This document shows, in pieces, positions 1 to 64,000 of a stretch of DNA of 64,000 bases. The notes under the pieces were generated by a model. That model made no database searches, was not told the DNA's origin, and worked only from the letters and a program-made list of their open reading frames with translations. Within the stretch, counting starts at the first letter, position 1. Each line of letters starts with the position of its first letter. This DNA comes from Lacibacter cauensis. Lineage in GTDB: Bacteria; Bacteroidota; Bacteroidia; Chitinophagales; Chitinophagaceae. The stretch covers positions 62,001-126,000 of the forward strand of contig NZ_VLLE01000007.1 of NCBI RefSeq assembly GCF_007830055.1, given 5' to 3'. Both the position numbers and the translations under genes were made by a program.

Positions 1-1336
1 ACTGACGCTCATCGCTGTTAACGATCATCGGGAAGAAGTTGTGACCTACTTCGTGAATCACTACACCAATCATTCCGTACTTGGTTGCTTCGCTGTACGT
101 ACCATCTTTTTCTGTACGGCCGTAGTTGAAAGCAATCATCGGATATTCCATACCCTGCGATGCTTCTACTGATAATGCAACAGGATAAGGATAAGGAATG
201 GTGTGTTTTGAATACACTTTCAATGTATGTGCTGTAACCTTGGTTGAATACTTACGCCATAAGCCATACGCTTCTTTCGGGTAGTAGCTCATGCTCATGA
301 TCTTCTTACCTTCAACATATGTAGGCATCGCATCCCAGATAAACTTACGGCTGGCACCCCATGCAAAGTCACGCACGTTTTCTGCAGAATAGATCCAGGT
401 TTTTTTATCAGTCGATTTATCTTTTTCGTTCGCTACTGCTTCATCAAGCGTAACTACTTCCACTACATCTTTTGCAGTTTGCGCCTGTTTCCAGCGTTGC
501 AATTGTGCAGGTGTAAGTAATTGATTATAGTTCTGACATTCGCCGGTTGCAGCTACCACAAAATCACCCGGCACCGTCATTTTTACTTTAAAGTTGCCAA
601 AGGTTAATGCAAACTCTGCACCACCACTGAACTGTGTGTTCTGCCAGCCCTGGAAATCGCTGTACACAGCCATGCGTGGATAAAACTGGCTCATGGTAAA
701 CACCATATTTCCATCTTCCGGAAACAGCTCGTAACCACCACGGCTTCCCCATACACCACGATCCGGAATTTTATAGTTCCAATCGATTTTGAAAACAAAC
801 TTCTGACCGGGCTTCAAAGCAGTGGGTAAATCAACACGCATCATCGTTTGGTTGATGGTGTATTTTAAAGCATTGCCTGCGGCATCAGTAAGCTTTGTAA
901 TTTTTACACCCAGGTCGTTTTCTTTTGCAATACGCCATTTTTCAATGTTCTGCAATTGCGTATTGCTCATGGTTGCATCCATGCGGTTGCGACCGTTACG
1001 CAGGTAATCATGATCTGGATGATGAATGTTTCCATCAACCTGTAACCACAAATACGTTAACGCATCGGGCGAGTTGTTGAAATACGTAATGGTTTCAGTA
1101 CCGGTTAAACGCAAATTCGATTCATCCAGCTCTACGCTGATGTCGTAATCGGCTTTTTGTTGCCAGTATTTCGGACCGGGAGCACCACTGGCTGTACGGT
1201 ACTCATTAGGACTTTGTAATAAATAACCCAGTTGTTCAAAGCGGTTGCCATGATTACTGCCCGGGTTACTTTGCGGAGGTTGCGCCACACTTACCACAGT
1301 AAGCAGTAAACAACCCAATAAAAAACGAATATGCAT
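1..1336 (-). CDS. M1 family metallopeptidase, partial (C-terminal part outside window)
   Basis: The reading frame starts at 1336 with a signal peptide (MHIRFLLGCLLLTVVSVAQ) and runs off the left edge after about 445 codons. The N-terminal part reads like the bowl-shaped beta domain of M1 aminopeptidases (DYDISVELDES, TGTETITYFNNS), followed by the substrate-entry region. Close to the edge is the gluzincin zinc motif HEVGHNFFPMIVNSDE, that is HExxH with the helix that leads to the third ligand Glu. The protein is probably periplasmic or outer-membrane associated and cuts peptides as a Zn-dependent aminopeptidase. Bacteroidota members are usually 600-900 residues, so roughly half is seen. The gene is followed (upstream, same strand) by a HupE/UreJ-like gene only 23 bases away. 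Substrate is unknown. Confidence 0.88.
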   Translation of the reverse strand, partial: MHIRFLLGCLLLTVVSVAQPPQSNPGSNHGNRFEQLGYLLQSPNEYRTASGAPGPKYWQQKADYDISVELDESNLRLTGTETITYFNNSPDALTYLWLQVDGNIHHPDHDYLRNGRNRMDATMSNTQLQNIEKWRIAKENDLGVKITKLTDAAGNALKYTINQTMMRVDLPTALKPGQKFVFKIDWNYKIPDRGVWGSRGGYELFPEDGNMVFTMSQFYPRMAVYSDFQGWQNTQFSGGAEFALTFGNFKVKMTVPGDFVVAATGECQNYNQLLTPAQLQRWKQAQTAKDVVEVVTLDEAVANEKDKSTDKKTWIYSAENVRDFAWGASRKFIWDAMPTYVEGKKIMSMSYYPKEAYGLWRKYSTKVTAHTLKVYSKHTIPYPYPVALSVEASQGMEYPMIAFNYGRTEKDGTYSEATKYGMIGVVIHEVGHNFFPMIVNSDERQ

Positions 1337-1359
1337 AGTTCAGATTTTTTCTCAATGCT

Positions 1360-1938
1360 TTAAAAAGGCAAACGCTCTAATGCCATTACTATCGACAATG
1401 CTGCTATACCACCTGTAACAAACAAGGTCCATTCTCTGCGTTGTATATTGAACACTTGTATACACAGAAACGCCAGCAACATGACGACTACTACAATCAA
1501 TAACTGGCCAAATTCTAACCCTACATTAAACGCCAGCAGCTGGGTAACGATTGATTCACTTTTTCCCAGCATGCTTTTCAGGTAGTTGCTGAAGCCAAGT
1601 CCATGAATGCAGCCAAACAACAAAGCAGCAATATAACGCAGCTTTGGCTGATTGGGTGTTTCTTTTTTTTGCAGGAGATTTCCAAGTGAGGTTAGCAGTA
1701 TGGTAACCGGTATCAGAAACTCAATCCATTTGCTGGAGATGAGTATTGCATCAAACACGCTTAATGCAAGTGTAACCGAATGCCCGACTGTAAAAGCCGT
1801 AACGAGTACCAGTACTTTTTTCCAATCTTTTGCAATATAAGGGAGGCACAGCGCCATGATAAAAAGGATGTGATCGTACCCTTTCCAATCGGTAATATGG
1901 TAAAAACCTTCCCTTAAATAAAACCCAAAATCCTCCAT
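1360..1938 (-). CDS. HupE/UreJ-like integral membrane protein
   Basis: A 192-residue polytopic membrane protein with about six hydrophobic segments. It carries the histidine-rich signatures of the HupE/UreJ_2 family: GYDHILFIMAL near the N-terminus, AFTVGHSVTLAL in the second helix and FGCIHGLGFSNYL in the middle. HupE/UreJ proteins are associated with nickel or cobalt uptake in hydrogenase and urease operons, but this Bacteroidota branch is found without those enzymes, so metal transport here is only inferred. It lies 23 bases upstream of the M1 metallopeptidase on the same strand, and divergently from a DUF6702 protein, which suggests a small functional neighbourhood (metal supply to a metallopeptidase is one possibility). 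Confidence 0.8.
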   Translation of the reverse strand: MEDFGFYLREGFYHITDWKGYDHILFIMALCLPYIAKDWKKVLVLVTAFTVGHSVTLALSVFDAILISSKWIEFLIPVTILLTSLGNLLQKKETPNQPKLRYIAALLFGCIHGLGFSNYLKSMLGKSESIVTQLLAFNVGLEFGQLLIVVVVMLLAFLCIQVFNIQRREWTLFVTGGIAALSIVMALERLPF

Positions 1939-2008
1939 TTTTTATTGCAGCGGTGATTGAAGCTGGAAAATAAAACAGAAGTTTGTACCCTTAAAATTTA
2001 ATCGGTTA

Positions 2009-2593
2009 ATGGTGGCAGTATTATATAAGCGGCTCGGTGAAGGCAAGCCGGTAGTGGTGAGTCGTAAGTCGTCAGTGGTGAATCGTCGGTGGTCAATCGT
2101 CCGACGTCTGTGTTTACTGCTGGCTATCGGCTTATGGCTAACGGCTTTCTCCCTGCACCCTTATTACATGAGCGTTACCGAGCTGGAGTACAAACCTGCT
2201 GAAAAAGAAGTACAGGTTGCCTGCAAAATTTTTACCGACGATCTCGAAGAAGCATTGAAAAGAGAGTTCAATAAGAAAGTGGATATTGTAAACGCAGCAC
2301 AAAAAAAGGAGAACGAACAACTGCTGCAACGCTACCTGCAAAAGCATTTAAAACTTCAACTCGATAACAAAGCCGTTGCCTTAGATTTTTTTGGATTTGA
2401 AGAAGAAGGTGAAGCCATCTGGATTTACCTGCTGGCCAAAAATACAGCAGCATTTAAATCGGCTACCGTGTTCAACGATGTATTGTACAGCTACAGGGAA
2501 GATCAGCTCAACATCATTCATTTTAAAAATAAAGGCGAGCGTAAAAGTTACCGTCTCAACTATCCCAATAACCAAGTTTCCTTCAGCTGGTAA
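2009..2593 (+). CDS. DUF6702-like secreted or membrane-anchored protein
   Basis: The protein has a hydrophobic N-terminal segment (RRLCLLLAIGLWLTAFS) followed directly by HPYYMSVTELEYKP, which is typical of DUF6702 proteins that begin after the signal peptide with an HP-x-Y/F-x-S-V-T motif. The remainder (about 145 residues) is a charged alpha/beta domain ending with NNQVSFSW. Function is unknown. The start is uncertain: the first 31 codons are translated from a degenerate heptanucleotide repeat (2057-2105), giving an odd basic leader (VVVSRKSSVVNRRWSIVRR). Homologues normally begin with a short signal peptide, so either the repeat has invaded the 5' end or translation starts at an internal GTG. 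It is divergent from the HupE/UreJ gene and its stop touches the stop of the next minus-strand gene. Confidence 0.7.
   Translation: MVAVLYKRLGEGKPVVVSRKSSVVNRRWSIVRRLCLLLAIGLWLTAFSLHPYYMSVTELEYKPAEKEVQVACKIFTDDLEEALKREFNKKVDIVNAAQKKENEQLLQRYLQKHLKLQLDNKAVALDFFGFEEEGEAIWIYLLAKNTAAFKSATVFNDVLYSYREDQLNIIHFKNKGERKSYRLNYPNNQVSFSW
2057..2105 (+). repeat. degenerate heptanucleotide tandem repeat (7 units)
   Basis: Seven consecutive 7-base units, each starting GT and mostly following GT-N-(A/G)-(A/G)-T-(C/G): GTGAGTC, GTAAGTC, GTCAGTG, GTGAATC, GTCGGTG, GTCAATC, GTCCGAC. Phase is exact through the array although units are divergent. It lies inside the 5' end of the DUF6702 reading frame. Confidence 0.8.
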
Positions 2594-2908
2594 TTAAAAC
2601 GCATCCAGATAAATTTTTGCTGCCAGAAACAGAATGGCAAGCAGCGAAATCCATAAAAGATAGTAATAAGCTGTTGCTTTTTTCTGAAACACAAGATGTC
2701 TTTTCTGATCGATACTTCTTGCTCTTAATTTGGGTTCACGCAAGGGCCTCAGCGTAACAATGTTTGCAGCAAAAAGACTGGAAAGAGGGGAGTGGCTGCT
2801 TTTTTCATTTTTTGCATTTAAACGATCGTAACCTGCCATGAGTAATGCACGCAGCAGGTAAAGCAAAAGAAACAAAGCAAGCAGTCCGTATAGCAGTAAT
2901 GTTAACAT
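2594..2908 (-). CDS. small two-helix membrane protein, unknown function
   Basis: A 104-residue protein not recognised as a known family. It has a very hydrophobic N-terminal helix (LTLLLYGLLALFLLLYLLRALLMAG), a basic and polar central stretch of about 45 residues, and a second hydrophobic helix near the C-terminus (AYYYLLWISLLAILFLAAKIYL). The central part is therefore probably on one side of the membrane as a hairpin. Its start lies 1 base after the stop of the upstream DUF2279 gene, so the two are probably one transcript. Its stop codon is directly adjacent to the stop of the convergent DUF6702 gene, leaving no room for a separate terminator. Confidence 0.6.
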   Translation of the reverse strand: MLTLLLYGLLALFLLLYLLRALLMAGYDRLNAKNEKSSHSPLSSLFAANIVTLRPLREPKLRARSIDQKRHLVFQKKATAYYYLLWISLLAILFLAAKIYLDAF

Positions 2909-2909
2909 G

Positions 2910-3821
2910 CTAAAACTGGATGGGTTTTAATGTAAGCTTCCTGTTGGTATTGTACTCAATAGCAGGAGCCGGAATTTTAAAATATTGTAACGAAAACAAA
3001 GGTGCGTTCAGGGCTTGCTGCGAACGGATACGATGCAGATCTGCATCAGCAGCCAGGTAAAACTGGCGGCTTCGTTTAAACGAAGGTATTATTTTACCGT
3101 TTATCTCAGTCGGATTTTGTCGGGCACCAATCATACCATCCGCACCAATACCGGCGGCGGCATTCAGCCATACCGGAAAAGTACTTTCCGTTTTCATAAA
3201 CGAGCGCAGGTTTACACTCAGCCAATAGGTTTGCCCGTTGTAATCTTTCATTAACCGTTCGGCCCATTTGCTGCCGAGCTGTTTGGGATTGTATTGTGCA
3301 TACGGTGTAAAACTGGCCGAAAATTTCAACCCAATGCGTTGCTGTCCCCAACCTTTTTGTTGCGCTGCAAACAAGCCAATACCGGAGAGGTTGGCCAGCA
3401 TATCGCCATTGGAAAAACCCCAGTCACGGCTAAAGCCATCCATCACTTCTACAATGCCTAAAAATGCAAGCGAGGTAAGTGCGCTGCCTACAATAGCCTG
3501 GTTCGGCTTAACACCGCTCCAGCGCAACAGATCGTGCTGCATGGTGGAAATATTGTAAGCTGTTGTTGCATGCCCCAGCTTATCCATCTGCAACCATTCA
3601 CGGTTATCGTTCAAAAAATGAAACTTGCTTTTGGGATATTTTTTATACCATAGAAAATAAAGCCCGATGGAGGTAAGCACAAAAATGGCCGACTCGGTAA
3701 ACACCACTTTCTTTAAACGGTCGGGACGAAACTGCTCACTCGGCGGAAGGAAATACTGCTGCGCAGCCAGCTGCTGAATGGAAAGTGCAGCAAATAAAAA
3801 CAGCAGTATCAGTTTCTTCAT
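2910..3821 (-). CDS. DUF2279 (YfiM-like) membrane-associated protein
   Basis: The protein starts with a clean signal peptide (MKKLILLFLFAALSIQQLAAQ) from the ATG at 3821; a longer frame to 3875 would put 18 extra residues in front of it and is less likely. The family signature is clear: WLQMDKLGHATTAY, then DGFSRDWGFSNGDMLANLSG, as in DUF2279/YfiM proteins that have conserved Asp, His and Gly in hydrophobic helices. A helix after the signal peptide (FTESAIFVLTSIGLYFLWY) supports membrane association. The C-terminal 120 residues (YNGQTYWLSVNLRSF, FYLAADADLHR) look like beta-rich, outer-membrane-type strands. Biological role is unknown. Confidence 0.75.
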   Translation of the reverse strand: MKKLILLFLFAALSIQQLAAQQYFLPPSEQFRPDRLKKVVFTESAIFVLTSIGLYFLWYKKYPKSKFHFLNDNREWLQMDKLGHATTAYNISTMQHDLLRWSGVKPNQAIVGSALTSLAFLGIVEVMDGFSRDWGFSNGDMLANLSGIGLFAAQQKGWGQQRIGLKFSASFTPYAQYNPKQLGSKWAERLMKDYNGQTYWLSVNLRSFMKTESTFPVWLNAAAGIGADGMIGARQNPTEINGKIIPSFKRSRQFYLAADADLHRIRSQQALNAPLFSLQYFKIPAPAIEYNTNRKLTLKPIQF

Positions 3822-3947
3822 GTGTATAACGGCAGGTGAACAGTTGCAAAATACGGAAGCTGCAGCAATTACCACTCATTACAAACAACCGTTTTCTATG
3901 CACGCTAAAATCATTATGCAGCTTTTTGAATGTTAGCAGCAGAATAC

Positions 3948-3955
3948 TACATTTG
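3948..3955 (+). promoter_or_regulatory. -7 box TACATTTG for the phosphohexomutase gene
   Basis: Perfect match to the Bacteroidota housekeeping -7 consensus TAnnTTTG, 23 bases upstream of the ATG at 3979. Confidence 0.6.
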
Positions 3956-3978
3956 AATCTCTAAAAAAATTAAACTGT

Positions 3979-5706
3979 ATGCAAGCTACGATTCAGGCCA
4001 ATGTACAAAAGTGGCTCGATGGAAATTTCGAGCAATCGGTAAAAGATGAAATCAAAAAAATGCAACAGGATCATCCCGATGAACTGGCTGATTCGTTTTA
4101 CCGCAACCTCGAATTCGGTACCGGTGGTTTACGTGGTATTATGGGCATTGGCACCAACCGTATGAACAAGTATACAGTGGGTATGGCTACGCAGGGTTAT
4201 GCCAATTATCTCAATAAAAGTTTTGGCGAAGGCAATGTAAAAGTGGTAGTGGGTCACGATAGCCGCAACAACAGTCGCCTGTTTGCAGAAATTGTTGCCA
4301 ACGTAATGGGCGCCAACGGCATCAAAGTGTTTTTGTTTGAAGCATTGCGTCCTACACCGGAGTTGAGTTTTGCCATCCGTCATTTGGGTTGCCAGGGTGG
4401 TGTGGTTTGTACTGCATCGCACAACCCTAAAGAATACAATGGGTACAAAGCCTATTGGAATGATGGCGGACAATTGGTTCCCCCACACGATAAAAATGTA
4501 ATTACCGAAGTAGATAAAATTGCAGGAGTAGATGATGTAAAATGGAGTGGAGGCGAAAGCAACATTACCTTGATCGGAAGAGAAATGGATGAAGCGTATA
4601 TGCAGATGGTGCAAAGCCTTAGTGTTTACCCGGAAGTATGCAAGGCGCAACACGATCTCAAAATTGTGTACACCTCTATCCACGGCACAGGTATTACACT
4701 GGTGCCCGAAGTATTGCAACGTTTTGGATTTACCAACGTAACCATTGTGGATGAACAGAAAGAACCCAATGGTAATTTTCCAACCGTGGTGTATCCCAAC
4801 CCTGAAGAAGCAGAAGCGATGAGCATTGGTTTGAGGAAAGCTAAAGAACTCGATGCTGATATATTATTAGGTACCGATCCTGACAGTGATCGTGTGGGTA
4901 TTGGTGTAAAAGACCACAACGGTAACTGGGTACTCATGAATGGTAACCAAACAGCTGTGCTTGCTTTCAATTACATGATTGAAGCACGCAAGGCAAAAGG
5001 CATCAATCAACCGAACGATATGGTGGTGAAGACGATTGTTACCACCGAAATGATCGATACCATTGCCAAGGCAAGTAACATCAATTGCTACAATGTGCTC
5101 ACCGGTTTTAAATGGATTGCTGAACTGATCAAAGAAAAAGAAGCAACAGAAAATTATATTGTTGGCGGAGAAGAAAGTTATGGTTTGATGATCGGCAGCC
5201 AGCTGCGTGATAAAGATGCCATCAGCGCTGTAGCATTGCTCTGCGAAATGGCAGCGTATGAAAAGAACAAAGGCCGCAGTCTTTATCAAAAAATGATTGA
5301 CCTGTATGTCCAGTACGGTTTTTATAAAGAAAGCCTCATCTCCATTACCAAAAAGGGCATGAACGGACAAGCCGAAATTGCAGCGATGATGGAAGGCTAC
5401 CGTAACAATACACCAACTGTTATTAATGGTTCAGCAGTTGCACAATTGCTCGATTACCAGTTGCAGAAAGGCAAGAATGTACAAACTGGTGAGGAGTGGA
5501 CGATCAACTTACCAAAGAGTAATGTGTTGCAGTTTATTTTAGCTGATGGCAGCAAAATTTCTGCACGACCAAGCGGTACCGAACCAAAGATCAAATTCTA
5601 TTTCAGCGTACATGCACCGTTGGATAAAGCAGAAAACTTTGATGCCGTACATCAGCAACTCAACGAACGTATTGATGGTATTATAAAAGATATGCAGTTG
5701 AAATAA
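3979..5706 (+). CDS. phospho-sugar mutase (phosphoglucomutase/phosphomannomutase family)
   Basis: A 575-residue alpha-D-phosphohexomutase, the normal length for the long phosphoglucomutase/phosphopentomutase-like branch. It interconverts sugar 1- and 6-phosphates in the cytoplasm via a phosphoserine. Visible motifs in order: TGGLRGIMG near residue 50, the phosphoserine loop TASHNPKEYNGYK near 145, the Mg-binding loop GTDPDSDRVG near 300, the sugar-binding loop GGEESYG near 395 and the phosphate-binding loop RPSGTEPKIKF near 535. All catalytic loops are intact. It has its own TAnnTTTG box upstream and a strong terminator downstream, so it is probably monocistronic. Whether glucose or mannose (or a pentose phosphate) is preferred cannot be decided from the sequence. 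Confidence 0.95.
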   Translation: MQATIQANVQKWLDGNFEQSVKDEIKKMQQDHPDELADSFYRNLEFGTGGLRGIMGIGTNRMNKYTVGMATQGYANYLNKSFGEGNVKVVVGHDSRNNSRLFAEIVANVMGANGIKVFLFEALRPTPELSFAIRHLGCQGGVVCTASHNPKEYNGYKAYWNDGGQLVPPHDKNVITEVDKIAGVDDVKWSGGESNITLIGREMDEAYMQMVQSLSVYPEVCKAQHDLKIVYTSIHGTGITLVPEVLQRFGFTNVTIVDEQKEPNGNFPTVVYPNPEEAEAMSIGLRKAKELDADILLGTDPDSDRVGIGVKDHNGNWVLMNGNQTAVLAFNYMIEARKAKGINQPNDMVVKTIVTTEMIDTIAKASNINCYNVLTGFKWIAELIKEKEATENYIVGGEESYGLMIGSQLRDKDAISAVALLCEMAAYEKNKGRSLYQKMIDLYVQYGFYKESLISITKKGMNGQAEIAAMMEGYRNNTPTVINGSAVAQLLDYQLQKGKNVQTGEEWTINLPKSNVLQFILADGSKISARPSGTEPKIKFYFSVHAPLDKAENFDAVHQQLNERIDGIIKDMQLK

Positions 5707-5712
5707 GTATAA

Positions 5713-5740
5713 GTACGAGGTGCGAAGTAAGAATTACGAA
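5713..5740 (+). repeat. degenerate heptanucleotide repeat (4 units)
   Basis: Four phased 7-base units directly after the mutase stop: GTACGAG, GTGCGAA, GTAAGAA, TTACGAA. Related in design to the arrays at 2057 and 33421. Confidence 0.65.
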
Positions 5741-5767
5741 GACATCGCTATTCGATCATATAAATAG

Positions 5768-5798
5768 AAAGACTGCATTCACTCAATGCAGTCTTTTT
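5768..5798 (+). terminator. intrinsic terminator after the mutase gene
   Basis: Twelve-base perfect stem AAAGACTGCATT / AATGCAGTCTTT with a 5-base loop followed by T-run. Confidence 0.85.
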
Positions 5799-5877
5799 AG
5801 TTTGCTGTTGAAAGTGTGTTGATGTACGCAAGTTTGCTCTTCACTTCAGTAGCATAACAGCTAAATCAAGGCGAAAT

Positions 5878-5920
5878 CCGATTTCGTGTCGTCAATCGAA
5901 ATCGGGGTCTTTTTTGTTTC
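5878..5920 (+). terminator. second hairpin with T-rich tail upstream of pcm
   Basis: A perfect 9-base inverted repeat, CCGATTTCG and CGAAATCGG with a 10-base loop, followed by a T-rich tract. It overlaps a further small palindrome (CGAAATC-C-GATTTCG at 5872-5886). It may be a back-up terminator or a switch between alternative hairpins in front of the next gene. Confidence 0.55.
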
Positions 5921-5985
5921 TTTTTGGACAAGCAAAAAGAAAAAGAAAAATGAAAGCGACAGCTTTCTTATTTTGCACCCGCTTT

Positions 5986-6651
5986 ATGAGACGATTTGAA
6001 GATACTTACCGCCACAAAGGATTACGCAAAAAATTAGTTGAGCTGTTGCGCAGCAAAGGCATTACCGACGAACGTGTGCTGGAAGCTATTAACAACATTC
6101 CCCGCCATTATTTTTTAGATACGGCTTTTGATGAAATTGCATATGAAGACCGTGCATTCCCCATTGGTGAAGGACAAACGATTTCGCAACCCTATACTGT
6201 AGCGTACCAAAGTCAGCTGCTTGAAATAAAGCCATACGATAAAGTATTGGAAATTGGTACCGGTAGTGCCTACCAGGCTTGCGTGCTGGCCGAAATGCAG
6301 GCACAGGTGTATACGATTGAACGGCAGAAAAAACTTTTTGACTTTAATAAAGCTTCGTTTCCTTTCTTAAAAAAATACCTCAACATTAAATTCTTTTACG
6401 GCGATGGCTTTGAAGGATTGCCCACGTTTGCACCGTTTGATAAAGTAATTATCACGGCTGCTGCACCGTTTGTTCCGCCGAAACTCATTGAACAAATGAA
6501 AACGGGTGCGAAGATGGTAATACCGGTTGATGAAGGTGATGCTCAACGCATGAAACGTTTAACTAAACAGGCCGACGGTTCTTATACTGAAGAAGAGTTT
6601 GAACAGTTTTCGTTTGTACCGATGCTGGGTGGAAAGCAGAATGGGAATTGA
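5986..6651 (+). CDS. pcm: protein-L-isoaspartate O-methyltransferase
   Basis: A 221-residue PCMT-family enzyme that uses S-adenosylmethionine to methylate isoaspartyl residues in damaged proteins so they can revert to aspartate. The chosen ATG at 5986 gives MRRFEDTYRHKGLRKKLVE; the longer frame from 5914 adds a basic low-complexity leader that overlaps the upstream hairpin and is unlikely. Motifs: the RHYF/FPIGEGQTISQPYTVA substrate region typical of PCMT, the SAM-binding loop VLEIGTGSAYQACVLAEM, and the post-loop IITAAAPFVPP. All family signatures are present. The gene stands alone between a terminator and REP-like palindromes. Confidence 0.92.
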   Translation: MRRFEDTYRHKGLRKKLVELLRSKGITDERVLEAINNIPRHYFLDTAFDEIAYEDRAFPIGEGQTISQPYTVAYQSQLLEIKPYDKVLEIGTGSAYQACVLAEMQAQVYTIERQKKLFDFNKASFPFLKKYLNIKFFYGDGFEGLPTFAPFDKVIITAAAPFVPPKLIEQMKTGAKMVIPVDEGDAQRMKRLTKQADGSYTEEEFEQFSFVPMLGGKQNGN

Positions 6652-6680
6652 GTGGGGCTGCTTTGATTTTTGTTATTACA

Positions 6681-6703
6681 TAGCGCAAGCGTTGCGCTTG
6701 TGC
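6681..6703 (+). repeat. REP-like palindrome, copy 1
   Basis: Imperfect palindrome built on GCGCAAGCG and CGCTTGTGC. It is the same unit, in opposite orientation, as the one at 7012-7034, differing at two central bases. The two copies bracket the small membrane-protein gene. Confidence 0.7.
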
Positions 6704-6726
6704 TGTGCAAAAGAGCGTTACTAATA

Positions 6727-6924
6727 TCATTTAACATCTTTTTTTCTTAAGTATTTATGAGTGAGGAAAATTAAAATAATTAAGACGATCGCATTAGTCC
6801 AGAAAAACCGAATGGTCGAAGAGGGAATAGTATGTCCGCTTCCAATTGCCAGCATCCACCATAATAAATCTAACAAAAGAAGTAGGATAAAAATTACAAA
6901 GAGCGTACGCCTAAGTAAATGCAT
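6727..6924 (-). CDS. small membrane protein, unknown function
   Basis: A 65-residue protein with two strong hydrophobic helices (LFVIFILLLLLDLLWWMLAI and FWTNAIVLIILIFLTHKYL) and a lysine-rich C-terminus; no family recognised. The start at 6924 (MHLLRRTL) is preferred. A longer frame to 7098 would translate a REP-like palindromic element (6981-7034) and is rejected. It may be a membrane hairpin peptide. It is bracketed by inverted REP-like units and follows the 7082-7666 gene on the same strand. Confidence 0.5.
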   Translation of the reverse strand: MHLLRRTLFVIFILLLLLDLLWWMLAIGSGHTIPSSTIRFFWTNAIVLIILIFLTHKYLRKKDVK

Positions 6925-6980
6925 TTGATAAGTTTCTATTTTGTATTTTATTTCGGCATTGTTGTTTCTGTCTAAAGGAG

Positions 6981-7092
6981 TAGTTCGTGGAGGCACGAAC
7001 CACGGCTTTGGGCACAAGCGGGACGCTTGCGCTAAACCGAGCCATATTGCCAAACCGCCTGTTGGCTGCAGACTTGCCTTGTCACATGGCTC
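6981..7092. repeat. REP-like composite palindromic element, copy 2
   Basis: Contains three nested or adjacent inverted repeats: GTTCGTG-gagg-CACGAAC at 6983-7000; GCACAAGCG/CGCTTGCGC at 7012-7034, the inverted copy of 6681-6703; and GAGCCAT at 7039-7045 with ATGGCTC at 7086-7092. The outer part overlaps the end of the 7082-7666 gene. GC content is clearly higher than the flanks. Confidence 0.65.
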
Positions 7093-7666
7093 TTGCAAAT
7101 GCGTTGCCTATATGAAGTCTTGAAATCCATATTTTAGAATTGTTAGGATTTACTTCAACAGAAATCAACGTACCGCCACACCTCACGTTTTTACCAATAA
7201 ATTCTGAAGGATTTATTGGGCCTGCATATTTAAAATACTCAAAGCAAAGAATATTTGTCTTGGTGTTGTTAGCGGTAATTGTCATGCCTTGCAATTGTCC
7301 GTCTTTAGTAAAAAATTGCAGTGAGTTGTAACCATGAGCTGAACTGTCAATATATGGATGCGCAGACATAACAAGTCTTTGTCCGACATATTTGTTTGCT
7401 TTTTTCAGAAAGTCAGCATGCGACATTTGGTCAAGAGTTACCATGCCTGCTGATGAAAAAATATTCATATAGATAACAATACCACGTAAATCAGAACTGT
7501 CATTTTGTGTCGAGCTTAATAGTTGGCTTGTCTTGTCAAAAGCACCTTTGAAATCTTCCTTTTGCAAAAAAGGAATCACTGATTTAAAATCGTCGTAGAT
7601 AATTACTTGTCCATAAGAAACAGTCGCAATAATTAGCGGAAAAAGAAGCGACAATATTAATTTCAT
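7082..7666 (-). CDS. secreted protein of unknown function
   Basis: A 194-residue protein with a signal peptide when started at 7666 (MKLILSLLFPLIIATVSYGQ); the longer frame to 7741 is less likely. The mature part has no recognised domain. It looks alpha/beta, with a helical start (DFKSVIPFLQKEDFKGAFDKTSQLL) and beta-like C-terminal half (CGGTLISVEVNPNNSKIWISRLHI). The last few codons (GNAFARAM) lie in the REP-like element, so the natural C-terminus may have been altered by insertion of that repeat. The neighbourhood gives no functional clue. Confidence 0.55.
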   Translation of the reverse strand: MKLILSLLFPLIIATVSYGQVIIYDDFKSVIPFLQKEDFKGAFDKTSQLLSSTQNDSSDLRGIVIYMNIFSSAGMVTLDQMSHADFLKKANKYVGQRLVMSAHPYIDSSAHGYNSLQFFTKDGQLQGMTITANNTKTNILCFEYFKYAGPINPSEFIGKNVRCGGTLISVEVNPNNSKIWISRLHIGNAFARAM

Positions 7667-7842
7667 AAGAGTAGAGTGCTGTTTGAAGTTTGCAGTCAAC
7701 ACTAAATTATGCGCCACTCCCCATAAAACCAAATTCCTCAACTCTTTGATTGGTAGCTAAAGTTTTACAAGTGAGTTCGGTTTGATTATAAACAACACCG
7801 CAACACCTGATCACAATCAGTTTCTCCTTCTCGGCTCGCTTT

Positions 7843-7850
7843 TAATTTTG
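7843..7850 (+). promoter_or_regulatory. -7 box TAATTTTG for the U32 gene
   Basis: Perfect TAnnTTTG match 26 bases upstream of the ATG at 7877. Confidence 0.6.
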
Positions 7851-7876
7851 CGGCTTTTACAAACACTGTTCATCAA

Positions 7877-9121
7877 ATGAAGAAGAAGGTAGAACTGCTG
7901 GCTCCTGCAGGAGCATTCGATTGTATACAGGCCGCTATCAATGCCGGCGCCGATGCCATTTATTTTGGCGTAGAGCAACTCAACATGCGTACCCGTTCCA
8001 GCGAAGGGTTTACAATTGAAGATATCAAAGAAGTGGCAGTGCTTTGTCATGCCAATAACATCAAAGCCTATCTCACACTCAACACGGTGATGTATGATCA
8101 TGATCTGCAGTTGCTGCGTATCATCCTCAACAAAGTAAAACAACACAGCATTGATGCGGTGATTGCTGCCGATTTTGCCGTGATGCAATTGTGCAAAGAG
8201 TTGAATATTCCGCTGCATGTTTCCACGCAGGCCAATGTAAGCAACAGCGAAGCAGTACAGTTTTTTGCAGGCATGAGCGATGTGGTGGTGCTGGCACGTG
8301 AACTTACTTTGCAACAGATGAAAGCCATCACCCGTGATATTGAGCGCAAGAATATTCGTGGTGTGTCGGGCGAGTTGTTGAAGATCGAAGTGTTTGTACA
8401 TGGTGCGTTGTGTATGGCCGTGTCGGGTAAGTGTTATTTGAGTCTGCATGCGCAGAATGCATCTGCAAATCGTGGTGCCTGTGTGCAAACCTGCAGAAGA
8501 GCCTACAAAGTAACTGATGCAGAAACAGGCGAGGAGTTGCTCATCGACAACGAATATATTCTGTCGCCGAAAGATTTGTGTACGATTGGTGTCATCGATC
8601 AACTGATTGATGCAGGTGTGGATGTATTAAAGATTGAAGGACGAAGCAAAGGTGCAGAGTATGTGCAAACTGTTACACAATGTTACCGTGAAGCAATTGA
8701 TGCAGTTGATGCAGGAACCTACACACAAGAAAAAATCGCAGCATGGGAACAACGCCTGGCAACGGTGTACAACCGTGGCTTTTGGGAAGGATATTATCTC
8801 GGTCACCCAACAGGTGAGTGGACGAAGAAGCCCGGCTCTGCTGCAACTGAAAAGAAAATTTATGTAGGTAAAGGCAGAAAGTATTATCCAAAAATAAAAG
8901 TGGGTGAGTTCAATATTGAAAGCGGTTCGTTAAAAGCAGGCGATACCATTTTAATTACCGGTCGCAGACACGGTGCTGTGAAAGAACAGTTGCATACGCT
9001 TACTGTAAATGGTGAAGCAGCCGTTGTTGCCAATCGTGGCGATAAATTAACATTACCTGTTGCTACAGTTGTATTGCCAACAGACAAGCTGTATAAAATT
9101 GTGGAGGAAGTACATGCCTAA
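7877..9121 (+). CDS. U32 family protein, TrhP-like tRNA hydroxylation enzyme
   Basis: A 414-residue U32 protein. The family, once called collagenase-like peptidases, includes the TrhP proteins that form 5-hydroxyuridine in tRNA wobble positions using prephenate and an Fe-S cluster. Visible: the TIM-barrel start ELLAPAGAFDCIQAAINAGADAIYFG, the U32 signature region with four cysteines (ALCMAVSGKC, then GACVQTCRRAY) that would bind the cluster, and the DVLKIEGRSKGAEYV block. The C-terminal 90 residues form a small beta-barrel-like extension. The stop codon overlaps the start of a small ferredoxin gene by 8 bases, which suggests translational coupling and a shared role. Assignment to TrhP rather than RlhA is by length (RlhA is much longer). 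Confidence 0.85.
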   Translation: MKKKVELLAPAGAFDCIQAAINAGADAIYFGVEQLNMRTRSSEGFTIEDIKEVAVLCHANNIKAYLTLNTVMYDHDLQLLRIILNKVKQHSIDAVIAADFAVMQLCKELNIPLHVSTQANVSNSEAVQFFAGMSDVVVLARELTLQQMKAITRDIERKNIRGVSGELLKIEVFVHGALCMAVSGKCYLSLHAQNASANRGACVQTCRRAYKVTDAETGEELLIDNEYILSPKDLCTIGVIDQLIDAGVDVLKIEGRSKGAEYVQTVTQCYREAIDAVDAGTYTQEKIAAWEQRLATVYNRGFWEGYYLGHPTGEWTKKPGSAATEKKIYVGKGRKYYPKIKVGEFNIESGSLKAGDTILITGRRHGAVKEQLHTLTVNGEAAVVANRGDKLTLPVATVVLPTDKLYKIVEEVHA

Positions 9122-9335
9122 AATCGTTCACTATCGTAACAAGTGTATTGGCTGTGGTATTTGTTACCAGCAGCAGCCTTTGTATTGGCGCATGAGTAAG
9201 AAAGATGGGAAAGCTACTTTACTCAATGCTGTAACAAAAAAGGATGTGCAGTTGCTTGATGTGAATGAAGAAACTGCTGAAGCAAATCGTTCGTTGATTG
9301 CTGCATGTCCGGTAAGGGTAATTAAGCTGATGTAA
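9114..9335 (+). CDS. small single-cluster ferredoxin, coupled to U32 protein
   Basis: A 73-residue 4Fe-4S ferredoxin starting at 9114 (MPKIVHYRNK); the longer frame from 9060 runs inside the upstream gene. Cysteines are C-x2-C-x2-C in NKCIGCGICYQ and a distal ACPV, the classic single [4Fe-4S] set. The rest is basic and lacks a second cluster motif. The ATG overlaps the last codons of the U32 gene (ATGCCTAA), so the two are almost certainly co-translated. It probably delivers electrons to, or helps load or repair, the Fe-S cluster of the U32 enzyme; this role is inferred from position. Confidence 0.85.
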   Translation: MPKIVHYRNKCIGCGICYQQQPLYWRMSKKDGKATLLNAVTKKDVQLLDVNEETAEANRSLIAACPVRVIKLM

Positions 9336-9392
9336 TGTTATTATAGTTTATGCCTTTTATTCCTTTGTTGTTTGCCAGCCCAACAAAGTTTT

Positions 9393-9863
9393 TCATTTCT
9401 TTTTCACCGGTATCCAGATCCCTTCTTCTGAATCCTCGCTGTTGTTCTTATACTTTTCGCCCAGTACTTCAAAATGCGGACGATCATCTACTACATAGTC
9501 CGACTGTGGCAACCATTGCGAAAAGATCTCTTGGAAAATTGCGGTATCGCTTCCTTTATGATCGAACACCGCATACAAACCTCCGGGTAAGTGAAAATGT
9601 TCAAATCCTTCAGGCAAGGCAGTTGTATCAATTACTTCTGCCAATGCCCATTTGGTAAATTCATTGGCAGGATTGAATGTTGTAAAATAATCGGCATTGT
9701 ACACTTGCAGCGAATAAAGCAAATCATTGACCGCAGCAAGTTGTGTACGTTGCTGCATAAAGCTTTGCCACAACAATCCTGTTTGGTTATGTACAAAACT
9801 CATGCGTTGTTGTTTTCCTGCAAGTGTTTTGGGTTGCAGTTCAAGTATACGTGGTTGTAACAT
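9393..9863 (-). CDS. GyrI-like (AraC effector-binding type) small-molecule-binding protein
   Basis: A 156-residue stand-alone GyrI-like/effector-binding domain: LELQPKTLAGKQQRMSF at the start, the central LPEGFEHFHLPGGLYAVFDHKG strand-turn and the end HFEVLGEKY...GIWIPVKK are typical. Such domains fold as a duplicated SHS2 module that binds drug-like amphipathic molecules; stand-alone forms may bind or hydrolyse ligands. There is no DNA-binding domain. It is convergent with the ferredoxin gene and follows a RibD_C family gene 13 bases away on the same strand, suggesting an operon of small stress or detoxification functions. Confidence 0.8.
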   Translation of the reverse strand: MLQPRILELQPKTLAGKQQRMSFVHNQTGLLWQSFMQQRTQLAAVNDLLYSLQVYNADYFTTFNPANEFTKWALAEVIDTTALPEGFEHFHLPGGLYAVFDHKGSDTAIFQEIFSQWLPQSDYVVDDRPHFEVLGEKYKNNSEDSEEGIWIPVKKK

Positions 9864-9876
9864 GTAAAGAAGTAAA

Positions 9877-10578
9877 TCAGCGTTTAATCTTTTTGTCTTT
9901 TACGGTGATGTAGCGTAACCACAAAAAGTTTTTGTAAATACGCTTCACCGATTTTAATGTAAAGTGTGTGGCTTTGCGTTTACCATAGCCTTCTTCTGCT
10001 TCAAACACAGTTGGCGCACCAATGGTACCATCGGCTAATGGTGCAAGCACCAAACTGAATTCGTCAATTAAACCTGCTTTCAGGAACGAACCGTTTACAT
10101 GTCCGCCACCATCAATCCGCACACGCTTAATACCAAAATGTTTATTAAGTTTTTTCAATGCCAAAGCAAGATCGAGCTCTTTCTTGCCGGCAAAGATGTA
10201 AGATACATTTTTGCTGCGCAGATGTGCCAGGTAGCTGCTGCTTACATCTGCGCTCAGCACTTCAATTACCTGTTCGGTAGAAACCATATTGGTATCCCAA
10301 AAGCATTTGCCCGAAGGATCGATCACTACTGCAAACTGTTTTGCAACTTTCGGTGCAATAAAATCTTCTTTGGCAATTTTTTCTTTTGGCTTTTCAAGTT
10401 TGTATTTCTTTTTGCTGCAGAACTCCTGCATGGTTTTACGGCCTACCAGCCATGCATCGGCTTTTATTTTCGAAGCCGGTTCTTCAAAGTATTTGTGATG
10501 ATCTTTAAATCCCCAGATGTTCTGTTTGATGCGTCCGTCTACCGAACCAAGCATGTGGCAAATAACGTATGGTTTCAT
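9877..10578 (-). CDS. dihydrofolate reductase/RibD C-terminal domain family protein
   Basis: A 233-residue protein with the dihydrofolate-reductase-like fold of the RibD C-terminal domain: VICHMLGSVDGRI at the N-terminus (S-x-DG-x-I), WLVGRKTMQEF, and the NADPH-site region RVRIDGGGHVNGSFLKAGLIDEFSLVLAP. This fold catalyses NADPH-dependent reductions; stand-alone members have diverse, mostly unknown substrates and it need not be a riboflavin enzyme, since the deaminase half is absent. It sits in a tight minus-strand series with a tautomerase and a GyrI-like protein. Confidence 0.82.
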   Translation of the reverse strand: MKPYVICHMLGSVDGRIKQNIWGFKDHHKYFEEPASKIKADAWLVGRKTMQEFCSKKKYKLEKPKEKIAKEDFIAPKVAKQFAVVIDPSGKCFWDTNMVSTEQVIEVLSADVSSSYLAHLRSKNVSYIFAGKKELDLALALKKLNKHFGIKRVRIDGGGHVNGSFLKAGLIDEFSLVLAPLADGTIGAPTVFEAEEGYGKRKATHFTLKSVKRIYKNFLWLRYITVKDKKIKR

Positions 10579-10602
10579 GTGTGTACTTTTTGTGTGATGG
10601 AT

Positions 10603-10806
10603 TTATTTTCCCTGCAGTCTGCGGTTGGTTACCGATTCGCCGCCAATACCCCAGTTATCTGTTTCCACTTCGTCAATTACAACAACCGTTGTCTGCGGAT
10701 TTTTGTTCAGTACTCTTTGCAGTAGTTCGGTTACACCTTTTATCAGTTCAGCTTTTTGTTCTTTGGTAGCACCTTCGTTGGTGATTTTGATATTTACGTA
10801 TGGCAT
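10603..10806 (-). CDS. 4-oxalocrotonate tautomerase family protein
   Basis: A 67-residue protein starting MPYVNIKITNEGATKEQKAELI. After Met removal the N-terminal Pro would be the catalytic base of the tautomerase superfamily. The length and the central VTELLQRVLNKNPQTTVVVIDEV strand match the 4-OT group, which ketonise enols of small keto acids; the true substrate is unknown. It is followed 24 bases later by the RibD_C-family gene. Confidence 0.9.
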   Translation of the reverse strand: MPYVNIKITNEGATKEQKAELIKGVTELLQRVLNKNPQTTVVVIDEVETDNWGIGGESVTNRRLQGK

Positions 10807-10829
10807 AGTAAAAGCGTTAAGTGAAACAA

Positions 10830-11681
10830 TTAGTTTAACTGTAATTCGGCAATCACCGAAAAATGATCACTTGCAAAACGACCGCCCCATGTTTGCGAAA
10901 TCGTTGCATGGGTTAACACCTTCCAGCTGCCTCTCAGAAAAATATAATCAATTGGCTGATCGTTGCGTTCCTTGTTTTGAAAACCGGTAAAGGTACCTGT
11001 TGGTCCGTAGTGCGGCGTTTGCGAAAGTTCTTTGCTGTCGGTTAAATGCAAAGGATTGTTTTTATCAACGATCACCTGTATCGGTTCATCGGTTGGTTCT
11101 GCATTAAAATCGCCGGTAATAACTGCAGGAGTGGAGCCTGCAAATTCTTTTACTTTCTGTAATACCAGCTTTGCACTTTCTCTCCGTGCAATTTTACCCA
11201 TGTGGTCGAAGTGGGTGTTAAAGGCAAAGAAAATTTTCTTGCTGCGTTTGTCTTTAAACTTCGCCCAGGTAACAATGCGTGTAATAGCAGCGTCCCATCC
11301 TTTGCTACCTGCAACTGTTGTTGTTTCACTTAACCAGAACATATCGTTACTGAGTAATTGCAGTTTGGTTGTATCGTAAAAAATAGCGGAGTATTCACCC
11401 TTGGTTTTGCCATCATCTCTGCCACCGCCTACATACTTGTAGTTTGGTAAACGTTGCTGCAGATCCATCATCTGATCGTGTAAAGCTTCCTGTACACCCA
11501 GCAAATCAACTTTATGAAAAAGGATTTGCGAAGCAACTTTGTCTTTGCGGTGGGGCCATGCATTTAAACTGTCGTAAGGCGTATTTAAACGGATGTTAAA
11601 CGTCATTACCTGTAAACTGTTCTGCGCAAACAGGAACGAAGTAGTTACAACAAAGAGTAAAAGAAGAGAAAGCTTTTTCAT
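10830..11681 (-). CDS. secreted endonuclease/exonuclease/phosphatase family hydrolase
   Basis: A 283-residue protein from the ATG at 11681 (MKKLSLLLLFVVTTSFLFAQ signal peptide); an ATG three codons earlier (11690) directly abuts the upstream stop. The EEP fold is clear: LQVMTFNIRLNTP, the Glu in VDLLGVQEAL, FAFNTHFDHMG, the ITGDFNAEPTDEP motif, and the terminal GGRFASDHFSVIAELQL with catalytic Asp-His. This secreted branch acts on phosphodiesters (nucleic acid, sphingomyelin or sugar phosphates). It is translationally coupled to the short-chain-dehydrogenase-like gene upstream. The substrate cannot be decided here. Confidence 0.87.
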   Translation of the reverse strand: MKKLSLLLLFVVTTSFLFAQNSLQVMTFNIRLNTPYDSLNAWPHRKDKVASQILFHKVDLLGVQEALHDQMMDLQQRLPNYKYVGGGRDDGKTKGEYSAIFYDTTKLQLLSNDMFWLSETTTVAGSKGWDAAITRIVTWAKFKDKRSKKIFFAFNTHFDHMGKIARRESAKLVLQKVKEFAGSTPAVITGDFNAEPTDEPIQVIVDKNNPLHLTDSKELSQTPHYGPTGTFTGFQNKERNDQPIDYIFLRGSWKVLTHATISQTWGGRFASDHFSVIAELQLN

Positions 11682-11690
11682 TACATGCAT

Positions 11691-12362
11691 TTATTGTGCA
11701 GCAAGTTCCTTAATATCTTTCACTTCCAGTATTTGTTTTTTGTAACCTTTTGTAACAGCGTTGATCATTGCGAGGCCAATATCGCTCAATCGTACAATCA
11801 TATTGGGGGCAATGGTTTTTATAACCGGCACCATCCATGCAAAATACTTGTAGTAGGGCAGAGTATTCTTCATGCCTTTGCCGGCAATAATAAAGCCCGG
11901 CCGGAAATTGTATACCTGTGCAAAGGGCAGTTTGGTTAAATCGTTTTCTGTTTTGCCTTTTACACGTGCCCACATCATACGTCCTTTTTCACTGCTGTCG
12001 GTTCCTGCACCTGAAACATAACAAAAAGTCATGTTCGGATTTTGCCTTGCAAGTATTTCAGCAACATGCATGGTAAGTGTATAGGTAAGATGATAAAATT
12101 CCTCTTCCTTTTTTCCAACCGATGAAACACCTGCACAAAAGAAACAGGCATCGTAATCTTTTAGCTGTTCGGCAATGGGGGTAATGTTTTGAAAATCGGA
12201 ATGGATGATTTCCGTCAGTTTCGGATGTGAAAGCCCATAGCTTTTACGGCTGAGGAGTACTACTTCGGCTACGGCAGGGTGCTTCAGGCATTCGTGCAAT
12301 ACACCTTCGCCCACCATGCCGGTGGCTCCGGTAATGATTATTTTCAGCTTGGTTGTTGTCAT
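11691..12362 (-). CDS. NAD(P)-binding Rossmann (atypical SDR) protein
   Basis: A 223-residue atypical short-chain dehydrogenase with the N-terminal nucleotide-binding motif IIITGATGMVGEGVLHECL, the FFCAGVSS turn and FCYVSGAGTDSSEKGRMMW active region, where the usual YxxxK is degenerate. It resembles the HTATIP2/NmrA-like group, which use NAD(P) for redox sensing or small epimerase reactions. Cytoplasmic, no transmembrane segments. First gene of a minus-strand run down to about 9393; its stop touches the start of the EEP hydrolase gene. Confidence 0.82.
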   Translation of the reverse strand: MTTTKLKIIITGATGMVGEGVLHECLKHPAVAEVVLLSRKSYGLSHPKLTEIIHSDFQNITPIAEQLKDYDACFFCAGVSSVGKKEEEFYHLTYTLTMHVAEILARQNPNMTFCYVSGAGTDSSEKGRMMWARVKGKTENDLTKLPFAQVYNFRPGFIIAGKGMKNTLPYYKYFAWMVPVIKTIAPNMIVRLSDIGLAMINAVTKGYKKQILEVKDIKELAAQ

Positions 12363-12536
12363 AACGCAACTCTTTTTTTCTTAAAACGAGTAAATAACAT
12401 AAATCCTCTAAATGCTAAGCAATTTATTTAGCAATGACCGATAAGTGTAGGTAAAGAATATAATATGATCTACTACAAACTGCCTAAGAAAGACCATTTA
12501 TTTTTACTTATCCCAAATCCAAGGTAAAACACAGTT

Positions 12537-15500
12537 ATGAGTACTATTAAATTAAAACGCCTGTCGGGCTTTCTTTTTTTCTTATCAATTTTCAGTTCTG
12601 TTTGCACATTTGCGCAAACACCCGGCTTAGTCGTTCGTCCGGCAGGAGGCAAAGGGCCTGCAGTATTAAACCCAAACCAGGATTTTTACACGTCCGCAAC
12701 CACGGCAGGTTTTACTACAAATGATATTACGCAGAGTGAGATTTTGTACAAAATTATTAAGCCGATAATGGTAGAGCCAACTGGTGATCTGGCAACAGGA
12801 CCAACAGGAGGGTACTCGGATATTGTAAAAACGGTAGACAATAGTGGTTGCTACATTTTCAATGATGGAACAAACCTGTTGTTTCGTTTACGTATCGGCG
12901 GTATTGTAAGTGGAGCCAAAGCATATAATATTTTAATTGATACCGATAATAAATTAGGTGCCACAGGTGCAGCAGCCGATCCAAATTATGTTGCGCCAAC
13001 AAACAGTGGCAATGGAAATCCCGGTTTTGAGTTAGAAGTAGCTTTGGAAACGGGTTCCAGTGGGAGAGTTGCAATTTATAATGTAGATGGTATTGTTAAT
13101 CCAACTGCAAGCACAACTTATTTGCTCACTACGAATCAACTTATTTCCGTTGCGCTTAGCCGTGAGTCGGGTGATGCAGATTATTTCTACGATTTTTTTG
13201 TTCCTATTTCAGCATTGGGTATTTCTGCATCAACACCTATACGTATTGTAATTTCTACCAATACTAATCCCGGTTCTGCATTTCAGGGAACCCGTTCTGA
13301 TATTTATGGTATTGATGATACTCAGTTCAGCAATACGACTGATGCATGGGAGTATTTTGGCGAAAACTCTCCCAGTTTTACACTTAATGATGTAACCAGT
13401 GGAGGCTCCGGACCGTCTGCCGTATGTACTGCAGCACCAACCGTAAACAGTGGCATCGCTTCCGGATCAAACATAAACATTACAGGAACGTGGACAAGGC
13501 TGGATGCGACCAAACCGTCTACTGCAACAATTTCTGTGTATAAAAACGGAACATTGGCTGGCACAACTACGGCCACTTCAGGTGCAACATGGACCTATAC
13601 GATTGCATCTGTGGCAACAGGAGATATTATTACAGCAAAAGCGCAGGCAAGTGGTGAAAGTATGTGTTTGGTGAGTAACAGTGTGACTGTGACTTCTTGT
13701 TCGCCTTCAAATATTTCTTCTGTCAGTGGTATTGGGGTTACTTGTGCAACTGTACGAGGTATACAGGGAACCAAGCCTGCAAATGCAAGAATTAAAATTT
13801 ATTCGATCGCTGCAGGTGGCAATCTAACATTATTTGCAACGGATAATTCTTTAACATCGCCATCGGGCTATTTTGTTACTTATTTAGATACTAATAGTCC
13901 AACAGGTACAATATGGGAATATAATGGTGCTAATAACGGGGGCCAGAACAATGCCTGCTCAGGAGGCTCTCCTGATCTTACAAATACAAGCTTTGTATTT
14001 ACTGTAACCGAATCCGGCAAATGCGAATCCGCTCCCTATTTTTATTGTATGGGGCTTACGCAAACAGCAACGCCCGTTATAACCCAAACCGCATTGTACC
14101 CGAGTTCTGCTACAATTAGCGGAACCGCAACGGCAAGCTCTACCGTGCGGTTATTAATTAATGGATTTATTGCAGCAACGACTACTGCATCTGTTGGCGG
14201 CACATTCAGTTTCAGTAATCCCGTGTTACAAGTAGGAGATGTTGTTACTGTTAATGCACAGTCTGCAGGACAGTGTGTAAGTTTATCTCCAACATCAATT
14301 ACGGTTAACTGTTTTACTTCTGTTCCTGTTATTACAACCGATGCGCAAGGTAACTTAACTGCTGGTGCTACAACTGTTACAGGCACATCATCTGAACCTG
14401 CAGGTACAACTATACGGGTTTATAATGCTTCTAACGTATTACAAGGCTCGTCAACTGTACAGGCAAATGGTACATGGTCGGTAACAGTTAGTGCTTTGGT
14501 CAATGCAACGGGTTATTATGCTACTGCACAAAACGGAACCTGTAGTGTGAGTGCTAATTCTTCAACTGCTACGGCCAGGGCTGCCACAACGGTTTGTCCA
14601 ACAATTACAGGATCGTATGTTGAGGGTAATACGACCGTTTCAGGTACTATAACCGGACCGTTTACAGGAACAGTTTATTTATACCAGGATGGCGGATTAA
14701 TTGGTTCTGTTGCATTAACAAGTCAAAGTAGCTGGACAATTACAGTTAACACAGCTACGCCATTGTATGCAGGTGGGGTGTTAACTACGGGAGCACAGGC
14801 AAGTGGTGGTACACTTAACAGGGCTTGCGCTTCTACTACTACGGTAGGTTGTTCGGCGCCTTCAACGCCATCAATAAGCCCAACCAGTTCTACCATTTCC
14901 GTGGGTCAAACAGTAACGTATACTGTTTCCAATACGCAATCGGGTGCTTTATATATAGTAGCAGATGCAACAACAGAAGAGAACTATGCAACTTCGAAAT
15001 TTGGTAACGACGGATCGCAAACATTTACAACAGCATCATTTACCAATGCGGGTGTTTATACAATTAATATATCTGCCGATAAATTATCCGGCACAGCTTG
15101 TGTTACCAGTTCTTCTGCAACGGTAACTGTGCTGGGAGCATCATTGCCTGTTCATTTATTATCGTTTTCCGGAACCTTGGCAAACCGTCAATCGCAGTTG
15201 CAATGGCGTACATCAACCGAAATAAATGCGGCTTATTATGTAGTTGAACGTAGTAATGATGGCCGCAGCTTTATTGCGGTGGGCCAGGTACAGGCATCGG
15301 GTAATTCAACTATTGAAAAGCGATACAACTTTACTGATGCAGCTCTTACAGGTACTGTTTATTTCTATCGTTTAAAAATGGTTGATACTGACGGAAGCAT
15401 TGGCTACAGTTCTATTGTAAAGCTGCAACAAAATCCGGTACAGAAAATAATTGTATCACCCAATCCATTTACATCAACGATTCAGATAAACGCAACAGTT

Positions 15501-15692
15501 GAAGAAAGCGGTGTAGCAGATATCCGGTTGTTAGATCAATACGGCAGAGTGGTTTATCAAACTGTTCATACAGTTGTACAAGGTACAAACAGCATACAAT
15601 TAACGAAGCTTCCAAACTTACCGGCTGCGCATTATTTACTGCAATGGAACAGTAATGGGAGAACATATACGGAAAAAATAATGAAGCAATAA
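12537..15692 (+). CDS. large secreted Ig-like repeat protein with T9SS type A sorting domain
   Basis: A 1051-residue secreted protein. It has a signal peptide (LSGFLFFLSIFSSVCTFAQ), an N-terminal region of about 270 residues containing the recurring IDTDNKLGATG and WEYFGENSPSF type segments, then a series of Thr/Ser-rich Ig-like repeats of about 85-95 residues with recurring phrases such as TATISVYKNG, TTATSGATWTYTI and GDVVTVNAQS. The last 75 residues (IIVSPNPFTSTIQINATV... HYLLQWNSNGRTYTEKIMKQ) form a type A C-terminal domain for export by the type IX system. The preceding LPVHLLSFSGTLANRQSQLQW segment is the usual T9SS-linked beta domain. It is probably surface-anchored or released; adhesion is possible but not shown. 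Confidence 0.85.
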   Translation: MSTIKLKRLSGFLFFLSIFSSVCTFAQTPGLVVRPAGGKGPAVLNPNQDFYTSATTAGFTTNDITQSEILYKIIKPIMVEPTGDLATGPTGGYSDIVKTVDNSGCYIFNDGTNLLFRLRIGGIVSGAKAYNILIDTDNKLGATGAAADPNYVAPTNSGNGNPGFELEVALETGSSGRVAIYNVDGIVNPTASTTYLLTTNQLISVALSRESGDADYFYDFFVPISALGISASTPIRIVISTNTNPGSAFQGTRSDIYGIDDTQFSNTTDAWEYFGENSPSFTLNDVTSGGSGPSAVCTAAPTVNSGIASGSNINITGTWTRLDATKPSTATISVYKNGTLAGTTTATSGATWTYTIASVATGDIITAKAQASGESMCLVSNSVTVTSCSPSNISSVSGIGVTCATVRGIQGTKPANARIKIYSIAAGGNLTLFATDNSLTSPSGYFVTYLDTNSPTGTIWEYNGANNGGQNNACSGGSPDLTNTSFVFTVTESGKCESAPYFYCMGLTQTATPVITQTALYPSSATISGTATASSTVRLLINGFIAATTTASVGGTFSFSNPVLQVGDVVTVNAQSAGQCVSLSPTSITVNCFTSVPVITTDAQGNLTAGATTVTGTSSEPAGTTIRVYNASNVLQGSSTVQANGTWSVTVSALVNATGYYATAQNGTCSVSANSSTATARAATTVCPTITGSYVEGNTTVSGTITGPFTGTVYLYQDGGLIGSVALTSQSSWTITVNTATPLYAGGVLTTGAQASGGTLNRACASTTTVGCSAPSTPSISPTSSTISVGQTVTYTVSNTQSGALYIVADATTEENYATSKFGNDGSQTFTTASFTNAGVYTINISADKLSGTACVTSSSATVTVLGASLPVHLLSFSGTLANRQSQLQWRTSTEINAAYYVVERSNDGRSFIAVGQVQASGNSTIEKRYNFTDAALTGTVYFYRLKMVDTDGSIGYSSIVKLQQNPVQKIIVSPNPFTSTIQINATVEESGVADIRLLDQYGRVVYQTVHTVVQGTNSIQLTKLPNLPAAHYLLQWNSNGRTYTEKIMKQ

Positions 15693-15713
15693 CAACAACT
15701 AAGAACGACTTAT

Positions 15714-15750
15714 AAAAGCAAAGGCCTCCAAAATGGAGGCCTTTGCTTTT
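15714..15750. terminator. strong bidirectional terminator
   Basis: A perfect 16-base stem (AAAAGCAAAGGCCTCC and its complement) with a 5-base loop, flanked by A-run and T-run, between convergent genes at 15692 and 15774. Confidence 0.92.
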
Positions 15751-15773
15751 ATGTTATAACTGATACGAAGTTA

Positions 15774-18401
15774 TTATTGCATCTGCATTTCTTCTCCGCC
15801 ACCACCTTCAGATCTGTTGCTCTTACGTTTAAATAACGATGCATCGAACTTACCAAATCGGTAGTTGAAGTTTAAACGAACAAAAGCAGGATCTCTTCTT
15901 CTCCAGCTGTATTGCTCAAAGAACTGCGATTGCGAAAACTGGTTGTTACGACGTGTACTGAAAATATCGCTCCAGTTTAAAGAAAGGGAAGCAGTGTTGT
16001 TTTTGATCTTAAATTCTTTACGTACACCCATGTCAACATAGTAGTTGTCATCAATATAACCTTGTGTGGTTGCAATGCTTCCGCCACCAAAGCCGCCACC
16101 GCCGAAGCCCATACCACCACCACGACCACCACGGCCACCGCCACCAGATGATACAGGTAAAATTGAACGGGAGTTATAATCACCACTTAACTGCATAGTC
16201 CAGCCTTTTCCTAAACGGAAAGAGTTGTTCAGCTTCACCGTATAGCTGGTACGTTCGTTCTTTAATTCGGGCAAAATAGAACTGCCGTCAATCTTCGAAT
16301 AGTAAACGTTTACGTTGTAGTTAATTTCCCACCACTTTGCTACGGTGTTACGGAACACTAATTCCAAACCTGCAGCGTAACTTTTGTTTGCATTCACCCA
16401 GGTACTGATGATTACACTGTCGGTTGAATTACCTAACTGCTCTTTATTTTGGTAGCGTGAGATAAGATTGTTCGTTTGCTTACCAAATATTGTTGCAAGA
16501 AAAGTATTGTTTTTAGAACCGTATGTTTTCTGATACGTCAATTCCAACGAGTTGGTGAATTCCGGTTTCAGATTAGGGTTACCTGTTTGATAGTTAAAGA
16601 TGTCGCTGTAATCGGTATTGGGCAGCAACTGGAAGAAACTCGGACGATTAATTCTGCGACTGTAGTTCAACTGCAGGTCCTGTTTGTTCTTAACTGTTTT
16701 TGATAAAAACACACTTGGAAAAAGTGCCAACGGAAACTGGTTTTGAAAACGTTCTGTTTTACCAACCTGTTCGCCGTCATACTTCGAGCTTTCAATACGC
16801 AAACCTACCTGGTAATTCAGGTTTGCCTTTTTAATTTTTTGCGAGTACGTTCCGTATGCGGCATGTACATAATCAACATACTTAAACTGGTTGCTCAATG
16901 CGTTATTTACAGTTCCGTTAAAAGAGTTGCGCTGGAAACTTTCAAAATAACGGATTTGTGTACGCACACCGCCTTCGAACTTGATGTTTTCAGTAATCGG
17001 ATCTGCATAGTCGGCCTGTGCAACAATAAGCGAGTTGTTACCACCTGCATCAATACCCTGTGTGCTTCTTTGGTAAAGGTTTGTCCATAACGGATCAAAC
17101 CACTTTGAATCGGTGATTTGCTGATCGTTATCGCTGCGGCTCTTGTTATAGTTGATATCTACTGTAAACTCTTTTCCTGCTCGGGGAAACAGATGTTTAA
17201 AACTGAGTGTACCACCACCGTTACGGAATTGGTTCATACCATCCGTTTCACGGTAGCTGTAAATGCTTTTTGGTGTTGAGTAAGATGAATCGTAACGGAT
17301 ATAATCCTGGTTGAACAGATCAAAATTTCCACCACCAAAGTTACCGGAGATGGTAAGGGTGTTGCGGTTGTCGATAAGGAAATCGAAACCTGCACGACCG
17401 AAGTTGAACATGCCTTCGCTGATGTTGCGGTTACGTGTAAAGATTGTATTGAACACGTTATCGCCAAGATTTTTACGATCTGTTTCGCCAAAGCCAATGC
17501 CTCTGCGTTGGTTTAAACCAATGTTGGCAAAGAAGTTCACCTTGCCCTGACGGATGTTAATATCTGCACCACCATTTAATCGGCCACGCATATCTACACC
17601 TGCACGAACGCTGCCACTGTAACCTACACGTTTGTTCTTCTTTAATACAATGTTGATGATGGCCGACTGACCGCCACTTGCATCGTACTTAGCAGATGGG
17701 TTTGTAATTAACTCAATGCTTTGAATCGCATCTGCAGGAATCTGATCCAGGGTTAATACAGTAGGGCGACCATCTACAAATATCTGCGGAGCGCTGTTAC
17801 GCAAAGTAATGTTACCATCAATATCCACATTAACGGTAGGTACGTTACGCATTACATCAACTCCGGTTCCGCCCTGCGAAACGATATTTTTTTCAACATT
17901 AAATATTTTACGATCGATGCCCAGTTGCAGGGTTGGTTTTTCACCGGTAACCACAACTTCGCCCAATTCTTTTACATCGGCTTCCAGTTTAATATTTCCT
18001 AAGTCCTTATCAACCTGGTTCAACATATCTTCCATTGCTCCGCCGGGGCGGATGTTGAAGCCTACTTTTTGTTCAATTGTTTTAAAACCAATGGCTGTAA
18101 CGAGTAAGCGGTACTGACCCATGATGCTTAAGCTTTCGAGGCTGAAATCGCCATTTGCCTGTGTTAGCTGACCGGTAACCAATACGTCTTTTCTTGTTTT
18201 GGTAGCTGAGTCCATTCTGTTTTGATACAGCTGAACAGAAGCACCATCGATTGGTTTGTTGGTTTTCGAATCAACAATTTTTCCATAAAAACGTCCCATA
18301 TTCATTTGGGCACCGCCAGCATTCGGACGGCCACCGCCCGGTATTTGGGCAACCAGTTCAAGGTTAACAAGCAAAACCAAAAGGCTGATAATTAATCGCA
18401 T
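15774..18401 (-). CDS. TonB-dependent outer-membrane receptor with Gly-rich loop
   Basis: About 875 residues from the ATG at 18401 (MRLIISLLVLLVNLELVAQ signal peptide). It begins with a carboxypeptidase-regulatory-like beta-sandwich (GRFYGKIVDSKTNKPIDGASVQL), then a TonB plug (LGEVVVTGEKPTLQLGIDRKIF, and the RNVPTVNVDIDGNITLRN region) and an outer-membrane beta-barrel of the OMP_b-brl_3 type. It is not a SusC (no SusD partner). Near residue 745 is a Gly/Arg-rich stretch (GGGGRGGRGGGMGFGGGG, coded at about 16081-16145) that probably forms an extracellular loop. A substrate cannot be proposed; these orphan receptors often take peptides, siderophores or metals. Confidence 0.88.
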   Translation of the reverse strand: MRLIISLLVLLVNLELVAQIPGGGRPNAGGAQMNMGRFYGKIVDSKTNKPIDGASVQLYQNRMDSATKTRKDVLVTGQLTQANGDFSLESLSIMGQYRLLVTAIGFKTIEQKVGFNIRPGGAMEDMLNQVDKDLGNIKLEADVKELGEVVVTGEKPTLQLGIDRKIFNVEKNIVSQGGTGVDVMRNVPTVNVDIDGNITLRNSAPQIFVDGRPTVLTLDQIPADAIQSIELITNPSAKYDASGGQSAIINIVLKKNKRVGYSGSVRAGVDMRGRLNGGADINIRQGKVNFFANIGLNQRRGIGFGETDRKNLGDNVFNTIFTRNRNISEGMFNFGRAGFDFLIDNRNTLTISGNFGGGNFDLFNQDYIRYDSSYSTPKSIYSYRETDGMNQFRNGGGTLSFKHLFPRAGKEFTVDINYNKSRSDNDQQITDSKWFDPLWTNLYQRSTQGIDAGGNNSLIVAQADYADPITENIKFEGGVRTQIRYFESFQRNSFNGTVNNALSNQFKYVDYVHAAYGTYSQKIKKANLNYQVGLRIESSKYDGEQVGKTERFQNQFPLALFPSVFLSKTVKNKQDLQLNYSRRINRPSFFQLLPNTDYSDIFNYQTGNPNLKPEFTNSLELTYQKTYGSKNNTFLATIFGKQTNNLISRYQNKEQLGNSTDSVIISTWVNANKSYAAGLELVFRNTVAKWWEINYNVNVYYSKIDGSSILPELKNERTSYTVKLNNSFRLGKGWTMQLSGDYNSRSILPVSSGGGGRGGRGGGMGFGGGGFGGGSIATTQGYIDDNYYVDMGVRKEFKIKNNTASLSLNWSDIFSTRRNNQFSQSQFFEQYSWRRRDPAFVRLNFNYRFGKFDASLFKRKSNRSEGGGGEEMQMQ

Positions 18402-18536
18402 GTACTTCTTTTTAAAATTGAGGCGCAAATTTCTGCGTAAATAAATACCGTTCACATTCAATTAGTATGAATGTGACATTAACCGATTTAGACGGTAAAT
18501 GGTTTGGCGGGTAGTTTTGAAAGTGATGAGTGGAAG

Positions 18537-19142
18537 CTATTGCGTAAGAAGGGTTAGCACCACCTGGAAAATACCGATGAGAAAGCCCAGCACTGCACCA
18601 ATAATTTCTACAAAACGGAACTCTTTGGCCATTACCTGGTAAAGAATTTCTTCCAGCTTATCGCTTGAGAAGGCTTTTACTTTTTCGGTTACAATAGCTT
18701 CGAGGTCAAGCTGTTGCTTTAAAGTAACACTGTAATCTTTCATGAATTTCGGAAACAGAATTTCCAGCTCATCCATAAAAACGGCTTTCAGTTTTTCAAT
18801 GGTTTTATCGCCAATAAACATGCTGATCATGGGCATGGTCTCGCCCAGCTTTACCCGTAAAAAATGATCGATATGGGCTTCTACCGTGGGCATTACTTTC
18901 TTGAGGTTATCGGGGTTGGTAATTTTTGCCTCAATTTCATCAAAGGAAAGCAACTCCCGGCTTACGAGTTTACCAAGCTTTTCGGCAAATTGCTGTTGCC
19001 GTTTAGGAAAAATACCCTGCACTTTCATGCCGAGTATGTTTACAGGGTTGCGGGGATGGAACAACATTTTAATAGCAACCCAGTTGGTTACCCATCCAAT
19101 AAAAGCAGAAATGATCGGAATAAGAATAAGCCAGTAATTCAT
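18537..19142 (-). CDS. DUF445 family membrane protein
   Basis: A 201-residue DUF445 protein. The N-terminal helix with FIGWVTNWVAIKMLFHPRNP and the GMKVQGIFPKRQQQFAEKLGKLVS segment are the signature of this family; a second hydrophobic helix (IIGAVLGFLIGIFQVVLTLL) is at the C-terminus. The middle is a long helical, probably cytoplasmic or periplasmic, domain. No function is established. It stands alone between the TonB receptor and tRNA-His. Confidence 0.88.
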   Translation of the reverse strand: MNYWLILIPIISAFIGWVTNWVAIKMLFHPRNPVNILGMKVQGIFPKRQQQFAEKLGKLVSRELLSFDEIEAKITNPDNLKKVMPTVEAHIDHFLRVKLGETMPMISMFIGDKTIEKLKAVFMDELEILFPKFMKDYSVTLKQQLDLEAIVTEKVKAFSSDKLEEILYQVMAKEFRFVEIIGAVLGFLIGIFQVVLTLLTQ

Positions 19143-19211
19143 AACGTGGCTGCAAAGAACGTTTATTTTTTAAATATGCATTCTTGATTTGCTTAGAAAA
19201 ATGAATTCCAT

Positions 19212-19219
19212 TACTTTTG
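19212..19219 (+). promoter_or_regulatory. tRNA-His promoter -7 box TACTTTTG
   Basis: Perfect TAnnTTTG, with a TTG motif 20 bases upstream as a possible -33 element, 15 bases before the tRNA. Confidence 0.65.
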
Positions 19220-19234
19220 CAGTCCCTTAAACAC

Positions 19235-19309
19235 GGAGGCTGTAGCTCAGTTGGTTAGAGCATCAGATTGTGGTTCTGAGGGTCGAGGGTTCGAGACCCT
19301 TCAGCCTCC
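19235..19309 (+). tRNA. tRNA-His (anticodon GTG)
   Basis: Cloverleaf fits when read with an extra 5' base: G-1 (19235) pairs with C73 (19309), which is the histidine identity pair. Acceptor stem GAGGCTG/CAGCCTC, D-arm AGCTCAGTTGGTTAGAGC, anticodon loop TTGTGGT with GTG, T-loop TTCGAGA. CCA is encoded at 19310-19312. Confidence 0.96.
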
Positions 19310-19321
19310 CCAAGGAAAATG

Positions 19322-19353
19322 AAATCCCTGCATTGAATGTGCGGGGATTTTTT
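19322..19353 (+). terminator. terminator after tRNA-His
   Basis: Eleven-base stem AAATCCCTGCA/TGCGGGGATTT (one G-U) with 7-base loop and T-run. Could also serve the convergent AraC gene. Confidence 0.8.
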
Positions 19354-19362
19354 ATTTGAAAA

Positions 19363-20358
19363 TTATTGTTTCTGCAAAGTCTGCTCGTGGAGATGCCCCG
19401 GTGTTACGCCATATTCTTTTTTAAACGCCTTTGTAAAATTCGAAACATCGCTGAAGCCAATGCGTAAGCCCGCTTCTTTAGGCGAAATGCCGGTAGTGAG
19501 ATAGCGTTTTGCTTTTTCGAGACGGTTTTTGTTGTAGTATTCGTACAAGGGGTAGCCGTACACCTGTTTAAATCGTTGTTTCAATTTCGTGCCGCACATC
19601 TGGGCAATAACAGAAAGCTTGTTGATGGATGGAAAGCGATCGAGATCTTCTTTCAGTAATTCCTCAATAGCCTTCAGTTTTGTTAAGTCTTCTTCCGGAA
19701 TAATTGTTTCGGTGTTAATTGCGGGTTGTTCGTTGAGGTATGCTTTAAAAAAGTAATCGAGCAAGGACAGAATTTTACTTTTTATCTGAAAGCGTTGCTT
19801 CTGGCTTGTTAGATCGGAAGCAAAAATTGTTTGTAGTGATGTGTTGATCTCTTCATCAATGATCATTTTATCAACCAACTGCACACCTTGTTTGGTAAGC
19901 TGGGTAATTTTCTTTTTTGCTTCATCGTCAAGATGCACAGCAATCCATTGTGGTGTAAGATAAATGCCCAGGCGTTTAATAACCGAACCGGCAGCGTAAT
20001 GCACCTGTAACTCGGTGTTGGTCGGCGATAAAAAGATATTGTTCTTTTGAATAGTCGATTCGTTACTGAAAGAATCTTTTTTGTTTTTGATATGTATAAA
20101 ATCAGTAACCTGCGTTTGGTTAAAGAAGATGAGTAAACCGCTTTGGTTATTACTTATTCGGTGAAGCGTACAATCGCTATTTAATGTTGCATTTAAAATG
20201 CCAAACGAAAATGTCCGGTCAATACTATCGGCATAACAATAGCCTTTGCCGATAGTTTCAGGAAACACAAGGATATTATTAGCAACCTTGCAATTGGTTA
20301 GCGCTCCTATTTCCTGTAACCAGGTTTTAAAATTTCGTTGTTTGTATTTTAAATACAT
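19363..20358 (-). CDS. AraC family transcriptional regulator
   Basis: A 331-residue protein. The last 100 residues are an AraC-type double helix-turn-helix: LKQRFKQVYGYPLYEYYNKNRLEKAK, then AGLRIGFSDVSNFTKAFKKEYGVTPG. The N-terminal 230 residues form a ligand-binding domain of the kind seen in Bacteroidota iron/siderophore or lipid-responsive regulators, with no recognised cupin motif. Cytoplasmic DNA-binding role is certain from the HTH; regulon is unknown. No adjacent divergent partner gene points to a target; the flanking genes are tRNA-His and mutS. Confidence 0.88.
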   Translation of the reverse strand: MYLKYKQRNFKTWLQEIGALTNCKVANNILVFPETIGKGYCYADSIDRTFSFGILNATLNSDCTLHRISNNQSGLLIFFNQTQVTDFIHIKNKKDSFSNESTIQKNNIFLSPTNTELQVHYAAGSVIKRLGIYLTPQWIAVHLDDEAKKKITQLTKQGVQLVDKMIIDEEINTSLQTIFASDLTSQKQRFQIKSKILSLLDYFFKAYLNEQPAINTETIIPEEDLTKLKAIEELLKEDLDRFPSINKLSVIAQMCGTKLKQRFKQVYGYPLYEYYNKNRLEKAKRYLTTGISPKEAGLRIGFSDVSNFTKAFKKEYGVTPGHLHEQTLQKQ

Positions 20359-20423
20359 GGTTGCATAAAGGTATAAAACCGGTATATGTAACTATGTAGA
20401 ACAGAATATGATGTTTTTGAGGT

Positions 20424-23021
20424 TTATTGTAATTTCTGCTTAATCTCCTGCAGCTTCAGTAATGCCTCAACAGGAGTAAGGCGGTTAATATCAATACCGC
20501 TCAACATGTGTCGTATATCTTCAAATGTTTGCGAATGCACATCAAAAATATTCAGCTGCATTTTTTGTACGGGCATTTGCTTTAGTTGTTCTTTAATATC
20601 GCTGCCGCCACGCTGGTCTTCGAGCTGTTTTAAAATTTCGTTGGCACGCTGAATAAGTATTACAGGCATACCGGCCATTTTTGCTACATGTATACCAAAG
20701 CTGTGGGTACTGCCGCCGGGAGCCAGTTTACGTAAGAAGATGACTTTATTACCAACTTCTTTATTGGTGATATGGTAGTTTTTAATACGTGGAAATTTTT
20801 CTTCCAGTTCATTCAGCTCATGGTAGTGCGTAGCAAACAGTGTCTTGGGCTGCTGGGGCGATTGATGTAAAAATTCGGCAATGCTCCAGGCAATGGAAAT
20901 ACCATCATAGGTTGATGTGCCACGGCCGATCTCATCCAATAATATTAAACTGCGTGCCGAAAGGTTGTTGATGATGCTGGCCGTTTCATTCATTTCTACC
21001 ATGAATGTACTTTCACCTCCGCTCAAATTATCGCTGGCGCCAACACGGGTAAAAATTTTATCAGTAAGCGGTATGGTTGCAGCTGTTGCAGGAACAAAAC
21101 TTCCCATATGTGCCATCAATACAATTAAACCTGTTTGACGCAGCAATGCACTCTTGCCACTCATATTGGGTCCTGTAAGGATAATGATTTGCTGCTGATC
21201 TTTATCCAGCACAATATCATTGGCAATATAACTTTCACCTGCGGGTAAATGCCGTTCAATAACAGGGTGGCGTGCATCTTTTATATCCAATGCAACTTCA
21301 TCCTGTATAAGCGGACGAACATATTTGTACTGGATTGCGTTTTCTGCAAAACAACTAAGGCAATCCAGTATTGCCATAACCTGTCCATTGATTTGAATAG
21401 GGCCGATGTACTCCTGTAATTCCAGCAGCAGTTTTTCAAAAAGCTCTGATTCTATTTTCAGAATTTTTTCTTCTGCACCTGTAATTTTTTCTTCATACAC
21501 TTTTAGCTCGGGGGTAATATAGCGCTCGGCATTGGCTAGTGTTTGTTTCCTAGTCCATTCGGCAGGTACTTTATTTTTATGTGTATTGGTTACTTCTAAA
21601 TAATAACCAAACACATTATTGAAAGCAATTTTCAAAGAGGGGATACCTGTTGCTTCGCTTTCACGTTGTTGTATTTCTAACAAGAATTCTTTGCTGTGGT
21701 GAGCAATACGGCGCAGTTCGTCCAGTTCGGCGTGTACCCCTTCTTTAATAACATCGCCTTTGCTGATCATTACCGGTGGATTGTCTACAATCTCATTCAA
21801 AATCCTTTCGGCAATGTAGTGACAGGGATTAATTGTATCGCTTAAACGTTTTAAATACGTGTTCGATGAAGTTTTGCTCAGCTCTTTAATTTGTCCTGCA
21901 AAGCCAAGCCCTTTTGCCAAATGTAAAATTTCACGTGGATTGATTTTTTTCAATGGCAGTTTTGCAACAAGGCGTTCCACATCACCACTTTGTTTGATGA
22001 GTGTTTGCAGTTGCTTACGCAAATCGGTTTCAAGAATAAGCGACTGAACTGCTTCTAACCGCTCATTGATGCGTTCCATATCTTTCAACGGCAGTACCAT
22101 CCAGCGGCGCATCAAACGTGCACCCATAGGCGAAACCGTGTTGTCGAGTATCTTCAACAGCGTATGACCACCATCCGCACCGCTACCCAACAACTCAAGA
22201 TTACGAATGGTAAAACGGTCCATCCATAAATAATCACGTTCGTCTAAACGTTGCAGCGATGTAATATGGTTGAGGTTGGGATGCTCGGTATCACGCAGGT
22301 AATGCAGTACAGCCCCTGCAGCAATGGTGCCCAGCTTTAATTCTTCCACACCAAAACCTTTGAGCGAGTGTGTTTGAAAATGTTTCAGCAACAATTCTGT
22401 TGCATAAGCTTCAGAAAAAATCCATTCTTCTAAATGGTAGGTATAAAACTTGGTACCGAAGTTTTCTTTAAACTGTTTTTGTTTGTTGCGTTGAAAAACA
22501 ACTTCAGCAGGTCGTAAGCTTTGTAATAATTTATCAGCGTATTCTTTATTTCCTTCAGCTATAAAAAATTCGCCGGTGCTGATGTCGGTAAACGCTAAAC
22601 CGTAGTGATCGTTTTCTTCATGAACAGCAGCAAGAAAATTATTGCTGTCGTGTTCCAGTAGTTTATCGTTGGTAGCAGTGCCCGGCGAGAGTAATTCCGT
22701 AACACCACGCTTTACAATTCCTTTCGCCTGTTTCGGATCTTCTAATTGATCGCAGATGGCAACCCGATGACCGGCTTTTACTAGTTTGTGTAAATAAGTA
22801 TCCAGCGCATGATGGGGGAAGCCTGCGAGTTCATTACTGGCTGCAGATCCGTTGTTGCGTTTGGTTAACGTAATACCCAGCACTTGTGATGCAATGATTG
22901 CATCGCCACCAAATGTTTCATAAAAATCGCCAACACGAAACAGTAAAACAGCATCGGGATATTTCGCTTTAATTGCTCCGTGCTGTTGCATTAACGGGGT
23001 TTCTGATCCTGCTTTTGCCAT
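20424..23021 (-). CDS. mutS: DNA mismatch repair protein MutS
   Basis: An 865-residue MutS of normal length. Domains in order: mismatch-recognition domain with the FRVGDFYETFGGDA motif near residue 30 (Phe and Glu of the FxE contact), connector, lever and clamp, then the ATPase with Walker A GPNMSGKSALLRQTG near 605, LSGGESTFMVEM signature, Walker B LILLDEIGRGTSTYDG and the dimer region FATHYHELNEL. It binds mismatches and recruits MutL. The ATG is preceded by a perfect -7 box ending 5 bases upstream (23027-23034), so the mRNA may be nearly leaderless or translation may begin at a later Met. A second, shorter MutS-like gene is at 31538. Confidence 0.98.
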   Translation of the reverse strand: MAKAGSETPLMQQHGAIKAKYPDAVLLFRVGDFYETFGGDAIIASQVLGITLTKRNNGSAASNELAGFPHHALDTYLHKLVKAGHRVAICDQLEDPKQAKGIVKRGVTELLSPGTATNDKLLEHDSNNFLAAVHEENDHYGLAFTDISTGEFFIAEGNKEYADKLLQSLRPAEVVFQRNKQKQFKENFGTKFYTYHLEEWIFSEAYATELLLKHFQTHSLKGFGVEELKLGTIAAGAVLHYLRDTEHPNLNHITSLQRLDERDYLWMDRFTIRNLELLGSGADGGHTLLKILDNTVSPMGARLMRRWMVLPLKDMERINERLEAVQSLILETDLRKQLQTLIKQSGDVERLVAKLPLKKINPREILHLAKGLGFAGQIKELSKTSSNTYLKRLSDTINPCHYIAERILNEIVDNPPVMISKGDVIKEGVHAELDELRRIAHHSKEFLLEIQQRESEATGIPSLKIAFNNVFGYYLEVTNTHKNKVPAEWTRKQTLANAERYITPELKVYEEKITGAEEKILKIESELFEKLLLELQEYIGPIQINGQVMAILDCLSCFAENAIQYKYVRPLIQDEVALDIKDARHPVIERHLPAGESYIANDIVLDKDQQQIIILTGPNMSGKSALLRQTGLIVLMAHMGSFVPATAATIPLTDKIFTRVGASDNLSGGESTFMVEMNETASIINNLSARSLILLDEIGRGTSTYDGISIAWSIAEFLHQSPQQPKTLFATHYHELNELEEKFPRIKNYHITNKEVGNKVIFLRKLAPGGSTHSFGIHVAKMAGMPVILIQRANEILKQLEDQRGGSDIKEQLKQMPVQKMQLNIFDVHSQTFEDIRHMLSGIDINRLTPVEALLKLQEIKQKLQ

Positions 23022-23026
23022 GGCGG

Positions 23027-23034
23027 CAAAAATA
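23027..23034 (-). promoter_or_regulatory. -7 box TATTTTTG for mutS
   Basis: Perfect TAnnTTTG on the minus strand; its G lies only 5 bases before the A of the annotated ATG, implying a very short leader. Confidence 0.55.
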
Positions 23035-23077
23035 AGGAAGCAGCCTGTTCAGTAAACGATTAGTTGTTCAGGTTTTT

Positions 23078-23497
23078 TTAGCTGTAAATAATTTCGAAGC
23101 TCATGTTGGCAAACTTGCCAAACATAGCGCTAACGCCGCAGTATTTTTCTTTTGAAAGGGTCACCGCTTTTTCAACTTTTTCCCGGTCTTCGGGCTTTAC
23201 GGTAATGCGGTAAATCACTTTTACATCGGTATAAATTTTCGGGTGATCGGCTGAAAGCGTTGCTTCTGTGTCGATAGAGAAATTGCTGAATTCAACACGC
23301 ATTTTATTGAGTAAGGAAACAACATCAATACCGGTGCAGCCCGCCAGGGCAGAAAGCATCAGCTGTTTCGGACGAGGGCCGCTGTTGGTACCGCCATCAT
23401 TTTCCGCAGTGTCTATTATTAACTCATGTCCGTCATCGAATTTCGATACAAAACGCATGCCCCCGGTAAACGCTGTCTTAACAATTTTATCTGCCAT
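23078..23497 (-). CDS. OsmC/Ohr family peroxide-protection protein
   Basis: A 139-residue OsmC-like protein. The conserved central part GPRPKQLMLSALAGCTGIDVVSLLNKMR carries the first catalytic Cys; the second, KEKYCGVSAMFGK, is also present, so the reactive pair of thiol-dependent peroxidases is complete. OsmC proteins reduce organic hydroperoxides in the cytoplasm using dithiol or lipoyl partners. Single gene with its own -7 box 29 bases upstream. Whether it belongs to the OsmC, Ohr or YhfA branch is not decided. Confidence 0.9.
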   Translation of the reverse strand: MADKIVKTAFTGGMRFVSKFDDGHELIIDTAENDGGTNSGPRPKQLMLSALAGCTGIDVVSLLNKMRVEFSNFSIDTEATLSADHPKIYTDVKVIYRITVKPEDREKVEKAVTLSKEKYCGVSAMFGKFANMSFEIIYS

Positions 23498-23525
23498 AAT
23501 AGTAATAAGCTGTTCTTTAATTCCG

Positions 23526-23533
23526 CAAAAATA
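23526..23533 (-). promoter_or_regulatory. -7 box TATTTTTG for OsmC gene
   Basis: Perfect TAnnTTTG on the minus strand, about 28 bases upstream of the ATG at 23497. Confidence 0.55.
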
Positions 23534-23545
23534 CGGGTCAATCCA

Positions 23546-24331
23546 TCATCTTCTACCATGGTAGCGTTGAATAAAAGGTTGCCTTGGGTTTGCAAAGTCC
23601 TTCGCTTCTTTTGGTACGAAAATCTTTATCAGCAGAATACCTGCAACAAACCCACCAATATGTGCAGCATAAGCCACGCCATCACTTTGGCTCGAAAGCA
23701 GACCAATGCCACTGATTATCTGAAAGGCAATCCATACGCCGAGTGCAAGTAATGCCGGTATAGTTACAATAAACCAAACAAAAATGGCGTGTACTTTCCG
23801 ATGTGGGAAAAGAATAAGGTAAGCGCCCAGTACCCCTGAAATGGCACCGGAGGCACCAAGGCTCGGGATAAACGGATCTTGTGCAAGGAAGTAGGTTGAA
23901 AATACATGACTCAGTGCGGCCAGTAATCCGGTTATGAGATAAAACAGCAGGTAACGCAGGTGACCAAGTTTGTTTTCAATATTATCGCCAAAGATCCAGA
24001 GGTAGAGCATATTGCCGGCCAGATGCGCAAAGCTGCCGTGCATAAACATCGATGTAAACAGGGTAAGGTACACAGAGCCGGGTGTTTCGTACAAAGCCGG
24101 ACGCAAAAATTGTTGTCCGGTTTCGGGTATTTGCAGCAGCATTGCAGGTCTAACCTGGTCAACCCCTGTAAGTATTTCAGCAGGCACAGTACTCCAGGCA
24201 TAGGTAAACAATTCGTTAGATCCCAGTTGCTGAAAAAACAGGAACACGAATACGTTGGCAACGATCAACAGATAATTAATATAGGGCGTTATTTTTCTGT
24301 CGGAGTTATCGTCTGCAATGGGTAAAAGCAT
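23546..24331 (-). CDS. rhomboid family intramembrane serine protease
   Basis: A 261-residue polytopic membrane protein. Rhomboid features: the loop HGSFAHLAGNMLYLWIFGDNIE with the conserved HxxxN, the catalytic serine in LGASGAISGVLGAY and the catalytic histidine in AAHIGGFVAGIL. It has about six transmembrane helices; the N-terminus begins with a polar DDNSDRKITPYINYLLI segment. Rhomboids cut single-span membrane substrates in the bilayer. It is divergent from the ribosomal protein genes and convergent-free; no nearby substrate candidate is evident. Confidence 0.93.
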   Translation of the reverse strand: MLLPIADDNSDRKITPYINYLLIVANVFVFLFFQQLGSNELFTYAWSTVPAEILTGVDQVRPAMLLQIPETGQQFLRPALYETPGSVYLTLFTSMFMHGSFAHLAGNMLYLWIFGDNIENKLGHLRYLLFYLITGLLAALSHVFSTYFLAQDPFIPSLGASGAISGVLGAYLILFPHRKVHAIFVWFIVTIPALLALGVWIAFQIISGIGLLSSQSDGVAYAAHIGGFVAGILLIKIFVPKEAKDFANPRQPFIQRYHGRR

Positions 24332-24476
24332 GCTTTTTTCTTAAAAATACATCGTTTCTTTGCGCCCAAAACAGCAAAAGAGGAGAGTTTTCCACGATTC
24401 TTGGGTAAAAAGAGATTAGCCACGAGGATTTTTAAAATTCGCTTAAAAAAAGTGAAAGATTTAAGTTGGAAACTCT

Positions 24477-24484
24477 TACCTTTG
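24477..24484 (+). promoter_or_regulatory. -7 box TACCTTTG for the rpmB operon
   Basis: Perfect TAnnTTTG 20 bases upstream of the rpmB ATG at 24505. It shows that a longer frame starting at 24466 cannot be translated from this promoter. Confidence 0.65.
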
Positions 24485-24504
24485 CCGTCCTAAAAATTTG
24501 TATC

Positions 24505-24741
24505 ATGGCTAGAGTTTGTCAGCTTACAGGAAAAGTGCCGGTTGGTGGTCACAAAGTATCGCACTCGAACATTAAGACGAAGCGTCGTTTTTTGCCCAAC
24601 CTGCAAACGAAGCGTTTCTTCCTGGCTGAAGAAGATAAATGGGTAACGCTTAAAGTTTCTACAGAAGCGATCCGTACAATCAACAAAAGAGGTTTGTACA
24701 GCGTTGTGAAAGATCTCAGAGCGAAAGGAGAACATATTTAA
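24505..24741 (+). CDS. rpmB: 50S ribosomal protein L28
   Basis: A 78-residue L28: [22 protein letters not shown] is the family start, with [13 protein letters not shown] following. The ATG at 24505 is chosen because it matches the family and lies just after the -7 box. L28 binds 23S rRNA in the large subunit. One Cys only (zinc-free form). First gene of the conserved rpmB-rpmG-DUF4295-ftsY run. Confidence 0.97.
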
Positions 24742-24765
24742 TAAGCATATTTAAACTGAGCTAAA

Positions 24766-24948
24766 ATGGCAAAGAAAGGTAATCGTGTACAGGTTATTCT
24801 GGAGTGTACAGAGCACAAAACATCGGGTCAACCCGGTACAAGCCGCTATATCACTACCAAGAATAAAAAGAATACACCGGAGCGTTTGGAGTTGAAAAAG
24901 TTCAACCCTATCCTTAAGAAGGTAACTACGCACAAAGAAATCAAATAA
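24766..24948 (+). CDS. rpmG: 50S ribosomal protein L33
   Basis: A 60-residue L33 ([20 protein letters not shown], then [22 protein letters not shown]). Of the zinc-ribbon cysteines only one is kept, so it is the zinc-independent (C-minus) form. It follows rpmB after 24 bases and precedes the DUF4295 gene. Confidence 0.97.
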
Positions 24949-25013
24949 TAATGTGCGTGATGCACATTTGAATTATTCAAACGGATCCCTCTGGGATTAA
25001 AAATTAAGAAGTC

Positions 25014-25187
25014 ATGGCAAAAGCAGCTTCAAAGAACGCAAAGATTAAAGACGCCAAAGCAGCGGCAGAATCAAAAAACTGGACAAAAGTAATCAGGGCC
25101 GTTCGCAGTCCTAAATCTGGTGCATATACCTTTAAGGAGCAAATTGTGCACAAGGACAAGGTGAAAGATTACCTGGCTCAAAAATAA
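25014..25187 (+). CDS. DUF4295 family small basic protein
   Basis: A 57-residue, lysine/alanine-rich protein (MAKAASKNAKIKDAKAAAES, then KVIRAVRSPKSGAYTFKEQI, ending DYLAQK). DUF4295 is a Bacteroidota-restricted family always found with rpmB-rpmG, and its size, charge and position suggest a ribosome-associated protein; this role is inferred. Sixty-five bases separate it from rpmG and a terminator follows. It supports the phylum assignment of the window. Confidence 0.9.
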   Translation: MAKAASKNAKIKDAKAAAESKNWTKVIRAVRSPKSGAYTFKEQIVHKDKVKDYLAQK

Positions 25188-25209
25188 CTTATACCTGATC
25201 AGTATATTC

Positions 25210-25254
25210 AAAGCTGTTCCAAGTTCACCAACATGGAGCGGCTTTGTTGTTTTT
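25210..25254 (+). terminator. terminator between DUF4295 gene and ftsY
   Basis: Twelve-base stem AAAGCTGTTCCA/TGGAGCGGCTTT (three G-U pairs) with a 12-base loop and T-rich tail (GTTGTTTTT). Confidence 0.7.
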
Positions 25255-25297
25255 ATATGCTAAACCTATTTCGTAGTAATATTGTAAAAACAGAACG

Positions 25298-26263
25298 ATG
25301 GGATTTTTTGGAAAACTATTCGGTAAAAAAGAAAAGGAAAGTCTGGATCAGGGATTGGAGAAAACCAAGGAAGGTTTTCTGGGAAAGATTGCAAGAGCTG
25401 TTGCCGGCAAAAGCACAGTTGATGCAGAGGTACTCGACAACCTGGAAGAAGCCTTGGTGAGTGCAGATGTTGGTATTGAAACGACCGTAGCGATTATTGA
25501 ACGTATTGAAGCACGTGTTGCAAGAGATAAGTACATTAATACTTCGGAGCTCAACGGTATTCTGCAAAATGAAATTGAGAATATTCTTGTTGATGCTCCC
25601 GCTGATACTACTTACTCCAACTTTGATTTACCTGCAGGTAAGAAGCCTTTTGTACTAATGGTAGTGGGGGTGAACGGTGTTGGTAAAACAACAACGATTG
25701 GTAAACTCGCTCATCACTTTACCCAGGCAGGAAAGAAAGTAATGTTGGGTGCAGCAGACACTTTTCGTGCCGCTGCGGTAGACCAGTTAACAATCTGGAG
25801 CGATCGGGCAGGAGTTCCTATCGTAAAACGTGAGATGGGTAGCGATCCTGCTTCTGTTGCGTTTGATGCGGTAAACAGTGCTGTTGCAAAAGATATTGAT
25901 GTGTTGATTATTGATACCGCAGGACGTTTGCATACCAAAACACATTTGATGGAAGAGTTGAGCAAGATCAAACGTGTTATACAAAAAGTGATTCCTGACG
26001 CACCGCATGATGTATTACTGGTATTAGATGGTTCAACAGGACAAAATGCAATAGAACAAGCCAAGCATTTTACCGCTGCAACCGACGTAACAGGGCTTGT
26101 AATTACAAAGCTAGATGGTACTGCAAAGGGTGGTGTTGTATTAGCTATTGCACACCAATTTAAAATACCGGTAAAGTTTATTGGAGTGGGAGAGCGGGTA
26201 GAAGACCTGCTGGTATTTGATAAGCATGAATTTGCAGACAGTCTCTTTAATCTCAAAAAATAA
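25298..26263 (+). CDS. ftsY: signal recognition particle receptor FtsY
   Basis: A 321-residue SRP receptor. It has a short lysine-rich N-terminal stretch in place of the long acidic A domain, then the N domain helices and the G domain: P-loop GVNGVGKTTTIGKLAHHF, DTFRAAAVDQL, DTAGRLHTKTHLMEE, TKLDGTAKGGVVL and the terminal GVGERVEDLLVFDKHEF. It is a GTPase that docks the ribosome-SRP complex to SecYEG. Signatures are complete. Probably expressed separately from rpmB-rpmG since a terminator intervenes. Confidence 0.97.
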   Translation: MGFFGKLFGKKEKESLDQGLEKTKEGFLGKIARAVAGKSTVDAEVLDNLEEALVSADVGIETTVAIIERIEARVARDKYINTSELNGILQNEIENILVDAPADTTYSNFDLPAGKKPFVLMVVGVNGVGKTTTIGKLAHHFTQAGKKVMLGAADTFRAAAVDQLTIWSDRAGVPIVKREMGSDPASVAFDAVNSAVAKDIDVLIIDTAGRLHTKTHLMEELSKIKRVIQKVIPDAPHDVLLVLDGSTGQNAIEQAKHFTAATDVTGLVITKLDGTAKGGVVLAIAHQFKIPVKFIGVGERVEDLLVFDKHEFADSLFNLKK

Positions 26264-26286
26264 GAATAGAAACGTACATAAAATAA

Positions 26287-26318
26287 AAACCTCCTGCTTG
26301 CAGGAGGTTTCTTTTTTG
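26287..26318. terminator. bidirectional terminator after ftsY
   Basis: Perfect 11-base stem AAACCTCCTGC/GCAGGAGGTTT with a 2-base loop and T-run; lies between convergent ftsY and the lysine-rich protein gene. Confidence 0.85.
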
Positions 26319-26331
26319 ATTCGTTAGAATC

Positions 26332-26502
26332 TTATTTCTTTTTCGCAGCTTTTTTAGGAGCAGCTTTCTTTGCAGCTTTTTTAGGAGCAGCTTTCTTTGC
26401 AGCTTTTTTAGGAGCAGCTTTCTTTGCAGCTTTTTTAGGAGCAGCTTTCTTTGCAGCTTTTTTAGGAGCGGCTTTTTTAGCAGCTTTCTTTTTTGTTGCC
26501 AT
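26332..26502 (-). CDS. lysine/alanine-rich histone H1-like small protein
   Basis: A 56-residue protein consisting of a MATKKKAAKK leader, five identical copies of the 9-residue unit AAPKKAAKK and a final K; 27 of 56 residues are lysine. No other amino acid types besides Ala, Pro, Thr and Met occur. This is the pattern of the C-terminal tail of histone H1 and of bacterial H1-like proteins, which are thought to bind DNA or RNA non-specifically through charge. It is the last gene after rplU-rpmA on the same strand, 77 bases away, and could be read through from them. Function is inferred only from composition. The ATG codon at 26502 is the only one in frame. Confidence 0.85.
   Translation of the reverse strand: MATKKKAAKKAAPKKAAKKAAPKKAAKKAAPKKAAKKAAPKKAAKKAAPKKAAKKK
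26338..26472 (-). repeat. 27-base in-frame tandem repeat, five units
   Basis: Five 27-base units coding AAPKKAAKK within the histone-like gene; units are nearly identical at DNA level, suggesting recent slippage or conversion and probable copy-number variability. Confidence 0.85.
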
Positions 26503-26579
26503 TTTTTTAGAATTTAATGATTAGTAAAAAAAACTTAACAGGGTAAAAATAAAAAAATTTTTATTTTAAAAAAATTTTT

Positions 26580-26846
26580 TTAAGCACCTGCTTCAACGGG
26601 GGCAACAGAAACGAAAGTCTTGTTATTCTTTCCTTTTTTGAATTCAACAACGCCATCGGCTAATGCGAAGATGGTAAAGTCTCTACCAACTCCTACATTT
26701 TTACCAGGATGATATGATGTGCCACGCTGACGAATAATGATATTACCGGCAGCTGCAGGCTGGCCACCATAGATTTTTACACCAAGGCGCTTACTTTGTG
26801 AATCACGGCCGTTCTTTACACTACCTTCACCTTTTTTATGAGCCAT
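26580..26846 (-). CDS. rpmA: 50S ribosomal protein L27
   Basis: An 88-residue L27: [40 protein letters not shown] and [12 protein letters not shown] are the family marks. The N-terminus begins MAHKKG with no cleavable extension. L27 reaches into the peptidyl transferase centre. Coupled with rplU upstream (52-base gap), and followed by the histone-like gene. Confidence 0.97.
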
Positions 26847-26898
26847 TGTATTAGAATTTTATTTTTAAAAATTTTAAATCCGAATGAAATAATTCAGA

Positions 26899-27201
26899 TT
26901 AAGCGATACCGGTTACCTTAATTTGAGTGTACAACGTACGGTGTCCTCTCTTTTTGCGGAAACCTTTACGACGTTTCATTTTGAAAGCAATCACTGTTTT
27001 GCCTTTCTTTTCAGCAACAATTTCAGCTTTCACTTTTACTTTAGCATCAGCACCTGCACTGATTTTTCCATCCGTATCAACAAATAATACATCAGAAAAC
27101 TCAACTTGGTCGCCAGCGTTACCTTCAATATGAGGAACGTAGAGGCTCTGACCTTCTGAAACTTTGAACTGCTGACCGGCGATTTTAACGACTGCAAACA
27201 T
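26899..27201 (-). CDS. rplU: 50S ribosomal protein L21
   Basis: A 100-residue L21 (MFAVVKIAGQQFKVSEGQSL, then FKMKRRKGFRKKRGHRTLYT). It binds 23S rRNA. Own -7 box 22 bases upstream. First gene of rplU-rpmA. Confidence 0.97.
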   Translation of the reverse strand: MFAVVKIAGQQFKVSEGQSLYVPHIEGNAGDQVEFSDVLFVDTDGKISAGADAKVKVKAEIVAEKKGKTVIAFKMKRRKGFRKKRGHRTLYTQIKVTGIA

Positions 27202-27222
27202 AACTTTCCAATATTAGGGCTG

Positions 27223-27230
27223 CAAAGGTA
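27223..27230 (-). promoter_or_regulatory. -7 box TACCTTTG for rplU
   Basis: Perfect TAnnTTTG on the minus strand, 21 bases upstream of the rplU ATG. Confidence 0.65.
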
Positions 27231-27308
27231 GGGATTAAATTGGTTTGAAAACAAGTTTCTACTTAAAAAATTTGCCCATTTTAACGGGACGCTTTGGGCT
27301 TGTAAAGT

Positions 27309-27316
27309 TAAATTTG
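27309..27316 (+). promoter_or_regulatory. -7 box TAAATTTG for GH3-family gene
   Basis: Perfect TAnnTTTG. Its final G is the first base of the GTG that opens the longest frame, so that start cannot be transcribed; the ATG at 27340 is supported. Confidence 0.6.
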
Positions 27317-27339
27317 TGGCCTCAAAACCGGGTTTCGGA

Positions 27340-28836
27340 ATGAAAATTAAATCAGTGCTTGCAAAACCTTTTGCGGGTTATATCTATAAATCGATCCAAA
27401 AAAGTAAACTTACCGCTTTGTCTGACCAGGAACAGATCCTGAAACAGTTGCTTAAAACCGGGCGAATAACCGAATACGGCAAGGAACACAATTTCGGTCA
27501 AGTAAATAATTATGAGGAGTTTAAGCAAGCGGCGCCCATCAGGGATTACGAGCAAATCCGTCCATGGATCGATAAAATCGTTGAGGGTAAGCACAATATA
27601 CTTTGGAAAGGCGTGCCCATGTATTTTGCCAAAACTTCGGGTACAACCAGCGGCGTTAAATATATCCCCATAACAAAAGAATCTGTTGGCAATCATTTCG
27701 GTACCGCCCGTAACGCTGCTCTTTGTTATGCTGCCGAAACCGGAAATACCCGCTTTTTCGATGGTAAGCTCATCTTTTTATCGGGTTCACCTGAGCTGGA
27801 GAGAGTGGGCGGCATTCCAACAGGCAGGCTTAGTGGTATTTCGAACCACCTCATTCCGAAATATCTCCGCACCAATCAGTTACCTTCTTACGAAACCAAT
27901 TGTATTGAAGATTGGGAAACCAAGCTGGGTAAAATTGTAGATGAAACTATCAACCAGAATATGACCCTCATCAGCGGTATTCCGCCATGGATGCAGATGT
28001 ATTTTGATGAATTGATGAAGCGAACCGGCAAAAAGGTGGGCGACATCTTCCCTAATTTTAACGTAATGATCCAGGGTGGGGTGAATTTTGAACCCTACAA
28101 AGCCAAAATATTCGAAAGTATTGGCCGAAAAGTAGATACCATCGAGGTCTTCCCTGCAAGTGAAGGCTTTTTCGCCTTCCAGGATTCGCAGGTAGCAGAC
28201 GGCTTATTATTAAATACCAACGACGGGATCTTTTTTGAATTTGTACCGGCTGCAGAAATCCACAACGAAAACCCAACCCGCCTTTCGCTCAAAGATGTAA
28301 AAGTGGGCGAAAACTATGCACTTATTATTAATAGTAATGCAGGCTTATGGGCGTACAATATTGGCGATACGGTAAAATTTGTTTCTACAGATCCTTACAG
28401 GTTGGTAGTTACCGGCCGTATTAAGCATTATATTTCTGCTTTTGGCGAGCATGTAATTGGCGAGGAAGTTGAACAAAGCTTATTACAAACAGCTAAAGAA
28501 GAACATATTCATATTACCGAGTTTACGGTTGCTCCTATGATTCAGCAGGGCGAGGGCAAAAGCTACCACGAGTGGTTTATTGAATTTGAACACAAGCCTG
28601 CCGATCTTGCCGGTTTTGCAAATAGGCTGAACGAGAATATGCGGGAACGCAATATTTATTATGATGATTTGATTACAGGTAATATTTTACAGCCGCTTAA
28701 AATCACCCCGGTGAAAAAGAACGGGTTTATCGATTACATGAAAAGTATTGGTAAATTGGGCGGACAAAATAAAGTGCCACGCCTCAGCAACGATCGCAAA
28801 ATTGCCGACGAACTGATGAAGTGGACGGAAAACTAA
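27340..28836 (+). CDS. GH3 auxin-responsive-promoter family acyl-adenylate protein
   Basis: A 498-residue protein, start chosen at 27340 because the -7 box covers the longer GTG start. It belongs to the GH3 family (not a glycosidase): WKGVPMYFAKTSGTTSGVKYIP is the adenylation P-loop-like motif, FPASEGFFAFQD contacts the acyl group and YNIGDTVKFVSTDPYRLVVTGRIKHYISAFGEH carries the ATP-ribose and hinge motifs. Plant GH3 enzymes join amino acids to hormones by way of an acyl adenylate; bacterial members have no proven substrate. Widespread in Bacteroidota. It stands between rplU (divergent) and dxr. Confidence 0.9.
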   Translation: MKIKSVLAKPFAGYIYKSIQKSKLTALSDQEQILKQLLKTGRITEYGKEHNFGQVNNYEEFKQAAPIRDYEQIRPWIDKIVEGKHNILWKGVPMYFAKTSGTTSGVKYIPITKESVGNHFGTARNAALCYAAETGNTRFFDGKLIFLSGSPELERVGGIPTGRLSGISNHLIPKYLRTNQLPSYETNCIEDWETKLGKIVDETINQNMTLISGIPPWMQMYFDELMKRTGKKVGDIFPNFNVMIQGGVNFEPYKAKIFESIGRKVDTIEVFPASEGFFAFQDSQVADGLLLNTNDGIFFEFVPAAEIHNENPTRLSLKDVKVGENYALIINSNAGLWAYNIGDTVKFVSTDPYRLVVTGRIKHYISAFGEHVIGEEVEQSLLQTAKEEHIHITEFTVAPMIQQGEGKSYHEWFIEFEHKPADLAGFANRLNENMRERNIYYDDLITGNILQPLKITPVKKNGFIDYMKSIGKLGGQNKVPRLSNDRKIADELMKWTEN

Positions 28837-28925
28837 TTTTCAACGAACGAAGTACGGTGCACAATTGTAATGGTTTTGTACAGTAGTACACAACTGTAAA
28901 CAACACGGCATCTTCAGACGACTAT

Positions 28926-30089
28926 ATGCAACAACAAAAGAAACGCATTGCCATTTTTGGTTCAACAGGTTCTATCGGAACACAGGCGCTCGATGTTATT
29001 GAGGCTAACCCGGATTTGTTTGAAGTTGAAATTCTTACCGCCCATACAAACGATGAGTTACTGGTTCAACAGGCGATCCAGTTTAATCCCAATGCGGTGG
29101 TTATTGTGGATGAGCGCAAGTACGAAAAAGTAAAACAGGCACTTGCTTCAACCGATGTAAAAGTATTTACAGGCGAACAGTCGCTGGAAGAAGTAGCTGC
29201 GTTTGATACCTACGATATGATGCTGGCGGCCATTGTTGGTTTTGCCGGTTTAAAACCTACCTTAAAAGCCATTGAAAATAAAAAGGCAATTGCACTAGCC
29301 AACAAGGAAACACTGGTTGTAGCAGGTGATATTGTGATGCAGAAGGCTGTTGAAAACCGTGTGCCCGTTATACCGGTAGACAGTGAGCACTCTGCCATTT
29401 TTCAATGTTTGGTAGGAGAAGCAAGAAATAAAATTGACAAAATCATTTTAACGGCAAGTGGCGGTCCTTTTCGTGGACGCAAACCCAACTTCCTGTTGAA
29501 TGTAAAGCGGGATCATGCATTGCAGCATCCAAACTGGAGCATGGGCGCAAAGATTACCATCGATTCTGCCACACTCATGAACAAGGGTTTGGAAATGATC
29601 GAGGCGAAATGGTTATTCAATCTTGCTCCCGAACAAATACAGGTTGTTATTCATCCGCAAAGTATTATTCATAGCATGGTGCAGTTCGAGGATGGCAGTA
29701 TAAAATCCCAGATGGGTTTACCCGATATGAAATTGCCCATTCAGTATGCCATGGCTTTTCCGCAACGCATACCGAATAATTTCCCACGTTACGATTTTAA
29801 AAAAATCAACACGCTTACGTTTGAAGAACCCGATCTTAAAACATTCCGTAACCTGGCATTAGCAATCGATGCCTTAGCAAAAGGTGGCAATCTTCCCTGC
29901 ATTATGAATGCGGCCAATGAAATTGCAGTATGGGCATTCTTACGCAACAGGGTTGGTTTCCTGGATATGACAGACATTATTGAAAAAGCAATGAACCATG
30001 TAAAGTTTATTGCAAAGCCAACACTTGATGAGTATCTTGAAAGTGATGCCGAGGCACGCAACTATACCGCTTCACTTATTCAGATGTAA
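28926..30089 (+). CDS. dxr: 1-deoxy-D-xylulose 5-phosphate reductoisomerase
   Basis: A 387-residue DXR (IspC), which makes 2-C-methyl-D-erythritol 4-phosphate with NADPH in the MEP route to isoprenoids. Visible: the NADPH-binding GSTGSIGTQALDVI near residue 11, ALANKETLVVAGD near 125, the substrate/metal site VDSEHSAIFQCL near 150, TASGGPFRG near 180, and WSMGAKITIDSATLMNKGLE near 205. All sites intact. It lies 82 bases upstream of rseP, a frequent neighbour in Bacteroidota. Confidence 0.97.
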   Translation: MQQQKKRIAIFGSTGSIGTQALDVIEANPDLFEVEILTAHTNDELLVQQAIQFNPNAVVIVDERKYEKVKQALASTDVKVFTGEQSLEEVAAFDTYDMMLAAIVGFAGLKPTLKAIENKKAIALANKETLVVAGDIVMQKAVENRVPVIPVDSEHSAIFQCLVGEARNKIDKIILTASGGPFRGRKPNFLLNVKRDHALQHPNWSMGAKITIDSATLMNKGLEMIEAKWLFNLAPEQIQVVIHPQSIIHSMVQFEDGSIKSQMGLPDMKLPIQYAMAFPQRIPNNFPRYDFKKINTLTFEEPDLKTFRNLALAIDALAKGGNLPCIMNAANEIAVWAFLRNRVGFLDMTDIIEKAMNHVKFIAKPTLDEYLESDAEARNYTASLIQM

Positions 30090-30171
30090 CCTTTAAAAAA
30101 TTATAACTTCTTTTTTTCTGCATATTTGCAGTCCATTATCATAAAAGGAAAACCACACTAATTAATCTATT

Positions 30172-31536
30172 ATGTTATTAGCAATTAACTGGGGCGAGTT
30201 TGGTATTAAAGCAGGACAATTACTGTTGTCGCTTTCGATCTTGATTATTTTACATGAATTCGGGCATTTTATTACTGCACGTTGGTTTAAATGCCGGGTA
30301 GAAAAATTTTATCTCTTCTTCGATCCCTGGTTTTCTATTTTTAAAAAGAAAGTAGGCGAAACTGAATATGGTATTGGTTGGTTGCCGTTGGGCGGCTATG
30401 TGAAAATATCGGGTATGATTGATGAAAGCATGGATAAAGATGCCATGAAGCTTCCACCACAACCTTGGGAATTTCGCAGCAAACCGGCCTGGCAACGTTT
30501 GATCATCATGATTGGCGGTGTAACCGTCAATGTGATCGTTGCGTTTATTATTTATGCCATGATTTTATTTGTGTGGGGTGAAGATCGTGTGCCGATGGAA
30601 AGTGTGAAATCGGGTGTTTGGGTTACAGATAGTTTAATGTATGATGCAGGCTTAAAAGACGGTGATAAAATTGTTTCAATTGGCGGCGAACCTGTTGCTT
30701 ATTTCGATGATGTAAATAAAGAAATTCTTACTGCCAAGGAGATGGTGGTTGACCGCAATGGCGTTGAGAAAAAAATTATTTTTCCAACAGACCTGGTTGG
30801 TAAGTTGGTTGAAAGTAAACGCCGACGCAGGTTGGTTGAAATTCGGGTGCCTACCATGGTTGAAGCGTTTGATCCGAAAGACACTAGCTATGCAAGTAAA
30901 TCGGGCTTGAAAAAAGGCGACCGGATTATTGCGGTTGACTCCGTAGCTGTTAGTCATTTCGATGAAATGATTCCGCTGGTTGCAAAAAAGAAAAACGGAA
31001 CGGTTACGTTTACTGTAAACCGTGATGGCGATACACTCAATGTTACTTCCAAAGTAAATAAGGATGGAAAAACAGGACTTGGCTTGTGCGAAATGGAAAC
31101 CTATGCAGCTGCAGGCGTGTTTACTATTCAGCACAGATCTTATAGCTTTTTTGAAGCGTTTCCTGCAGGTGTAAAGAAAACATTCAGCAAGTTGGGCGAT
31201 TATATCGAGCAGTTTAAATTAATTCTTCGTCCAGAAACCGGTGCTTACAAAGGTATTGGAGGTTTTAAATCGATGGGTTCTATTTTCCCTTCTGTTTGGA
31301 ACTGGGAAAACTTCTGGGGCATTACCGCTTTCTTCAGCATTGTATTGGCATTTATGAACCTGTTGCCAATACCTGCATTGGATGGTGGACATGTACTGTT
31401 TACATTAATTGAAATGATTACCGGCCGTAAACCCAACGAAAAGTTTTTAGAATATGCACAAATTGTTGGTATGGTGTTGCTGTTAGGTTTGATGCTGTAT
31501 GCAAACGGCAACGATTTGTTTGGCTGGAACAAGTAA
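30172..31536 (+). CDS. rseP: site-2 membrane metalloprotease RseP
   Basis: A 454-residue site-2 protease. Zinc motif HEFGH at residues 28-32 in the first membrane helix, and the third ligand in LLPIPALDGGH near 405. Two PDZ-like regions lie between (GVWVTDSLMYDAGLKDGDKIVSIGG and ASKSGLKKGDRIIAVD). It cuts membrane-bound anti-sigma factors and remnant signal peptides. Follows dxr on the same strand, probably co-transcribed. Stop is one base from the stop of the convergent MutS-like gene. Confidence 0.95.
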   Translation: MLLAINWGEFGIKAGQLLLSLSILIILHEFGHFITARWFKCRVEKFYLFFDPWFSIFKKKVGETEYGIGWLPLGGYVKISGMIDESMDKDAMKLPPQPWEFRSKPAWQRLIIMIGGVTVNVIVAFIIYAMILFVWGEDRVPMESVKSGVWVTDSLMYDAGLKDGDKIVSIGGEPVAYFDDVNKEILTAKEMVVDRNGVEKKIIFPTDLVGKLVESKRRRRLVEIRVPTMVEAFDPKDTSYASKSGLKKGDRIIAVDSVAVSHFDEMIPLVAKKKNGTVTFTVNRDGDTLNVTSKVNKDGKTGLGLCEMETYAAAGVFTIQHRSYSFFEAFPAGVKKTFSKLGDYIEQFKLILRPETGAYKGIGGFKSMGSIFPSVWNWENFWGITAFFSIVLAFMNLLPIPALDGGHVLFTLIEMITGRKPNEKFLEYAQIVGMVLLLGLMLYANGNDLFGWNK

Positions 31537-31537
31537 G

Positions 31538-33340
31538 TTATAACTCAATTCCAATCTTCTTCATTAAGATAGAGGCGTTCATGCTTTGGCAAACGCCTCT
31601 TTTTATTTTGTAATCGAAGTATAGTTCTTCTGCATTTACCTGTACATCGAAATGGTAATTATGAACAGTTGCCGGATATTCATCCGCTAGTTTTGCCAGT
31701 TCCAGATCGTGTGTTGCAAGAATACCTGTTGCTTTCTGCAGTAGCAATTGTTTTATCAATGCCTTCGATCCGGTATGCCTGTCGTTGGAGTTGGTGCCTC
31801 TTAAAATTTCATCAAGTAAAATGAAAACAGCTTCGTTGTTATTCACCGCATCAATAATCTGCTTCAGTTTTTTCAGCTCGGCATAAAATGTAGAAGTATT
31901 TTCTTCGAGATTATCTTTAATGCGCATGCTGCTCATAACTTTCAAAGGTGAAACAGTTAGTTGCTTTGCGCATACCGGAGCACCCATGCAGGCCAGCACC
32001 ATATTTACACCTACACTCCGCAGGAATGTACTTTTGCCTGCCATGTTAGAACCGGTAATGAGGTTGATTTGTTGTTGCCCTTTTGTTGTAAAATCGTTCA
32101 AGACATTTTTACCGCTTTCAATCAATGGATGTCCCAGTTGTACTGCATCAAAAACAGGTTCGTTTGTTTGTAATACCGGGAATCTCCAGTGTGGATGATT
32201 AAAGGCAAGTGTAGCCAGGCTGCCCAGTGTTTCCAGTTCGGCCAAGGCACTAAACCAATGATTGATTTGTTGATTATTTTTCTTCTTCCATGCTTCTAAC
32301 TGCAATACGAGCTGCAGATCCCACAACAAAAAAATATTCAGCGGAATAAATACAACGGGGTTTAACCGGTAATCGAAACGGTTAAAGATTTGTTTCAACT
32401 GAAAAATTTGCTTCGATGCTTTGGTGGAGTTGTTGTGAAACTGTTGTTGTAACGAAAGTAATAACGGATCTGTAAAAGCAGCCTGTTCAATGCAGTTGAT
32501 GCTGTTGGAAAGTGTTTCCATTTCGCCGGTAATTTTGTTCAGCTTACGGTAAAGCGGAACAATAGAACGGGTAATGCCAAATGCAATCAATGCAAATAAT
32601 AACGACGCCTGTAAGAAGCGTTGGTAAGTAATTACATCAACTAAAAAACAAAACAAAGTTGTTAACGCAACAGCAGGAACAATAAAGCGCAGTACATGCC
32701 AGTAAGCTTTATGTACAAATAAATTTTCTTCCTTTAACCATGCTTCCAGTTTCTTTTCAGTTGATGAAGTAATAACCGTTTCCCTGCCGATTGCCTGCAG
32801 CTCCTGCCGCCAATTTGTTTTACTGCATAATTCTTTTATCGCTTGTTGTCGTGCAGTAATAGTTGCTGCATCGGCTGGTTCTAATAACCATTCGGCCATA
32901 CAGTTATTGCCCTGCTGCGATGTGGTTCTGTTGATGTATTGGTAAAGCGAAGCTCTGCCGAAAATATCCAAATCACCTGCATACGGATGCTCTTCATGAT
33001 AAAATTCGTGGCCATCTTTCTGTTGTGTAAAACGATGCTGTAAGTATTGCAATTCCTCTTCGTTCAATGCAATAAGATTACGGCAATGCTTAATGGTATC
33101 ATGGTTGGTCAAATCTTTCTTCACAGCAAACAGAAACAAGGCAACACCCAACACAATTACAAGCAATGAAAACAGTAGTGCTAGCGACCAAACATACCAG
33201 GTGCAAAAGGCTGTAACAGCCAGTATCGAAAATCGTGTCCATCCTAAAATTCGTTTCCGTTTCAGAAGTTCATGCAAGTGGATAGTTAAGGTTGATAGCT
33301 GTTCTTTATAAAACTGTTCCGGTGTGCTGTTAGTTGCCAT
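31538..33340 (-). CDS. membrane-anchored MutS-like ATPase
   Basis: A 600-residue protein in which only the MutS core and ATPase are present: lever/clamp-like helical region, then Walker A TGSNMAGKSTFLRSVGVN near residue 430, the ENTSTFYAELKKLK motif, Walker B FILLDEILRGTNSNDRHTG and the ATHDLELAKLAD end. There is no mismatch-recognition domain. Unusually, the N-terminus has two hydrophobic helices (FSILAVTAFCTWYVWSLALLFS and LLVIVLGVALFLFAV) and another pair lies near 215-265, so it is likely an integral inner-membrane protein. These short MutS homologues are common in Bacteroidota and their function is not known; a role in DNA transactions at the membrane is inference. Confidence 0.85.
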   Translation of the reverse strand: MATNSTPEQFYKEQLSTLTIHLHELLKRKRILGWTRFSILAVTAFCTWYVWSLALLFSLLVIVLGVALFLFAVKKDLTNHDTIKHCRNLIALNEEELQYLQHRFTQQKDGHEFYHEEHPYAGDLDIFGRASLYQYINRTTSQQGNNCMAEWLLEPADAATITARQQAIKELCSKTNWRQELQAIGRETVITSSTEKKLEAWLKEENLFVHKAYWHVLRFIVPAVALTTLFCFLVDVITYQRFLQASLLFALIAFGITRSIVPLYRKLNKITGEMETLSNSINCIEQAAFTDPLLLSLQQQFHNNSTKASKQIFQLKQIFNRFDYRLNPVVFIPLNIFLLWDLQLVLQLEAWKKKNNQQINHWFSALAELETLGSLATLAFNHPHWRFPVLQTNEPVFDAVQLGHPLIESGKNVLNDFTTKGQQQINLITGSNMAGKSTFLRSVGVNMVLACMGAPVCAKQLTVSPLKVMSSMRIKDNLEENTSTFYAELKKLKQIIDAVNNNEAVFILLDEILRGTNSNDRHTGSKALIKQLLLQKATGILATHDLELAKLADEYPATVHNYHFDVQVNAEELYFDYKIKRGVCQSMNASILMKKIGIEL

Positions 33341-33403
33341 ATTGTAAAACTATGAAAGAAACAATGAACGGGTTCTTTTGCATTTTGACAACAGAAATAA
33401 ATG

Positions 33404-33411
33404 TATTTTTG
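33404..33411 (+). promoter_or_regulatory. tmRNA promoter -7 box TATTTTTG
   Basis: Perfect TAnnTTTG, about 37 bases before the mature tmRNA 5' end. Confidence 0.65.
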
Positions 33412-33420
33412 CAGTCCGCC

Positions 33421-33441
33421 GGTACTTTGTACTTCGTACCA
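33421..33441 (+). repeat. three heptanucleotide units in tmRNA precursor leader
   Basis: GGTACTT-TGTACTT-CGTACCA, phased 7-mers that resemble the complement of the 5713 array; they lie between the -7 box and the tmRNA 5' end and can form a short hairpin. Confidence 0.5.
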
Positions 33442-33447
33442 GCTAAT

Positions 33448-33817
33448 GGGGCTGCCTGGTTTTGACAGCATAGATCTTTGAAGGTGTAAGCATGCCGTGC
33501 GTTGTGTAATTAGCACGTTAATCTGAATACTCAAAACTCAAATGGCAATACACAGTATGCCATGGCTGCGTAATTAGTGATTATTCAGTCATTCGGGCCG
33601 CCGAACAGGTTGATCTGTTACCAAGTTCCGCCGCCGACTCAAAAACAAAACAGGTTGCTGTAACACAAGGCTGTGACTGTTGCAAAAGATTTATTCAGCT
33701 ACGTATTGTATTGGTAGGTTCAGGTCCTGTACAGTGCCGACAATTAATCATGAAATAAGCATGTAGAAAGCTTTTGGAGAATGTGTTTGGACAGCGGTTC
33801 GAGTCCGCTCAGCTCCA
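33448..33817 (+). ncRNA. ssrA: transfer-messenger RNA
   Basis: Both tRNA-like ends are visible: 5' GGGGCTG pairs with 3' CAGCTCC, and the T-arm GGTTCGAGTCC is complete; the 3' CCA is not encoded (CCACAA in the genome, first A being the discriminator). The tag frame follows the pseudoknot-1 region: GGC AAT ACA CAG TAT GCC ATG GCT GCG TAA at 33544-33573, giving GNTQYAMAA, a hydrophobic AA-ending degradation tag. It rescues ribosomes stalled on broken mRNA. Length about 370 bases, normal for a one-piece tmRNA. Confidence 0.95.
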
Positions 33818-33826
33818 CAATAAAAA

Positions 33827-33857
33827 GGCAATCTGTTTAAAACAGGTTGCTTTTTTT
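33827..33857. terminator. terminator after ssrA (also end of LacI gene)
   Basis: Stem GCAATCTGTT/AACAGGTTGC with a G-U pair and a 2-4-base loop, then seven T. Confidence 0.85.
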
Positions 33858-33866
33858 GTTTTAGCC

Positions 33867-34886
33867 TTAACCTGATGTAGAGTTCCGTTCAATAAGTGTA
33901 GATGGAAGCACCGTCACGGATTCGGCGGTAATTGTATGCTTCTTCTTTTCGATCATGGTAAACAATGCTTCGGCAGCAGTTTTACCAATTTCAAAAGCCG
34001 GCTGTGTAATAGTTGTTAATGATGGATTAAGAATAGGAGCGGTTTCCAATGTAGAAAACGCAATCACTTTCAAATCGTCCGGTATGTTGATGTTCTTTTC
34101 AAGACAAACGAGATAGATCTGCATCGCCAGTTTTTCAACCGAAGCAACGATGCCATCAATTTTTTTATTCTTCTTCAGCAATTTCTGCAGCTGCTCAAAA
34201 ATCATTTCCTGTGTGCCGGTACAATCAATAACAAATTCATGTTTGTTGTTGGTTAAGCCTGCATCTGCAAGTGCAGCCGCAAAGCCTGCCGAACGTTTAC
34301 TGCAGATAGAGAGACTTTCGGATGTTGACAGAAAAACAGGTTGTTTACAACCTTTTTTGATCAGCAGTTTTGCTGCTTCGTAACCACATGCATAATCGTT
34401 GGTGATTACTTTGGGTGCTTTAAAGTTTTCAAACTCACGATCAAAAAACACAAACGGAATATTCTCGTTCTGCAGCTTTTCTATGTGCGATGCAGTTGTT
34501 GTTGCACTCGAAACAGAAATCAGCACACCATCCACTCTTCCGCTTAAACAATGGTTCACTGCATTTTTTTCAATTTCAAAACTTTCATGTGAGAGATAGA
34601 TAAGTACATGATAGTTTTTTGTAGTAGCAACAGCCTGAATACCGTTAATGGCTAAAGAAAAAAAGTTATCAGCCACCTCGGGCAAAATCACGGCTATCGT
34701 TTTGCTTTTTTGTTTACGTAAACTACTGGCATAAGGGTTAGGCACATAATTCAGTTGCTCAGCCATTGCCAATACCTTTTTCTTGGTTTCACTGCTTATT
34801 TCATGGCTGTCTTTTAACGCCTTTGAAACAGTTGCAATGGAAAGTCCAAGTTCTTTTGCCAGGGTTTTAATTGTAAGCTTACTCAT
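33867..34886 (-). CDS. LacI family transcriptional regulator of the pectin/inositol locus
   Basis: A 339-residue LacI/GalR protein. The N-terminal HTH and hinge are LTIKTLAKELGLSIATVSKALK, followed by VPNPYASSLRKQKSKTIAVILPE, then a periplasmic-binding-protein-like sensor with SVSSATTTASH, GCKQPVFLSTSESLSICSKRSAG and KVIAFSTLETAPILNPSLTTI. It is divergent from the myo-inositol oxygenase gene and a LacI-type palindrome lies in the 281-base gap, so it probably senses a breakdown product (inositol, glucuronate or a galacturonate derivative) and controls the locus to its right. The ligand is not known. Confidence 0.9.
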   Translation of the reverse strand: MSKLTIKTLAKELGLSIATVSKALKDSHEISSETKKKVLAMAEQLNYVPNPYASSLRKQKSKTIAVILPEVADNFFSLAINGIQAVATTKNYHVLIYLSHESFEIEKNAVNHCLSGRVDGVLISVSSATTTASHIEKLQNENIPFVFFDREFENFKAPKVITNDYACGYEAAKLLIKKGCKQPVFLSTSESLSICSKRSAGFAAALADAGLTNNKHEFVIDCTGTQEMIFEQLQKLLKKNKKIDGIVASVEKLAMQIYLVCLEKNINIPDDLKVIAFSTLETAPILNPSLTTITQPAFEIGKTAAEALFTMIEKKKHTITAESVTVLPSTLIERNSTSG

Positions 34887-34949
34887 ACGCTCTAATCAAA
34901 TCTTGTGGTTGGGTTTTACACCTGTTGCATATAAAGATAGGCGTTATAC

Positions 34950-34963
34950 CGAAAACGGTTTCG
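34950..34963. promoter_or_regulatory. LacI-type operator candidate
   Basis: CGAAAACGGTTTCG, a 14-base palindrome with one mismatched pair and the central CG usual for LacI-family sites. It is 64 bases from the LacI start and 205 bases from the MIOX start. Confidence 0.55.
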
Positions 34964-35167
34964 TAAATAAAGTCTACCAAACTAACAGCATTATCCAACA
35001 AAAAAGTGTCATTTTAACACATCAATCACAACCAACGATTTGCTTTATATGAAATGGCAGACCATTCCATGTTTCAGCCTTTACTATGCAAACTGCAATA
35101 CTGTGCAGTACGCCTCTACGGCATTTTATCCTTTACACATTCTATCAATCAATAAATTTTAAGCTTT

Positions 35168-36043
35168 ATGAGTAAGAATAACTTTGAGGCTGTGCCCCTG
35201 AATAACCTCGATGAGTGGGAAGATGATTTGCTGAGGCGCTATCCCGATCCGGAAGCAATTGCTACAGGAAAAGCAACGGAAGAATACCGGAATTACCAGG
35301 AGCCGGCAAGAGATACTGTGAAAGAGTTTTACCGTCTCAACCATACCTATCAAACTTATGCGTTTGTACAGGAAAAAGAGAAAGAGTTCCTGCAGTTCAA
35401 TAAAAAAGAAATGACGATTTGGGATGCGTTTGATTTTCTGAATCAGTTGGTAGATGATTCAGATCCTGATACCGATCTTGATCAGCTGCAACATCTTTTG
35501 CAAACTTCAGAAGCGATTCGTCGTGATGGGCATCCCGATTGGATGGTGCTGGTTGGTTTAATGCACGATATGGGGAAAGTGCTCTGCCTGTTTGGTGAAC
35601 CGCAATGGGCAGTAGTAGGCGATACCTTCCCCGTTGGTTGTGCTTATTCTGATAAGATTGTATACCCTGAATATTTCTCGGCAAACCCCGATTATAACAA
35701 TCCTGTGTATCAAACGAAATACGGTGTGTACGAACCTAACTGCGGTTTGCGCAAAGTACACATGAGCTGGGGGCACGATGAGTATGTATACCAGATGATG
35801 AAAGATTATTTACCGGAAGAAGGTTTGTACATGCTCCGTTATCATTCGTTTTATGCATGGCACAGAGAAGGTGCGTACGATCATTTACTCGATGAGCATG
35901 ACCGTAACATGCTCAAGTGGGTGAAGTTGTTTAATCCTTACGATCTCTATTCAAAAAGTCCGGAACCGCCAGACTGGAAAAAGTTGAGACCGTATTACGA
36001 AGAGCTGGTACAAAAATACCTGCCTTCTACCATTAAGTTTTAA
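35168..36043 (+). CDS. myo-inositol oxygenase
   Basis: A 291-residue MIOX, the usual length. It opens the ring of myo-inositol with O2 to D-glucuronate using a mixed-valence di-iron centre. The ligands known from the animal enzyme are present: H122 in DGHPDW, H133-D134 in LMHDMGK, H203 in SWGHDEY, H226 in LRYHSFY and D259 in NPYDLYSK. Substrate-binding signatures ([26 protein letters not shown]) are also kept. It is a cytoplasmic enzyme and, unusually, the first gene of a SusCD locus, directly downstream of a LacI regulator. Its glucuronate would need a uronate isomerase that is not in this window. Confident on family, less on how the locus supplies inositol. Confidence 0.95.
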
Positions 36044-36127
36044 TAATAAGTTTTTTCAAGTATAACTCAGTTTTAAAATCCGGTATTCTCCATCCTTGTT
36101 CTTATTATAACTCAAAAACAAATTGCT

Positions 36128-39100
36128 ATGATGCGAATCTTTAAACGAGGCTTGCTGAATCATTATGTGTTGCCTGCCATAATGATCACTTTCCTTGCTT
36201 TCATTACCACGAACGTAAGCGGGCAACAAACACAGGTAAGCGGAACTGTAAAAGACGAAAAAGGTGAACCGGTTGCGTCTGCTACAGTGGCAGTAAAAGG
36301 AAAGAATGTTTCTGTTACTACTGCAACCAATGGTACCTTTTCTATTTCAGCAAAAACAAATGATGTACTTGTTATCAGTGCGGTTTCGTTTACTACACAG
36401 GAAGTAAAAGTTACTTCTGCATCTTCTTACGACATTGTCCTCTCAACCTCCAGTGTTGCCTTAACAGATGTTGTAGTTGTAGGTTATGGCCGTACTTCTA
36501 AACGAACAATTTCAAGTGCTATTACATCTATTAAACCGGAAGATCTTAACCGAGGTGCAATTGGTGACGTAGGCCAGTTGTTACAAGGTAAAGTACCTGG
36601 TTTGAACATTACTGCAAGTGGTGATCCTAACCGTCCTGCGGCGGTGATTCTCCGTGGTGCATCAACTGTAAACAGTCCGCAAGGTCCGTTCTATGTTATT
36701 GATGGAATTCCCGGTGCCGACATTAATGCCGTAGCTCCGGATGATATTGCTTCAATGGACATTTTAAAAGATGCTTCTGCAACTGCCATCTACGGTAACA
36801 GAGCTTCTAACGGTGTAATTATGGTTACGACCAAAAAAGGTAAAAAAGGAAAATTGAATGCGGCCTATAACGGCTATGTTGGTTTTGAAACTGTAAGCAG
36901 CAGTCTCGACCTGATGGATGCTACGCAATTACGAGCGTATGCACAAAAGAACAACTATACACCAAGCTCTAACGACGATAAAGGTGCAAATACCGATTGG
37001 ATGAAAGCTGTGCAGAAAGAATCGGCACTTTCACACAATCACAATATCTCTTTTAGTGCAGGTACAGATAAAAGCAGCTACAGTGCAAGCTTAAACTACC
37101 TGAAGAAAGATGGTATTATGTTACAAAGTAGTTTGGAAAGAGTAATTGGAAGAATCAGTGCAGAACATCATGCATTGAACGACAAGCTTACTTTGGGTTT
37201 AAACATTATGAGCAGCAACAGTAAAGCATCAAATGTTCCTTTGCAAAACATGGTGTTCCAACAAGCGGTGAAGTTTAACCCAATGTCGCCGGTATATAAT
37301 GCAGATGGTACATTCTTCGAAAACCCGAACAATACACAGTACTTCAATCCGGTTTCTATTGTAAAAAATGCACTTGATGATACAAAGTATGGTTCTTTGC
37401 AAGGCAACTTTACTGTAGAAGCGAAACTGCCATTTAACTTAACTTATAATGCAAACCTTGCTTACCAGCGTGGTACATGGTTGCATGGGGAGTATTACAA
37501 CAGTTACTATTCACGTAACTACAGCACCGGTAGTTTCTACACCAACGGCGATCCTGGTGGTGGCCGCAGCCTTCGCAATTTTTACTCCAATGGTCTTGCA
37601 TACAGAGGTTATTATCAAAGCAGTGCTAAAACACTCGAATCGTATTTAACGTGGGGTAAAAAGTTTGGTGCGCATAACATCAAAGCGGTGTTGGGTTACA
37701 GCTGGCAAAAGAATACCAACAACGAAGGGTTACAAGCCAGCCAAACAAATTTCGTAAACGATTATACAGGCTACAATAATCTTGGTTTAGGTAACTATCA
37801 AACTGTAAATGGTTTTGCTGTTGATTACGGTGGAGCTGTTTATGAAGAAACTAATTTTATCTCCGATTTCTTCCGTTTAAACTATGATTTTAACGAAAAG
37901 ATTTTAGTACAGGCTTCTGTACGCAGAGATGGTAGTTCTGTATTCGGTAAAAATAAAGAATGGGGTTATTTCCCTGCAGCAAGTGTTGCATGGCGTTTGT
38001 CTGAAGAAGATTTCATCAAGAATGTTGCTTTCATCAGCGACTTAAAGCTGAGAGCCAGCTATGGCGAAACCGGTAATGCTTTCGGCTTAGGTGCTTACAA
38101 TGCACAACGTTTGTATAGCAAATCGGGTACATACTACAACAATGGCGTGTTTGCTGCCTCTTTCCGTTCATCGCAAGGTTCTAACCCTAATTTACAATGG
38201 GAGGTTACAGCAACAAAGAATATTGGTTTGGATTATGGTTTCCTCAAAGGAAAAATCAGTGGTTCAATTGATGTGTACGAAAAAACCACTACGAACATGG
38301 TGTTTCCTTATGCTGTTGCACAATCAATTGATCCAAGTGGATTCTTATGGTTGAACGTTGGTAAAATCAGAAACCGAGGTATTGAGTTTAGTGTAAACAT
38401 CAACGCAGTAAATCAAAAGAACTTTACCTGGAGTACCGGCTTGAACCTGGCAACAAACCAAAACGTAATTCTGGATTTAAAAGGTCCTGAGCAATATGGT
38501 GTAAATGCAGATTCTACTTACTACACACAAATTGATGGTCCCGGAACTTCTGGCAGCCGTCTGCAGATCCTTGCAGTTGGTGGTCCTTTAGGTCAGTTTT
38601 ACTCATTCTCTTATGCAGGTAAAGATGCCAACGGTAATTCGTTGTTCTACAAAAAAGATAAGACCACAACTACGAACCCTTCTAACGTAACAGATTACTT
38701 CCCGCTTGGTAGTCCGCATGCTAAGCTCATGTTCGGCTGGAACAACTCACTGCGTTATAAAAACTTCGATCTGAACTTCTTTGTAAGAGGTGTGCTTGGT
38801 AATAAGATCTTTAACGCAACACGTGCAGATCTCTCATACGTAGTAACTGCGGGTCAAACAAACATCAGTCCTTATGCTGCAGATGATAAAAGAACTGATT
38901 CACGAAACAACAACTTCTCATCACGTTATGTAGAAGATGGTTCATACCTGCGTTTCGATAATGCCACTTTAGGTTATCGTTTCAATATCAAAAACGACTA
39001 CATCAGTAATCTGCGTTTGTATGCAACTGTAAACAACCTGTTTGTAATAACGAAGTACAAGGGAATCGATCCTGAAATTAACCAGGGAGGTGCTTCTTTG

Positions 39101-39169
39101 GGTGTAGACTATAACAGCTTCTATCCGAAGACACGTACGATTCTTTTAGGTGTATCAGTTGGATTTTAA
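36128..39169 (+). CDS. SusC/RagA-type TonB-linked outer-membrane protein
   Basis: A 1013-residue SusC homologue. It has a signal peptide (VLPAIMITFLAFITTNVSG), a carboxypeptidase-regulatory-like domain (VSGTVKDEKGEPVASATVAVKG), the SusC box VVVVGYGRTSKRTISSAITS, the plug (AVILRGASTVNSPQGPFYVIDG and MDILKDASATAIYGNRASNG) and a large beta-barrel ending in SVGF. It imports oligosaccharides with the SusD encoded 17 bases downstream. First transporter pair of the pectin/inositol locus; the transported ligand is likely a pectic oligosaccharide or an inositol-glycan (inference). Confidence 0.95.
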   Translation: MMRIFKRGLLNHYVLPAIMITFLAFITTNVSGQQTQVSGTVKDEKGEPVASATVAVKGKNVSVTTATNGTFSISAKTNDVLVISAVSFTTQEVKVTSASSYDIVLSTSSVALTDVVVVGYGRTSKRTISSAITSIKPEDLNRGAIGDVGQLLQGKVPGLNITASGDPNRPAAVILRGASTVNSPQGPFYVIDGIPGADINAVAPDDIASMDILKDASATAIYGNRASNGVIMVTTKKGKKGKLNAAYNGYVGFETVSSSLDLMDATQLRAYAQKNNYTPSSNDDKGANTDWMKAVQKESALSHNHNISFSAGTDKSSYSASLNYLKKDGIMLQSSLERVIGRISAEHHALNDKLTLGLNIMSSNSKASNVPLQNMVFQQAVKFNPMSPVYNADGTFFENPNNTQYFNPVSIVKNALDDTKYGSLQGNFTVEAKLPFNLTYNANLAYQRGTWLHGEYYNSYYSRNYSTGSFYTNGDPGGGRSLRNFYSNGLAYRGYYQSSAKTLESYLTWGKKFGAHNIKAVLGYSWQKNTNNEGLQASQTNFVNDYTGYNNLGLGNYQTVNGFAVDYGGAVYEETNFISDFFRLNYDFNEKILVQASVRRDGSSVFGKNKEWGYFPAASVAWRLSEEDFIKNVAFISDLKLRASYGETGNAFGLGAYNAQRLYSKSGTYYNNGVFAASFRSSQGSNPNLQWEVTATKNIGLDYGFLKGKISGSIDVYEKTTTNMVFPYAVAQSIDPSGFLWLNVGKIRNRGIEFSVNINAVNQKNFTWSTGLNLATNQNVILDLKGPEQYGVNADSTYYTQIDGPGTSGSRLQILAVGGPLGQFYSFSYAGKDANGNSLFYKKDKTTTTNPSNVTDYFPLGSPHAKLMFGWNNSLRYKNFDLNFFVRGVLGNKIFNATRADLSYVVTAGQTNISPYAADDKRTDSRNNNFSSRYVEDGSYLRFDNATLGYRFNIKNDYISNLRLYATVNNLFVITKYKGIDPEINQGGASLGVDYNSFYPKTRTILLGVSVGF

Positions 39170-39186
39170 CGATTAAAAAACTTTTT

Positions 39187-40860
39187 ATGAATAAGTATTT
39201 CAAACAATTTCTCATAGTGATAGCAGCAGGTATAGCTATAAGTTCCTGCCACAAAATTGAGGTAAAGCCTAATTCGCTTTATACCGAAGATGTGTTCCCG
39301 AAAACCGATGCCGAATTTCAGTCGGTAATGGGTACTATTTATACCAGTTTACGTGGGCATTATTCGCTTGGTTACTGGTTTGCACAAGAACTCAGTTCAG
39401 ACGAATCGATATTGCCGGTGTATGGTGGTAACTGGTTCGATGGACAAGGTTATATTCAGTTGCACCGCCACAACTGGAATAAAGATCATGGATGGATTAC
39501 TACAGTGTGGAATGATGCCAACTCAATCGCCGGTCTGTGTAACCAAACCATGTATATTTTCAAAAATGCACCTGAAGGTGATTCGAAAAATACAGCAATT
39601 GCCGAGCTGAAAACATTAAGAGCATTTGCCTATTGGGAACTGCTCGATATGTTTGGTAACGTTCCTTTAGATACGGTTTATCCAAGTCCCGGCGTGCAGG
39701 CAAAAGCAACACGTGCACAGGTATTTACTTTTGTTGAATCTGAGTTAAAAGCAGCACTTCCTTATTTAAAAACAGCAACAGGCAGCAGCACTTATGGTAA
39801 AGTAACCAAGTGGATGGCCTATGCATTGTTGGCAAAACTGTACTTAAACGCAGAAGTGTATGCTGGTACTCCTAAATACAACGAAGCAATTGCGGCTTGC
39901 GATGCTATCATTGCTTCAGGCAATTTTGCGGTAGAAGGAAGAAGTACATATCTTAATCAGTTTGCTCCAACAAACGGACCTTCCTTCAAGGAATTCATTT
40001 TCGCTATTCCTTACGATCCGTCAACAAGCAATGGTTACTTATTCCACGGCCGTTACGATCTAAACCGTAACCTCGGTATCAAGTATCGTTATTCAGGAAG
40101 TACACCGGGTAGCTATTCATTCAACCAGATCATCATGAACCAAACAACCGGCAATGGGTTGGTGAATGCAAGACCAAGCGGACCTCGTGCAACATTATCG
40201 AGCTTCTACAATGCTTATTTTGTATCTGATGCCAATGATATCAGAAACAATCAGTGGTTGGTAGGTCTTCAATACTGGCCTGATGGAAGCCCGTTGATGG
40301 TGAGCACAACCAAGAAAGGGTACAACCAGTTTTATACAGGTTCTGATGGCGCAACTGCTATGACCTATCACCTGTATATCGATTCTGTCTTTTCTACCCG
40401 CCAGGATGCAGCTTCACTGGATATGGGTAATGATGAAATTGCCTGGAACATGGGTATCCGTAATATCAAGTTTGCGCCCGATCCAAACTCATCAAGCCGT
40501 AACCAAAGTAACGATGCCCCACTATTCCGTTATTCAGACATTCTGTTAATGAAGGCTGAGGCAATCTTACGTGGTGGTACAGCAACAAATGGCCAAACAG
40601 CGCTTTCATTGGTGAATAGTGTACGCAGCAACCGTACAACTTCACCGGCATGGACAACTGTAACACTGGAAGATTTGTATGCAGAACGTGCACGTGAATT
40701 TACATGGGAGTGCTGGCGCAGAAACGATATGATCCGTTTTGGTAAGTTTGAAAATGCTTATGGCTTTAAAACCAACACAGATACGTATCGTCGTATTTTC
40801 CCGATTCCAACTTCGGCAATGAACACAAATCCGAAATTGGTGCAGAACCCAGGTTATTAG
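39187..40860 (+). CDS. SusD/RagB-type surface glycan-binding lipoprotein
   Basis: A 557-residue SusD homologue with a lipoprotein signal peptide (FLIVIAAGIAISSC, Cys 21 as lipid site). Features of the family: the N-terminal half with YTEDVFPKTDAEFQSVMGTIY, TPR-like helical repeats with LKTLRAFAYWELLDMFGNVPLDT, and the C-terminal FRYSDILLMKAEAILRGG ... RAREFTWECWRRNDMIRFGKF ... RRIFPIPTSAMNTNP. Caps the SusC barrel and binds the glycan at the surface. A hairpin follows, likely to lower expression of the downstream genes relative to SusC/D. Confidence 0.94.
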   Translation: MNKYFKQFLIVIAAGIAISSCHKIEVKPNSLYTEDVFPKTDAEFQSVMGTIYTSLRGHYSLGYWFAQELSSDESILPVYGGNWFDGQGYIQLHRHNWNKDHGWITTVWNDANSIAGLCNQTMYIFKNAPEGDSKNTAIAELKTLRAFAYWELLDMFGNVPLDTVYPSPGVQAKATRAQVFTFVESELKAALPYLKTATGSSTYGKVTKWMAYALLAKLYLNAEVYAGTPKYNEAIAACDAIIASGNFAVEGRSTYLNQFAPTNGPSFKEFIFAIPYDPSTSNGYLFHGRYDLNRNLGIKYRYSGSTPGSYSFNQIIMNQTTGNGLVNARPSGPRATLSSFYNAYFVSDANDIRNNQWLVGLQYWPDGSPLMVSTTKKGYNQFYTGSDGATAMTYHLYIDSVFSTRQDAASLDMGNDEIAWNMGIRNIKFAPDPNSSSRNQSNDAPLFRYSDILLMKAEAILRGGTATNGQTALSLVNSVRSNRTTSPAWTTVTLEDLYAERAREFTWECWRRNDMIRFGKFENAYGFKTNTDTYRRIFPIPTSAMNTNPKLVQNPGY

Positions 40861-40893
40861 TATTCTCAGCAGTTATAATCAATAGTTAATCAC

Positions 40894-40921
40894 CCCGGGG
40901 TTGTCAAGCCCCGGGATTTTT
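40894..40921 (+). terminator. hairpin terminator/attenuator after SusD
   Basis: GC-rich stem CCCGGGG/CCCCGGG with an 8-base loop and a short T-run (ATTTTTCT). Lying inside an otherwise continuous gene series, it probably acts as partial terminator. Confidence 0.7.
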
Positions 40922-40941
40922 CTATCACGTATATTTATTGC

Positions 40942-41934
40942 ATGCAATCACTACTCCAAAAATCAATACTGTTTGTTGCATTTGTAGTATGTTACAATAC
41001 ACAACAGGCGCAGGTATTGGTAAAAGATTCATCCTCTTTGCCGAAGCCAGATACAAAGCTGGTGAAGAAAGAAAAAGCATTACACTTTATTGCCATGGGC
41101 GATTGGGGACGTAACGGAGCCGATCATCAAGTACAGGTAGCCAAACAAATGGGTATAACTGCCAATGAAATTGGTTCGATGTTTACCATTGCTACAGGTG
41201 ATAATTTTTACCCCAGTGGTGTGATCAGTGAGTTTGATCCGCTTTGGAAATATTCGTACGAAGATATTTATACCGATTTCCGTTTGCAGTGGGATTGGTA
41301 TCCTGTATTAGGTAATCATGATTACAAAAGCAATCCCGATGCGCAGGTAAACTATTCAACCATCAGCAGACGTTGGAAAATGCCTGCACGGTACTACAGC
41401 AAAATATTTTCAATCAACGGCGATACTACACAACAGGTGTTACTGGTATTTATTGATACCAATCCATTGATTCCTGCGTTCTATAAAAATGCGGAGTATG
41501 GTCCAAATGTAAAAGGGCAGGATACAACCAAACAAAAACGGTGGATGGAAAAACTGCTCAGCAACAAATCGCCCAACATTAAATGGAAAATTGTGGTTGG
41601 TCATCACCCGATGTATTCCGGTGGCGGACGAACAGAAGGGTACGATACCAAAGCCATCCGCAATTCATTAAAGCCAATGTTTGATAAGTATCATGTAGAT
41701 GTTTATCTCTCTGGCCACGAACATAGTTTGCAGCACATGCAAAGTGAAGGCAACATGCATCATATTATTTCCGGTGCAGCGTCGGAAAAAACGCCTGCAC
41801 GTTTAATTGAAAACAGTTTGATGTCTGCTTCTGAGTATGGCTTCTTTGTTTTCTCTGTTACAGGAAATGAATTATTACTGCAAGCAGTGAATGATACAGG
41901 AAAAATTATTTACAGCTACACAATTAAAAAATAA
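40942..41934 (+). CDS. purple-acid-type metallophosphatase, secreted
   Basis: A 330-residue metallophosphoesterase of the small purple acid phosphatase (TRAP/ACP5) type with a signal-like N-terminus (ILFVAFVVCYNTQQAQ). Metal-binding motifs in order: FIAMGDWG, ATGDNFYPSG (with the Tyr that gives the purple colour), VLGNHDY, VVGHHPMYSGG and SGHEHSLQHM. It removes phosphate from monoesters in the periplasm or outside; plant relatives can hydrolyse inositol phosphates. Next to an inositol oxygenase, this suggests removal of phosphate from inositol phosphate or a phospho-glycan, an inference. Its 3' end overlaps the next gene by 44 bases. Confidence 0.88.
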   Translation: MQSLLQKSILFVAFVVCYNTQQAQVLVKDSSSLPKPDTKLVKKEKALHFIAMGDWGRNGADHQVQVAKQMGITANEIGSMFTIATGDNFYPSGVISEFDPLWKYSYEDIYTDFRLQWDWYPVLGNHDYKSNPDAQVNYSTISRRWKMPARYYSKIFSINGDTTQQVLLVFIDTNPLIPAFYKNAEYGPNVKGQDTTKQKRWMEKLLSNKSPNIKWKIVVGHHPMYSGGGRTEGYDTKAIRNSLKPMFDKYHVDVYLSGHEHSLQHMQSEGNMHHIISGAASEKTPARLIENSLMSASEYGFFVFSVTGNELLLQAVNDTGKIIYSYTIKK

Positions 41935-43147
41935 ATTCTGTTTGAACCAGGCTGCAACATATAACCAACCAACTGCAACAAACAGCAGGCTTTTATCGCT
42001 CGATGCGTTGCGGGGCTTTGATATGTTCTGGATCGTAAGCGGCGAAGGAATATTTCATGGTCTTGCAGCTGCTGTTAAAAACAAATACGGACTAATACAA
42101 GACAAAACAACCTGGCAAATAGCTACAACCGAGCAGTTGAGTTTTTTTGAACGCATACTGGTTGGTATCAGCAATCAATTACATCACACTGTGTGGAATG
42201 GTTTTACGTTTTACGATCTGATATTTCCACTATTCATTTTTATTGCCGGGGTAAGCATGCCGTTCTCTTACAGCAAACAATTGAACGGATTGCCTGATGC
42301 GAAAAAGAAGATCTACCGTTCATTAATTAAGCGAACAGTATTATTGTTGTTGCTTGGTATGATTGTAAACGGTCTGCTGCAATTCAAGCCGTACGATGAA
42401 ACACGCTTTGCCAGTGTACTTGGCCGTATTGCATTGAGTTGTTTTTTTGCTGCTATTATTTATCTCAATGCGTCGTTTCGTTGGCGCATTGCATGGGTTG
42501 TATTGTTGCTGTTGGGCTATTGGCTGATGTTGCTGTTTATACCTGTTCCGGGTTTTGGTGCAGGTGATCTTACTGCCGAAGGAAATGTTGCAGCCTACAT
42601 TGATCGTTTATTCCTGCCGGGCAAATTGCACCGCACAGTCTACGATCCCGAAGGATTACTTTCTACCATACCTGCCATTGCAACAGCATTACTGGGAATT
42701 TTTACAGGTGAGTTCATGCGTTTACAAACGCACACAGCTAAAAAGAAAGCCTTGTTTTTAACAGCAGCAGGGTTGGTTTTATTATTAACAGGTTGGCTTT
42801 GGAGCTTTGTTCTTCCAATCAATAAAAATTTATGGACCGGTTCTTTTGTACTCTACACCGGTGGATGGAGTTTGTTCCTGTTTGCACTGTTTTATTTTGT
42901 GCTTGATGTGCAACAGTTCAAAACCTGGAGTATGCCGTTTGTATGGCTGGGCTGCAATTCTATTTTAATTTATATGGCTGCACATGGCGTGGTCAACTTT
43001 CTGTCAACTTCCGAATTTGTATTCGGAGGTATCATCAAACAATTTTCTCCCCAATGGAGCGAAGCGTTATTATGGACAGGTGTTGCACTCATTCAATTTG
43101 CCGCTTTGTATTTTTTATATAAACGAAAGCTGTTTTTAAAACTATAA
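41891..43147 (+). CDS. HGSNAT/DUF5009-like multi-pass membrane acyltransferase
   Basis: A 418-residue protein with about ten hydrophobic helices. It belongs to the DUF5009/HGSNAT-like group: the conserved RLLSLDALRGFDMFWIVSGEG in the first loop, HTVWNGFTFYDLIFPLFIFIAGVSMPFS, and VLGRIALSCFFAAIIYL. HGSNAT moves acetyl groups from cytoplasmic acetyl-CoA to glucosamine across the membrane. In SusCD loci these proteins are thought to modify or process sugars, but direct proof is scarce. The ATG at 41891 overlaps the phosphatase by 44 bases; a TTG at 41942 after that gene's stop is an alternative start. Translational coupling is likely. Confidence 0.85.
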   Translation: MIQEKLFTATQLKNKFCLNQAATYNQPTATNSRLLSLDALRGFDMFWIVSGEGIFHGLAAAVKNKYGLIQDKTTWQIATTEQLSFFERILVGISNQLHHTVWNGFTFYDLIFPLFIFIAGVSMPFSYSKQLNGLPDAKKKIYRSLIKRTVLLLLLGMIVNGLLQFKPYDETRFASVLGRIALSCFFAAIIYLNASFRWRIAWVVLLLLGYWLMLLFIPVPGFGAGDLTAEGNVAAYIDRLFLPGKLHRTVYDPEGLLSTIPAIATALLGIFTGEFMRLQTHTAKKKALFLTAAGLVLLLTGWLWSFVLPINKNLWTGSFVLYTGGWSLFLFALFYFVLDVQQFKTWSMPFVWLGCNSILIYMAAHGVVNFLSTSEFVFGGIIKQFSPQWSEALLWTGVALIQFAALYFLYKRKLFLKL

Positions 43148-43166
43148 CGATTAACGTACTTGCCCA

Positions 43167-44801
43167 ATGCATAAATTATTACCAGCCGATTATATTGTTT
43201 TCTTCATCTACTTCATTGCTGTATCTGTTTATGGGTATTACATCTACCATAAGAAGAAATCGGCAACCATGAGCTCCAACGATTTTTTTCTTGCCGAAGG
43301 TTCGCTTACATGGTGGGCTATTGGGGCGTCGCTCATTGCCTCCAATATTTCTGCCGAACATTTTATTGGCATGAGTGGCTCCGGTTTTGCATTGGGGCTT
43401 GCTATTTCAACCTACGAATGGGCATCGGCTGCAACGCTCATCATTGTGGCGGTATTCATCATTCCGTTGTATCTCAAGAATAAGATCTATACCATGCCGC
43501 AGTTTTTGGCAAAGCGGTATAACGATAGTGTAAGCACCATCATGGCGGTGTTCTGGTTACTCGTATATGTGTTTGTAAATCTCACGTCCATTATTTATCT
43601 CGGTGCATTAGCCATCTCTTCTATTTCGCCCATCAGTTTCGAATGGAGCATTGTTGGCTTAAGTGTGTTCTCCATTGTTGTTACACTCGGTGGTATGAAA
43701 GTGATTGGTTATACCGATGTGATACAGGTGATCGTATTGTTGATTGGAGGATTGGTGACAACGTACTTAGCGCTATCACTGCTTGCAGATAAGTTTGGTT
43801 TTGATGGAAATATCCTTGAAGCTCTTGGTGTGTTGCGCAAAGAAGCTCCGGATCATTTTCATATGATTTTTGATAAGTCAAGTCCGCACTACAAAGAGTT
43901 GCCCGGCTTGTCGGTGTTGATCGGCGGCATGTTGATTAATAACCTTGCTTACTGGGGATGTAATCAATACATCGTTCAGCGTGCATTGGGTGCCGATTTA
44001 AAAACTGCACGCAACGGAATTTTGTTTGCAGCATTCTTAAAACTGTTGATTCCTGTTATTGCTGTACTGCCCGGCATTACCATGTATGTGATGCACCAAA
44101 ACGGTATGTTCCAACAGGAGATGATAGATGCAGCAACCGGCAGCATCAAACCCGATCATGCGTATCCTACATTGATGAACTTGTTGCCGGCAGGTTTAAA
44201 AGGTGTCGCCTTTGCTGCATTAACTGCTGCAATTGTTGCATCGTTGGCAGGTAAGGCCAACAGTATTTCCACCATTTTCTCACTCGATATTTATAAAAAG
44301 TATTTCAATAAAGATGCATCCGATAAAAAAGTTGTGCGTGTTGGTCGTTGGGCTGTGATTCTGTCTATGGTAATTGCGGCAATTATTGCGCCTGCATTAA
44401 AATCACTCGATCAGGCTTACCAGTTTATACAGGAGTATGTTGGATTCTTTTCACCCGGTGTGCTGGCGATCTTCTTGTTAGGTATGTTCTGGAAACGTAC
44501 AACAGCTGCTGCTGCATTGGCAGGTGCGGTGTTAACGATTCCTGTTTCTACCGTATTAAAATTTTTACCAACTTGGACAAACGGTGCATTCCCCGATTAT
44601 CCATTCCTTGATCGAATGACGATTACATTTTTTGCAATTGCCGTGCTGATGATTGTGATGAGTTTACTCAAGCCCAACAAACCCGGCGATACGCATTCAA
44701 TTGAAGTAGATAAAAGTTGGTTTAAGGTGTCAACTGAATTTGTTATTGGTTCTGTGATTATTTGTGGCGTGTTGGTGGCGTTGTACACCGTGTTCTGGTA
44801 G
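43167..44801 (+). CDS. Na+/sugar symporter (SSS family, vSGLT-like)
   Basis: A 544-residue sodium:solute symporter with about 14 membrane helices. The sequence is strikingly close to the Vibrio galactose symporter vSGLT: AIGASLIASNISAEHFIGMSG, LAISTYEWASAATLIIV, LINNLAYWGCNQYIVQR and FAAFLKLLIPV. The galactose-binding residues remembered from vSGLT (Glu of YEW, Asn and Tyr of NNLAYW, Lys of FLK) are kept, while the Gln of ISAEQ is His here, which may alter specificity. It carries a monosaccharide (galactose, or possibly inositol or a uronate) across the inner membrane. Starts 20 bases after the acyltransferase gene. Confidence 0.92.
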   Translation: MHKLLPADYIVFFIYFIAVSVYGYYIYHKKKSATMSSNDFFLAEGSLTWWAIGASLIASNISAEHFIGMSGSGFALGLAISTYEWASAATLIIVAVFIIPLYLKNKIYTMPQFLAKRYNDSVSTIMAVFWLLVYVFVNLTSIIYLGALAISSISPISFEWSIVGLSVFSIVVTLGGMKVIGYTDVIQVIVLLIGGLVTTYLALSLLADKFGFDGNILEALGVLRKEAPDHFHMIFDKSSPHYKELPGLSVLIGGMLINNLAYWGCNQYIVQRALGADLKTARNGILFAAFLKLLIPVIAVLPGITMYVMHQNGMFQQEMIDAATGSIKPDHAYPTLMNLLPAGLKGVAFAALTAAIVASLAGKANSISTIFSLDIYKKYFNKDASDKKVVRVGRWAVILSMVIAAIIAPALKSLDQAYQFIQEYVGFFSPGVLAIFLLGMFWKRTTAAAALAGAVLTIPVSTVLKFLPTWTNGAFPDYPFLDRMTITFFAIAVLMIVMSLLKPNKPGDTHSIEVDKSWFKVSTEFVIGSVIICGVLVALYTVFW

Positions 44802-44824
44802 TATTATTCATCCTTTAACTTGAA

Positions 44825-46594
44825 ATGACGATGAACAGAAATGATTTTTTGAAAATAGGAGCAATGGCAGCATTAAGTCCGTTGTTTGTAAAGGCATCAG
44901 CAAATGATTTTAGTGCGTCCATTGACACAGAGATGATGAACCACTTACTTGCTGCAAATGATAAAACAGCAGCACAATTAATGGAAACGGTGAAGCCTGG
45001 CAACCTTCGTTTCAGCCGCATGATCGCTTATGATATTGCCGTGCTTACGGCTGCTTATTGTGCAAAAGGATCGGCGTACTATCACCATACAGAAGTGGTA
45101 AGCAAGATCGATTTGCTGGTGAAGTTTTTAGCAAGTGCACAGGCAGAAGATGGAACGGTAAATGTGGGTAATCTGGAATCGCCACCTGATACTGCGTTCC
45201 TTGTTGAGATACTTGGTCCTGCTGCATCCATCCTGCGGAAAGATAACAGCAGCGAATTGAAAGATGTGCAGCAACAGTTAAAACAAATTTTATTAAAAAC
45301 AGGTGAAGGTCTTTCAACAGGTGGTATACACACGCCTAATCACCGTTGGGTGATAAGTGCAGCACTTGCGCAACTCAGTCATTTATATCCCAACAAAAAA
45401 TACAGTAACCGCATCAACGATTGGTTGGGCGAAGGCGTGTTCATTGATGCAGATGGGCATTACCCTGAACGCAGCGGTATTTATTCGGGTGTGGAGAATG
45501 CAGCATTTATAACAATAGCAAGGTTGGCGAACAAGCCTTCGCTGTATGCTCCTGTTCGGAAAAATCTTACCATGTACCAGTACTACATTGAACCGAATGG
45601 CGAATTGGTACGCAACGATTCAAGGAGACAGGATCAGTACGAAGCTGCTGCAAAGCCAAGTACGCTGTTTTATCTGCAGTACCGGTATATGGCTGTTCAT
45701 GAAAAAAGTCAACTCTTCGCTGCTATTTGTAAACAGATCGAAGGAACAAAGGATTTTGAAAAAGACATACTTACCCGTTCGTTGTTTTACTTTTTGGAAG
45801 ATGAAACATTACAGCAACAATTACCAACTGCTGAAGTGTTGCCTGAACGGTACGAAAAATTATTTACAACATCACACCTGCTGCGGATTAAGGAAAAGAA
45901 CACAACCATTACATTGTTTGGCGGAACCGACCAGCCCCTGCTCATTGCATCGGGTCGTTCTAATTCGCCAGATTTCTTTTCGTACAGAAAAGGGGATGCT
46001 ATTTTGAAGTATATGCGGTTGTCGTCGAATTTTTTCAGCATGGGTTATTTCTATAGTGATGGTTTGCGAAAAGAAGGGAACAGCTATGTACTGCGGAAGA
46101 AACTGGAGATACCTTACTATCAACCGTTGCCAAAAGAAAAACGAAAAGCAAATGGCGATTATAAATTGTCGCCGAGTATTGATGATCGTTTCTGGAATAA
46201 AATGGATTTCAGTAACCGTCCGGTGAGTAATGTAAAAACATTGGAAACCATTATCCGTTTAACTGAAACAAACGGAACGGTTGAGCTGGACTTTGAACTG
46301 AAAGGAATGAAGGGCGTACCTGTTACCATTGAATTGTGTTTTAAAGAAGGCGGACAATTAACAGGTGTTGCTGCTGCAGATGCAAACGGCAATAGTTTTC
46401 TGGAACAGGGAACAGGTGAATACCGTTCGGGAAATGACGTGATTTCATTTGGTCCCGGTGCAGTAGCACATAAACAAATCATAAACCTCGAAGGAGAACG
46501 TTACAGTACGCATTTCGGAACATTGCGTACCAAAGGTGAGCATGTGTACATTACCGGTACAACACCATTTAAACACAAACTTATATTTCGTTAA
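44825..46594 (+). CDS. secreted lyase-like protein, family unassigned
   Basis: A 589-residue protein not recognised with certainty. The N-terminus MNRNDFLKIGAMAALSPLFVKAS is an export signal of the Bacteroidota 'DFLK-AA' type. Residues 35-330 are helical repeats with HTPNHRWVISAALAQLSHLYP, FIDADGHYPERSGIYSGVENAAF and VRNDSRRQDQYEAAAKPS, like the (alpha/alpha) toroid of heparinase II/III-type lyases and related PL families. Residues 360-589 are beta-rich (TLFGGTDQPLLIASGRSN, SVELDFELKG-type strands), as in the lyase C-terminal sandwich. Conserved His, Tyr and Arg in NHRW, GHYPERSG and RRQDQYEA are candidate catalytic residues. It probably cleaves an acidic pectic or glucuronan backbone; this is inference. 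Confidence 0.55.
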   Translation: MTMNRNDFLKIGAMAALSPLFVKASANDFSASIDTEMMNHLLAANDKTAAQLMETVKPGNLRFSRMIAYDIAVLTAAYCAKGSAYYHHTEVVSKIDLLVKFLASAQAEDGTVNVGNLESPPDTAFLVEILGPAASILRKDNSSELKDVQQQLKQILLKTGEGLSTGGIHTPNHRWVISAALAQLSHLYPNKKYSNRINDWLGEGVFIDADGHYPERSGIYSGVENAAFITIARLANKPSLYAPVRKNLTMYQYYIEPNGELVRNDSRRQDQYEAAAKPSTLFYLQYRYMAVHEKSQLFAAICKQIEGTKDFEKDILTRSLFYFLEDETLQQQLPTAEVLPERYEKLFTTSHLLRIKEKNTTITLFGGTDQPLLIASGRSNSPDFFSYRKGDAILKYMRLSSNFFSMGYFYSDGLRKEGNSYVLRKKLEIPYYQPLPKEKRKANGDYKLSPSIDDRFWNKMDFSNRPVSNVKTLETIIRLTETNGTVELDFELKGMKGVPVTIELCFKEGGQLTGVAAADANGNSFLEQGTGEYRSGNDVISFGPGAVAHKQIINLEGERYSTHFGTLRTKGEHVYITGTTPFKHKLIFR

Positions 46595-46647
46595 CCAGGT
46601 TGTTAGTTGAAAGCGGTAACAGCTTGCCTTGATTAAGTTGAATAGGA

Positions 46648-48252
46648 ATGAAAAAAACATTTTCCATACTTTTCTGCATACAGTTTTTCTGCTTTGGTTT
46701 ATTCGGGCAGATGTATAAACAGTGGGGCGATCTGGGAAATGGAACTTACGCTAATCCTGTTTTGCCTGCCGACTTTAGCGATCTGGATGTTATTCGTGTG
46801 GGGAATGATTACTATGCTATCTCATCTACAATGCAGTTTTCTCCAGGCATGGTCGTGCTGCATTCTGTTGATCTGGTGAATTGGAAAATCATTGGACATG
46901 TAGTAGACGATCTTACGAAAATAAGTCCGCAGCTCAATTGGGATAAAATGAATCGGTATGGCAGAGCTGTTTGGGCAGGTTCTATCCGCTACTATAAAAA
47001 TAAATTCTGGGTTTACTTTGGTACACCTGACGAAGGTTTTTTTATGAGCTCGGCAACAAATCCTGCGGGGCCTTGGGAGCCACTTCATCATTTATGGAAT
47101 GTATCGGGCTGGGATGATTGTTGTTCTTTTTTAGATGATGATGGGCAACTTTATTTCATTGCAACAAATTTTTCAACTGATCCGAAAAATAAGAAGGAGT
47201 ACAACATTCATCTGTTTAAAATGACAGCGGACGGAAAGCAGCTGATCATGGAATCGGATACGATTCTGTACCAGGCAAAAGGAAGTGAAGCAAACAAGCT
47301 ATATAAGATTAATGGATTGTACTATCATTATTTCAGCCAGGTAAATGAATTAGGACAACGTTACATTATGATGGGACGATCAAAAAATATTCTCGGTCCG
47401 TATGAATACAAGCAGTTGAATAAAGTTGACAGAACGAAAGATAGAGAACCCAACCAGGGAGGATTGATAAAGGTAACTGACGATCAGTGGTATTTTTTAA
47501 CACATCATGGAAGGGGAGATTGGGAAGGAAGACCGGCCAGCCTGTTACCGGTAACATGGATCAATAACTGGCCCATCATTGGCAAGGTTGGGAAAGATAC
47601 CATTGGTGAAATGGTATGGACAGGAAAGAAACCAATCACAGTAAAGACGCAACAGACTATCCAAACAAGCGATGAATTTCAATCTGCAAAACTGAATGTG
47701 CAGTGGGAATGGAATTACCAGCCGAGAGCAGATAAATGGTCGTTAACGGAGCGTAAAGGCTTTTTGCGTTTACATGCATTTACACCATTTGATCCGACGA
47801 ACAAAGAACAACTGTTACTGCGTGCAGGCAATACCATTACACAACGCAGTATGCGGACCAACACAAACCTTGCAACTGTAAAACTTGATATCAGCAATAT
47901 GGTTGATGGGCAGCATACCGGATTAACACATTTTTCTACTGCAGGCTACAGTACAATTGGTATACGAATGAATAATGGACAAAAGTTTTTGGTCTACCAT
48001 GTAAACGGAAAAGATTCTGTCGTTAGGACGATAACACACAAAGATATCTGGCTGCAATCATCGTGGAATATCGACGGCATGAATATCTATTCGTATAGCC
48101 TTGATGGAAAAAAGTTTATTGCGCTCACAAATTCTTCACAGTTAAGATGGGGAAGCTACCGGGGCGACCGCATTGGTATTTATAATTACAATTTACTTGC
48201 TGAGAAAGGTTTTGTTGATGTTGATTATTTCCGGTACAGTTATTCCAAGTAG
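46648..48252 (+). CDS. GH43 glycosidase with C-terminal beta-sandwich
   Basis: A 534-residue secreted GH43 (signal peptide up to LFGQ). The five-bladed beta-propeller has the general base Asp45 in ADFSDLDVIRV (most families have FPDP), a WNVSGWDDCCSFLDDDGQ segment with the pKa-modulating Asp, and the general acid Glu214 in KGSEANKLYKING. Residues from about 345 on form a laminin-like beta-sandwich typical of GH43 arabinofuranosidases/xylosidases. Likely removes alpha-L-arabinofuranosyl or beta-xylosyl side groups from pectin in the periplasm. Subfamily not determined. Fifty-three bases after the lyase-like gene. Confidence 0.88.
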   Translation: MKKTFSILFCIQFFCFGLFGQMYKQWGDLGNGTYANPVLPADFSDLDVIRVGNDYYAISSTMQFSPGMVVLHSVDLVNWKIIGHVVDDLTKISPQLNWDKMNRYGRAVWAGSIRYYKNKFWVYFGTPDEGFFMSSATNPAGPWEPLHHLWNVSGWDDCCSFLDDDGQLYFIATNFSTDPKNKKEYNIHLFKMTADGKQLIMESDTILYQAKGSEANKLYKINGLYYHYFSQVNELGQRYIMMGRSKNILGPYEYKQLNKVDRTKDREPNQGGLIKVTDDQWYFLTHHGRGDWEGRPASLLPVTWINNWPIIGKVGKDTIGEMVWTGKKPITVKTQQTIQTSDEFQSAKLNVQWEWNYQPRADKWSLTERKGFLRLHAFTPFDPTNKEQLLLRAGNTITQRSMRTNTNLATVKLDISNMVDGQHTGLTHFSTAGYSTIGIRMNNGQKFLVYHVNGKDSVVRTITHKDIWLQSSWNIDGMNIYSYSLDGKKFIALTNSSQLRWGSYRGDRIGIYNYNLLAEKGFVDVDYFRYSYSK

Positions 48253-48311
48253 TTGTATCAACCGTAGTGCGCAAGTAGAAATAAAATTCAGTTAACTGTA
48301 AATATATTTTA

Positions 48312-49928
48312 GTGATGGATATGAAGAAGATTGTTTTATTCGCAGCGTTGATTTTTACAGCACAGTTTGTTTTCTCTCAGCAAAGGGAATTCATTATTAC
48401 TGCTTTTGCTGCAAAGGCCGATAGCAAAACCAACAATGCAAAATTTATTCAGGCAGCAATTGATAAAGCGTCTGCTGCAGGTGGTGGCAAAGTAATTGTA
48501 CCGAAAGGAAAATTTGTAACCGGACCAATTGTATTAAAGAGTGGAGTGGAGCTTCATTTGCAGCAAGGCGCAGTGTTACAGGGGAGTACGAATCGAATAG
48601 ATTATGGTAAAGAAACTGCACAGGCGCTTATTAGTGCAGCGCATCAAAACAATGTTGCAATAACCGGCAAAGGTGAAATTGATGGACGAGGTGCGGAACT
48701 GGTGGAAGACGTGTACCGTTTGTTGAAAGCTGGAAAGATTACGGATGCAGAATGGAAAACAAAACGGCCAACAGAGTTCAATCGCCCCAAACTTGTTTTG
48801 TTTGAATTGTGCAATAATGTTCGTGTTACAGGAGTAACCATTAAAAACGGTTCGGGCTGGGTGCAGGATTATATCCGTTGCAACAATGTAATTATCGACA
48901 GCATAACAGTTAACAGTACCAGTTACTGGAACAACGATGGTATTGATATCACCAATTCAAAAAATGTGTCCATCACCAACTGCTATGTAAATGCAGCCGA
49001 TGATGCCGTGTGTTTAAAATCAGAAGGTAAGGAACCGGATAGTTGTGTTAATATCTACATTGCCAACTGCAAACTTCGCAGCAGTGCAAACGCTGTTAAA
49101 TTCGGCACAGCATCGAAAGGTGGATTTCGTAATGTAGTTATAAAAGATATTGAAGTGTGTGATACCTATCGCTCAGCCATTGCACTGGAAGCAGTTGATG
49201 GCGGGTTTTTAGAAAATGTAGAAGTACAAAATATTAAAGCAACCAATACAGGCAATGCCATCTTTATTAAACTTGGTCACAGAAACAAAGACGAACGTTA
49301 CAGTGTGGTGCGCAACATTCACGTGAAAGATATGTATGTGGAAGTGCCTGCAACAAAACCTGACAAGGGTTATAATATGGAAGGACCATTGTTGCGTTAT
49401 CCTCCGGGTGTTGTTCCTGCCAAGCAAGGTGAAGTGCAAAGTGTTTCTCCCTGGAATCATACATTGAACGACAGCACGGCCATCATTTACCGGCACAATG
49501 TATTTCCATCTTCTATTTCAGGATTGCCCGGTCATGATGTGGAATCGGTCACATTGGAGAATATTGAAATTGTGTACGAAGGCGGAGCCGATAAACAGCG
49601 GGCTTATTTTCCCTGGCAAGCATTAACAAAGATCACCGAAGCAGAAACTGCTTACCCGGAGTTTTCTATGTTTGGCGAATTGCCTGCATGGGGTTTGTAT
49701 GTGCGGCATGCAAAAAATATTCAATTGAAAAATGTAATGCTTCGTTATAAACAGGAAGATTTTCGTGTGCCTTGTATTTTTGATGATGTGAAAGAATTGC
49801 AGATACAGCAACTCTCAATTCCGCAAAGCAAAGATGTTCCGGTGCTGTTGTTGAACAATGTAAAAGGTTACAGCTTCAAAGAACTTCGTTTGCCTAAACC
49901 GGAAAGTGAAGCAATTATTGTACAATAG
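48312..49928 (+). CDS. GH28 polygalacturonase-type hydrolase (first copy)
   Basis: A 538-residue right-handed parallel beta-helix with signal peptide (FAALIFTAQFVFS). The GH28 catalytic Asps are visible: YWNNDGIDI near residue 210 and NAADDAVCLK near 230. The usual GHG triad is not seen; the corresponding strand reads KFGTASKGGF, as in the exo-acting or rhamnogalacturonan-specific branches. It hydrolyses alpha-1,4 bonds in homogalacturonan or RG-I backbone; exact bond undetermined. C-terminal 120 residues continue the helix (YEGGADKQRAYFPWQALT). Follows GH43 by 59 bases. Confidence 0.88.
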   Translation: MMDMKKIVLFAALIFTAQFVFSQQREFIITAFAAKADSKTNNAKFIQAAIDKASAAGGGKVIVPKGKFVTGPIVLKSGVELHLQQGAVLQGSTNRIDYGKETAQALISAAHQNNVAITGKGEIDGRGAELVEDVYRLLKAGKITDAEWKTKRPTEFNRPKLVLFELCNNVRVTGVTIKNGSGWVQDYIRCNNVIIDSITVNSTSYWNNDGIDITNSKNVSITNCYVNAADDAVCLKSEGKEPDSCVNIYIANCKLRSSANAVKFGTASKGGFRNVVIKDIEVCDTYRSAIALEAVDGGFLENVEVQNIKATNTGNAIFIKLGHRNKDERYSVVRNIHVKDMYVEVPATKPDKGYNMEGPLLRYPPGVVPAKQGEVQSVSPWNHTLNDSTAIIYRHNVFPSSISGLPGHDVESVTLENIEIVYEGGADKQRAYFPWQALTKITEAETAYPEFSMFGELPAWGLYVRHAKNIQLKNVMLRYKQEDFRVPCIFDDVKELQIQQLSIPQSKDVPVLLLNNVKGYSFKELRLPKPESEAIIVQ

Positions 49929-49939
49929 AATTACAGGTT

Positions 49940-52267
49940 ATGAAGGGAGTGACACAACAAAAGATGAACTGTAGCAATACAGCTGGCTACATAAAAAATA
50001 TTTTCAGTTTATTGTCAGTAATCGTACTGATGCAATTTGCAACAGCACAAAACCTAATGAAATATGTGCAACCGCTGGCAGGCACAGCATCGGCAACAAC
50101 CATTAGCGCTGTTAAACACAGCGAAGCAGGCGGAACAGAAACAAACGCCAACACCATTCCTGCAGTAACATTACCGTTTGCAATGACACAATGGACAGCG
50201 CAAACAAAACAAACCGAGAACAAATGTGTGCCACCTTATTTTTATAAAGATTCCTTGCTCACGGGATTTCGTGGATCTCATTGGTTGAGTGGTTCCTGCA
50301 CGCAGGATTACGGAAGCTTTACAGTAATGCCCGTTGCTGGCACATTAAAAACAGCAGCGAAAGAGTATGCCGTTCGCTTTTCGCATAACGATGAAATTAC
50401 TTCGCCTGCTTATTATAAAGTGAAAGCTGGTGCAGTTACAACAGAGATCACTTCCACACTTCGTTGCGGACTGTTGCAGTTTACAATGCAGCAGGATGAT
50501 AGTTTGTACGTGTTGGTTACACCCAACAGCGATTATGCAAAAGGGTTTGTAAAAGTGGATGCAGCGAAAGGAGAAATATGGGGTTACAATCCGGCGCATC
50601 GTATTTACCAGGGTTGGGGCGAACCAACAGGTTTCAGCGGATGGTTTTATATCAAGATTGAAAAGCGATTTACAAAGCGTGGCACATTTGCAGGTGCTGA
50701 AGTTTTTACAAATGATAGTGTACTGCAAAAGAAAGAGGCAGGTGCGTTTGCTGGTTTCAAGTTGAAGAAAGGTGAGCAGTTATTATTACGCATCGGTACA
50801 TCGTTCAGCAGCCTTGCAGCAGCAAAGAAAAATTTAGCAGCAGAAGTTGGCTCAAAAAGGTTTGATGCTGTTCGTGCTGCTTCAACACAGCAATGGGAGA
50901 AAGTATTGGCACAGGTGCAGGTGCAAACAAACAATGAAAAAGACAAGCGTGTATTTTATACAGCCATGTATCATTCCATGCAGCATCCACGTTTGTTCAG
51001 CGATGTGGATGGCACTTATCCTTCGTTTGCAGGTAATGCCCAGTTGAAGAAAATGAATGGGAACTATTACGATGATTTTTCGATGTGGGATATTTATCGT
51101 GCACAATTGCCATTGCTGGAAATATTGAATCCAACGATGACGAATGATTTTGTGCGGTCGTTGATCTTAAAAGGGGAGCAGGGTGGATGGTTGCCGATCT
51201 TTCCTTGCTGGAACAGTTATACTGCTGCCATGATCGGCGATCATGTAACTGCATTTATTGCGTCGGCATACAACAAAGGTATTCGTAATTACAATGTACA
51301 GTCTGCATACCAATTGATGCGTAATAATGCATTTGAAACACCTGCCAGTTTTGCGGAGTATAAAAACGGAATGGGACGAAGAGCATTAACATCGTACCTG
51401 CAATATGGTTATGTGCCAATGGAAGATAGTGTGCAGGAAGCCTTTCACAAGAAAGAACAGGTGAGCCGGACATTAGAATATGCGTTTGATGATTATGCAT
51501 TAAGTGTTGTGGCAAAGGGTTTGAACAAAACAGAAGATCACAAAAAATTACAGCAACGTTCATTCAATTATCAAAACGTTTTTGATGCATCGGTTGGTAT
51601 GATGCGTGGTCGTTTTGCAATAGGAAAATGGGTTGAACCTTTTCGTGCTGATATTCGTGAACCTTATATTACCGAAGGTACACCAAGACAATATACTTTT
51701 TATGTGCCGCAGGATATTCCGGGTTTGGCAAAGCTGATGGGCGGAACAATGTCATTTGAAAATGCATTGGATAGTTTGTTCAGGAAGAATGAATACTGGC
51801 ATGGTAACGAACCCGGTCACCAGATTCCCTTCTCGTACAACTACACTTCATCGCCTTACAAAACGCAGAGAGCAGTAAGAAAGATATTGGCAGAAGAATA
51901 CAGCGATGGGCCCGGTGGATTAAGCGGTAATGATGATGCAGGACAAATGAGTGCATGGTATGTGTTTGCAGCAATGGGTTTTTATCCTGTCGATCCTGTT
52001 TCAAACAACTATTTATTATGTTCTCCTTTGTTTGATGTAATAACTATGCGTTTGCAGGGAAATAAGACATTTACACTGCAAACACATAAAGCAAGTGCGC
52101 AATCGCTTTACATTGATCAAGTAAAATGGAATGGGAAACTGTACAGTAAAAATTATATCACTTACCAAATGATCATGCAGGGCGGCAAGCTGGAATTGTG
52201 GTTAACAGATAAGCCAACACAATGGGGAGCATTACCTGCAAACAGACCAACAGGTTTAACTCAATAA
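49940..52267 (+). CDS. GH92 alpha-mannosidase family protein
   Basis: A 775-residue GH92 protein. Start at 49940 gives a signal-like segment (FSLLSVIVLMQFATAQ); a second Met at 49964 is also possible. The beta-sandwich (KYVQPLAGTASATTISAVKHSE) is followed by the (alpha/alpha)6 domain with DDFSMWDIYRAQLPLLEI, the proton donor Glu624 in HGNEPGHQIPF and the Asp665-Asp666 pair in GGLSGNDDAGQMSAWYVF. It is a Ca-dependent, inverting exo-alpha-mannosidase. In this pectin-like locus its target is unclear; GH92 members also act on mannose-1-phosphate linkages, which fits the phosphatase next door (inference). Confidence 0.9.
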   Translation: MKGVTQQKMNCSNTAGYIKNIFSLLSVIVLMQFATAQNLMKYVQPLAGTASATTISAVKHSEAGGTETNANTIPAVTLPFAMTQWTAQTKQTENKCVPPYFYKDSLLTGFRGSHWLSGSCTQDYGSFTVMPVAGTLKTAAKEYAVRFSHNDEITSPAYYKVKAGAVTTEITSTLRCGLLQFTMQQDDSLYVLVTPNSDYAKGFVKVDAAKGEIWGYNPAHRIYQGWGEPTGFSGWFYIKIEKRFTKRGTFAGAEVFTNDSVLQKKEAGAFAGFKLKKGEQLLLRIGTSFSSLAAAKKNLAAEVGSKRFDAVRAASTQQWEKVLAQVQVQTNNEKDKRVFYTAMYHSMQHPRLFSDVDGTYPSFAGNAQLKKMNGNYYDDFSMWDIYRAQLPLLEILNPTMTNDFVRSLILKGEQGGWLPIFPCWNSYTAAMIGDHVTAFIASAYNKGIRNYNVQSAYQLMRNNAFETPASFAEYKNGMGRRALTSYLQYGYVPMEDSVQEAFHKKEQVSRTLEYAFDDYALSVVAKGLNKTEDHKKLQQRSFNYQNVFDASVGMMRGRFAIGKWVEPFRADIREPYITEGTPRQYTFYVPQDIPGLAKLMGGTMSFENALDSLFRKNEYWHGNEPGHQIPFSYNYTSSPYKTQRAVRKILAEEYSDGPGGLSGNDDAGQMSAWYVFAAMGFYPVDPVSNNYLLCSPLFDVITMRLQGNKTFTLQTHKASAQSLYIDQVKWNGKLYSKNYITYQMIMQGGKLELWLTDKPTQWGALPANRPTGLTQ

Positions 52268-52277
52268 AGGAATAGTC

Positions 52278-53738
52278 ATGTCTACATTCAAAACATATTT
52301 CATTGTTGTGCTTTCGTTCATTTGTTTTTCCGCAGCAGCACAGCAAGGCAACCGACAGAAAGTATTTGTGGTAAAAGATTTTGGTGCAGTGGGCGATGGT
52401 AAAACAGATGATGCCGTTGCAATACAAAAAGCAATTGATGCAGCACATGCAGCAGGTGGTGGTACGGTGTTGTTTACTGCGCCGTTTGTGTACAAGGCAA
52501 GTCCCATTACTGTCAAATCAAATATTGAACTGCATTTGCAGGGAGGTTCAAAACTGCTTGCCAATCCTGATGAAAAGGTTTATACCAAAAGTGCCTTCCG
52601 AACTAATCCCGGCGAAGGAACAATCTGGATCGGAGGAGAGAACGTAGAAAATTTTACCATCAGCGGTAACGGAGAAATTGATGGAAATGGTATTTCATTC
52701 ATGGGTGCAGAGCTGGAAGATTCGTATGAGTTGAAACCGTTTAATGTGCTTGATCCACGTCCGCATGTATTAACCATCATTGGCGGAAAGAACATACGCA
52801 TACGTGATGTGAAGATCGGCAACTCTGCTTATTGGACGGTTCACTTGATTGGTTGTGATGATGTGGTGATCAGCGGTATTACTTTGCTCAACAGTTTAAA
52901 AGTGCGTAACAGTGATGGTATTGATCTTGATCATAGTAAAAATGTACGCATCAGCGATTGTTATATTGAAAGCGGTGATGATTGTATTTGTTTAAAGAAC
53001 CGCAGAGAGTATGAAGAGTTTGGTGTGTGTGAAAACATTACTGTTACCAACTGCACCATGACATCCAGAAGCTGTGCCATCAAAATCGGTTCGGAGAATA
53101 TGGATACCATCCGCCAGGTGCTGATCGATAATTGCATCATCAAAAAAAGTAATCGTGGGGTTGGTATTCAGCACAGGGATGAAGGTGTGGTGAGTGATGT
53201 CATCTTCAGCAATATGATCATTGAAGGACATTTATTCAGCGATGTATGGTGGGGCAAAGCCGAACCCATTTACATTACTGCATACCGCAGGGCAAAGATC
53301 AATCACAAAGATGCCAACTGGCGTTTTCCCAAAGGAGCAACAGAAGGAAAAGTGGGCGTGGTGAAGAATATTTATTTCAGCAACATTAAATGCTCAAGCG
53401 AAAACGGTGTGTATGTAAGCGCCGAATCGCAGGATAAAATTCAAAATATCGTGTTTGATAATGTGGATGTGTTCATCAACAAAATAACGAACATACAAGG
53501 TGGCATCTACGATCGTCGCCCGGCAAATGTAGAAGGCTTTGTAAAAGGAACCACTGCCGGTTTTTATTTTGATACCGTGAAGAAAATTGTACTGCGGAAT
53601 TGTTCGGTAGAGTGGGGCGATAAGAAAGAAGCTTATTTTTCAAATGCTATCCGCAGCATCAATGTCGGTTCGTTGGAACGGTTCGGCTTCAGCGGCACCT
53701 CCGCTTTTCCCAAAACAGCGCCTGCCATCAAACAATGA
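52278..53738 (+). CDS. GH28 polygalacturonase-type hydrolase (second copy)
   Basis: A 486-residue beta-helix enzyme with signal peptide (VVLSFICFSAAAQ). Catalytic motifs RNSDGIDLDHSKNV near residue 211 and ESGDDCICLKN near 231 contain the three Asp. As in the other GH28 here, the GHG segment is replaced (AIKIGSENMDTIRQ). Sequence identity to the first copy is low, so they are not a recent duplication but probably different specificities such as exo-polygalacturonase and rhamnogalacturonan hydrolase. Only 10 bases after GH92. Confidence 0.9.
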   Translation: MSTFKTYFIVVLSFICFSAAAQQGNRQKVFVVKDFGAVGDGKTDDAVAIQKAIDAAHAAGGGTVLFTAPFVYKASPITVKSNIELHLQGGSKLLANPDEKVYTKSAFRTNPGEGTIWIGGENVENFTISGNGEIDGNGISFMGAELEDSYELKPFNVLDPRPHVLTIIGGKNIRIRDVKIGNSAYWTVHLIGCDDVVISGITLLNSLKVRNSDGIDLDHSKNVRISDCYIESGDDCICLKNRREYEEFGVCENITVTNCTMTSRSCAIKIGSENMDTIRQVLIDNCIIKKSNRGVGIQHRDEGVVSDVIFSNMIIEGHLFSDVWWGKAEPIYITAYRRAKINHKDANWRFPKGATEGKVGVVKNIYFSNIKCSSENGVYVSAESQDKIQNIVFDNVDVFINKITNIQGGIYDRRPANVEGFVKGTTAGFYFDTVKKIVLRNCSVEWGDKKEAYFSNAIRSINVGSLERFGFSGTSAFPKTAPAIKQ

Positions 53739-53816
53739 TGCACATCATCTACACAATAGGTAAATAGTGGGCTTTGTAAGCCGAAGAGCAATAACTTTAC
53801 CCCCGTTCAAATTTTT

Positions 53817-53842
53817 GCCCGTTCGACCAAGGTCATCCGGGC
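53817..53842. promoter_or_regulatory. symmetrical hairpin upstream of GH2-GH53 gene
   Basis: GCCCG-(ttc)-GACC-aa-GGTC-(atc)-CGGGC: two perfect stem segments around a 3x3 internal loop, 22 bases before the ATG at 53865. No T-tail, so a leader structure or protein-binding RNA element is as likely as attenuation. A second small stem GGCTT-tgt-AAGCC lies at 53770-53782. Confidence 0.4.
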
Positions 53843-53864
53843 GGGCTTAGCAAAACAATCAAAA

Positions 53865-56800
53865 ATGATGAGGGTAATTTTTCTTGCCGCACTTATTGTA
53901 TGTAGTTCGTTCAACGCTTCTGCACAACGCAAACGAGTTAACATCGATGAAAACTGGAAGTTTGCTTTTGGTCATGCCGCAAATCCTGAGAAGGATTTTA
54001 ACTATGGTCTCAAAACTATTTTCTCCAAATCGGGAGCAGCAGCCGGCACAGCCATCGATCCGAAGTTTAACGACAGCAGCTGGCGCACACTTAATCTGCC
54101 GCATGATTGGGCCGTTGAATTGCCTTTTGCTTATGTAGATAATTTCGATGTAGAGAGTCACGGGTACAAACCTGTTGGTGGTTTGTTTCCTGCAACAAGT
54201 ATCGGTTGGTACCGCAAACAATTCAAACTGGAAAAAGCAGACTCGGGCAGAAGATTTCAATTACAGTTCGATGGTATTTTTCGTGATGCCAATGTATGGA
54301 TCAACGGATTTTATCTCGGTAATAACAAGAGCGGTTATGTGGGTGTAAATTATGATGTCACTGATTTTCTCAACTTCGACCGTAACAACGTTATTGTTGT
54401 TCGTGTGGATGCCACACAATACGAAGGCTGGTTTTACGAAGGTGCAGGTATCTATCGCCATGTATGGTTAAACAGTTATCTTTCATCTCATATTACAACA
54501 GATGGCGTGTTTGCTTATGCAAACATCAACGGGAGTAAAGCAACATTGAATGTGGAGACAAGCATCATTAATGAATACGGTAGTTCAGGTAGTTATTCTG
54601 TATCAACATATCTCACCGACAGAGCAGGAAATAAAATTACATCATCAAAAGAACAGGCGCTTGCATTGAATGTGCTGGAAGAAAAAACGTTGAAGCAAAC
54701 AATTGCTGTTAACAATCCAACAATATGGTCGTTGGAGAATCCTTACCTCTATCGTGTAGTAGTGGAGTTAAAACAGAATGGAAAAATCATCGATCAGCAA
54801 AAACTTCGTTTTGGTTTCCGTTCAATCGAAATAAAACCGAATGGTATTTTCCTTAATGGTAAACACATTAAAATTTACGGAACAAATAATCACCAGGATC
54901 ATGCAGGTGTAGGAAGTGCCTTGCCCGATTACTTACAATACTATCGCATTGGTCTATTGAAAGAAATGGGTGTGAATGCTTACCGCACCAGTCACAATGC
55001 ACCAACACCTGAGTTGCTTGATGCATGCGATAGTTTGGGTATGCTGGTAATGGATGAACAACGTTTGCTCAACAGCGGTGCTGAATACATGGATCAGTTT
55101 GAGCGTTTGGTAAAGCGTGACCGCAGCCGTACTTCTGTTTTTATGTGGAGCATCGGTAACGAAGAAGGCTGGATTCATACCAACTCTTTCGGTAAGCGTA
55201 TTGCAGAATCATTTATTGCCAAACAAAAACAACTCGATCCTACACGAACATGCACCTATGCTGCTGATGTGGCGAATGTTTATAAAGGGGTGAATGAAGT
55301 GATTCCTGTACGCAGTTTCAATTATCGTCAGTTTGCTGTGGCCGATTATCATAAAGATCATCCCGATCAACCGATCATTGGTACAGAAATGGGCAGTACG
55401 GTTACCACACGTGGTGCATTGGAAAAAGATTCTATCCGTGCTTATGTGCCCGACCAGGATATTACTGCTCCGTGGTGGGCCAGCCGTGCAGAAGAATGGT
55501 GGAAGCTGGCAGCAAGAAACGATTTTTGGTTAGGTGGTTTTGTCTGGACAGGATTTGATTATCGTGGTGAACCAACGCCGTACAAATGGCCGAACATCAA
55601 TTCGCATTTTGGAGTGATGGATGTTTGCGGCTTTCCGAAAAATATTTACTACTACTACCAAAGCTGGTGGACGGATAAAGATGTGCTGCACATTTCGCCA
55701 CACTGGAACCATCGTAACGAGTGGGGGCTACCGAAAAAGCAAATTGATGTGTGGGTGAACAGTAATGCAGACAATGTAGAGCTGTTCCTGAATGGAAAAA
55801 GTTTAGGGAAGAAGGATATGCCCCGCAACGGTCACCTGCAATGGAAAGTGGAATTTGAACCAGGCAAGCTGGAAGCAGTTGCTTATAAAAATGGACGAAA
55901 ACTGACAAGTAAAGTTGAAACAACAGGTGTACCAGTTGAAGTAGTATTAACGCCGTATAAAACAACGATGCTTGCTGATGGCAAAGATGTAACCGTGATG
56001 AATGTTTCTGTTGTTGATCGTGAAGGAAGAGAAGTACCCGATGCCAACAACATGATTTATTTTAAAGTGGAGGGCGATGCGAAAATCATTGGTGTAGGTA
56101 ACGGTGATCCCAGCAGTCATGAAGCAGATAAATGTGCAGATGGTTTGTGGCAACGCAGTTTGTTCAATGGTAAATGCCAGGTGATTATTCAGTCGGGAAC
56201 AAAGCCGGGTATTTTTAAAGTAGAAGCAAGTGCAAAGAATTTGTACACCGGTTCAACAGATGTGATTACAGTTGATCCGGTAAAAGCAGCAACGATTACC
56301 ATTGATGAAAAGTATAAACTGAAAGGTGAAGCTGCAAAGCCAAGAGTTGTTGATCAGATGATAGGCGCTGATATTTCGTTCTTACCCGAACTGGAAGCAA
56401 AGGGAATGAAATTCTCGGATAAAGGTGTAACCAAAGATGCTATTGAGATCATCAAAGAGCATGGCATCAACTATGTGCGTCTGCGTATCTTTCACGATCC
56501 TGCGCAGGATAGCGGCTATTCACCCAAGAAAGGATTTTGCGATCTCAATTACACAAAGCAAATGGCGAAGCGTGTAAAAGCTGCCGGATTAAAACTGTTG
56601 CTTGATTTTCATTACAGCGATTACTGGGCTGATCCCGGTAAGCAATACAAACCTGCTGCATGGAAAGGTCTTTCGTTTGAAGAGTTGAAAAAAGCCTTGT
56701 ACGATTATACCAAGATGGTGATGGAGGAATTGAAAGCGCAAAATACGTTGCCCGATATGGTGCAGGTGGGCAACGAAATCAATCATGGTATTGTTTGGCC

Positions 56801-57263
56801 CGATGGTAATGTGAGCAATATGGATCAACTGGCGCAACTACTTTGTGCAGGAACAGCTGCAGTAAAAGCGGTTGAACCGAAAACACAAATGATGTTGCAT
56901 GTAGCACTCGGGGGACAAAATAACGAATCAGTTTTCTTTATCGATAACATGCTTGCACGTGGAGTGCATTTTGATGTCATCGGGCAATCATATTATCCCA
57001 AGTGGCATGGCACATTAGCCGACCTGGAGAATAATCTCAATGATCTTGTTCGCCGTTATAACAAAGATGTAATTGTAGTTGAATACTCAGCATTGAAAGA
57101 AGAAGTGAACAAAATCGCTTTTGGGTTACCGAATGGAAAAGGAAAGGGCACTTGCATTTGGGAACCACTCAGCACCTGGGAAAAGTTTTTTGATAACGAT
57201 GGTAAATCGAATCAGTATCTGCCGTTGTATGATGAGATGAGTAAAAAGTATCTGAATAAATAA
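53865..57263 (+). CDS. bifunctional GH2-GH53 fusion: beta-galactosidase plus endo-galactanase
   Basis: A 1132-residue secreted protein with signal peptide (VIFLAALIVCSSFNASA). Residues about 25-790 are GH2: sugar-binding domain with ENWKFAFGHAANPEKDF, Ig-like domain, then the barrel with acid/base Glu433 in WSIGNEEG and nucleophile Glu508 in IGTEMGS, and a C-terminal Ig-like domain (YKTTMLADGKDVTVMNVSV). Residues about 826-1132 are GH53: GADISFLPELEAKGMKF, FHYSDYWADPGKQ, catalytic Glu971 in VGNEINHG and Glu1073 in VVEYSALK. GH53 cleaves beta-1,4-galactan internally; GH2 would trim galactose. Both catalytic pairs are complete, so the fusion should be active. It is the last gene of the locus, after a 126-base gap with a hairpin. 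Confidence 0.93.
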   Translation: MMRVIFLAALIVCSSFNASAQRKRVNIDENWKFAFGHAANPEKDFNYGLKTIFSKSGAAAGTAIDPKFNDSSWRTLNLPHDWAVELPFAYVDNFDVESHGYKPVGGLFPATSIGWYRKQFKLEKADSGRRFQLQFDGIFRDANVWINGFYLGNNKSGYVGVNYDVTDFLNFDRNNVIVVRVDATQYEGWFYEGAGIYRHVWLNSYLSSHITTDGVFAYANINGSKATLNVETSIINEYGSSGSYSVSTYLTDRAGNKITSSKEQALALNVLEEKTLKQTIAVNNPTIWSLENPYLYRVVVELKQNGKIIDQQKLRFGFRSIEIKPNGIFLNGKHIKIYGTNNHQDHAGVGSALPDYLQYYRIGLLKEMGVNAYRTSHNAPTPELLDACDSLGMLVMDEQRLLNSGAEYMDQFERLVKRDRSRTSVFMWSIGNEEGWIHTNSFGKRIAESFIAKQKQLDPTRTCTYAADVANVYKGVNEVIPVRSFNYRQFAVADYHKDHPDQPIIGTEMGSTVTTRGALEKDSIRAYVPDQDITAPWWASRAEEWWKLAARNDFWLGGFVWTGFDYRGEPTPYKWPNINSHFGVMDVCGFPKNIYYYYQSWWTDKDVLHISPHWNHRNEWGLPKKQIDVWVNSNADNVELFLNGKSLGKKDMPRNGHLQWKVEFEPGKLEAVAYKNGRKLTSKVETTGVPVEVVLTPYKTTMLADGKDVTVMNVSVVDREGREVPDANNMIYFKVEGDAKIIGVGNGDPSSHEADKCADGLWQRSLFNGKCQVIIQSGTKPGIFKVEASAKNLYTGSTDVITVDPVKAATITIDEKYKLKGEAAKPRVVDQMIGADISFLPELEAKGMKFSDKGVTKDAIEIIKEHGINYVRLRIFHDPAQDSGYSPKKGFCDLNYTKQMAKRVKAAGLKLLLDFHYSDYWADPGKQYKPAAWKGLSFEELKKALYDYTKMVMEELKAQNTLPDMVQVGNEINHGIVWPDGNVSNMDQLAQLLCAGTAAVKAVEPKTQMMLHVALGGQNNESVFFIDNMLARGVHFDVIGQSYYPKWHGTLADLENNLNDLVRRYNKDVIVVEYSALKEEVNKIAFGLPNGKGKGTCIWEPLSTWEKFFDNDGKSNQYLPLYDEMSKKYLNK

Positions 57264-57276
57264 ACAGCAGTTTCAA

Positions 57277-57312
57277 AATAAAAACGGGCAACAATTGTTG
57301 CCCGTTTTTATT
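57277..57312. terminator. bidirectional terminator, 36-base perfect palindrome
   Basis: Perfect 18-base inverted repeat (AATAAAAACGGGCAACAA and complement) with no loop, containing an A/T-flanked GGGCAACAA core; between the convergent GH2-GH53 and GntR genes. Confidence 0.9.
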
Positions 57313-57326
57313 TCATCCAAAATTTG

Positions 57327-58034
57327 TTATTCAAAAATTCTTGCAAAGTGATTCTCTAAGTGGTTGCGCATACCATTGCGGAATTGTTCTGGTGTACCAT
57401 GTTCCAGTATCTCCACCAGTTCTTTATGCGATACGAATGTTTTCAACGCTGTTTGCTTTTTTAATAAACCACTGTTGTGCACATAATCAAATACAGGTAA
57501 TAACATTTTCTGGAATTTCTTCATCGTTTCATTGCCTGTTATTTCGTAAAGCTTTCCATGAAATGCAATTTCGTGTTGTACATTGAACAAATGATCCTGT
57601 GCAGCAGGTGGTTCGTTAGCAACGATCTGTTTTAACTCCTTTATATCTTCTTTGGTTACACGATGAAACAGGAAATCGGCCATACCAATTTCAAGTACCA
57701 GTCGTATTTCAAACACTTCTTTTAATGTTTCAGGCGAAAGAATATGCGGGTTCATACTCTTACCCAGATTGCCGAACAGATCCGGACTGGTAATAACGGC
57801 ACCCTTCTTTTTCTTCGACTCAATCAGCCCCATCAAACGCAAACGCAGCAACGCTTCACGTATTACCGTACGACTTACACCCAGCGCTTCGGCCAGTTCA
57901 ATTTCTTTCGGAATACTATCGCCCACCTTTAGTTTCTGCTGTTGCAGCAACTCCACCAGGTTGGCTTCTACCTTATCCACCAAACTGCTGGTTTCAATGG
58001 TTTTTAAATGTCCGTTCAAAAGAGTGTTCGTCAT
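57327..58034 (-). CDS. GntR/FadR-type regulator with FCD domain
   Basis: A 235-residue FadR-subgroup GntR regulator. Winged HTH: QQKLKVGDSIPKEIELAEALGVSRTVIREALLRLRLMGLIES. The C-terminal FCD helical domain (residues about 95-230) has EIRLVLEIGMADFLFHRV and the His-containing HEIAFHGKLYEITGN, HKELVEILEHG and RNHLENHF helices that bind metal and a carboxylate or sugar-acid ligand. It is divergent from the SusC gene and two inverted repeats in the gap match GT-N3-AC-type FadR sites. FCD regulators such as NanR sense sialic acid or sugar acids, which fits the neighbouring aldolase. Ligand is inferred. Confidence 0.9.
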   Translation of the reverse strand: MTNTLLNGHLKTIETSSLVDKVEANLVELLQQQKLKVGDSIPKEIELAEALGVSRTVIREALLRLRLMGLIESKKKKGAVITSPDLFGNLGKSMNPHILSPETLKEVFEIRLVLEIGMADFLFHRVTKEDIKELKQIVANEPPAAQDHLFNVQHEIAFHGKLYEITGNETMKKFQKMLLPVFDYVHNSGLLKKQTALKTFVSHKELVEILEHGTPEQFRNGMRNHLENHFARIFE

Positions 58035-58035
58035 A

Positions 58036-58050
58036 TTATGTAATACTTAA
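58036..58050. promoter_or_regulatory. GntR operator candidate 1 (TTATGTAATACTTAA)
   Basis: Inverted repeat TTATGT-N3-ACTTAA with one mismatch, with the GT-N3-AC core; directly at the regulator start codon, so binding would repress its own gene. Confidence 0.55.
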
Positions 58051-58164
58051 TTATTCAAAATTAAGAAAATTGGGCAGTTCACTTCGATTTTTCGATTGAT
58101 TATTAATTACTTAATCTAATCTAAAAAAATATTTGTTGGAAAGAAAGAACTTTCTTTAACTTTA

Positions 58165-58179
58165 TTATGTCATACATAA
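58165..58179. promoter_or_regulatory. GntR operator candidate 2 (TTATGTCATACATAA)
   Basis: Perfect inverted repeat TTATGT-cat-ACATAA, same core and spacing as candidate 1, 27 bases before the SusC ATG. Confidence 0.6.
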
Positions 58180-58205
58180 TACAAAATTAAAACAAAACTT
58201 GCTGT

Positions 58206-61200
58206 ATGAAAGCATTTTTAAAGATGGGATTGCTGCTGAACTTCCTGCTGCTCACCTTCATGGCGGGAGCACAATCCATCAAAATTTCCGGGCAGGTGTT
58301 ATCGAAAGAGGATAACACAGCTATTGCCGGTGTATCTGTTGTGGTAAAAGGAAAAAGCAGCGGAACACAAACCGATGCCGAGGGCCGTTTTACGATTGAC
58401 GCTGCCATCGGCGATGTACTTGTTTTTACTTCTGTAGGTTTTACAACGCAGGAGGTAAAAATTGAAAGTGCAGGTAGTATAACCATTACCCTGCAGGCAT
58501 CTGTTTCTAAAATGGATGAAGTTGTAGTGGTGGGTTATGGTACACAAAAGAAATCGAAGATTACCGGTTCGGTTAGTAAACTTGATCCGAAGGTTTTGCA
58601 AACCGGTGTGCGTTCGAACCCGGCTTCTGCATTGGCAGGAACAATTCCGGGTTTACGTGTGCAGCAAACATCCGGTCGCCCGGGTGCGGTACCCAACATT
58701 GTACTGCGTGGTGGTACCAATTACAATGGTACCGGTTCGCCGTTAATTCTTGTTGATGGTTTGGTGCGTGCAGGTTTCTTTGAAGTAAACCAGGAAGATG
58801 TTGAGTCGATTGAAGTATTGAAAGATGCATCGGCAACAGCGATCTATGGTGCACGTGCAAACAATGGTGTAATTCTCATCACCACCAAAAAGGGGAAAGC
58901 TGGTACTTCAAAAATTACAGTAGGTTCTAAAGTGGGTGTAAACCGATTGAATCTGCCTTTCGAATTTTTGAATGCAAGAGATTATCTCTACTACTCAAGA
59001 AATGCCGTAAAAACGTCGGGTGTTTATGATCCTTCACGTTTATCGCAATTAACTGCTGCGGGTCCGTTTGGTACAGGTAATCGTTTCCTCGATGGAAGTG
59101 GTAATGTCATTGATGGTAATGTAAACTCGTTAGGTGTTTGGAGTACAATGAAACTCGATAATACCAACCGGAATAAACTCAACGATGGTTGGGAAACAAT
59201 GATCGATCCGATTAACGGAACCGATACACTTATCTTCCGCAACTTTAATTATAAAGATTATGCATTGCGTGATTACAGTTTAACACAGGATCACAATGTA
59301 TCGATGAGTGGCGGTAACGATAAAGGAAAATATTATGCAGGCTTTGGTATGTACGATGAAAAAGGTTTGCCGATTAATACGTTCTACCGCCGTTACACAT
59401 TTGTGTTGAACAGCGAATACAAGATCCGTCCCTGGTTAACCTCTACCTCCAACTTAAACTTTGCCAATGCAAAATGGCGTGATCCTGTTACCAACTCAGA
59501 AGGTAACTACCTGTCTCGTTCATTAGGTGCACCTCCAACCATGCGTGGCTGGAACGAAAAAGGAGAGTTGCTGGTTGGTCGTGATGTGGGCGATGGTAAC
59601 CCGTTGGTGAACGATGCAAAATTTATCCGTAACAATAACAGCGATAAGTTTACCATTTCTCAAGGATTTAAAATTGATCTGCTGAAAAATCTTTACTTAA
59701 AAACAAGTGCTAACCTGTTTTACGATGAAGGTTTTTACGAAAGCTTCAATAAAGATTATTTGCAAAGTCCGGGTAACATCAACCGTACACGTTCCTCTTC
59801 TGCATCGTTTGGCCGCAGCTTAAGTCAAACTTATAATGCAGTAATTGATTATAATACAAGTTTCGGTGATCATGATCTTGACTTGATGGCCGGTTCGGAG
59901 TACTATGATATTTATTCGTATGGTGTTTCTGCATCGGGTTCGCAGGCGCCGTCAGACGATTTTCTCGATCTGCAATATGTTCGTCGTGACGCAACAACGC
60001 AACCTTCTGTTGATTCGTACCACGAACGTCAGCGTATTCTTTCATTCTTTGGAAGAGCAACCTACGATTACAAAGAAAAATATTTAATTACAGGAACACT
60101 TCGTAGTGATGGTTACTCAAAACTCATCAACAACCGTTGGGGTACATTCCCGGGTGTGTCTGTTGGTTGGAACCTGCACAAAGAAGATTTCTTTGATGTA
60201 AGATGGATCAATGCACTCAAGCTGCGTGCAAGCTATGGCCAAAATGGTAACGTAAGCGGCATCAGTGCGTATGGTTTGCAAGGTGGTTACAGTGTAAACC
60301 GTTACAACACATCTACCGGTTATCTTTTCTCTACACCTCCTTTCCCTGATCTGTTGTGGGAGCGTTCATCAACTTACGAAGGCGGTGTTGAAGGTAATAT
60401 CTTAGGTAAAATTGATTTCAATATTGCTTACTACAAGCGTATTACCTCCAACAAAATTTCCAGCTTTAACCTGCCTGCAACTTCCGGTATTACCAGTTTA
60501 ACAACCAACAACGGTAGCATGCAGAACCAGGGTGTGGAAGTTGATTTGAATTATGCAATTGTTCGTAAAAAAGATTTCCAGGTTGATGTAGCTGCAAACT
60601 TTGCTTATAATGCGAACAAAGTATTAAAGCTTCCAAACAATGGTTTGGAAAATAACAGGCAAGGAGGTTTTCAGGTTTGGGATCCTTCACAAAAGAAACT
60701 CATCTGGGTTGCCGGTACACAGCAAGGACAAGACCCTAATGTTGCTTATGCTTACGTTGCAGAAGGGTTGTACCGTACACAAGCCGAACTGGATGCGCAC
60801 GGCAACCGTGTTGATTTGAATGGTGCAAAAATTTTATTGGGCACAGCCAAATGGGCAGCGCTTACGCCTGCACAACGTGCCAGCTATTACAACATTGCGT
60901 TGGGTGATGTACGTTGGAGAGATGTTGACCAGAACGATACAATCGATTTCCGTGATCGTGTGTACATGGGCCGTACCGTTCCACGTTTCACCGGTGGTTT
61001 CTCTGCCGCTGCACGTTGGAAAGGATTATCTGTTAGTGCACGATTTGATTATGCGTTTGGCTTTGTGGCATACGATGGTCCACGTGCATGGTTCATGGGT
61101 AATGCACAAGGTACATTCAACACCATTAAAGATGTGTACGATACTTGGACGCCAACCAATACCAATGCAAAATTCCCTACTTGTTATTGGGCCGATCAGT

Positions 61201-61481
61201 TGTTTAAAAACAACGTGCTGCGTGAGTCAAGCATGTTCTATAAAAAAGGCGATTACCTCGCTTTGCGTGAAGTGAACATCAACTATGCGTTGCCGCAACG
61301 TTGGGCCGGTGCAATCAAAAGCCAGGCTGTTAACTTCTCTGTTACCATGCAGAATGTTGGTTACTTAAGTAAAGCAACCTTGTACTCTCCGGAATCGGGA
61401 AGTATTGCTAACTCAGCTGCAGGTTTCGGTGGTTATCCGCTTCCACGAATTATCATTTTTGGTGCACAGGTAACATTTTAA
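58206..61481 (+). CDS. SusC/RagA-type TonB-linked outer-membrane protein (second locus)
   Basis: A 1091-residue SusC homologue with signal peptide (MGLLLNFLLLTFMAGAQ). It has the regulatory-like domain (ISGQVLSKEDNTAIAGVSVV), the SusC box VVVVGYGTQKKSKITGSVSK, plug (NIVLRGGTNYNGTGSPLILV, IEVLKDASATAIYGARANNG) and beta-barrel ending IFGAQVTF. Partner SusD is 21 bases downstream. Likely imports a sialylated or similar keto-acid sugar oligosaccharide, given the adjacent aldolase and FCD regulator (inference). Not closely similar to the first SusC, so a separate substrate. Confidence 0.95.
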   Translation: MKAFLKMGLLLNFLLLTFMAGAQSIKISGQVLSKEDNTAIAGVSVVVKGKSSGTQTDAEGRFTIDAAIGDVLVFTSVGFTTQEVKIESAGSITITLQASVSKMDEVVVVGYGTQKKSKITGSVSKLDPKVLQTGVRSNPASALAGTIPGLRVQQTSGRPGAVPNIVLRGGTNYNGTGSPLILVDGLVRAGFFEVNQEDVESIEVLKDASATAIYGARANNGVILITTKKGKAGTSKITVGSKVGVNRLNLPFEFLNARDYLYYSRNAVKTSGVYDPSRLSQLTAAGPFGTGNRFLDGSGNVIDGNVNSLGVWSTMKLDNTNRNKLNDGWETMIDPINGTDTLIFRNFNYKDYALRDYSLTQDHNVSMSGGNDKGKYYAGFGMYDEKGLPINTFYRRYTFVLNSEYKIRPWLTSTSNLNFANAKWRDPVTNSEGNYLSRSLGAPPTMRGWNEKGELLVGRDVGDGNPLVNDAKFIRNNNSDKFTISQGFKIDLLKNLYLKTSANLFYDEGFYESFNKDYLQSPGNINRTRSSSASFGRSLSQTYNAVIDYNTSFGDHDLDLMAGSEYYDIYSYGVSASGSQAPSDDFLDLQYVRRDATTQPSVDSYHERQRILSFFGRATYDYKEKYLITGTLRSDGYSKLINNRWGTFPGVSVGWNLHKEDFFDVRWINALKLRASYGQNGNVSGISAYGLQGGYSVNRYNTSTGYLFSTPPFPDLLWERSSTYEGGVEGNILGKIDFNIAYYKRITSNKISSFNLPATSGITSLTTNNGSMQNQGVEVDLNYAIVRKKDFQVDVAANFAYNANKVLKLPNNGLENNRQGGFQVWDPSQKKLIWVAGTQQGQDPNVAYAYVAEGLYRTQAELDAHGNRVDLNGAKILLGTAKWAALTPAQRASYYNIALGDVRWRDVDQNDTIDFRDRVYMGRTVPRFTGGFSAAARWKGLSVSARFDYAFGFVAYDGPRAWFMGNAQGTFNTIKDVYDTWTPTNTNAKFPTCYWADQLFKNNVLRESSMFYKKGDYLALREVNINYALPQRWAGAIKSQAVNFSVTMQNVGYLSKATLYSPESGSIANSAAGFGGYPLPRIIIFGAQVTF

Positions 61482-61502
61482 TTCATTTCAATAGTTATAA
61501 AG

Positions 61503-63095
61503 ATGAAAAAGATTTTAAATGGTTTGTTCTTGCTGGCAATGATCGTTTCGATGAATGCCTGCAAAAAATTAGAACTGGCACCGGAAGATTATTATGCCAG
61601 TGGAAACTTCTGGAAAACGGCCGCACAGGTTGATGGTGCAATGGTTGGTTTGCATAACCAATTGAGAGGTTTTCAGTTTACATTTTTCAACCTTGGTGAA
61701 CTGCGTGGCGGTGTGTTTAAAGATGCAACCGGTGCAACAGGCACATCTTCACTCAACTCTGCAGCAATTATCCGCCAGGATCTGCGTGAATCTGCTCCGG
61801 GTATTTCGAGCTGGGCAGGTTTGTATGGCCCTATCTTCCAGGTAAACCTGTTTATTTACAATGTAGAGAAAGCTGATTTTTTACCGGAAGCCGATAAGAA
61901 ATATTATCTCGGACAGGCATACGGTCTTCGTGCATATTATTATTTCCATTTGTATCGTACCTATGGTCGTGTGCCATTGGCAACCGAGCCCAAAGTGTTA
62001 ACCAATACACCAACATCGGCAGAGCAGGCATACTTAGCTCGTACGAAAACAGAAAAGGAAACACTGGATTTTATTAAAGCTGATGTAGAGAAATCGGTAA
62101 CCAACTTCAATGCAAACTATACAACCAAGTTCAGCAAAGGCATGTGGAGTTTATTGGCTACACAAATGCTGAAAGCGGAAGTATATCTGTGGAGTGCAAA
62201 AGTAAAGATTGATGGTGCTGCTCCAACAACTACAACAGCCGATCTTGCAACTGCACGTACAGCAGTAGAAGATGTAATTGCACGTACGGCTAAACTCAAC
62301 AGTTTTGCAGATGTATTTAAGTATGCAAACAAAGGAAATAATGAAGTGATTTTTGCCTTACGTTTCCAGGTGGGTGAAGCAACCAATAACTACGGGCAGT
62401 TCATTTATGCACAAACCGATCCGATGAGCAGTTTTGTTTCTGTTGGTGGTGCGCCTTTAACTTCTGATCAGGCCGGAGCTTCTGCTGCTGATCCGTTGAA
62501 AGTTGCAGGTGGTGGTACCATTATCCGTTACGAATACAAGTACGATCTGTTTGCGAAATATGATACGGCAACAGACCTGCGTGCAAGAGCAACCTTCTTC
62601 GATTTTTACCGCACACCCACATCAACAGCAACCAACAAGTTTGTAAACCTGCGTAAGTTCTTAGGCACTATGGATGGTACCAACAGAAGTTTTGCAGATG
62701 ATGTACCGGTATATCGTTGGGCAGAAGCGCTGTTGATTTTAGCAGAGATTAAAAACAAACAGGGACAGGATCCTTCTGCTGAGATCAATGCCGTTCGTCA
62801 GCGTGCGTATGGTAGCAATCCGTACCCTGTGTATACAAATGGAAGTTTCGAAGCCAACGAAATTGCGATCTTCGAAGAAAGAGGAAAAGAATTTGTAGCT
62901 GAAGGAAAGCGTTGGTACGATTTGCGTCGCATGCAGGATGCAACAGGCGATCCGTTGGCATTCAGAACAGACCTTCCATTGGTAGGTGTACTCATCAAAG
63001 CTACACAGGAGTACAAACTGTTATGGCCTATCGATCGTACAACACTGAACCAGGATCCAACCATTGAGCAAAATCCCGGTTACCCAGGAACATAA
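61503..63095 (+). CDS. SusD/RagB-type surface glycan-binding lipoprotein (second locus)
   Basis: A 530-residue SusD homologue with lipoprotein signal (FLLAMIVSMNAC, Cys as lipid site). Family marks: the ASGNFWKTAAQVDGAMVGLHN start, GQAYGLRAYYYFHLYRTYGRVPLATEP TPR region, WAEALLILAEIKNKQG, and FEERGKEFVAEGKRWYDLRRMQD with LLWPIDRTTLNQDPTIEQNPGY at the end. Works with the SusC upstream. A terminator follows, before the aldolase gene. Confidence 0.94.
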   Translation: MKKILNGLFLLAMIVSMNACKKLELAPEDYYASGNFWKTAAQVDGAMVGLHNQLRGFQFTFFNLGELRGGVFKDATGATGTSSLNSAAIIRQDLRESAPGISSWAGLYGPIFQVNLFIYNVEKADFLPEADKKYYLGQAYGLRAYYYFHLYRTYGRVPLATEPKVLTNTPTSAEQAYLARTKTEKETLDFIKADVEKSVTNFNANYTTKFSKGMWSLLATQMLKAEVYLWSAKVKIDGAAPTTTTADLATARTAVEDVIARTAKLNSFADVFKYANKGNNEVIFALRFQVGEATNNYGQFIYAQTDPMSSFVSVGGAPLTSDQAGASAADPLKVAGGGTIIRYEYKYDLFAKYDTATDLRARATFFDFYRTPTSTATNKFVNLRKFLGTMDGTNRSFADDVPVYRWAEALLILAEIKNKQGQDPSAEINAVRQRAYGSNPYPVYTNGSFEANEIAIFEERGKEFVAEGKRWYDLRRMQDATGDPLAFRTDLPLVGVLIKATQEYKLLWPIDRTTLNQDPTIEQNPGYPGT

Positions 63096-63131
63096 GCATC
63101 GTTTCGATTTCATAATCAGCAGTTAGTTTAG

Positions 63132-63162
63132 CCGGGAGTAGTCCTGCTCCCGGATTTTTTTT
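63132..63162 (+). terminator. terminator after second SusD
   Basis: Stem CCGGGAGTAG/CTGCTCCCGG with one G-U pair, 2-base loop and a run of eight T. It may only partially stop transcription into the aldolase. Confidence 0.85.
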
Positions 63163-63192
63163 AATGTTTATTAATTTTTAGAACTTGTGCAT

Positions 63193-64000
63193 ATGAACAG
63201 AAAGAAATTAGAAGGATTGATTGCCGCACCTTTTACACCTATGCAGAGCGATGGTTCGCTCAACCTTGCAATCATTCCGGCTTATTACGAAATGCTCAAA
63301 GCAAATGGCGTAAAAGGCGCATTCATCTGCGGTTCAACAGGTGAGGGTGTTTCGTTATCACTCAACGAAAAGAAAGCAGTAGCAGAAGCATGGGCTGCAG
63401 TAGCAAAAGAGGATGCAGATTTTATTGTGATGCCTTTATTAGGCGGCACCTGCTTAACCGATTGTAAGGAACTGGCTTTACATGCGCAGCAGATTGGTTT
63501 GGATGCAATTTCGTTTACCGCACCGTTTTATTTTAAACCGGCATCGGTAGATATGCTGGCGAAGGCCTGCAGCGAAGTGGCATCGGTAGTACCCGATATG
63601 CCGTTTTACTATTACCATATTCCGGTGCTTACGGGTGTAGGTTTTTCAATGATTGATTTATTAAAAGCAGTGGATGGCCTCATTCCCAATTTTGCCGGCA
63701 TCAAATACACACACGAAGATTTTATGGACTTTCTTTCGTGTATGAATTTTCAAAATGGTAAATACGATATGCTGTGGGGCAGAGATGAAAATATGTTACC
63801 TGCATTGGCATTGGGTACAAAAGCATCGGTAGGAAGTACATTTAATTATGCAGCGCCTTTGTACTATCAATTAATAGATGCATTTAATCATGGCGATTTA
63901 AAAGCGGCCAATGCATTACAGCAACAATCCATCGATATGATTACCTTGTTGGGTAAGTACGGCGGTATTGCAACAGGTAAAGCTTATATGAAATTACTGG
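63193..64000 (+). CDS. N-acetylneuraminate lyase-like aldolase (DapA/NanA family), partial
   Basis: The frame (MNRKKLEGLIAAPFTPMQSD) runs off the right edge after about 269 codons; a full NAL has about 300. It is a DHDPS/NAL-family TIM barrel: FICGSTGEGVSLS near residue 50, the FYYYHIPVLTGV segment with Tyr141, and GIKYTHEDF with the Schiff-base Lys171. The YxYHIPxLTG motif is typical of N-acetylneuraminate lyases, including animal and Bacteroidota NanL, rather than DapA. It would split sialic acid to N-acetylmannosamine and pyruvate. Downstream genes (epimerase, kinase, sialidase) are outside the window. Confidence 0.88.
   Translation, partial: MNRKKLEGLIAAPFTPMQSDGSLNLAIIPAYYEMLKANGVKGAFICGSTGEGVSLSLNEKKAVAEAWAAVAKEDADFIVMPLLGGTCLTDCKELALHAQQIGLDAISFTAPFYFKPASVDMLAKACSEVASVVPDMPFYYYHIPVLTGVGFSMIDLLKAVDGLIPNFAGIKYTHEDFMDFLSCMNFQNGKYDMLWGRDENMLPALALGTKASVGSTFNYAAPLYYQLIDAFNHGDLKAANALQQQSIDMITLLGKYGGIATGKAYMKLL

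Follow-up and report, generated by a model that had tools for sequence, protein, structure and literature searches.

The gene at positions 53,865–57,263 of the 64,000-nucleotide stretch of Lacibacter cauensis DNA analysed here (the window) joins a complete GalA-type GH2 enzyme to a GH53 barrel on one chain, and this fusion is common and well preserved amongst relatives. The explanation that we favour, and consider probable, is that its product is bifunctional and finishes, most likely in the periplasm, the conversion to galactose of beta-1,4-galacto-oligosaccharides imported from pectin galactan side chains, both the activities and the location being predicted from sequence. Pectic galactan is a polymer common in plants and serves as a prebiotic source, and the fusion, which joins internal cleavage to galactose release, would test whether tethering speeds oligosaccharide breakdown, with its unfused relatives as natural controls.

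Domain architecture of the fused protein

The gene, which like all features described below lies on the forward strand, comprises a single ATG-started frame of 1132 amino acids without internal stops, in which a GalA-type GH2 enzyme with its own Ig-like C5 domain is followed by the GH53 barrel. As the original prediction held, GH2 and GH53 share one uninterrupted chain, and the listed Pfam matches (GH2_N, GH2 Ig, GH2 TIM, DUF4982, GH2_C5 and GH53) all exceed their curated cut-offs. The chain begins with a signal peptide of about residues 1–21 (53,865–53,927, ending ...SASAQ), recognized by eye and in a pattern count over the fusions, whose cleavage site lacks a lipobox Cys.

The GH2 half consists of a sugar-binding domain (Glyco_hydro_2_N, residues 70–202; 54,072–54,470), an Ig-like domain (Glyco_hydro_2, residues 214–319; 54,504–54,821), a TIM barrel of about residues 321–600 (54,825–55,664; assigned by Pfam and fold, its end set by eye), DUF4982 (residues 625–679; 55,737–55,901) and the GH2_C5 Ig-like domain (residues 694–797; 55,944–56,255). 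Residues 28–797 match positions 1–760 of the 763 in the NCBIfam model NF041462, 'beta-galactosidase GalA', with 1043.6 bits against a cut-off of 900 for this equivalog. Glu433 (55,161–55,163) and Glu508 (55,386–55,388) align with glutamates of solved GH2 beta-galactosidases (5t98, 8q2h and 4ypj), and the fold matches of the whole AlphaFold2 model are the GH2 beta-galactosidases 7cwd, 4ypj and 5t98. We take Glu433 and Glu508, and likewise Glu971 and Glu1073 of the GH53 half, to be acid/base and nucleophile, respectively, as is general in the two families. All four had been named originally with the two full domains, and their alignment with solved enzymes agrees with their conservation in a set of 86 fusions (the window's included, redundancy removed, minimum length 1085 amino acids), on which the catalytic-residue, linker and loop counts given here for the fusions are based: Glu433 and Glu971 are invariant, and Glu508 and Glu1073 are Glu in 85 and X in one. 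With its domain set, equivalog score and catalytic pair, the GH2 half is a predicted beta-galactosidase.

The GH53 half (residues 833–1132; 56,361–57,260) was delimited by Pfam, structure alignments, tree and fold. PF07745 matches residues 833–1075 (E 4.9e-92, 309 bits against a cut-off of 24) and spans profile positions 2–245 of 340, leaving the last quarter of the domain unmatched. That the domain is truncated, as the profile end at 245 might imply, can be ruled out: the AlphaFold2 model contains a complete eight-strand barrel (pLDDT 95.1) whose fold matches are the galactanases 7osk (TM 0.88) and 6gp5, and a short ending characterizes the clade. Glu971 (56,775–56,777) and Glu1073 (57,081–57,083) align with the catalytic glutamates of solved GH53 enzymes and sit at strands 4 and 7, and Trp921 (56,625–56,627), the equivalent of the -2 subsite Trp as mapped here from an Ignisphaera galactanase, is Trp in 191 of 191 GH53 rows. 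The profile score, fold and catalytic pair place this half in GH53, and with its conserved catalytic and -2 subsite residues it is a predicted endo-beta-1,4-galactanase.

Tree and alignment assign the fused GH53 to a distinct clade, here clade B, with a shortened seventh loop. The 25 residues between Glu1073 and Trp1099 (57,084–57,158) comprise, according to model and alignments, this shortened seventh beta/alpha loop, alpha7 and beta8. In 84 of the 86 fusions the spacing is 25 (the remaining two have 23 and 19), against 32–58 in 68 canonical GH53 rows and, counted by hand from the alignments, 28 in BT4668 and 6gp5 and 59 in 7osk. The shortened loop leaves no space for a Ca site or a disulphide of the kind that bridges the long seventh and eighth loops in most solved GH53 enzymes. 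BT4668 is described in PMC8447715 as also lacking such a junction, which is thus not a defining trait of GH53, and the same paper associates a shorter groove with shorter products. The shortened loop of the fused GH53 suggests such a short groove. In many Bacteroidota, GH53 comes in two forms, and a profile search makes one of them look truncated.

The Ig-like domain that had been proposed to link the two enzymes does lie between them, but it belongs to the GH2 enzyme as its own C-terminal domain, as indicated by Pfam, the GalA model and a tree. Unfused GalA enzymes have C5 too; in one (L214), residues 32–802 of 805 cover NF041462 positions 1–763, a model that ends with C5. The true linker is residues 798–832 (56,256–56,360), ordered in the AlphaFold2 model (block pLDDT about 88–92) and 34–36 residues long in 74 of 86 fusions despite a median identity to the window's linker of only 46%. 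An ordered linker of near-fixed length fits a defined geometry, and has no bearing on the direction in which the active sites, originally suggested to face each other, are turned. It also argues against the possibility, to which we give appreciable but lesser credence, that the tether provides only co-expression and a 1:1 ratio, with the halves acting independently and without kinetic gain. In favour of that possibility, unfused GalA enzymes exist, clade-B GH53 also occurs without GH2 (in a bare and a C5-GH53 form) or joined to GH95, and in Mucilaginibacter sp. SP1R1 a canonical GH53, a clade-B GH53 and a distant GH2 are encoded by three consecutive separate genes. A tether of this kind is compatible with the periplasmic location that we favour, and the two readings overlap in their probabilities.

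Conservation and history of the fusion

The in-frame fusion is found in 70 of 394 sampled Chitinophagaceae genomes and 32 of 101 genera, which answers the original suggestion to look for the architecture elsewhere; amongst the 70, a contig end removes the front of two fusions (G129 and G210), and the GH53 match of a third (G325) stops at position 247. It was also conceivable that a sequencing or assembly error had merged two adjacent genes, originally placed between residues 790 and 826, given that GH2 and GH53 are two genes of one Bacteroides locus and that one further genome (G201, locus L210) encodes the halves separately, in two frames that overlap. The recurrence of the same frame in 70 genomes refutes such an artefact, leaving it a vanishingly small probability. 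Both halves are under strong purifying selection, with dN/dS of 0.055–0.069 for GH2 and 0.028–0.047 for GH53 in five same-genus comparisons, although dS exceeds 1, and is thus near saturation, in 9 of 20 cells.

The trees come from quick searches, and the C5 alignment has few columns. The C5-GH53 rows split into two groups in the GH53 tree, although forcing them together is not clearly rejected (AU p 0.07), and a clade of the 36 fused rows alone is mildly rejected (p 0.030). All 24 C5-GH53 rows form one group (99) in the C5 tree; when free, this tree draws seven GH2-only rows with long branches into the fused group, and a tree excluding them has a higher likelihood. The neighbourhoods of unfused relatives hold only a weak Rosetta-stone pattern. 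Of 18 bare clade-B GH53 loci, two have a GH2 at a distance of no more than 3 kb, as do two of 24 C5-GH53 loci and one of seven others, and some of the contigs involved are short. Nor was a pectin-locus setting for C5-GH53 genes borne out by the nine neighbours scanned, from two Mucilaginibacter loci (L101 and L114), a Bacteroidetes MAG (L120) and Lentimicrobium (L124), which encode peptidases, a permease, a DNA ligase, an endonuclease, a GMP synthase, a collagen-repeat protein and two unmatched products.

A joint reading of these data, which we advance only tentatively as a whole, is that clade-B GH53 may be a galactanase for oligosaccharides, short-grooved and functionally distinct, which arose as the C-terminal partner of an exo-enzyme. 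Many Bacteroidota would have it tethered to GalA-type GH2 and a few to GH95, the ordered, near-constant linker presenting the exo site with the chain end newly made by each internal cut. Some lineages in Mucilaginibacter, Hymenobacter and Bacteroidales would later have lost the catalytic part of GH2, leaving C5 as a scar before GH53.

Location, locus and proposed role

Secretion signals were typed by a crude sequence pattern and by eye. By pattern, 78 of 88 fusions are non-lipoprotein, six have a lipobox, three are 'other' and one is 'none'; inspection by eye showed a later A/G-Q site in all six, and what seems a genuine lipoprotein signal in one fusion outside them (L143). Amongst 32 canonical GH53 enzymes encoded in the fusion loci, 23 were typed as lipoproteins, four as non-lipoproteins and five as neither. 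No type IX sorting domain was found in the three fusions scanned with Pfam. These signals suggest that the fusion is most likely periplasmic, and a soluble periplasmic enzyme would be unable to begin on polymer outside the cell.

The originally proposed self-contained degrader would work outside the cell or on its surface, GH53 cutting the polymer and GH2 trimming in place with no other galactanase needed. In the profile search, the fusion was the only GH53 of the entire genome from which the window comes, so that it may stand alone there; by hand count it is the sole GH53 match in 16 of the 70 genomes, the window's included, and 11 of the 16 have a completeness of 95% or more. Residue conservation and selection suggest that both halves are active, and the L143 signal would also suit a surface enzyme. 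Against this, a second PF07745 match is present in 54 of 70 fusion genomes (hand count), and 20 of 38 fetched fusion loci have a canonical GH53 gene upstream in the same orientation, 18 of them within 540 bp; none was seen within the fetched stretch of the other 18 loci. Taken with the mostly non-lipoprotein signals, the lack of a sorting domain and the shortened loop, this makes a self-contained degrader improbable.

Upstream of the fusion on the same strand (43,167–53,738), ORFs and Pfam identify an SSF symporter, an unknown protein of 589 amino acids, GH43, GH28, GH92 and GH28, a pectin-type locus. Promoter-like sites in 53,600–58,300 were fewer than in shuffles, and the promoter and terminator scan of this region gave none usable. 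A Bacteroides-type galactan PUL combines SusC/SusD with a surface GH53 and a periplasmic GH2 at a single locus. The window's genome, having no second GH53, lacks this set; relatives such as L034, L035 and L044 carry SusC/SusD with GH53 and GH2. The order in L035 is SusD, SusE, a second SusE, canonical GH53, fusion, galactokinase and SSF symporter, and L034 resembles it with SusC in front. The stretches examined of two same-genus loci (L057 and L047) have neither a galactan nor a pectin setting.

Locus content also bears on whether one half has changed substrate, to another beta-linked galactoside or a pectic side chain. We take the GalA of NF041462 to be probably the Xanthomonas GalA. According to PMC5958218, activity of that enzyme was undetectable in its host, and galactosidase activity of the GH2 half is therefore not assured. 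The fused GH53 is about 30–51% identical to the canonical rows compared, its clade is also fused to GH95, and the GH28, GH92 and GH43 genes of the window's locus do not form a galactan PUL. The catalytic and -2 subsite residues are nevertheless conserved, the folds match galactanases and beta-galactosidases, and a relative has a galactan-PUL context that includes galactokinase, so we regard a changed substrate as unlikely.

As a periplasmic finisher, the fusion would act after SusC/D import of oligosaccharides. Its short-groove GH53 would cut these internally to galactobiose- and galactose-sized pieces, and at the new non-reducing end left by every cut the tethered GalA-type GH2 would take galactose off, which the sugar symporter and galactokinase would then receive. 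In many relatives, cleavage of the polymer would begin with a separate GH53, mostly a lipoprotein. In the window's genome, which combines the lack of another GH53 with a GH28/GH92/GH43 pectin locus, the fusion therefore probably acts on pectic fragments after their import, trimming the short galactan stubs that they carry.

Comparison with known systems

A close parallel is the galactan PUL BT4667–BT4673 of Bacteroides thetaiotaomicron, whose GH2 BT4667 is reported to work in the periplasm (PMC8002723, PMC5238430). It shares the GH2/GH53 family pair and has SusC/SusD/SusE-like proteins (PMC8002723, PMC5238430), but, as the original prediction stated, GH2 and GH53 are separate genes there, BT4667 and BT4668 (PMC8002723), and BT4668 is an extracellular GH53. 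The fused GH53 reaches 152–153 bits with the BT4668 structures and 230 with the archaeal 7osk, whereas a canonical stand-alone GH53 of Chitinophagaceae scores 269 against BT4668. By these scores the fused GH53 and BT4668 are probably not orthologues, and a simple fusion of BT4667 and BT4668 orthologues is unsupported for the GH53 half.

The fused GH53 shares its fold, catalytic Glu pair and -2 subsite Trp with solved endo-beta-1,4-galactanases (7osk, 1r8l/2ccr, 6gp5 and the fungal 1fhl/1hjs), most of which differ from it in having a Ca site or disulphide. The GalA model of NF041462 stops after C5, where in the fusion GH53 comes next. Multi-catalytic fusions of carbohydrate enzymes, with two catalytic domains for one polymer on one chain, are a known kind. 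The pairing of GH2 with GH53, two known families, was absent from the literature searched, and may be listed in subscription papers, CAZy or PULDB, which lay outside that search; it follows the same principle as multi-catalytic fusions in general.

Domain composition and genomic setting of the fusion

The GH2-GH53 fusion gene (window 53865-57263, + strand) is a single open frame of 1132 aa, in which Pfam places a GH2 domain set (residues 70-202, 214-319 and from 321), DUF4982 (625-679), the Ig-like domain GH2_C5 (694-797, hereafter C5) and, beyond a linker (798-832), a GH53 domain (833-1075, 309 bits). Residues 28-797 match the NCBIfam model GalA (NF041462) at 1043.6 bits against a cut-off of 900. 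In phmmer alignments with PDB chains, residues 63-800 align with 5t98 (BuGH2A) and other GH2 beta-galactosidases, whose Glu residues coincide with Glu433 and Glu508, and the C-terminal 306 residues align with GH53 galactanases (top match 7osk), whose Glu residues coincide with Glu971 and Glu1073. The frame, domain hits and alignments show the coordinates and residues of the original prediction to be correct, and confirm its observation of GH2 and GH53 on one chain.

An AlphaFold2 model of the whole fusion, built with 46 relatives, had a mean pLDDT of 85.4 and a pTM of 0.85, with the linker at about 88-92; the GH53 part modelled alone reached 95.1 and 0.93 and has eight strands. Using Foldseek, the former matched the GH2 entries 7cwd, 4ypj, 8q2h and 5t98, and the latter matched 7osk (E 1.3e-29, TM 0.88), its first 13 matches all being GH53 entries, including 6gp5.

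The fusion is the last gene of a same-strand row encoding an SSF symporter, a 589-aa protein, GH43, GH28, GH92 and GH28, and is followed on the opposite strand by a GntR regulator gene. The 589-aa protein (44825-46594), for which no Pfam, NCBIfam or PDB match was found, also lies next to GH28/GH92 in two loci of the same genus, L050 and L059, and is a candidate pectin-locus enzyme. Within this sugar-degradation locus lies a protein related to heparan-alpha-glucosaminide N-acetyltransferase (41891-43147; 8tu9, E 9.2e-22), and a myo-inositol oxygenase gene (35168-36043) directly precedes a SusC/SusD pair (36128-40860). Among other same-genus loci, L059 (genome G213) retains the window's gene order and L050 (G292) reads GH92, GH28, UxuA, fusion, with a second GH53 elsewhere in the genome, whereas SusC-like and canonical GH53 genes (the ordinary, mostly lipoprotein type) precede the fusion in L044 and L051; thus, the same enzyme serves a galactan or a pectin locus depending on the genome. 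The stretches seen of L057 and L047 show neither setting.

Distribution, conservation and origin

A profile built from the fused GH53 (A1) was searched against 394 genomes of the window's family. By hand count, 72 contained a match to clade B, the fused-type GH53 with a shortened seventh loop, in an open frame 1000 aa or longer; all 72 were read, and in 70 the frame also encodes GH2 (38 from one set, 31 from another and the window's own). The two others, G030 and G124, carry GH95 instead (L201:92-3382, - strand; L202:443-3712, + strand) with the clade-B GH53 at the C-terminus, so this GH53 has at least two types of exo-enzyme as partners. Two of the 70 fusions (G129, G210) lose their front to a contig end and in a third (G325) the GH53 match ends at position 247; outside the 72, three further fusions are cut by contig ends (G271, G344, G019). 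The original prediction had proposed a search for the same architecture in other genomes and had named a sequencing error that merges two genes as the alternative; as GH2 and GH53 share a frame in 70 of 394 genomes, we reject an assembly artefact. In one further genome outside the 72, G201 (L210:222-3712), the two halves occupy overlapping frames that meet inside C5, reflecting either a genuine gene split or a sequencing error.

The 70 genomes span 32 of 101 genera (genus codes, hand count), and 7 of 10 genomes of the window's genus, its own included, have the fusion. Among the best 80 of 590 relatives, it was also found in Flavobacterium, Hydrotalea, Parafilimonas and MAGs of other Bacteroidota. 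A phylum sample of 395 genomes gave eight matches with the full clade-B pattern (E < 1e-140), four of them in frames above 1100 aa, the window's included.

Across 86 non-redundant fusions with a length of 1085 aa or more, E433, E434, W921, E971 and W1099 never vary, and each of E508 and E1073 is kept in 85 sequences and given as X in the remaining one. Relative to the window copy, identity is 59-91% for GH2 (median 71), 60-95% for GH53 (median 74) and 10-86% for the linker (median 46), which measures 34-36 residues in 74 of the 86. Nei-Gojobori dN/dS between the window copy and five same-genus copies was 0.055-0.069 for GH2, 0.043-0.093 for C5, 0.063-0.137 for the linker and 0.028-0.047 for GH53, values to be taken as "strongly constrained" because dS exceeds 1 in 9 of 20 cells. 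Neither half looks to be decaying.

C5 belongs to the GH2 enzyme, since unfused GalA proteins (L214 and others) end directly after it. In the GH2 tree, a 39-row group (support 100) holds 37 fused and only two unfused rows. Two dozen relatives lack the GH2 catalytic part and consist of a signal, C5, linker and GH53. The C5 domains of these C5-GH53 proteins group together (99) among fused C5 domains (80-92), and a single clade of fused and C5-GH53 rows is not rejected (p 0.968). Fused and C5-GH53 rows likewise form one clade in the GH53 tree (94, two contig-cut rows set aside), where a clade of fused rows alone is mildly rejected (p 0.030). The plain reading would be one fusion event, after which the GH2 catalytic part was removed once or twice and C5 remained as a scar; with support values that are moderate, this order is no more than inferred. 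The C5-GH53 genes in L101, L114, L120 and L124 (~9500-10900) adjoin peptidases, a permease, DNA ligase and GMP synthase, not sugar genes, among nine neighbours scanned. In Mucilaginibacter sp. SP1R1 (L134:8754-13274), a canonical GH53, a clade-B GH53 and a distant GH2 are three consecutive separate genes.

Predicted location and GH53 partners

Secretion signals were assigned by a crude sequence pattern, which gave a signal-peptidase-I (SPI) type in 78 of 88 fusions, a lipobox in six (all six with a later A/G-Q site by eye), another type in three and none in one. Canonical GH53 proteins in fusion loci (n = 32) were assigned 23 lipobox, five other and four SPI; by eye, a Cys is present in several of these nine non-lipobox proteins, and one of the nine resembles a fragment. 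An earlier pattern gave 57 SPI, six lipobox and one none for 64 fusions, and 14 lipoprotein and 19 SPI for 33 neighbouring canonical GH53, several of the 19 having a Cys by eye. Outside the six pattern matches, a Marinilabiliaceae fusion (L143:7475-10906) has a start that by eye resembles a true lipoprotein signal. A Pfam scan of three fusions found no type IX sorting domain and, together with the SPI-type signals, this makes the periplasm the likely place in which the fusion works.

Of 38 fusion loci, 20 have a canonical GH53 gene upstream of the fusion and on its strand, 18 of them within 540 bp. In a typical locus, L035, the gene order is SusD, SusE, a further SusE, canonical GH53, fusion, galactokinase and SSF symporter, and L034 resembles it with SusC in front (SusC, SusD and SSF assigned by BLAST to the window's genes). 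By hand count, at least two PF07745 matches occur in 54 of the 70 fusion genomes and only one in 16, of which 11 are at least 95% complete and one is the window's. The proposal of a self-contained galactan degrader is therefore partly supported: the fusion is the only PF07745 match in those 16 genomes, but a further GH53 match in the other 54 and the prevailing SPI-type signal speak against it. Its most likely role is that of a finishing enzyme for galacto-oligosaccharides in the periplasm.

The short-loop GH53 clade and known galactan systems

A tree of 110 GH53 domains, 85 clade-B (36 fused, 24 C5-GH53, 18 bare and seven with other extensions) and 25 canonical, separates the two types with support 99. 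The Glu-to-Trp spacing, counted over 191 rows as the residues that separate the nucleophile Glu from the conserved Trp following strand 8, is 25 for every one of the 18 bare and 24 C5-GH53 rows, 25-26 for the seven with other extensions and 32-58 for 68 canonical rows; of 86 fusions, 84 have a spacing of 25 and the other two have 23 and 19. A rumen Bacteroidales protein of 658 aa (L142:8936-10909) carries two GH53 stretches on one chain (544 bits).

PMC8447715 associates a Ca site or disulphide with the seventh and eighth GH53 loops, relates the -3 and -4 subsites to the extended loop, and links a shorter groove to shorter products. The fused GH53 would accordingly have a short groove and release short products.

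Among the papers searched, none described a GH2-GH53 fusion; the sole phrase match, PMC4730625, refers to two separate genes. The NCBIfam name GalA presumably derives from Xanthomonas GalA; according to PMC5958218, activity of Xanthomonas GalA and GalB was not detectable in the host, which advises caution in assuming activity of the GalA-type GH2 half. For B. thetaiotaomicron, excerpts of PMC8002723 and PMC5238430 bear out the original prediction's statement that these activities are encoded by separate genes in Bacteroides, and place GH53 outside the cell and GH2 in the periplasm. Counted by hand from the alignment, the Glu-to-Trp spacing is 59 in 7osk and 28 in the B. thetaiotaomicron GH53 BT4668, compared with 25 in most fusions, and BT4668, with the next shortest loop, cleaves galactotriose to galactobiose and galactose (PMC5238430).
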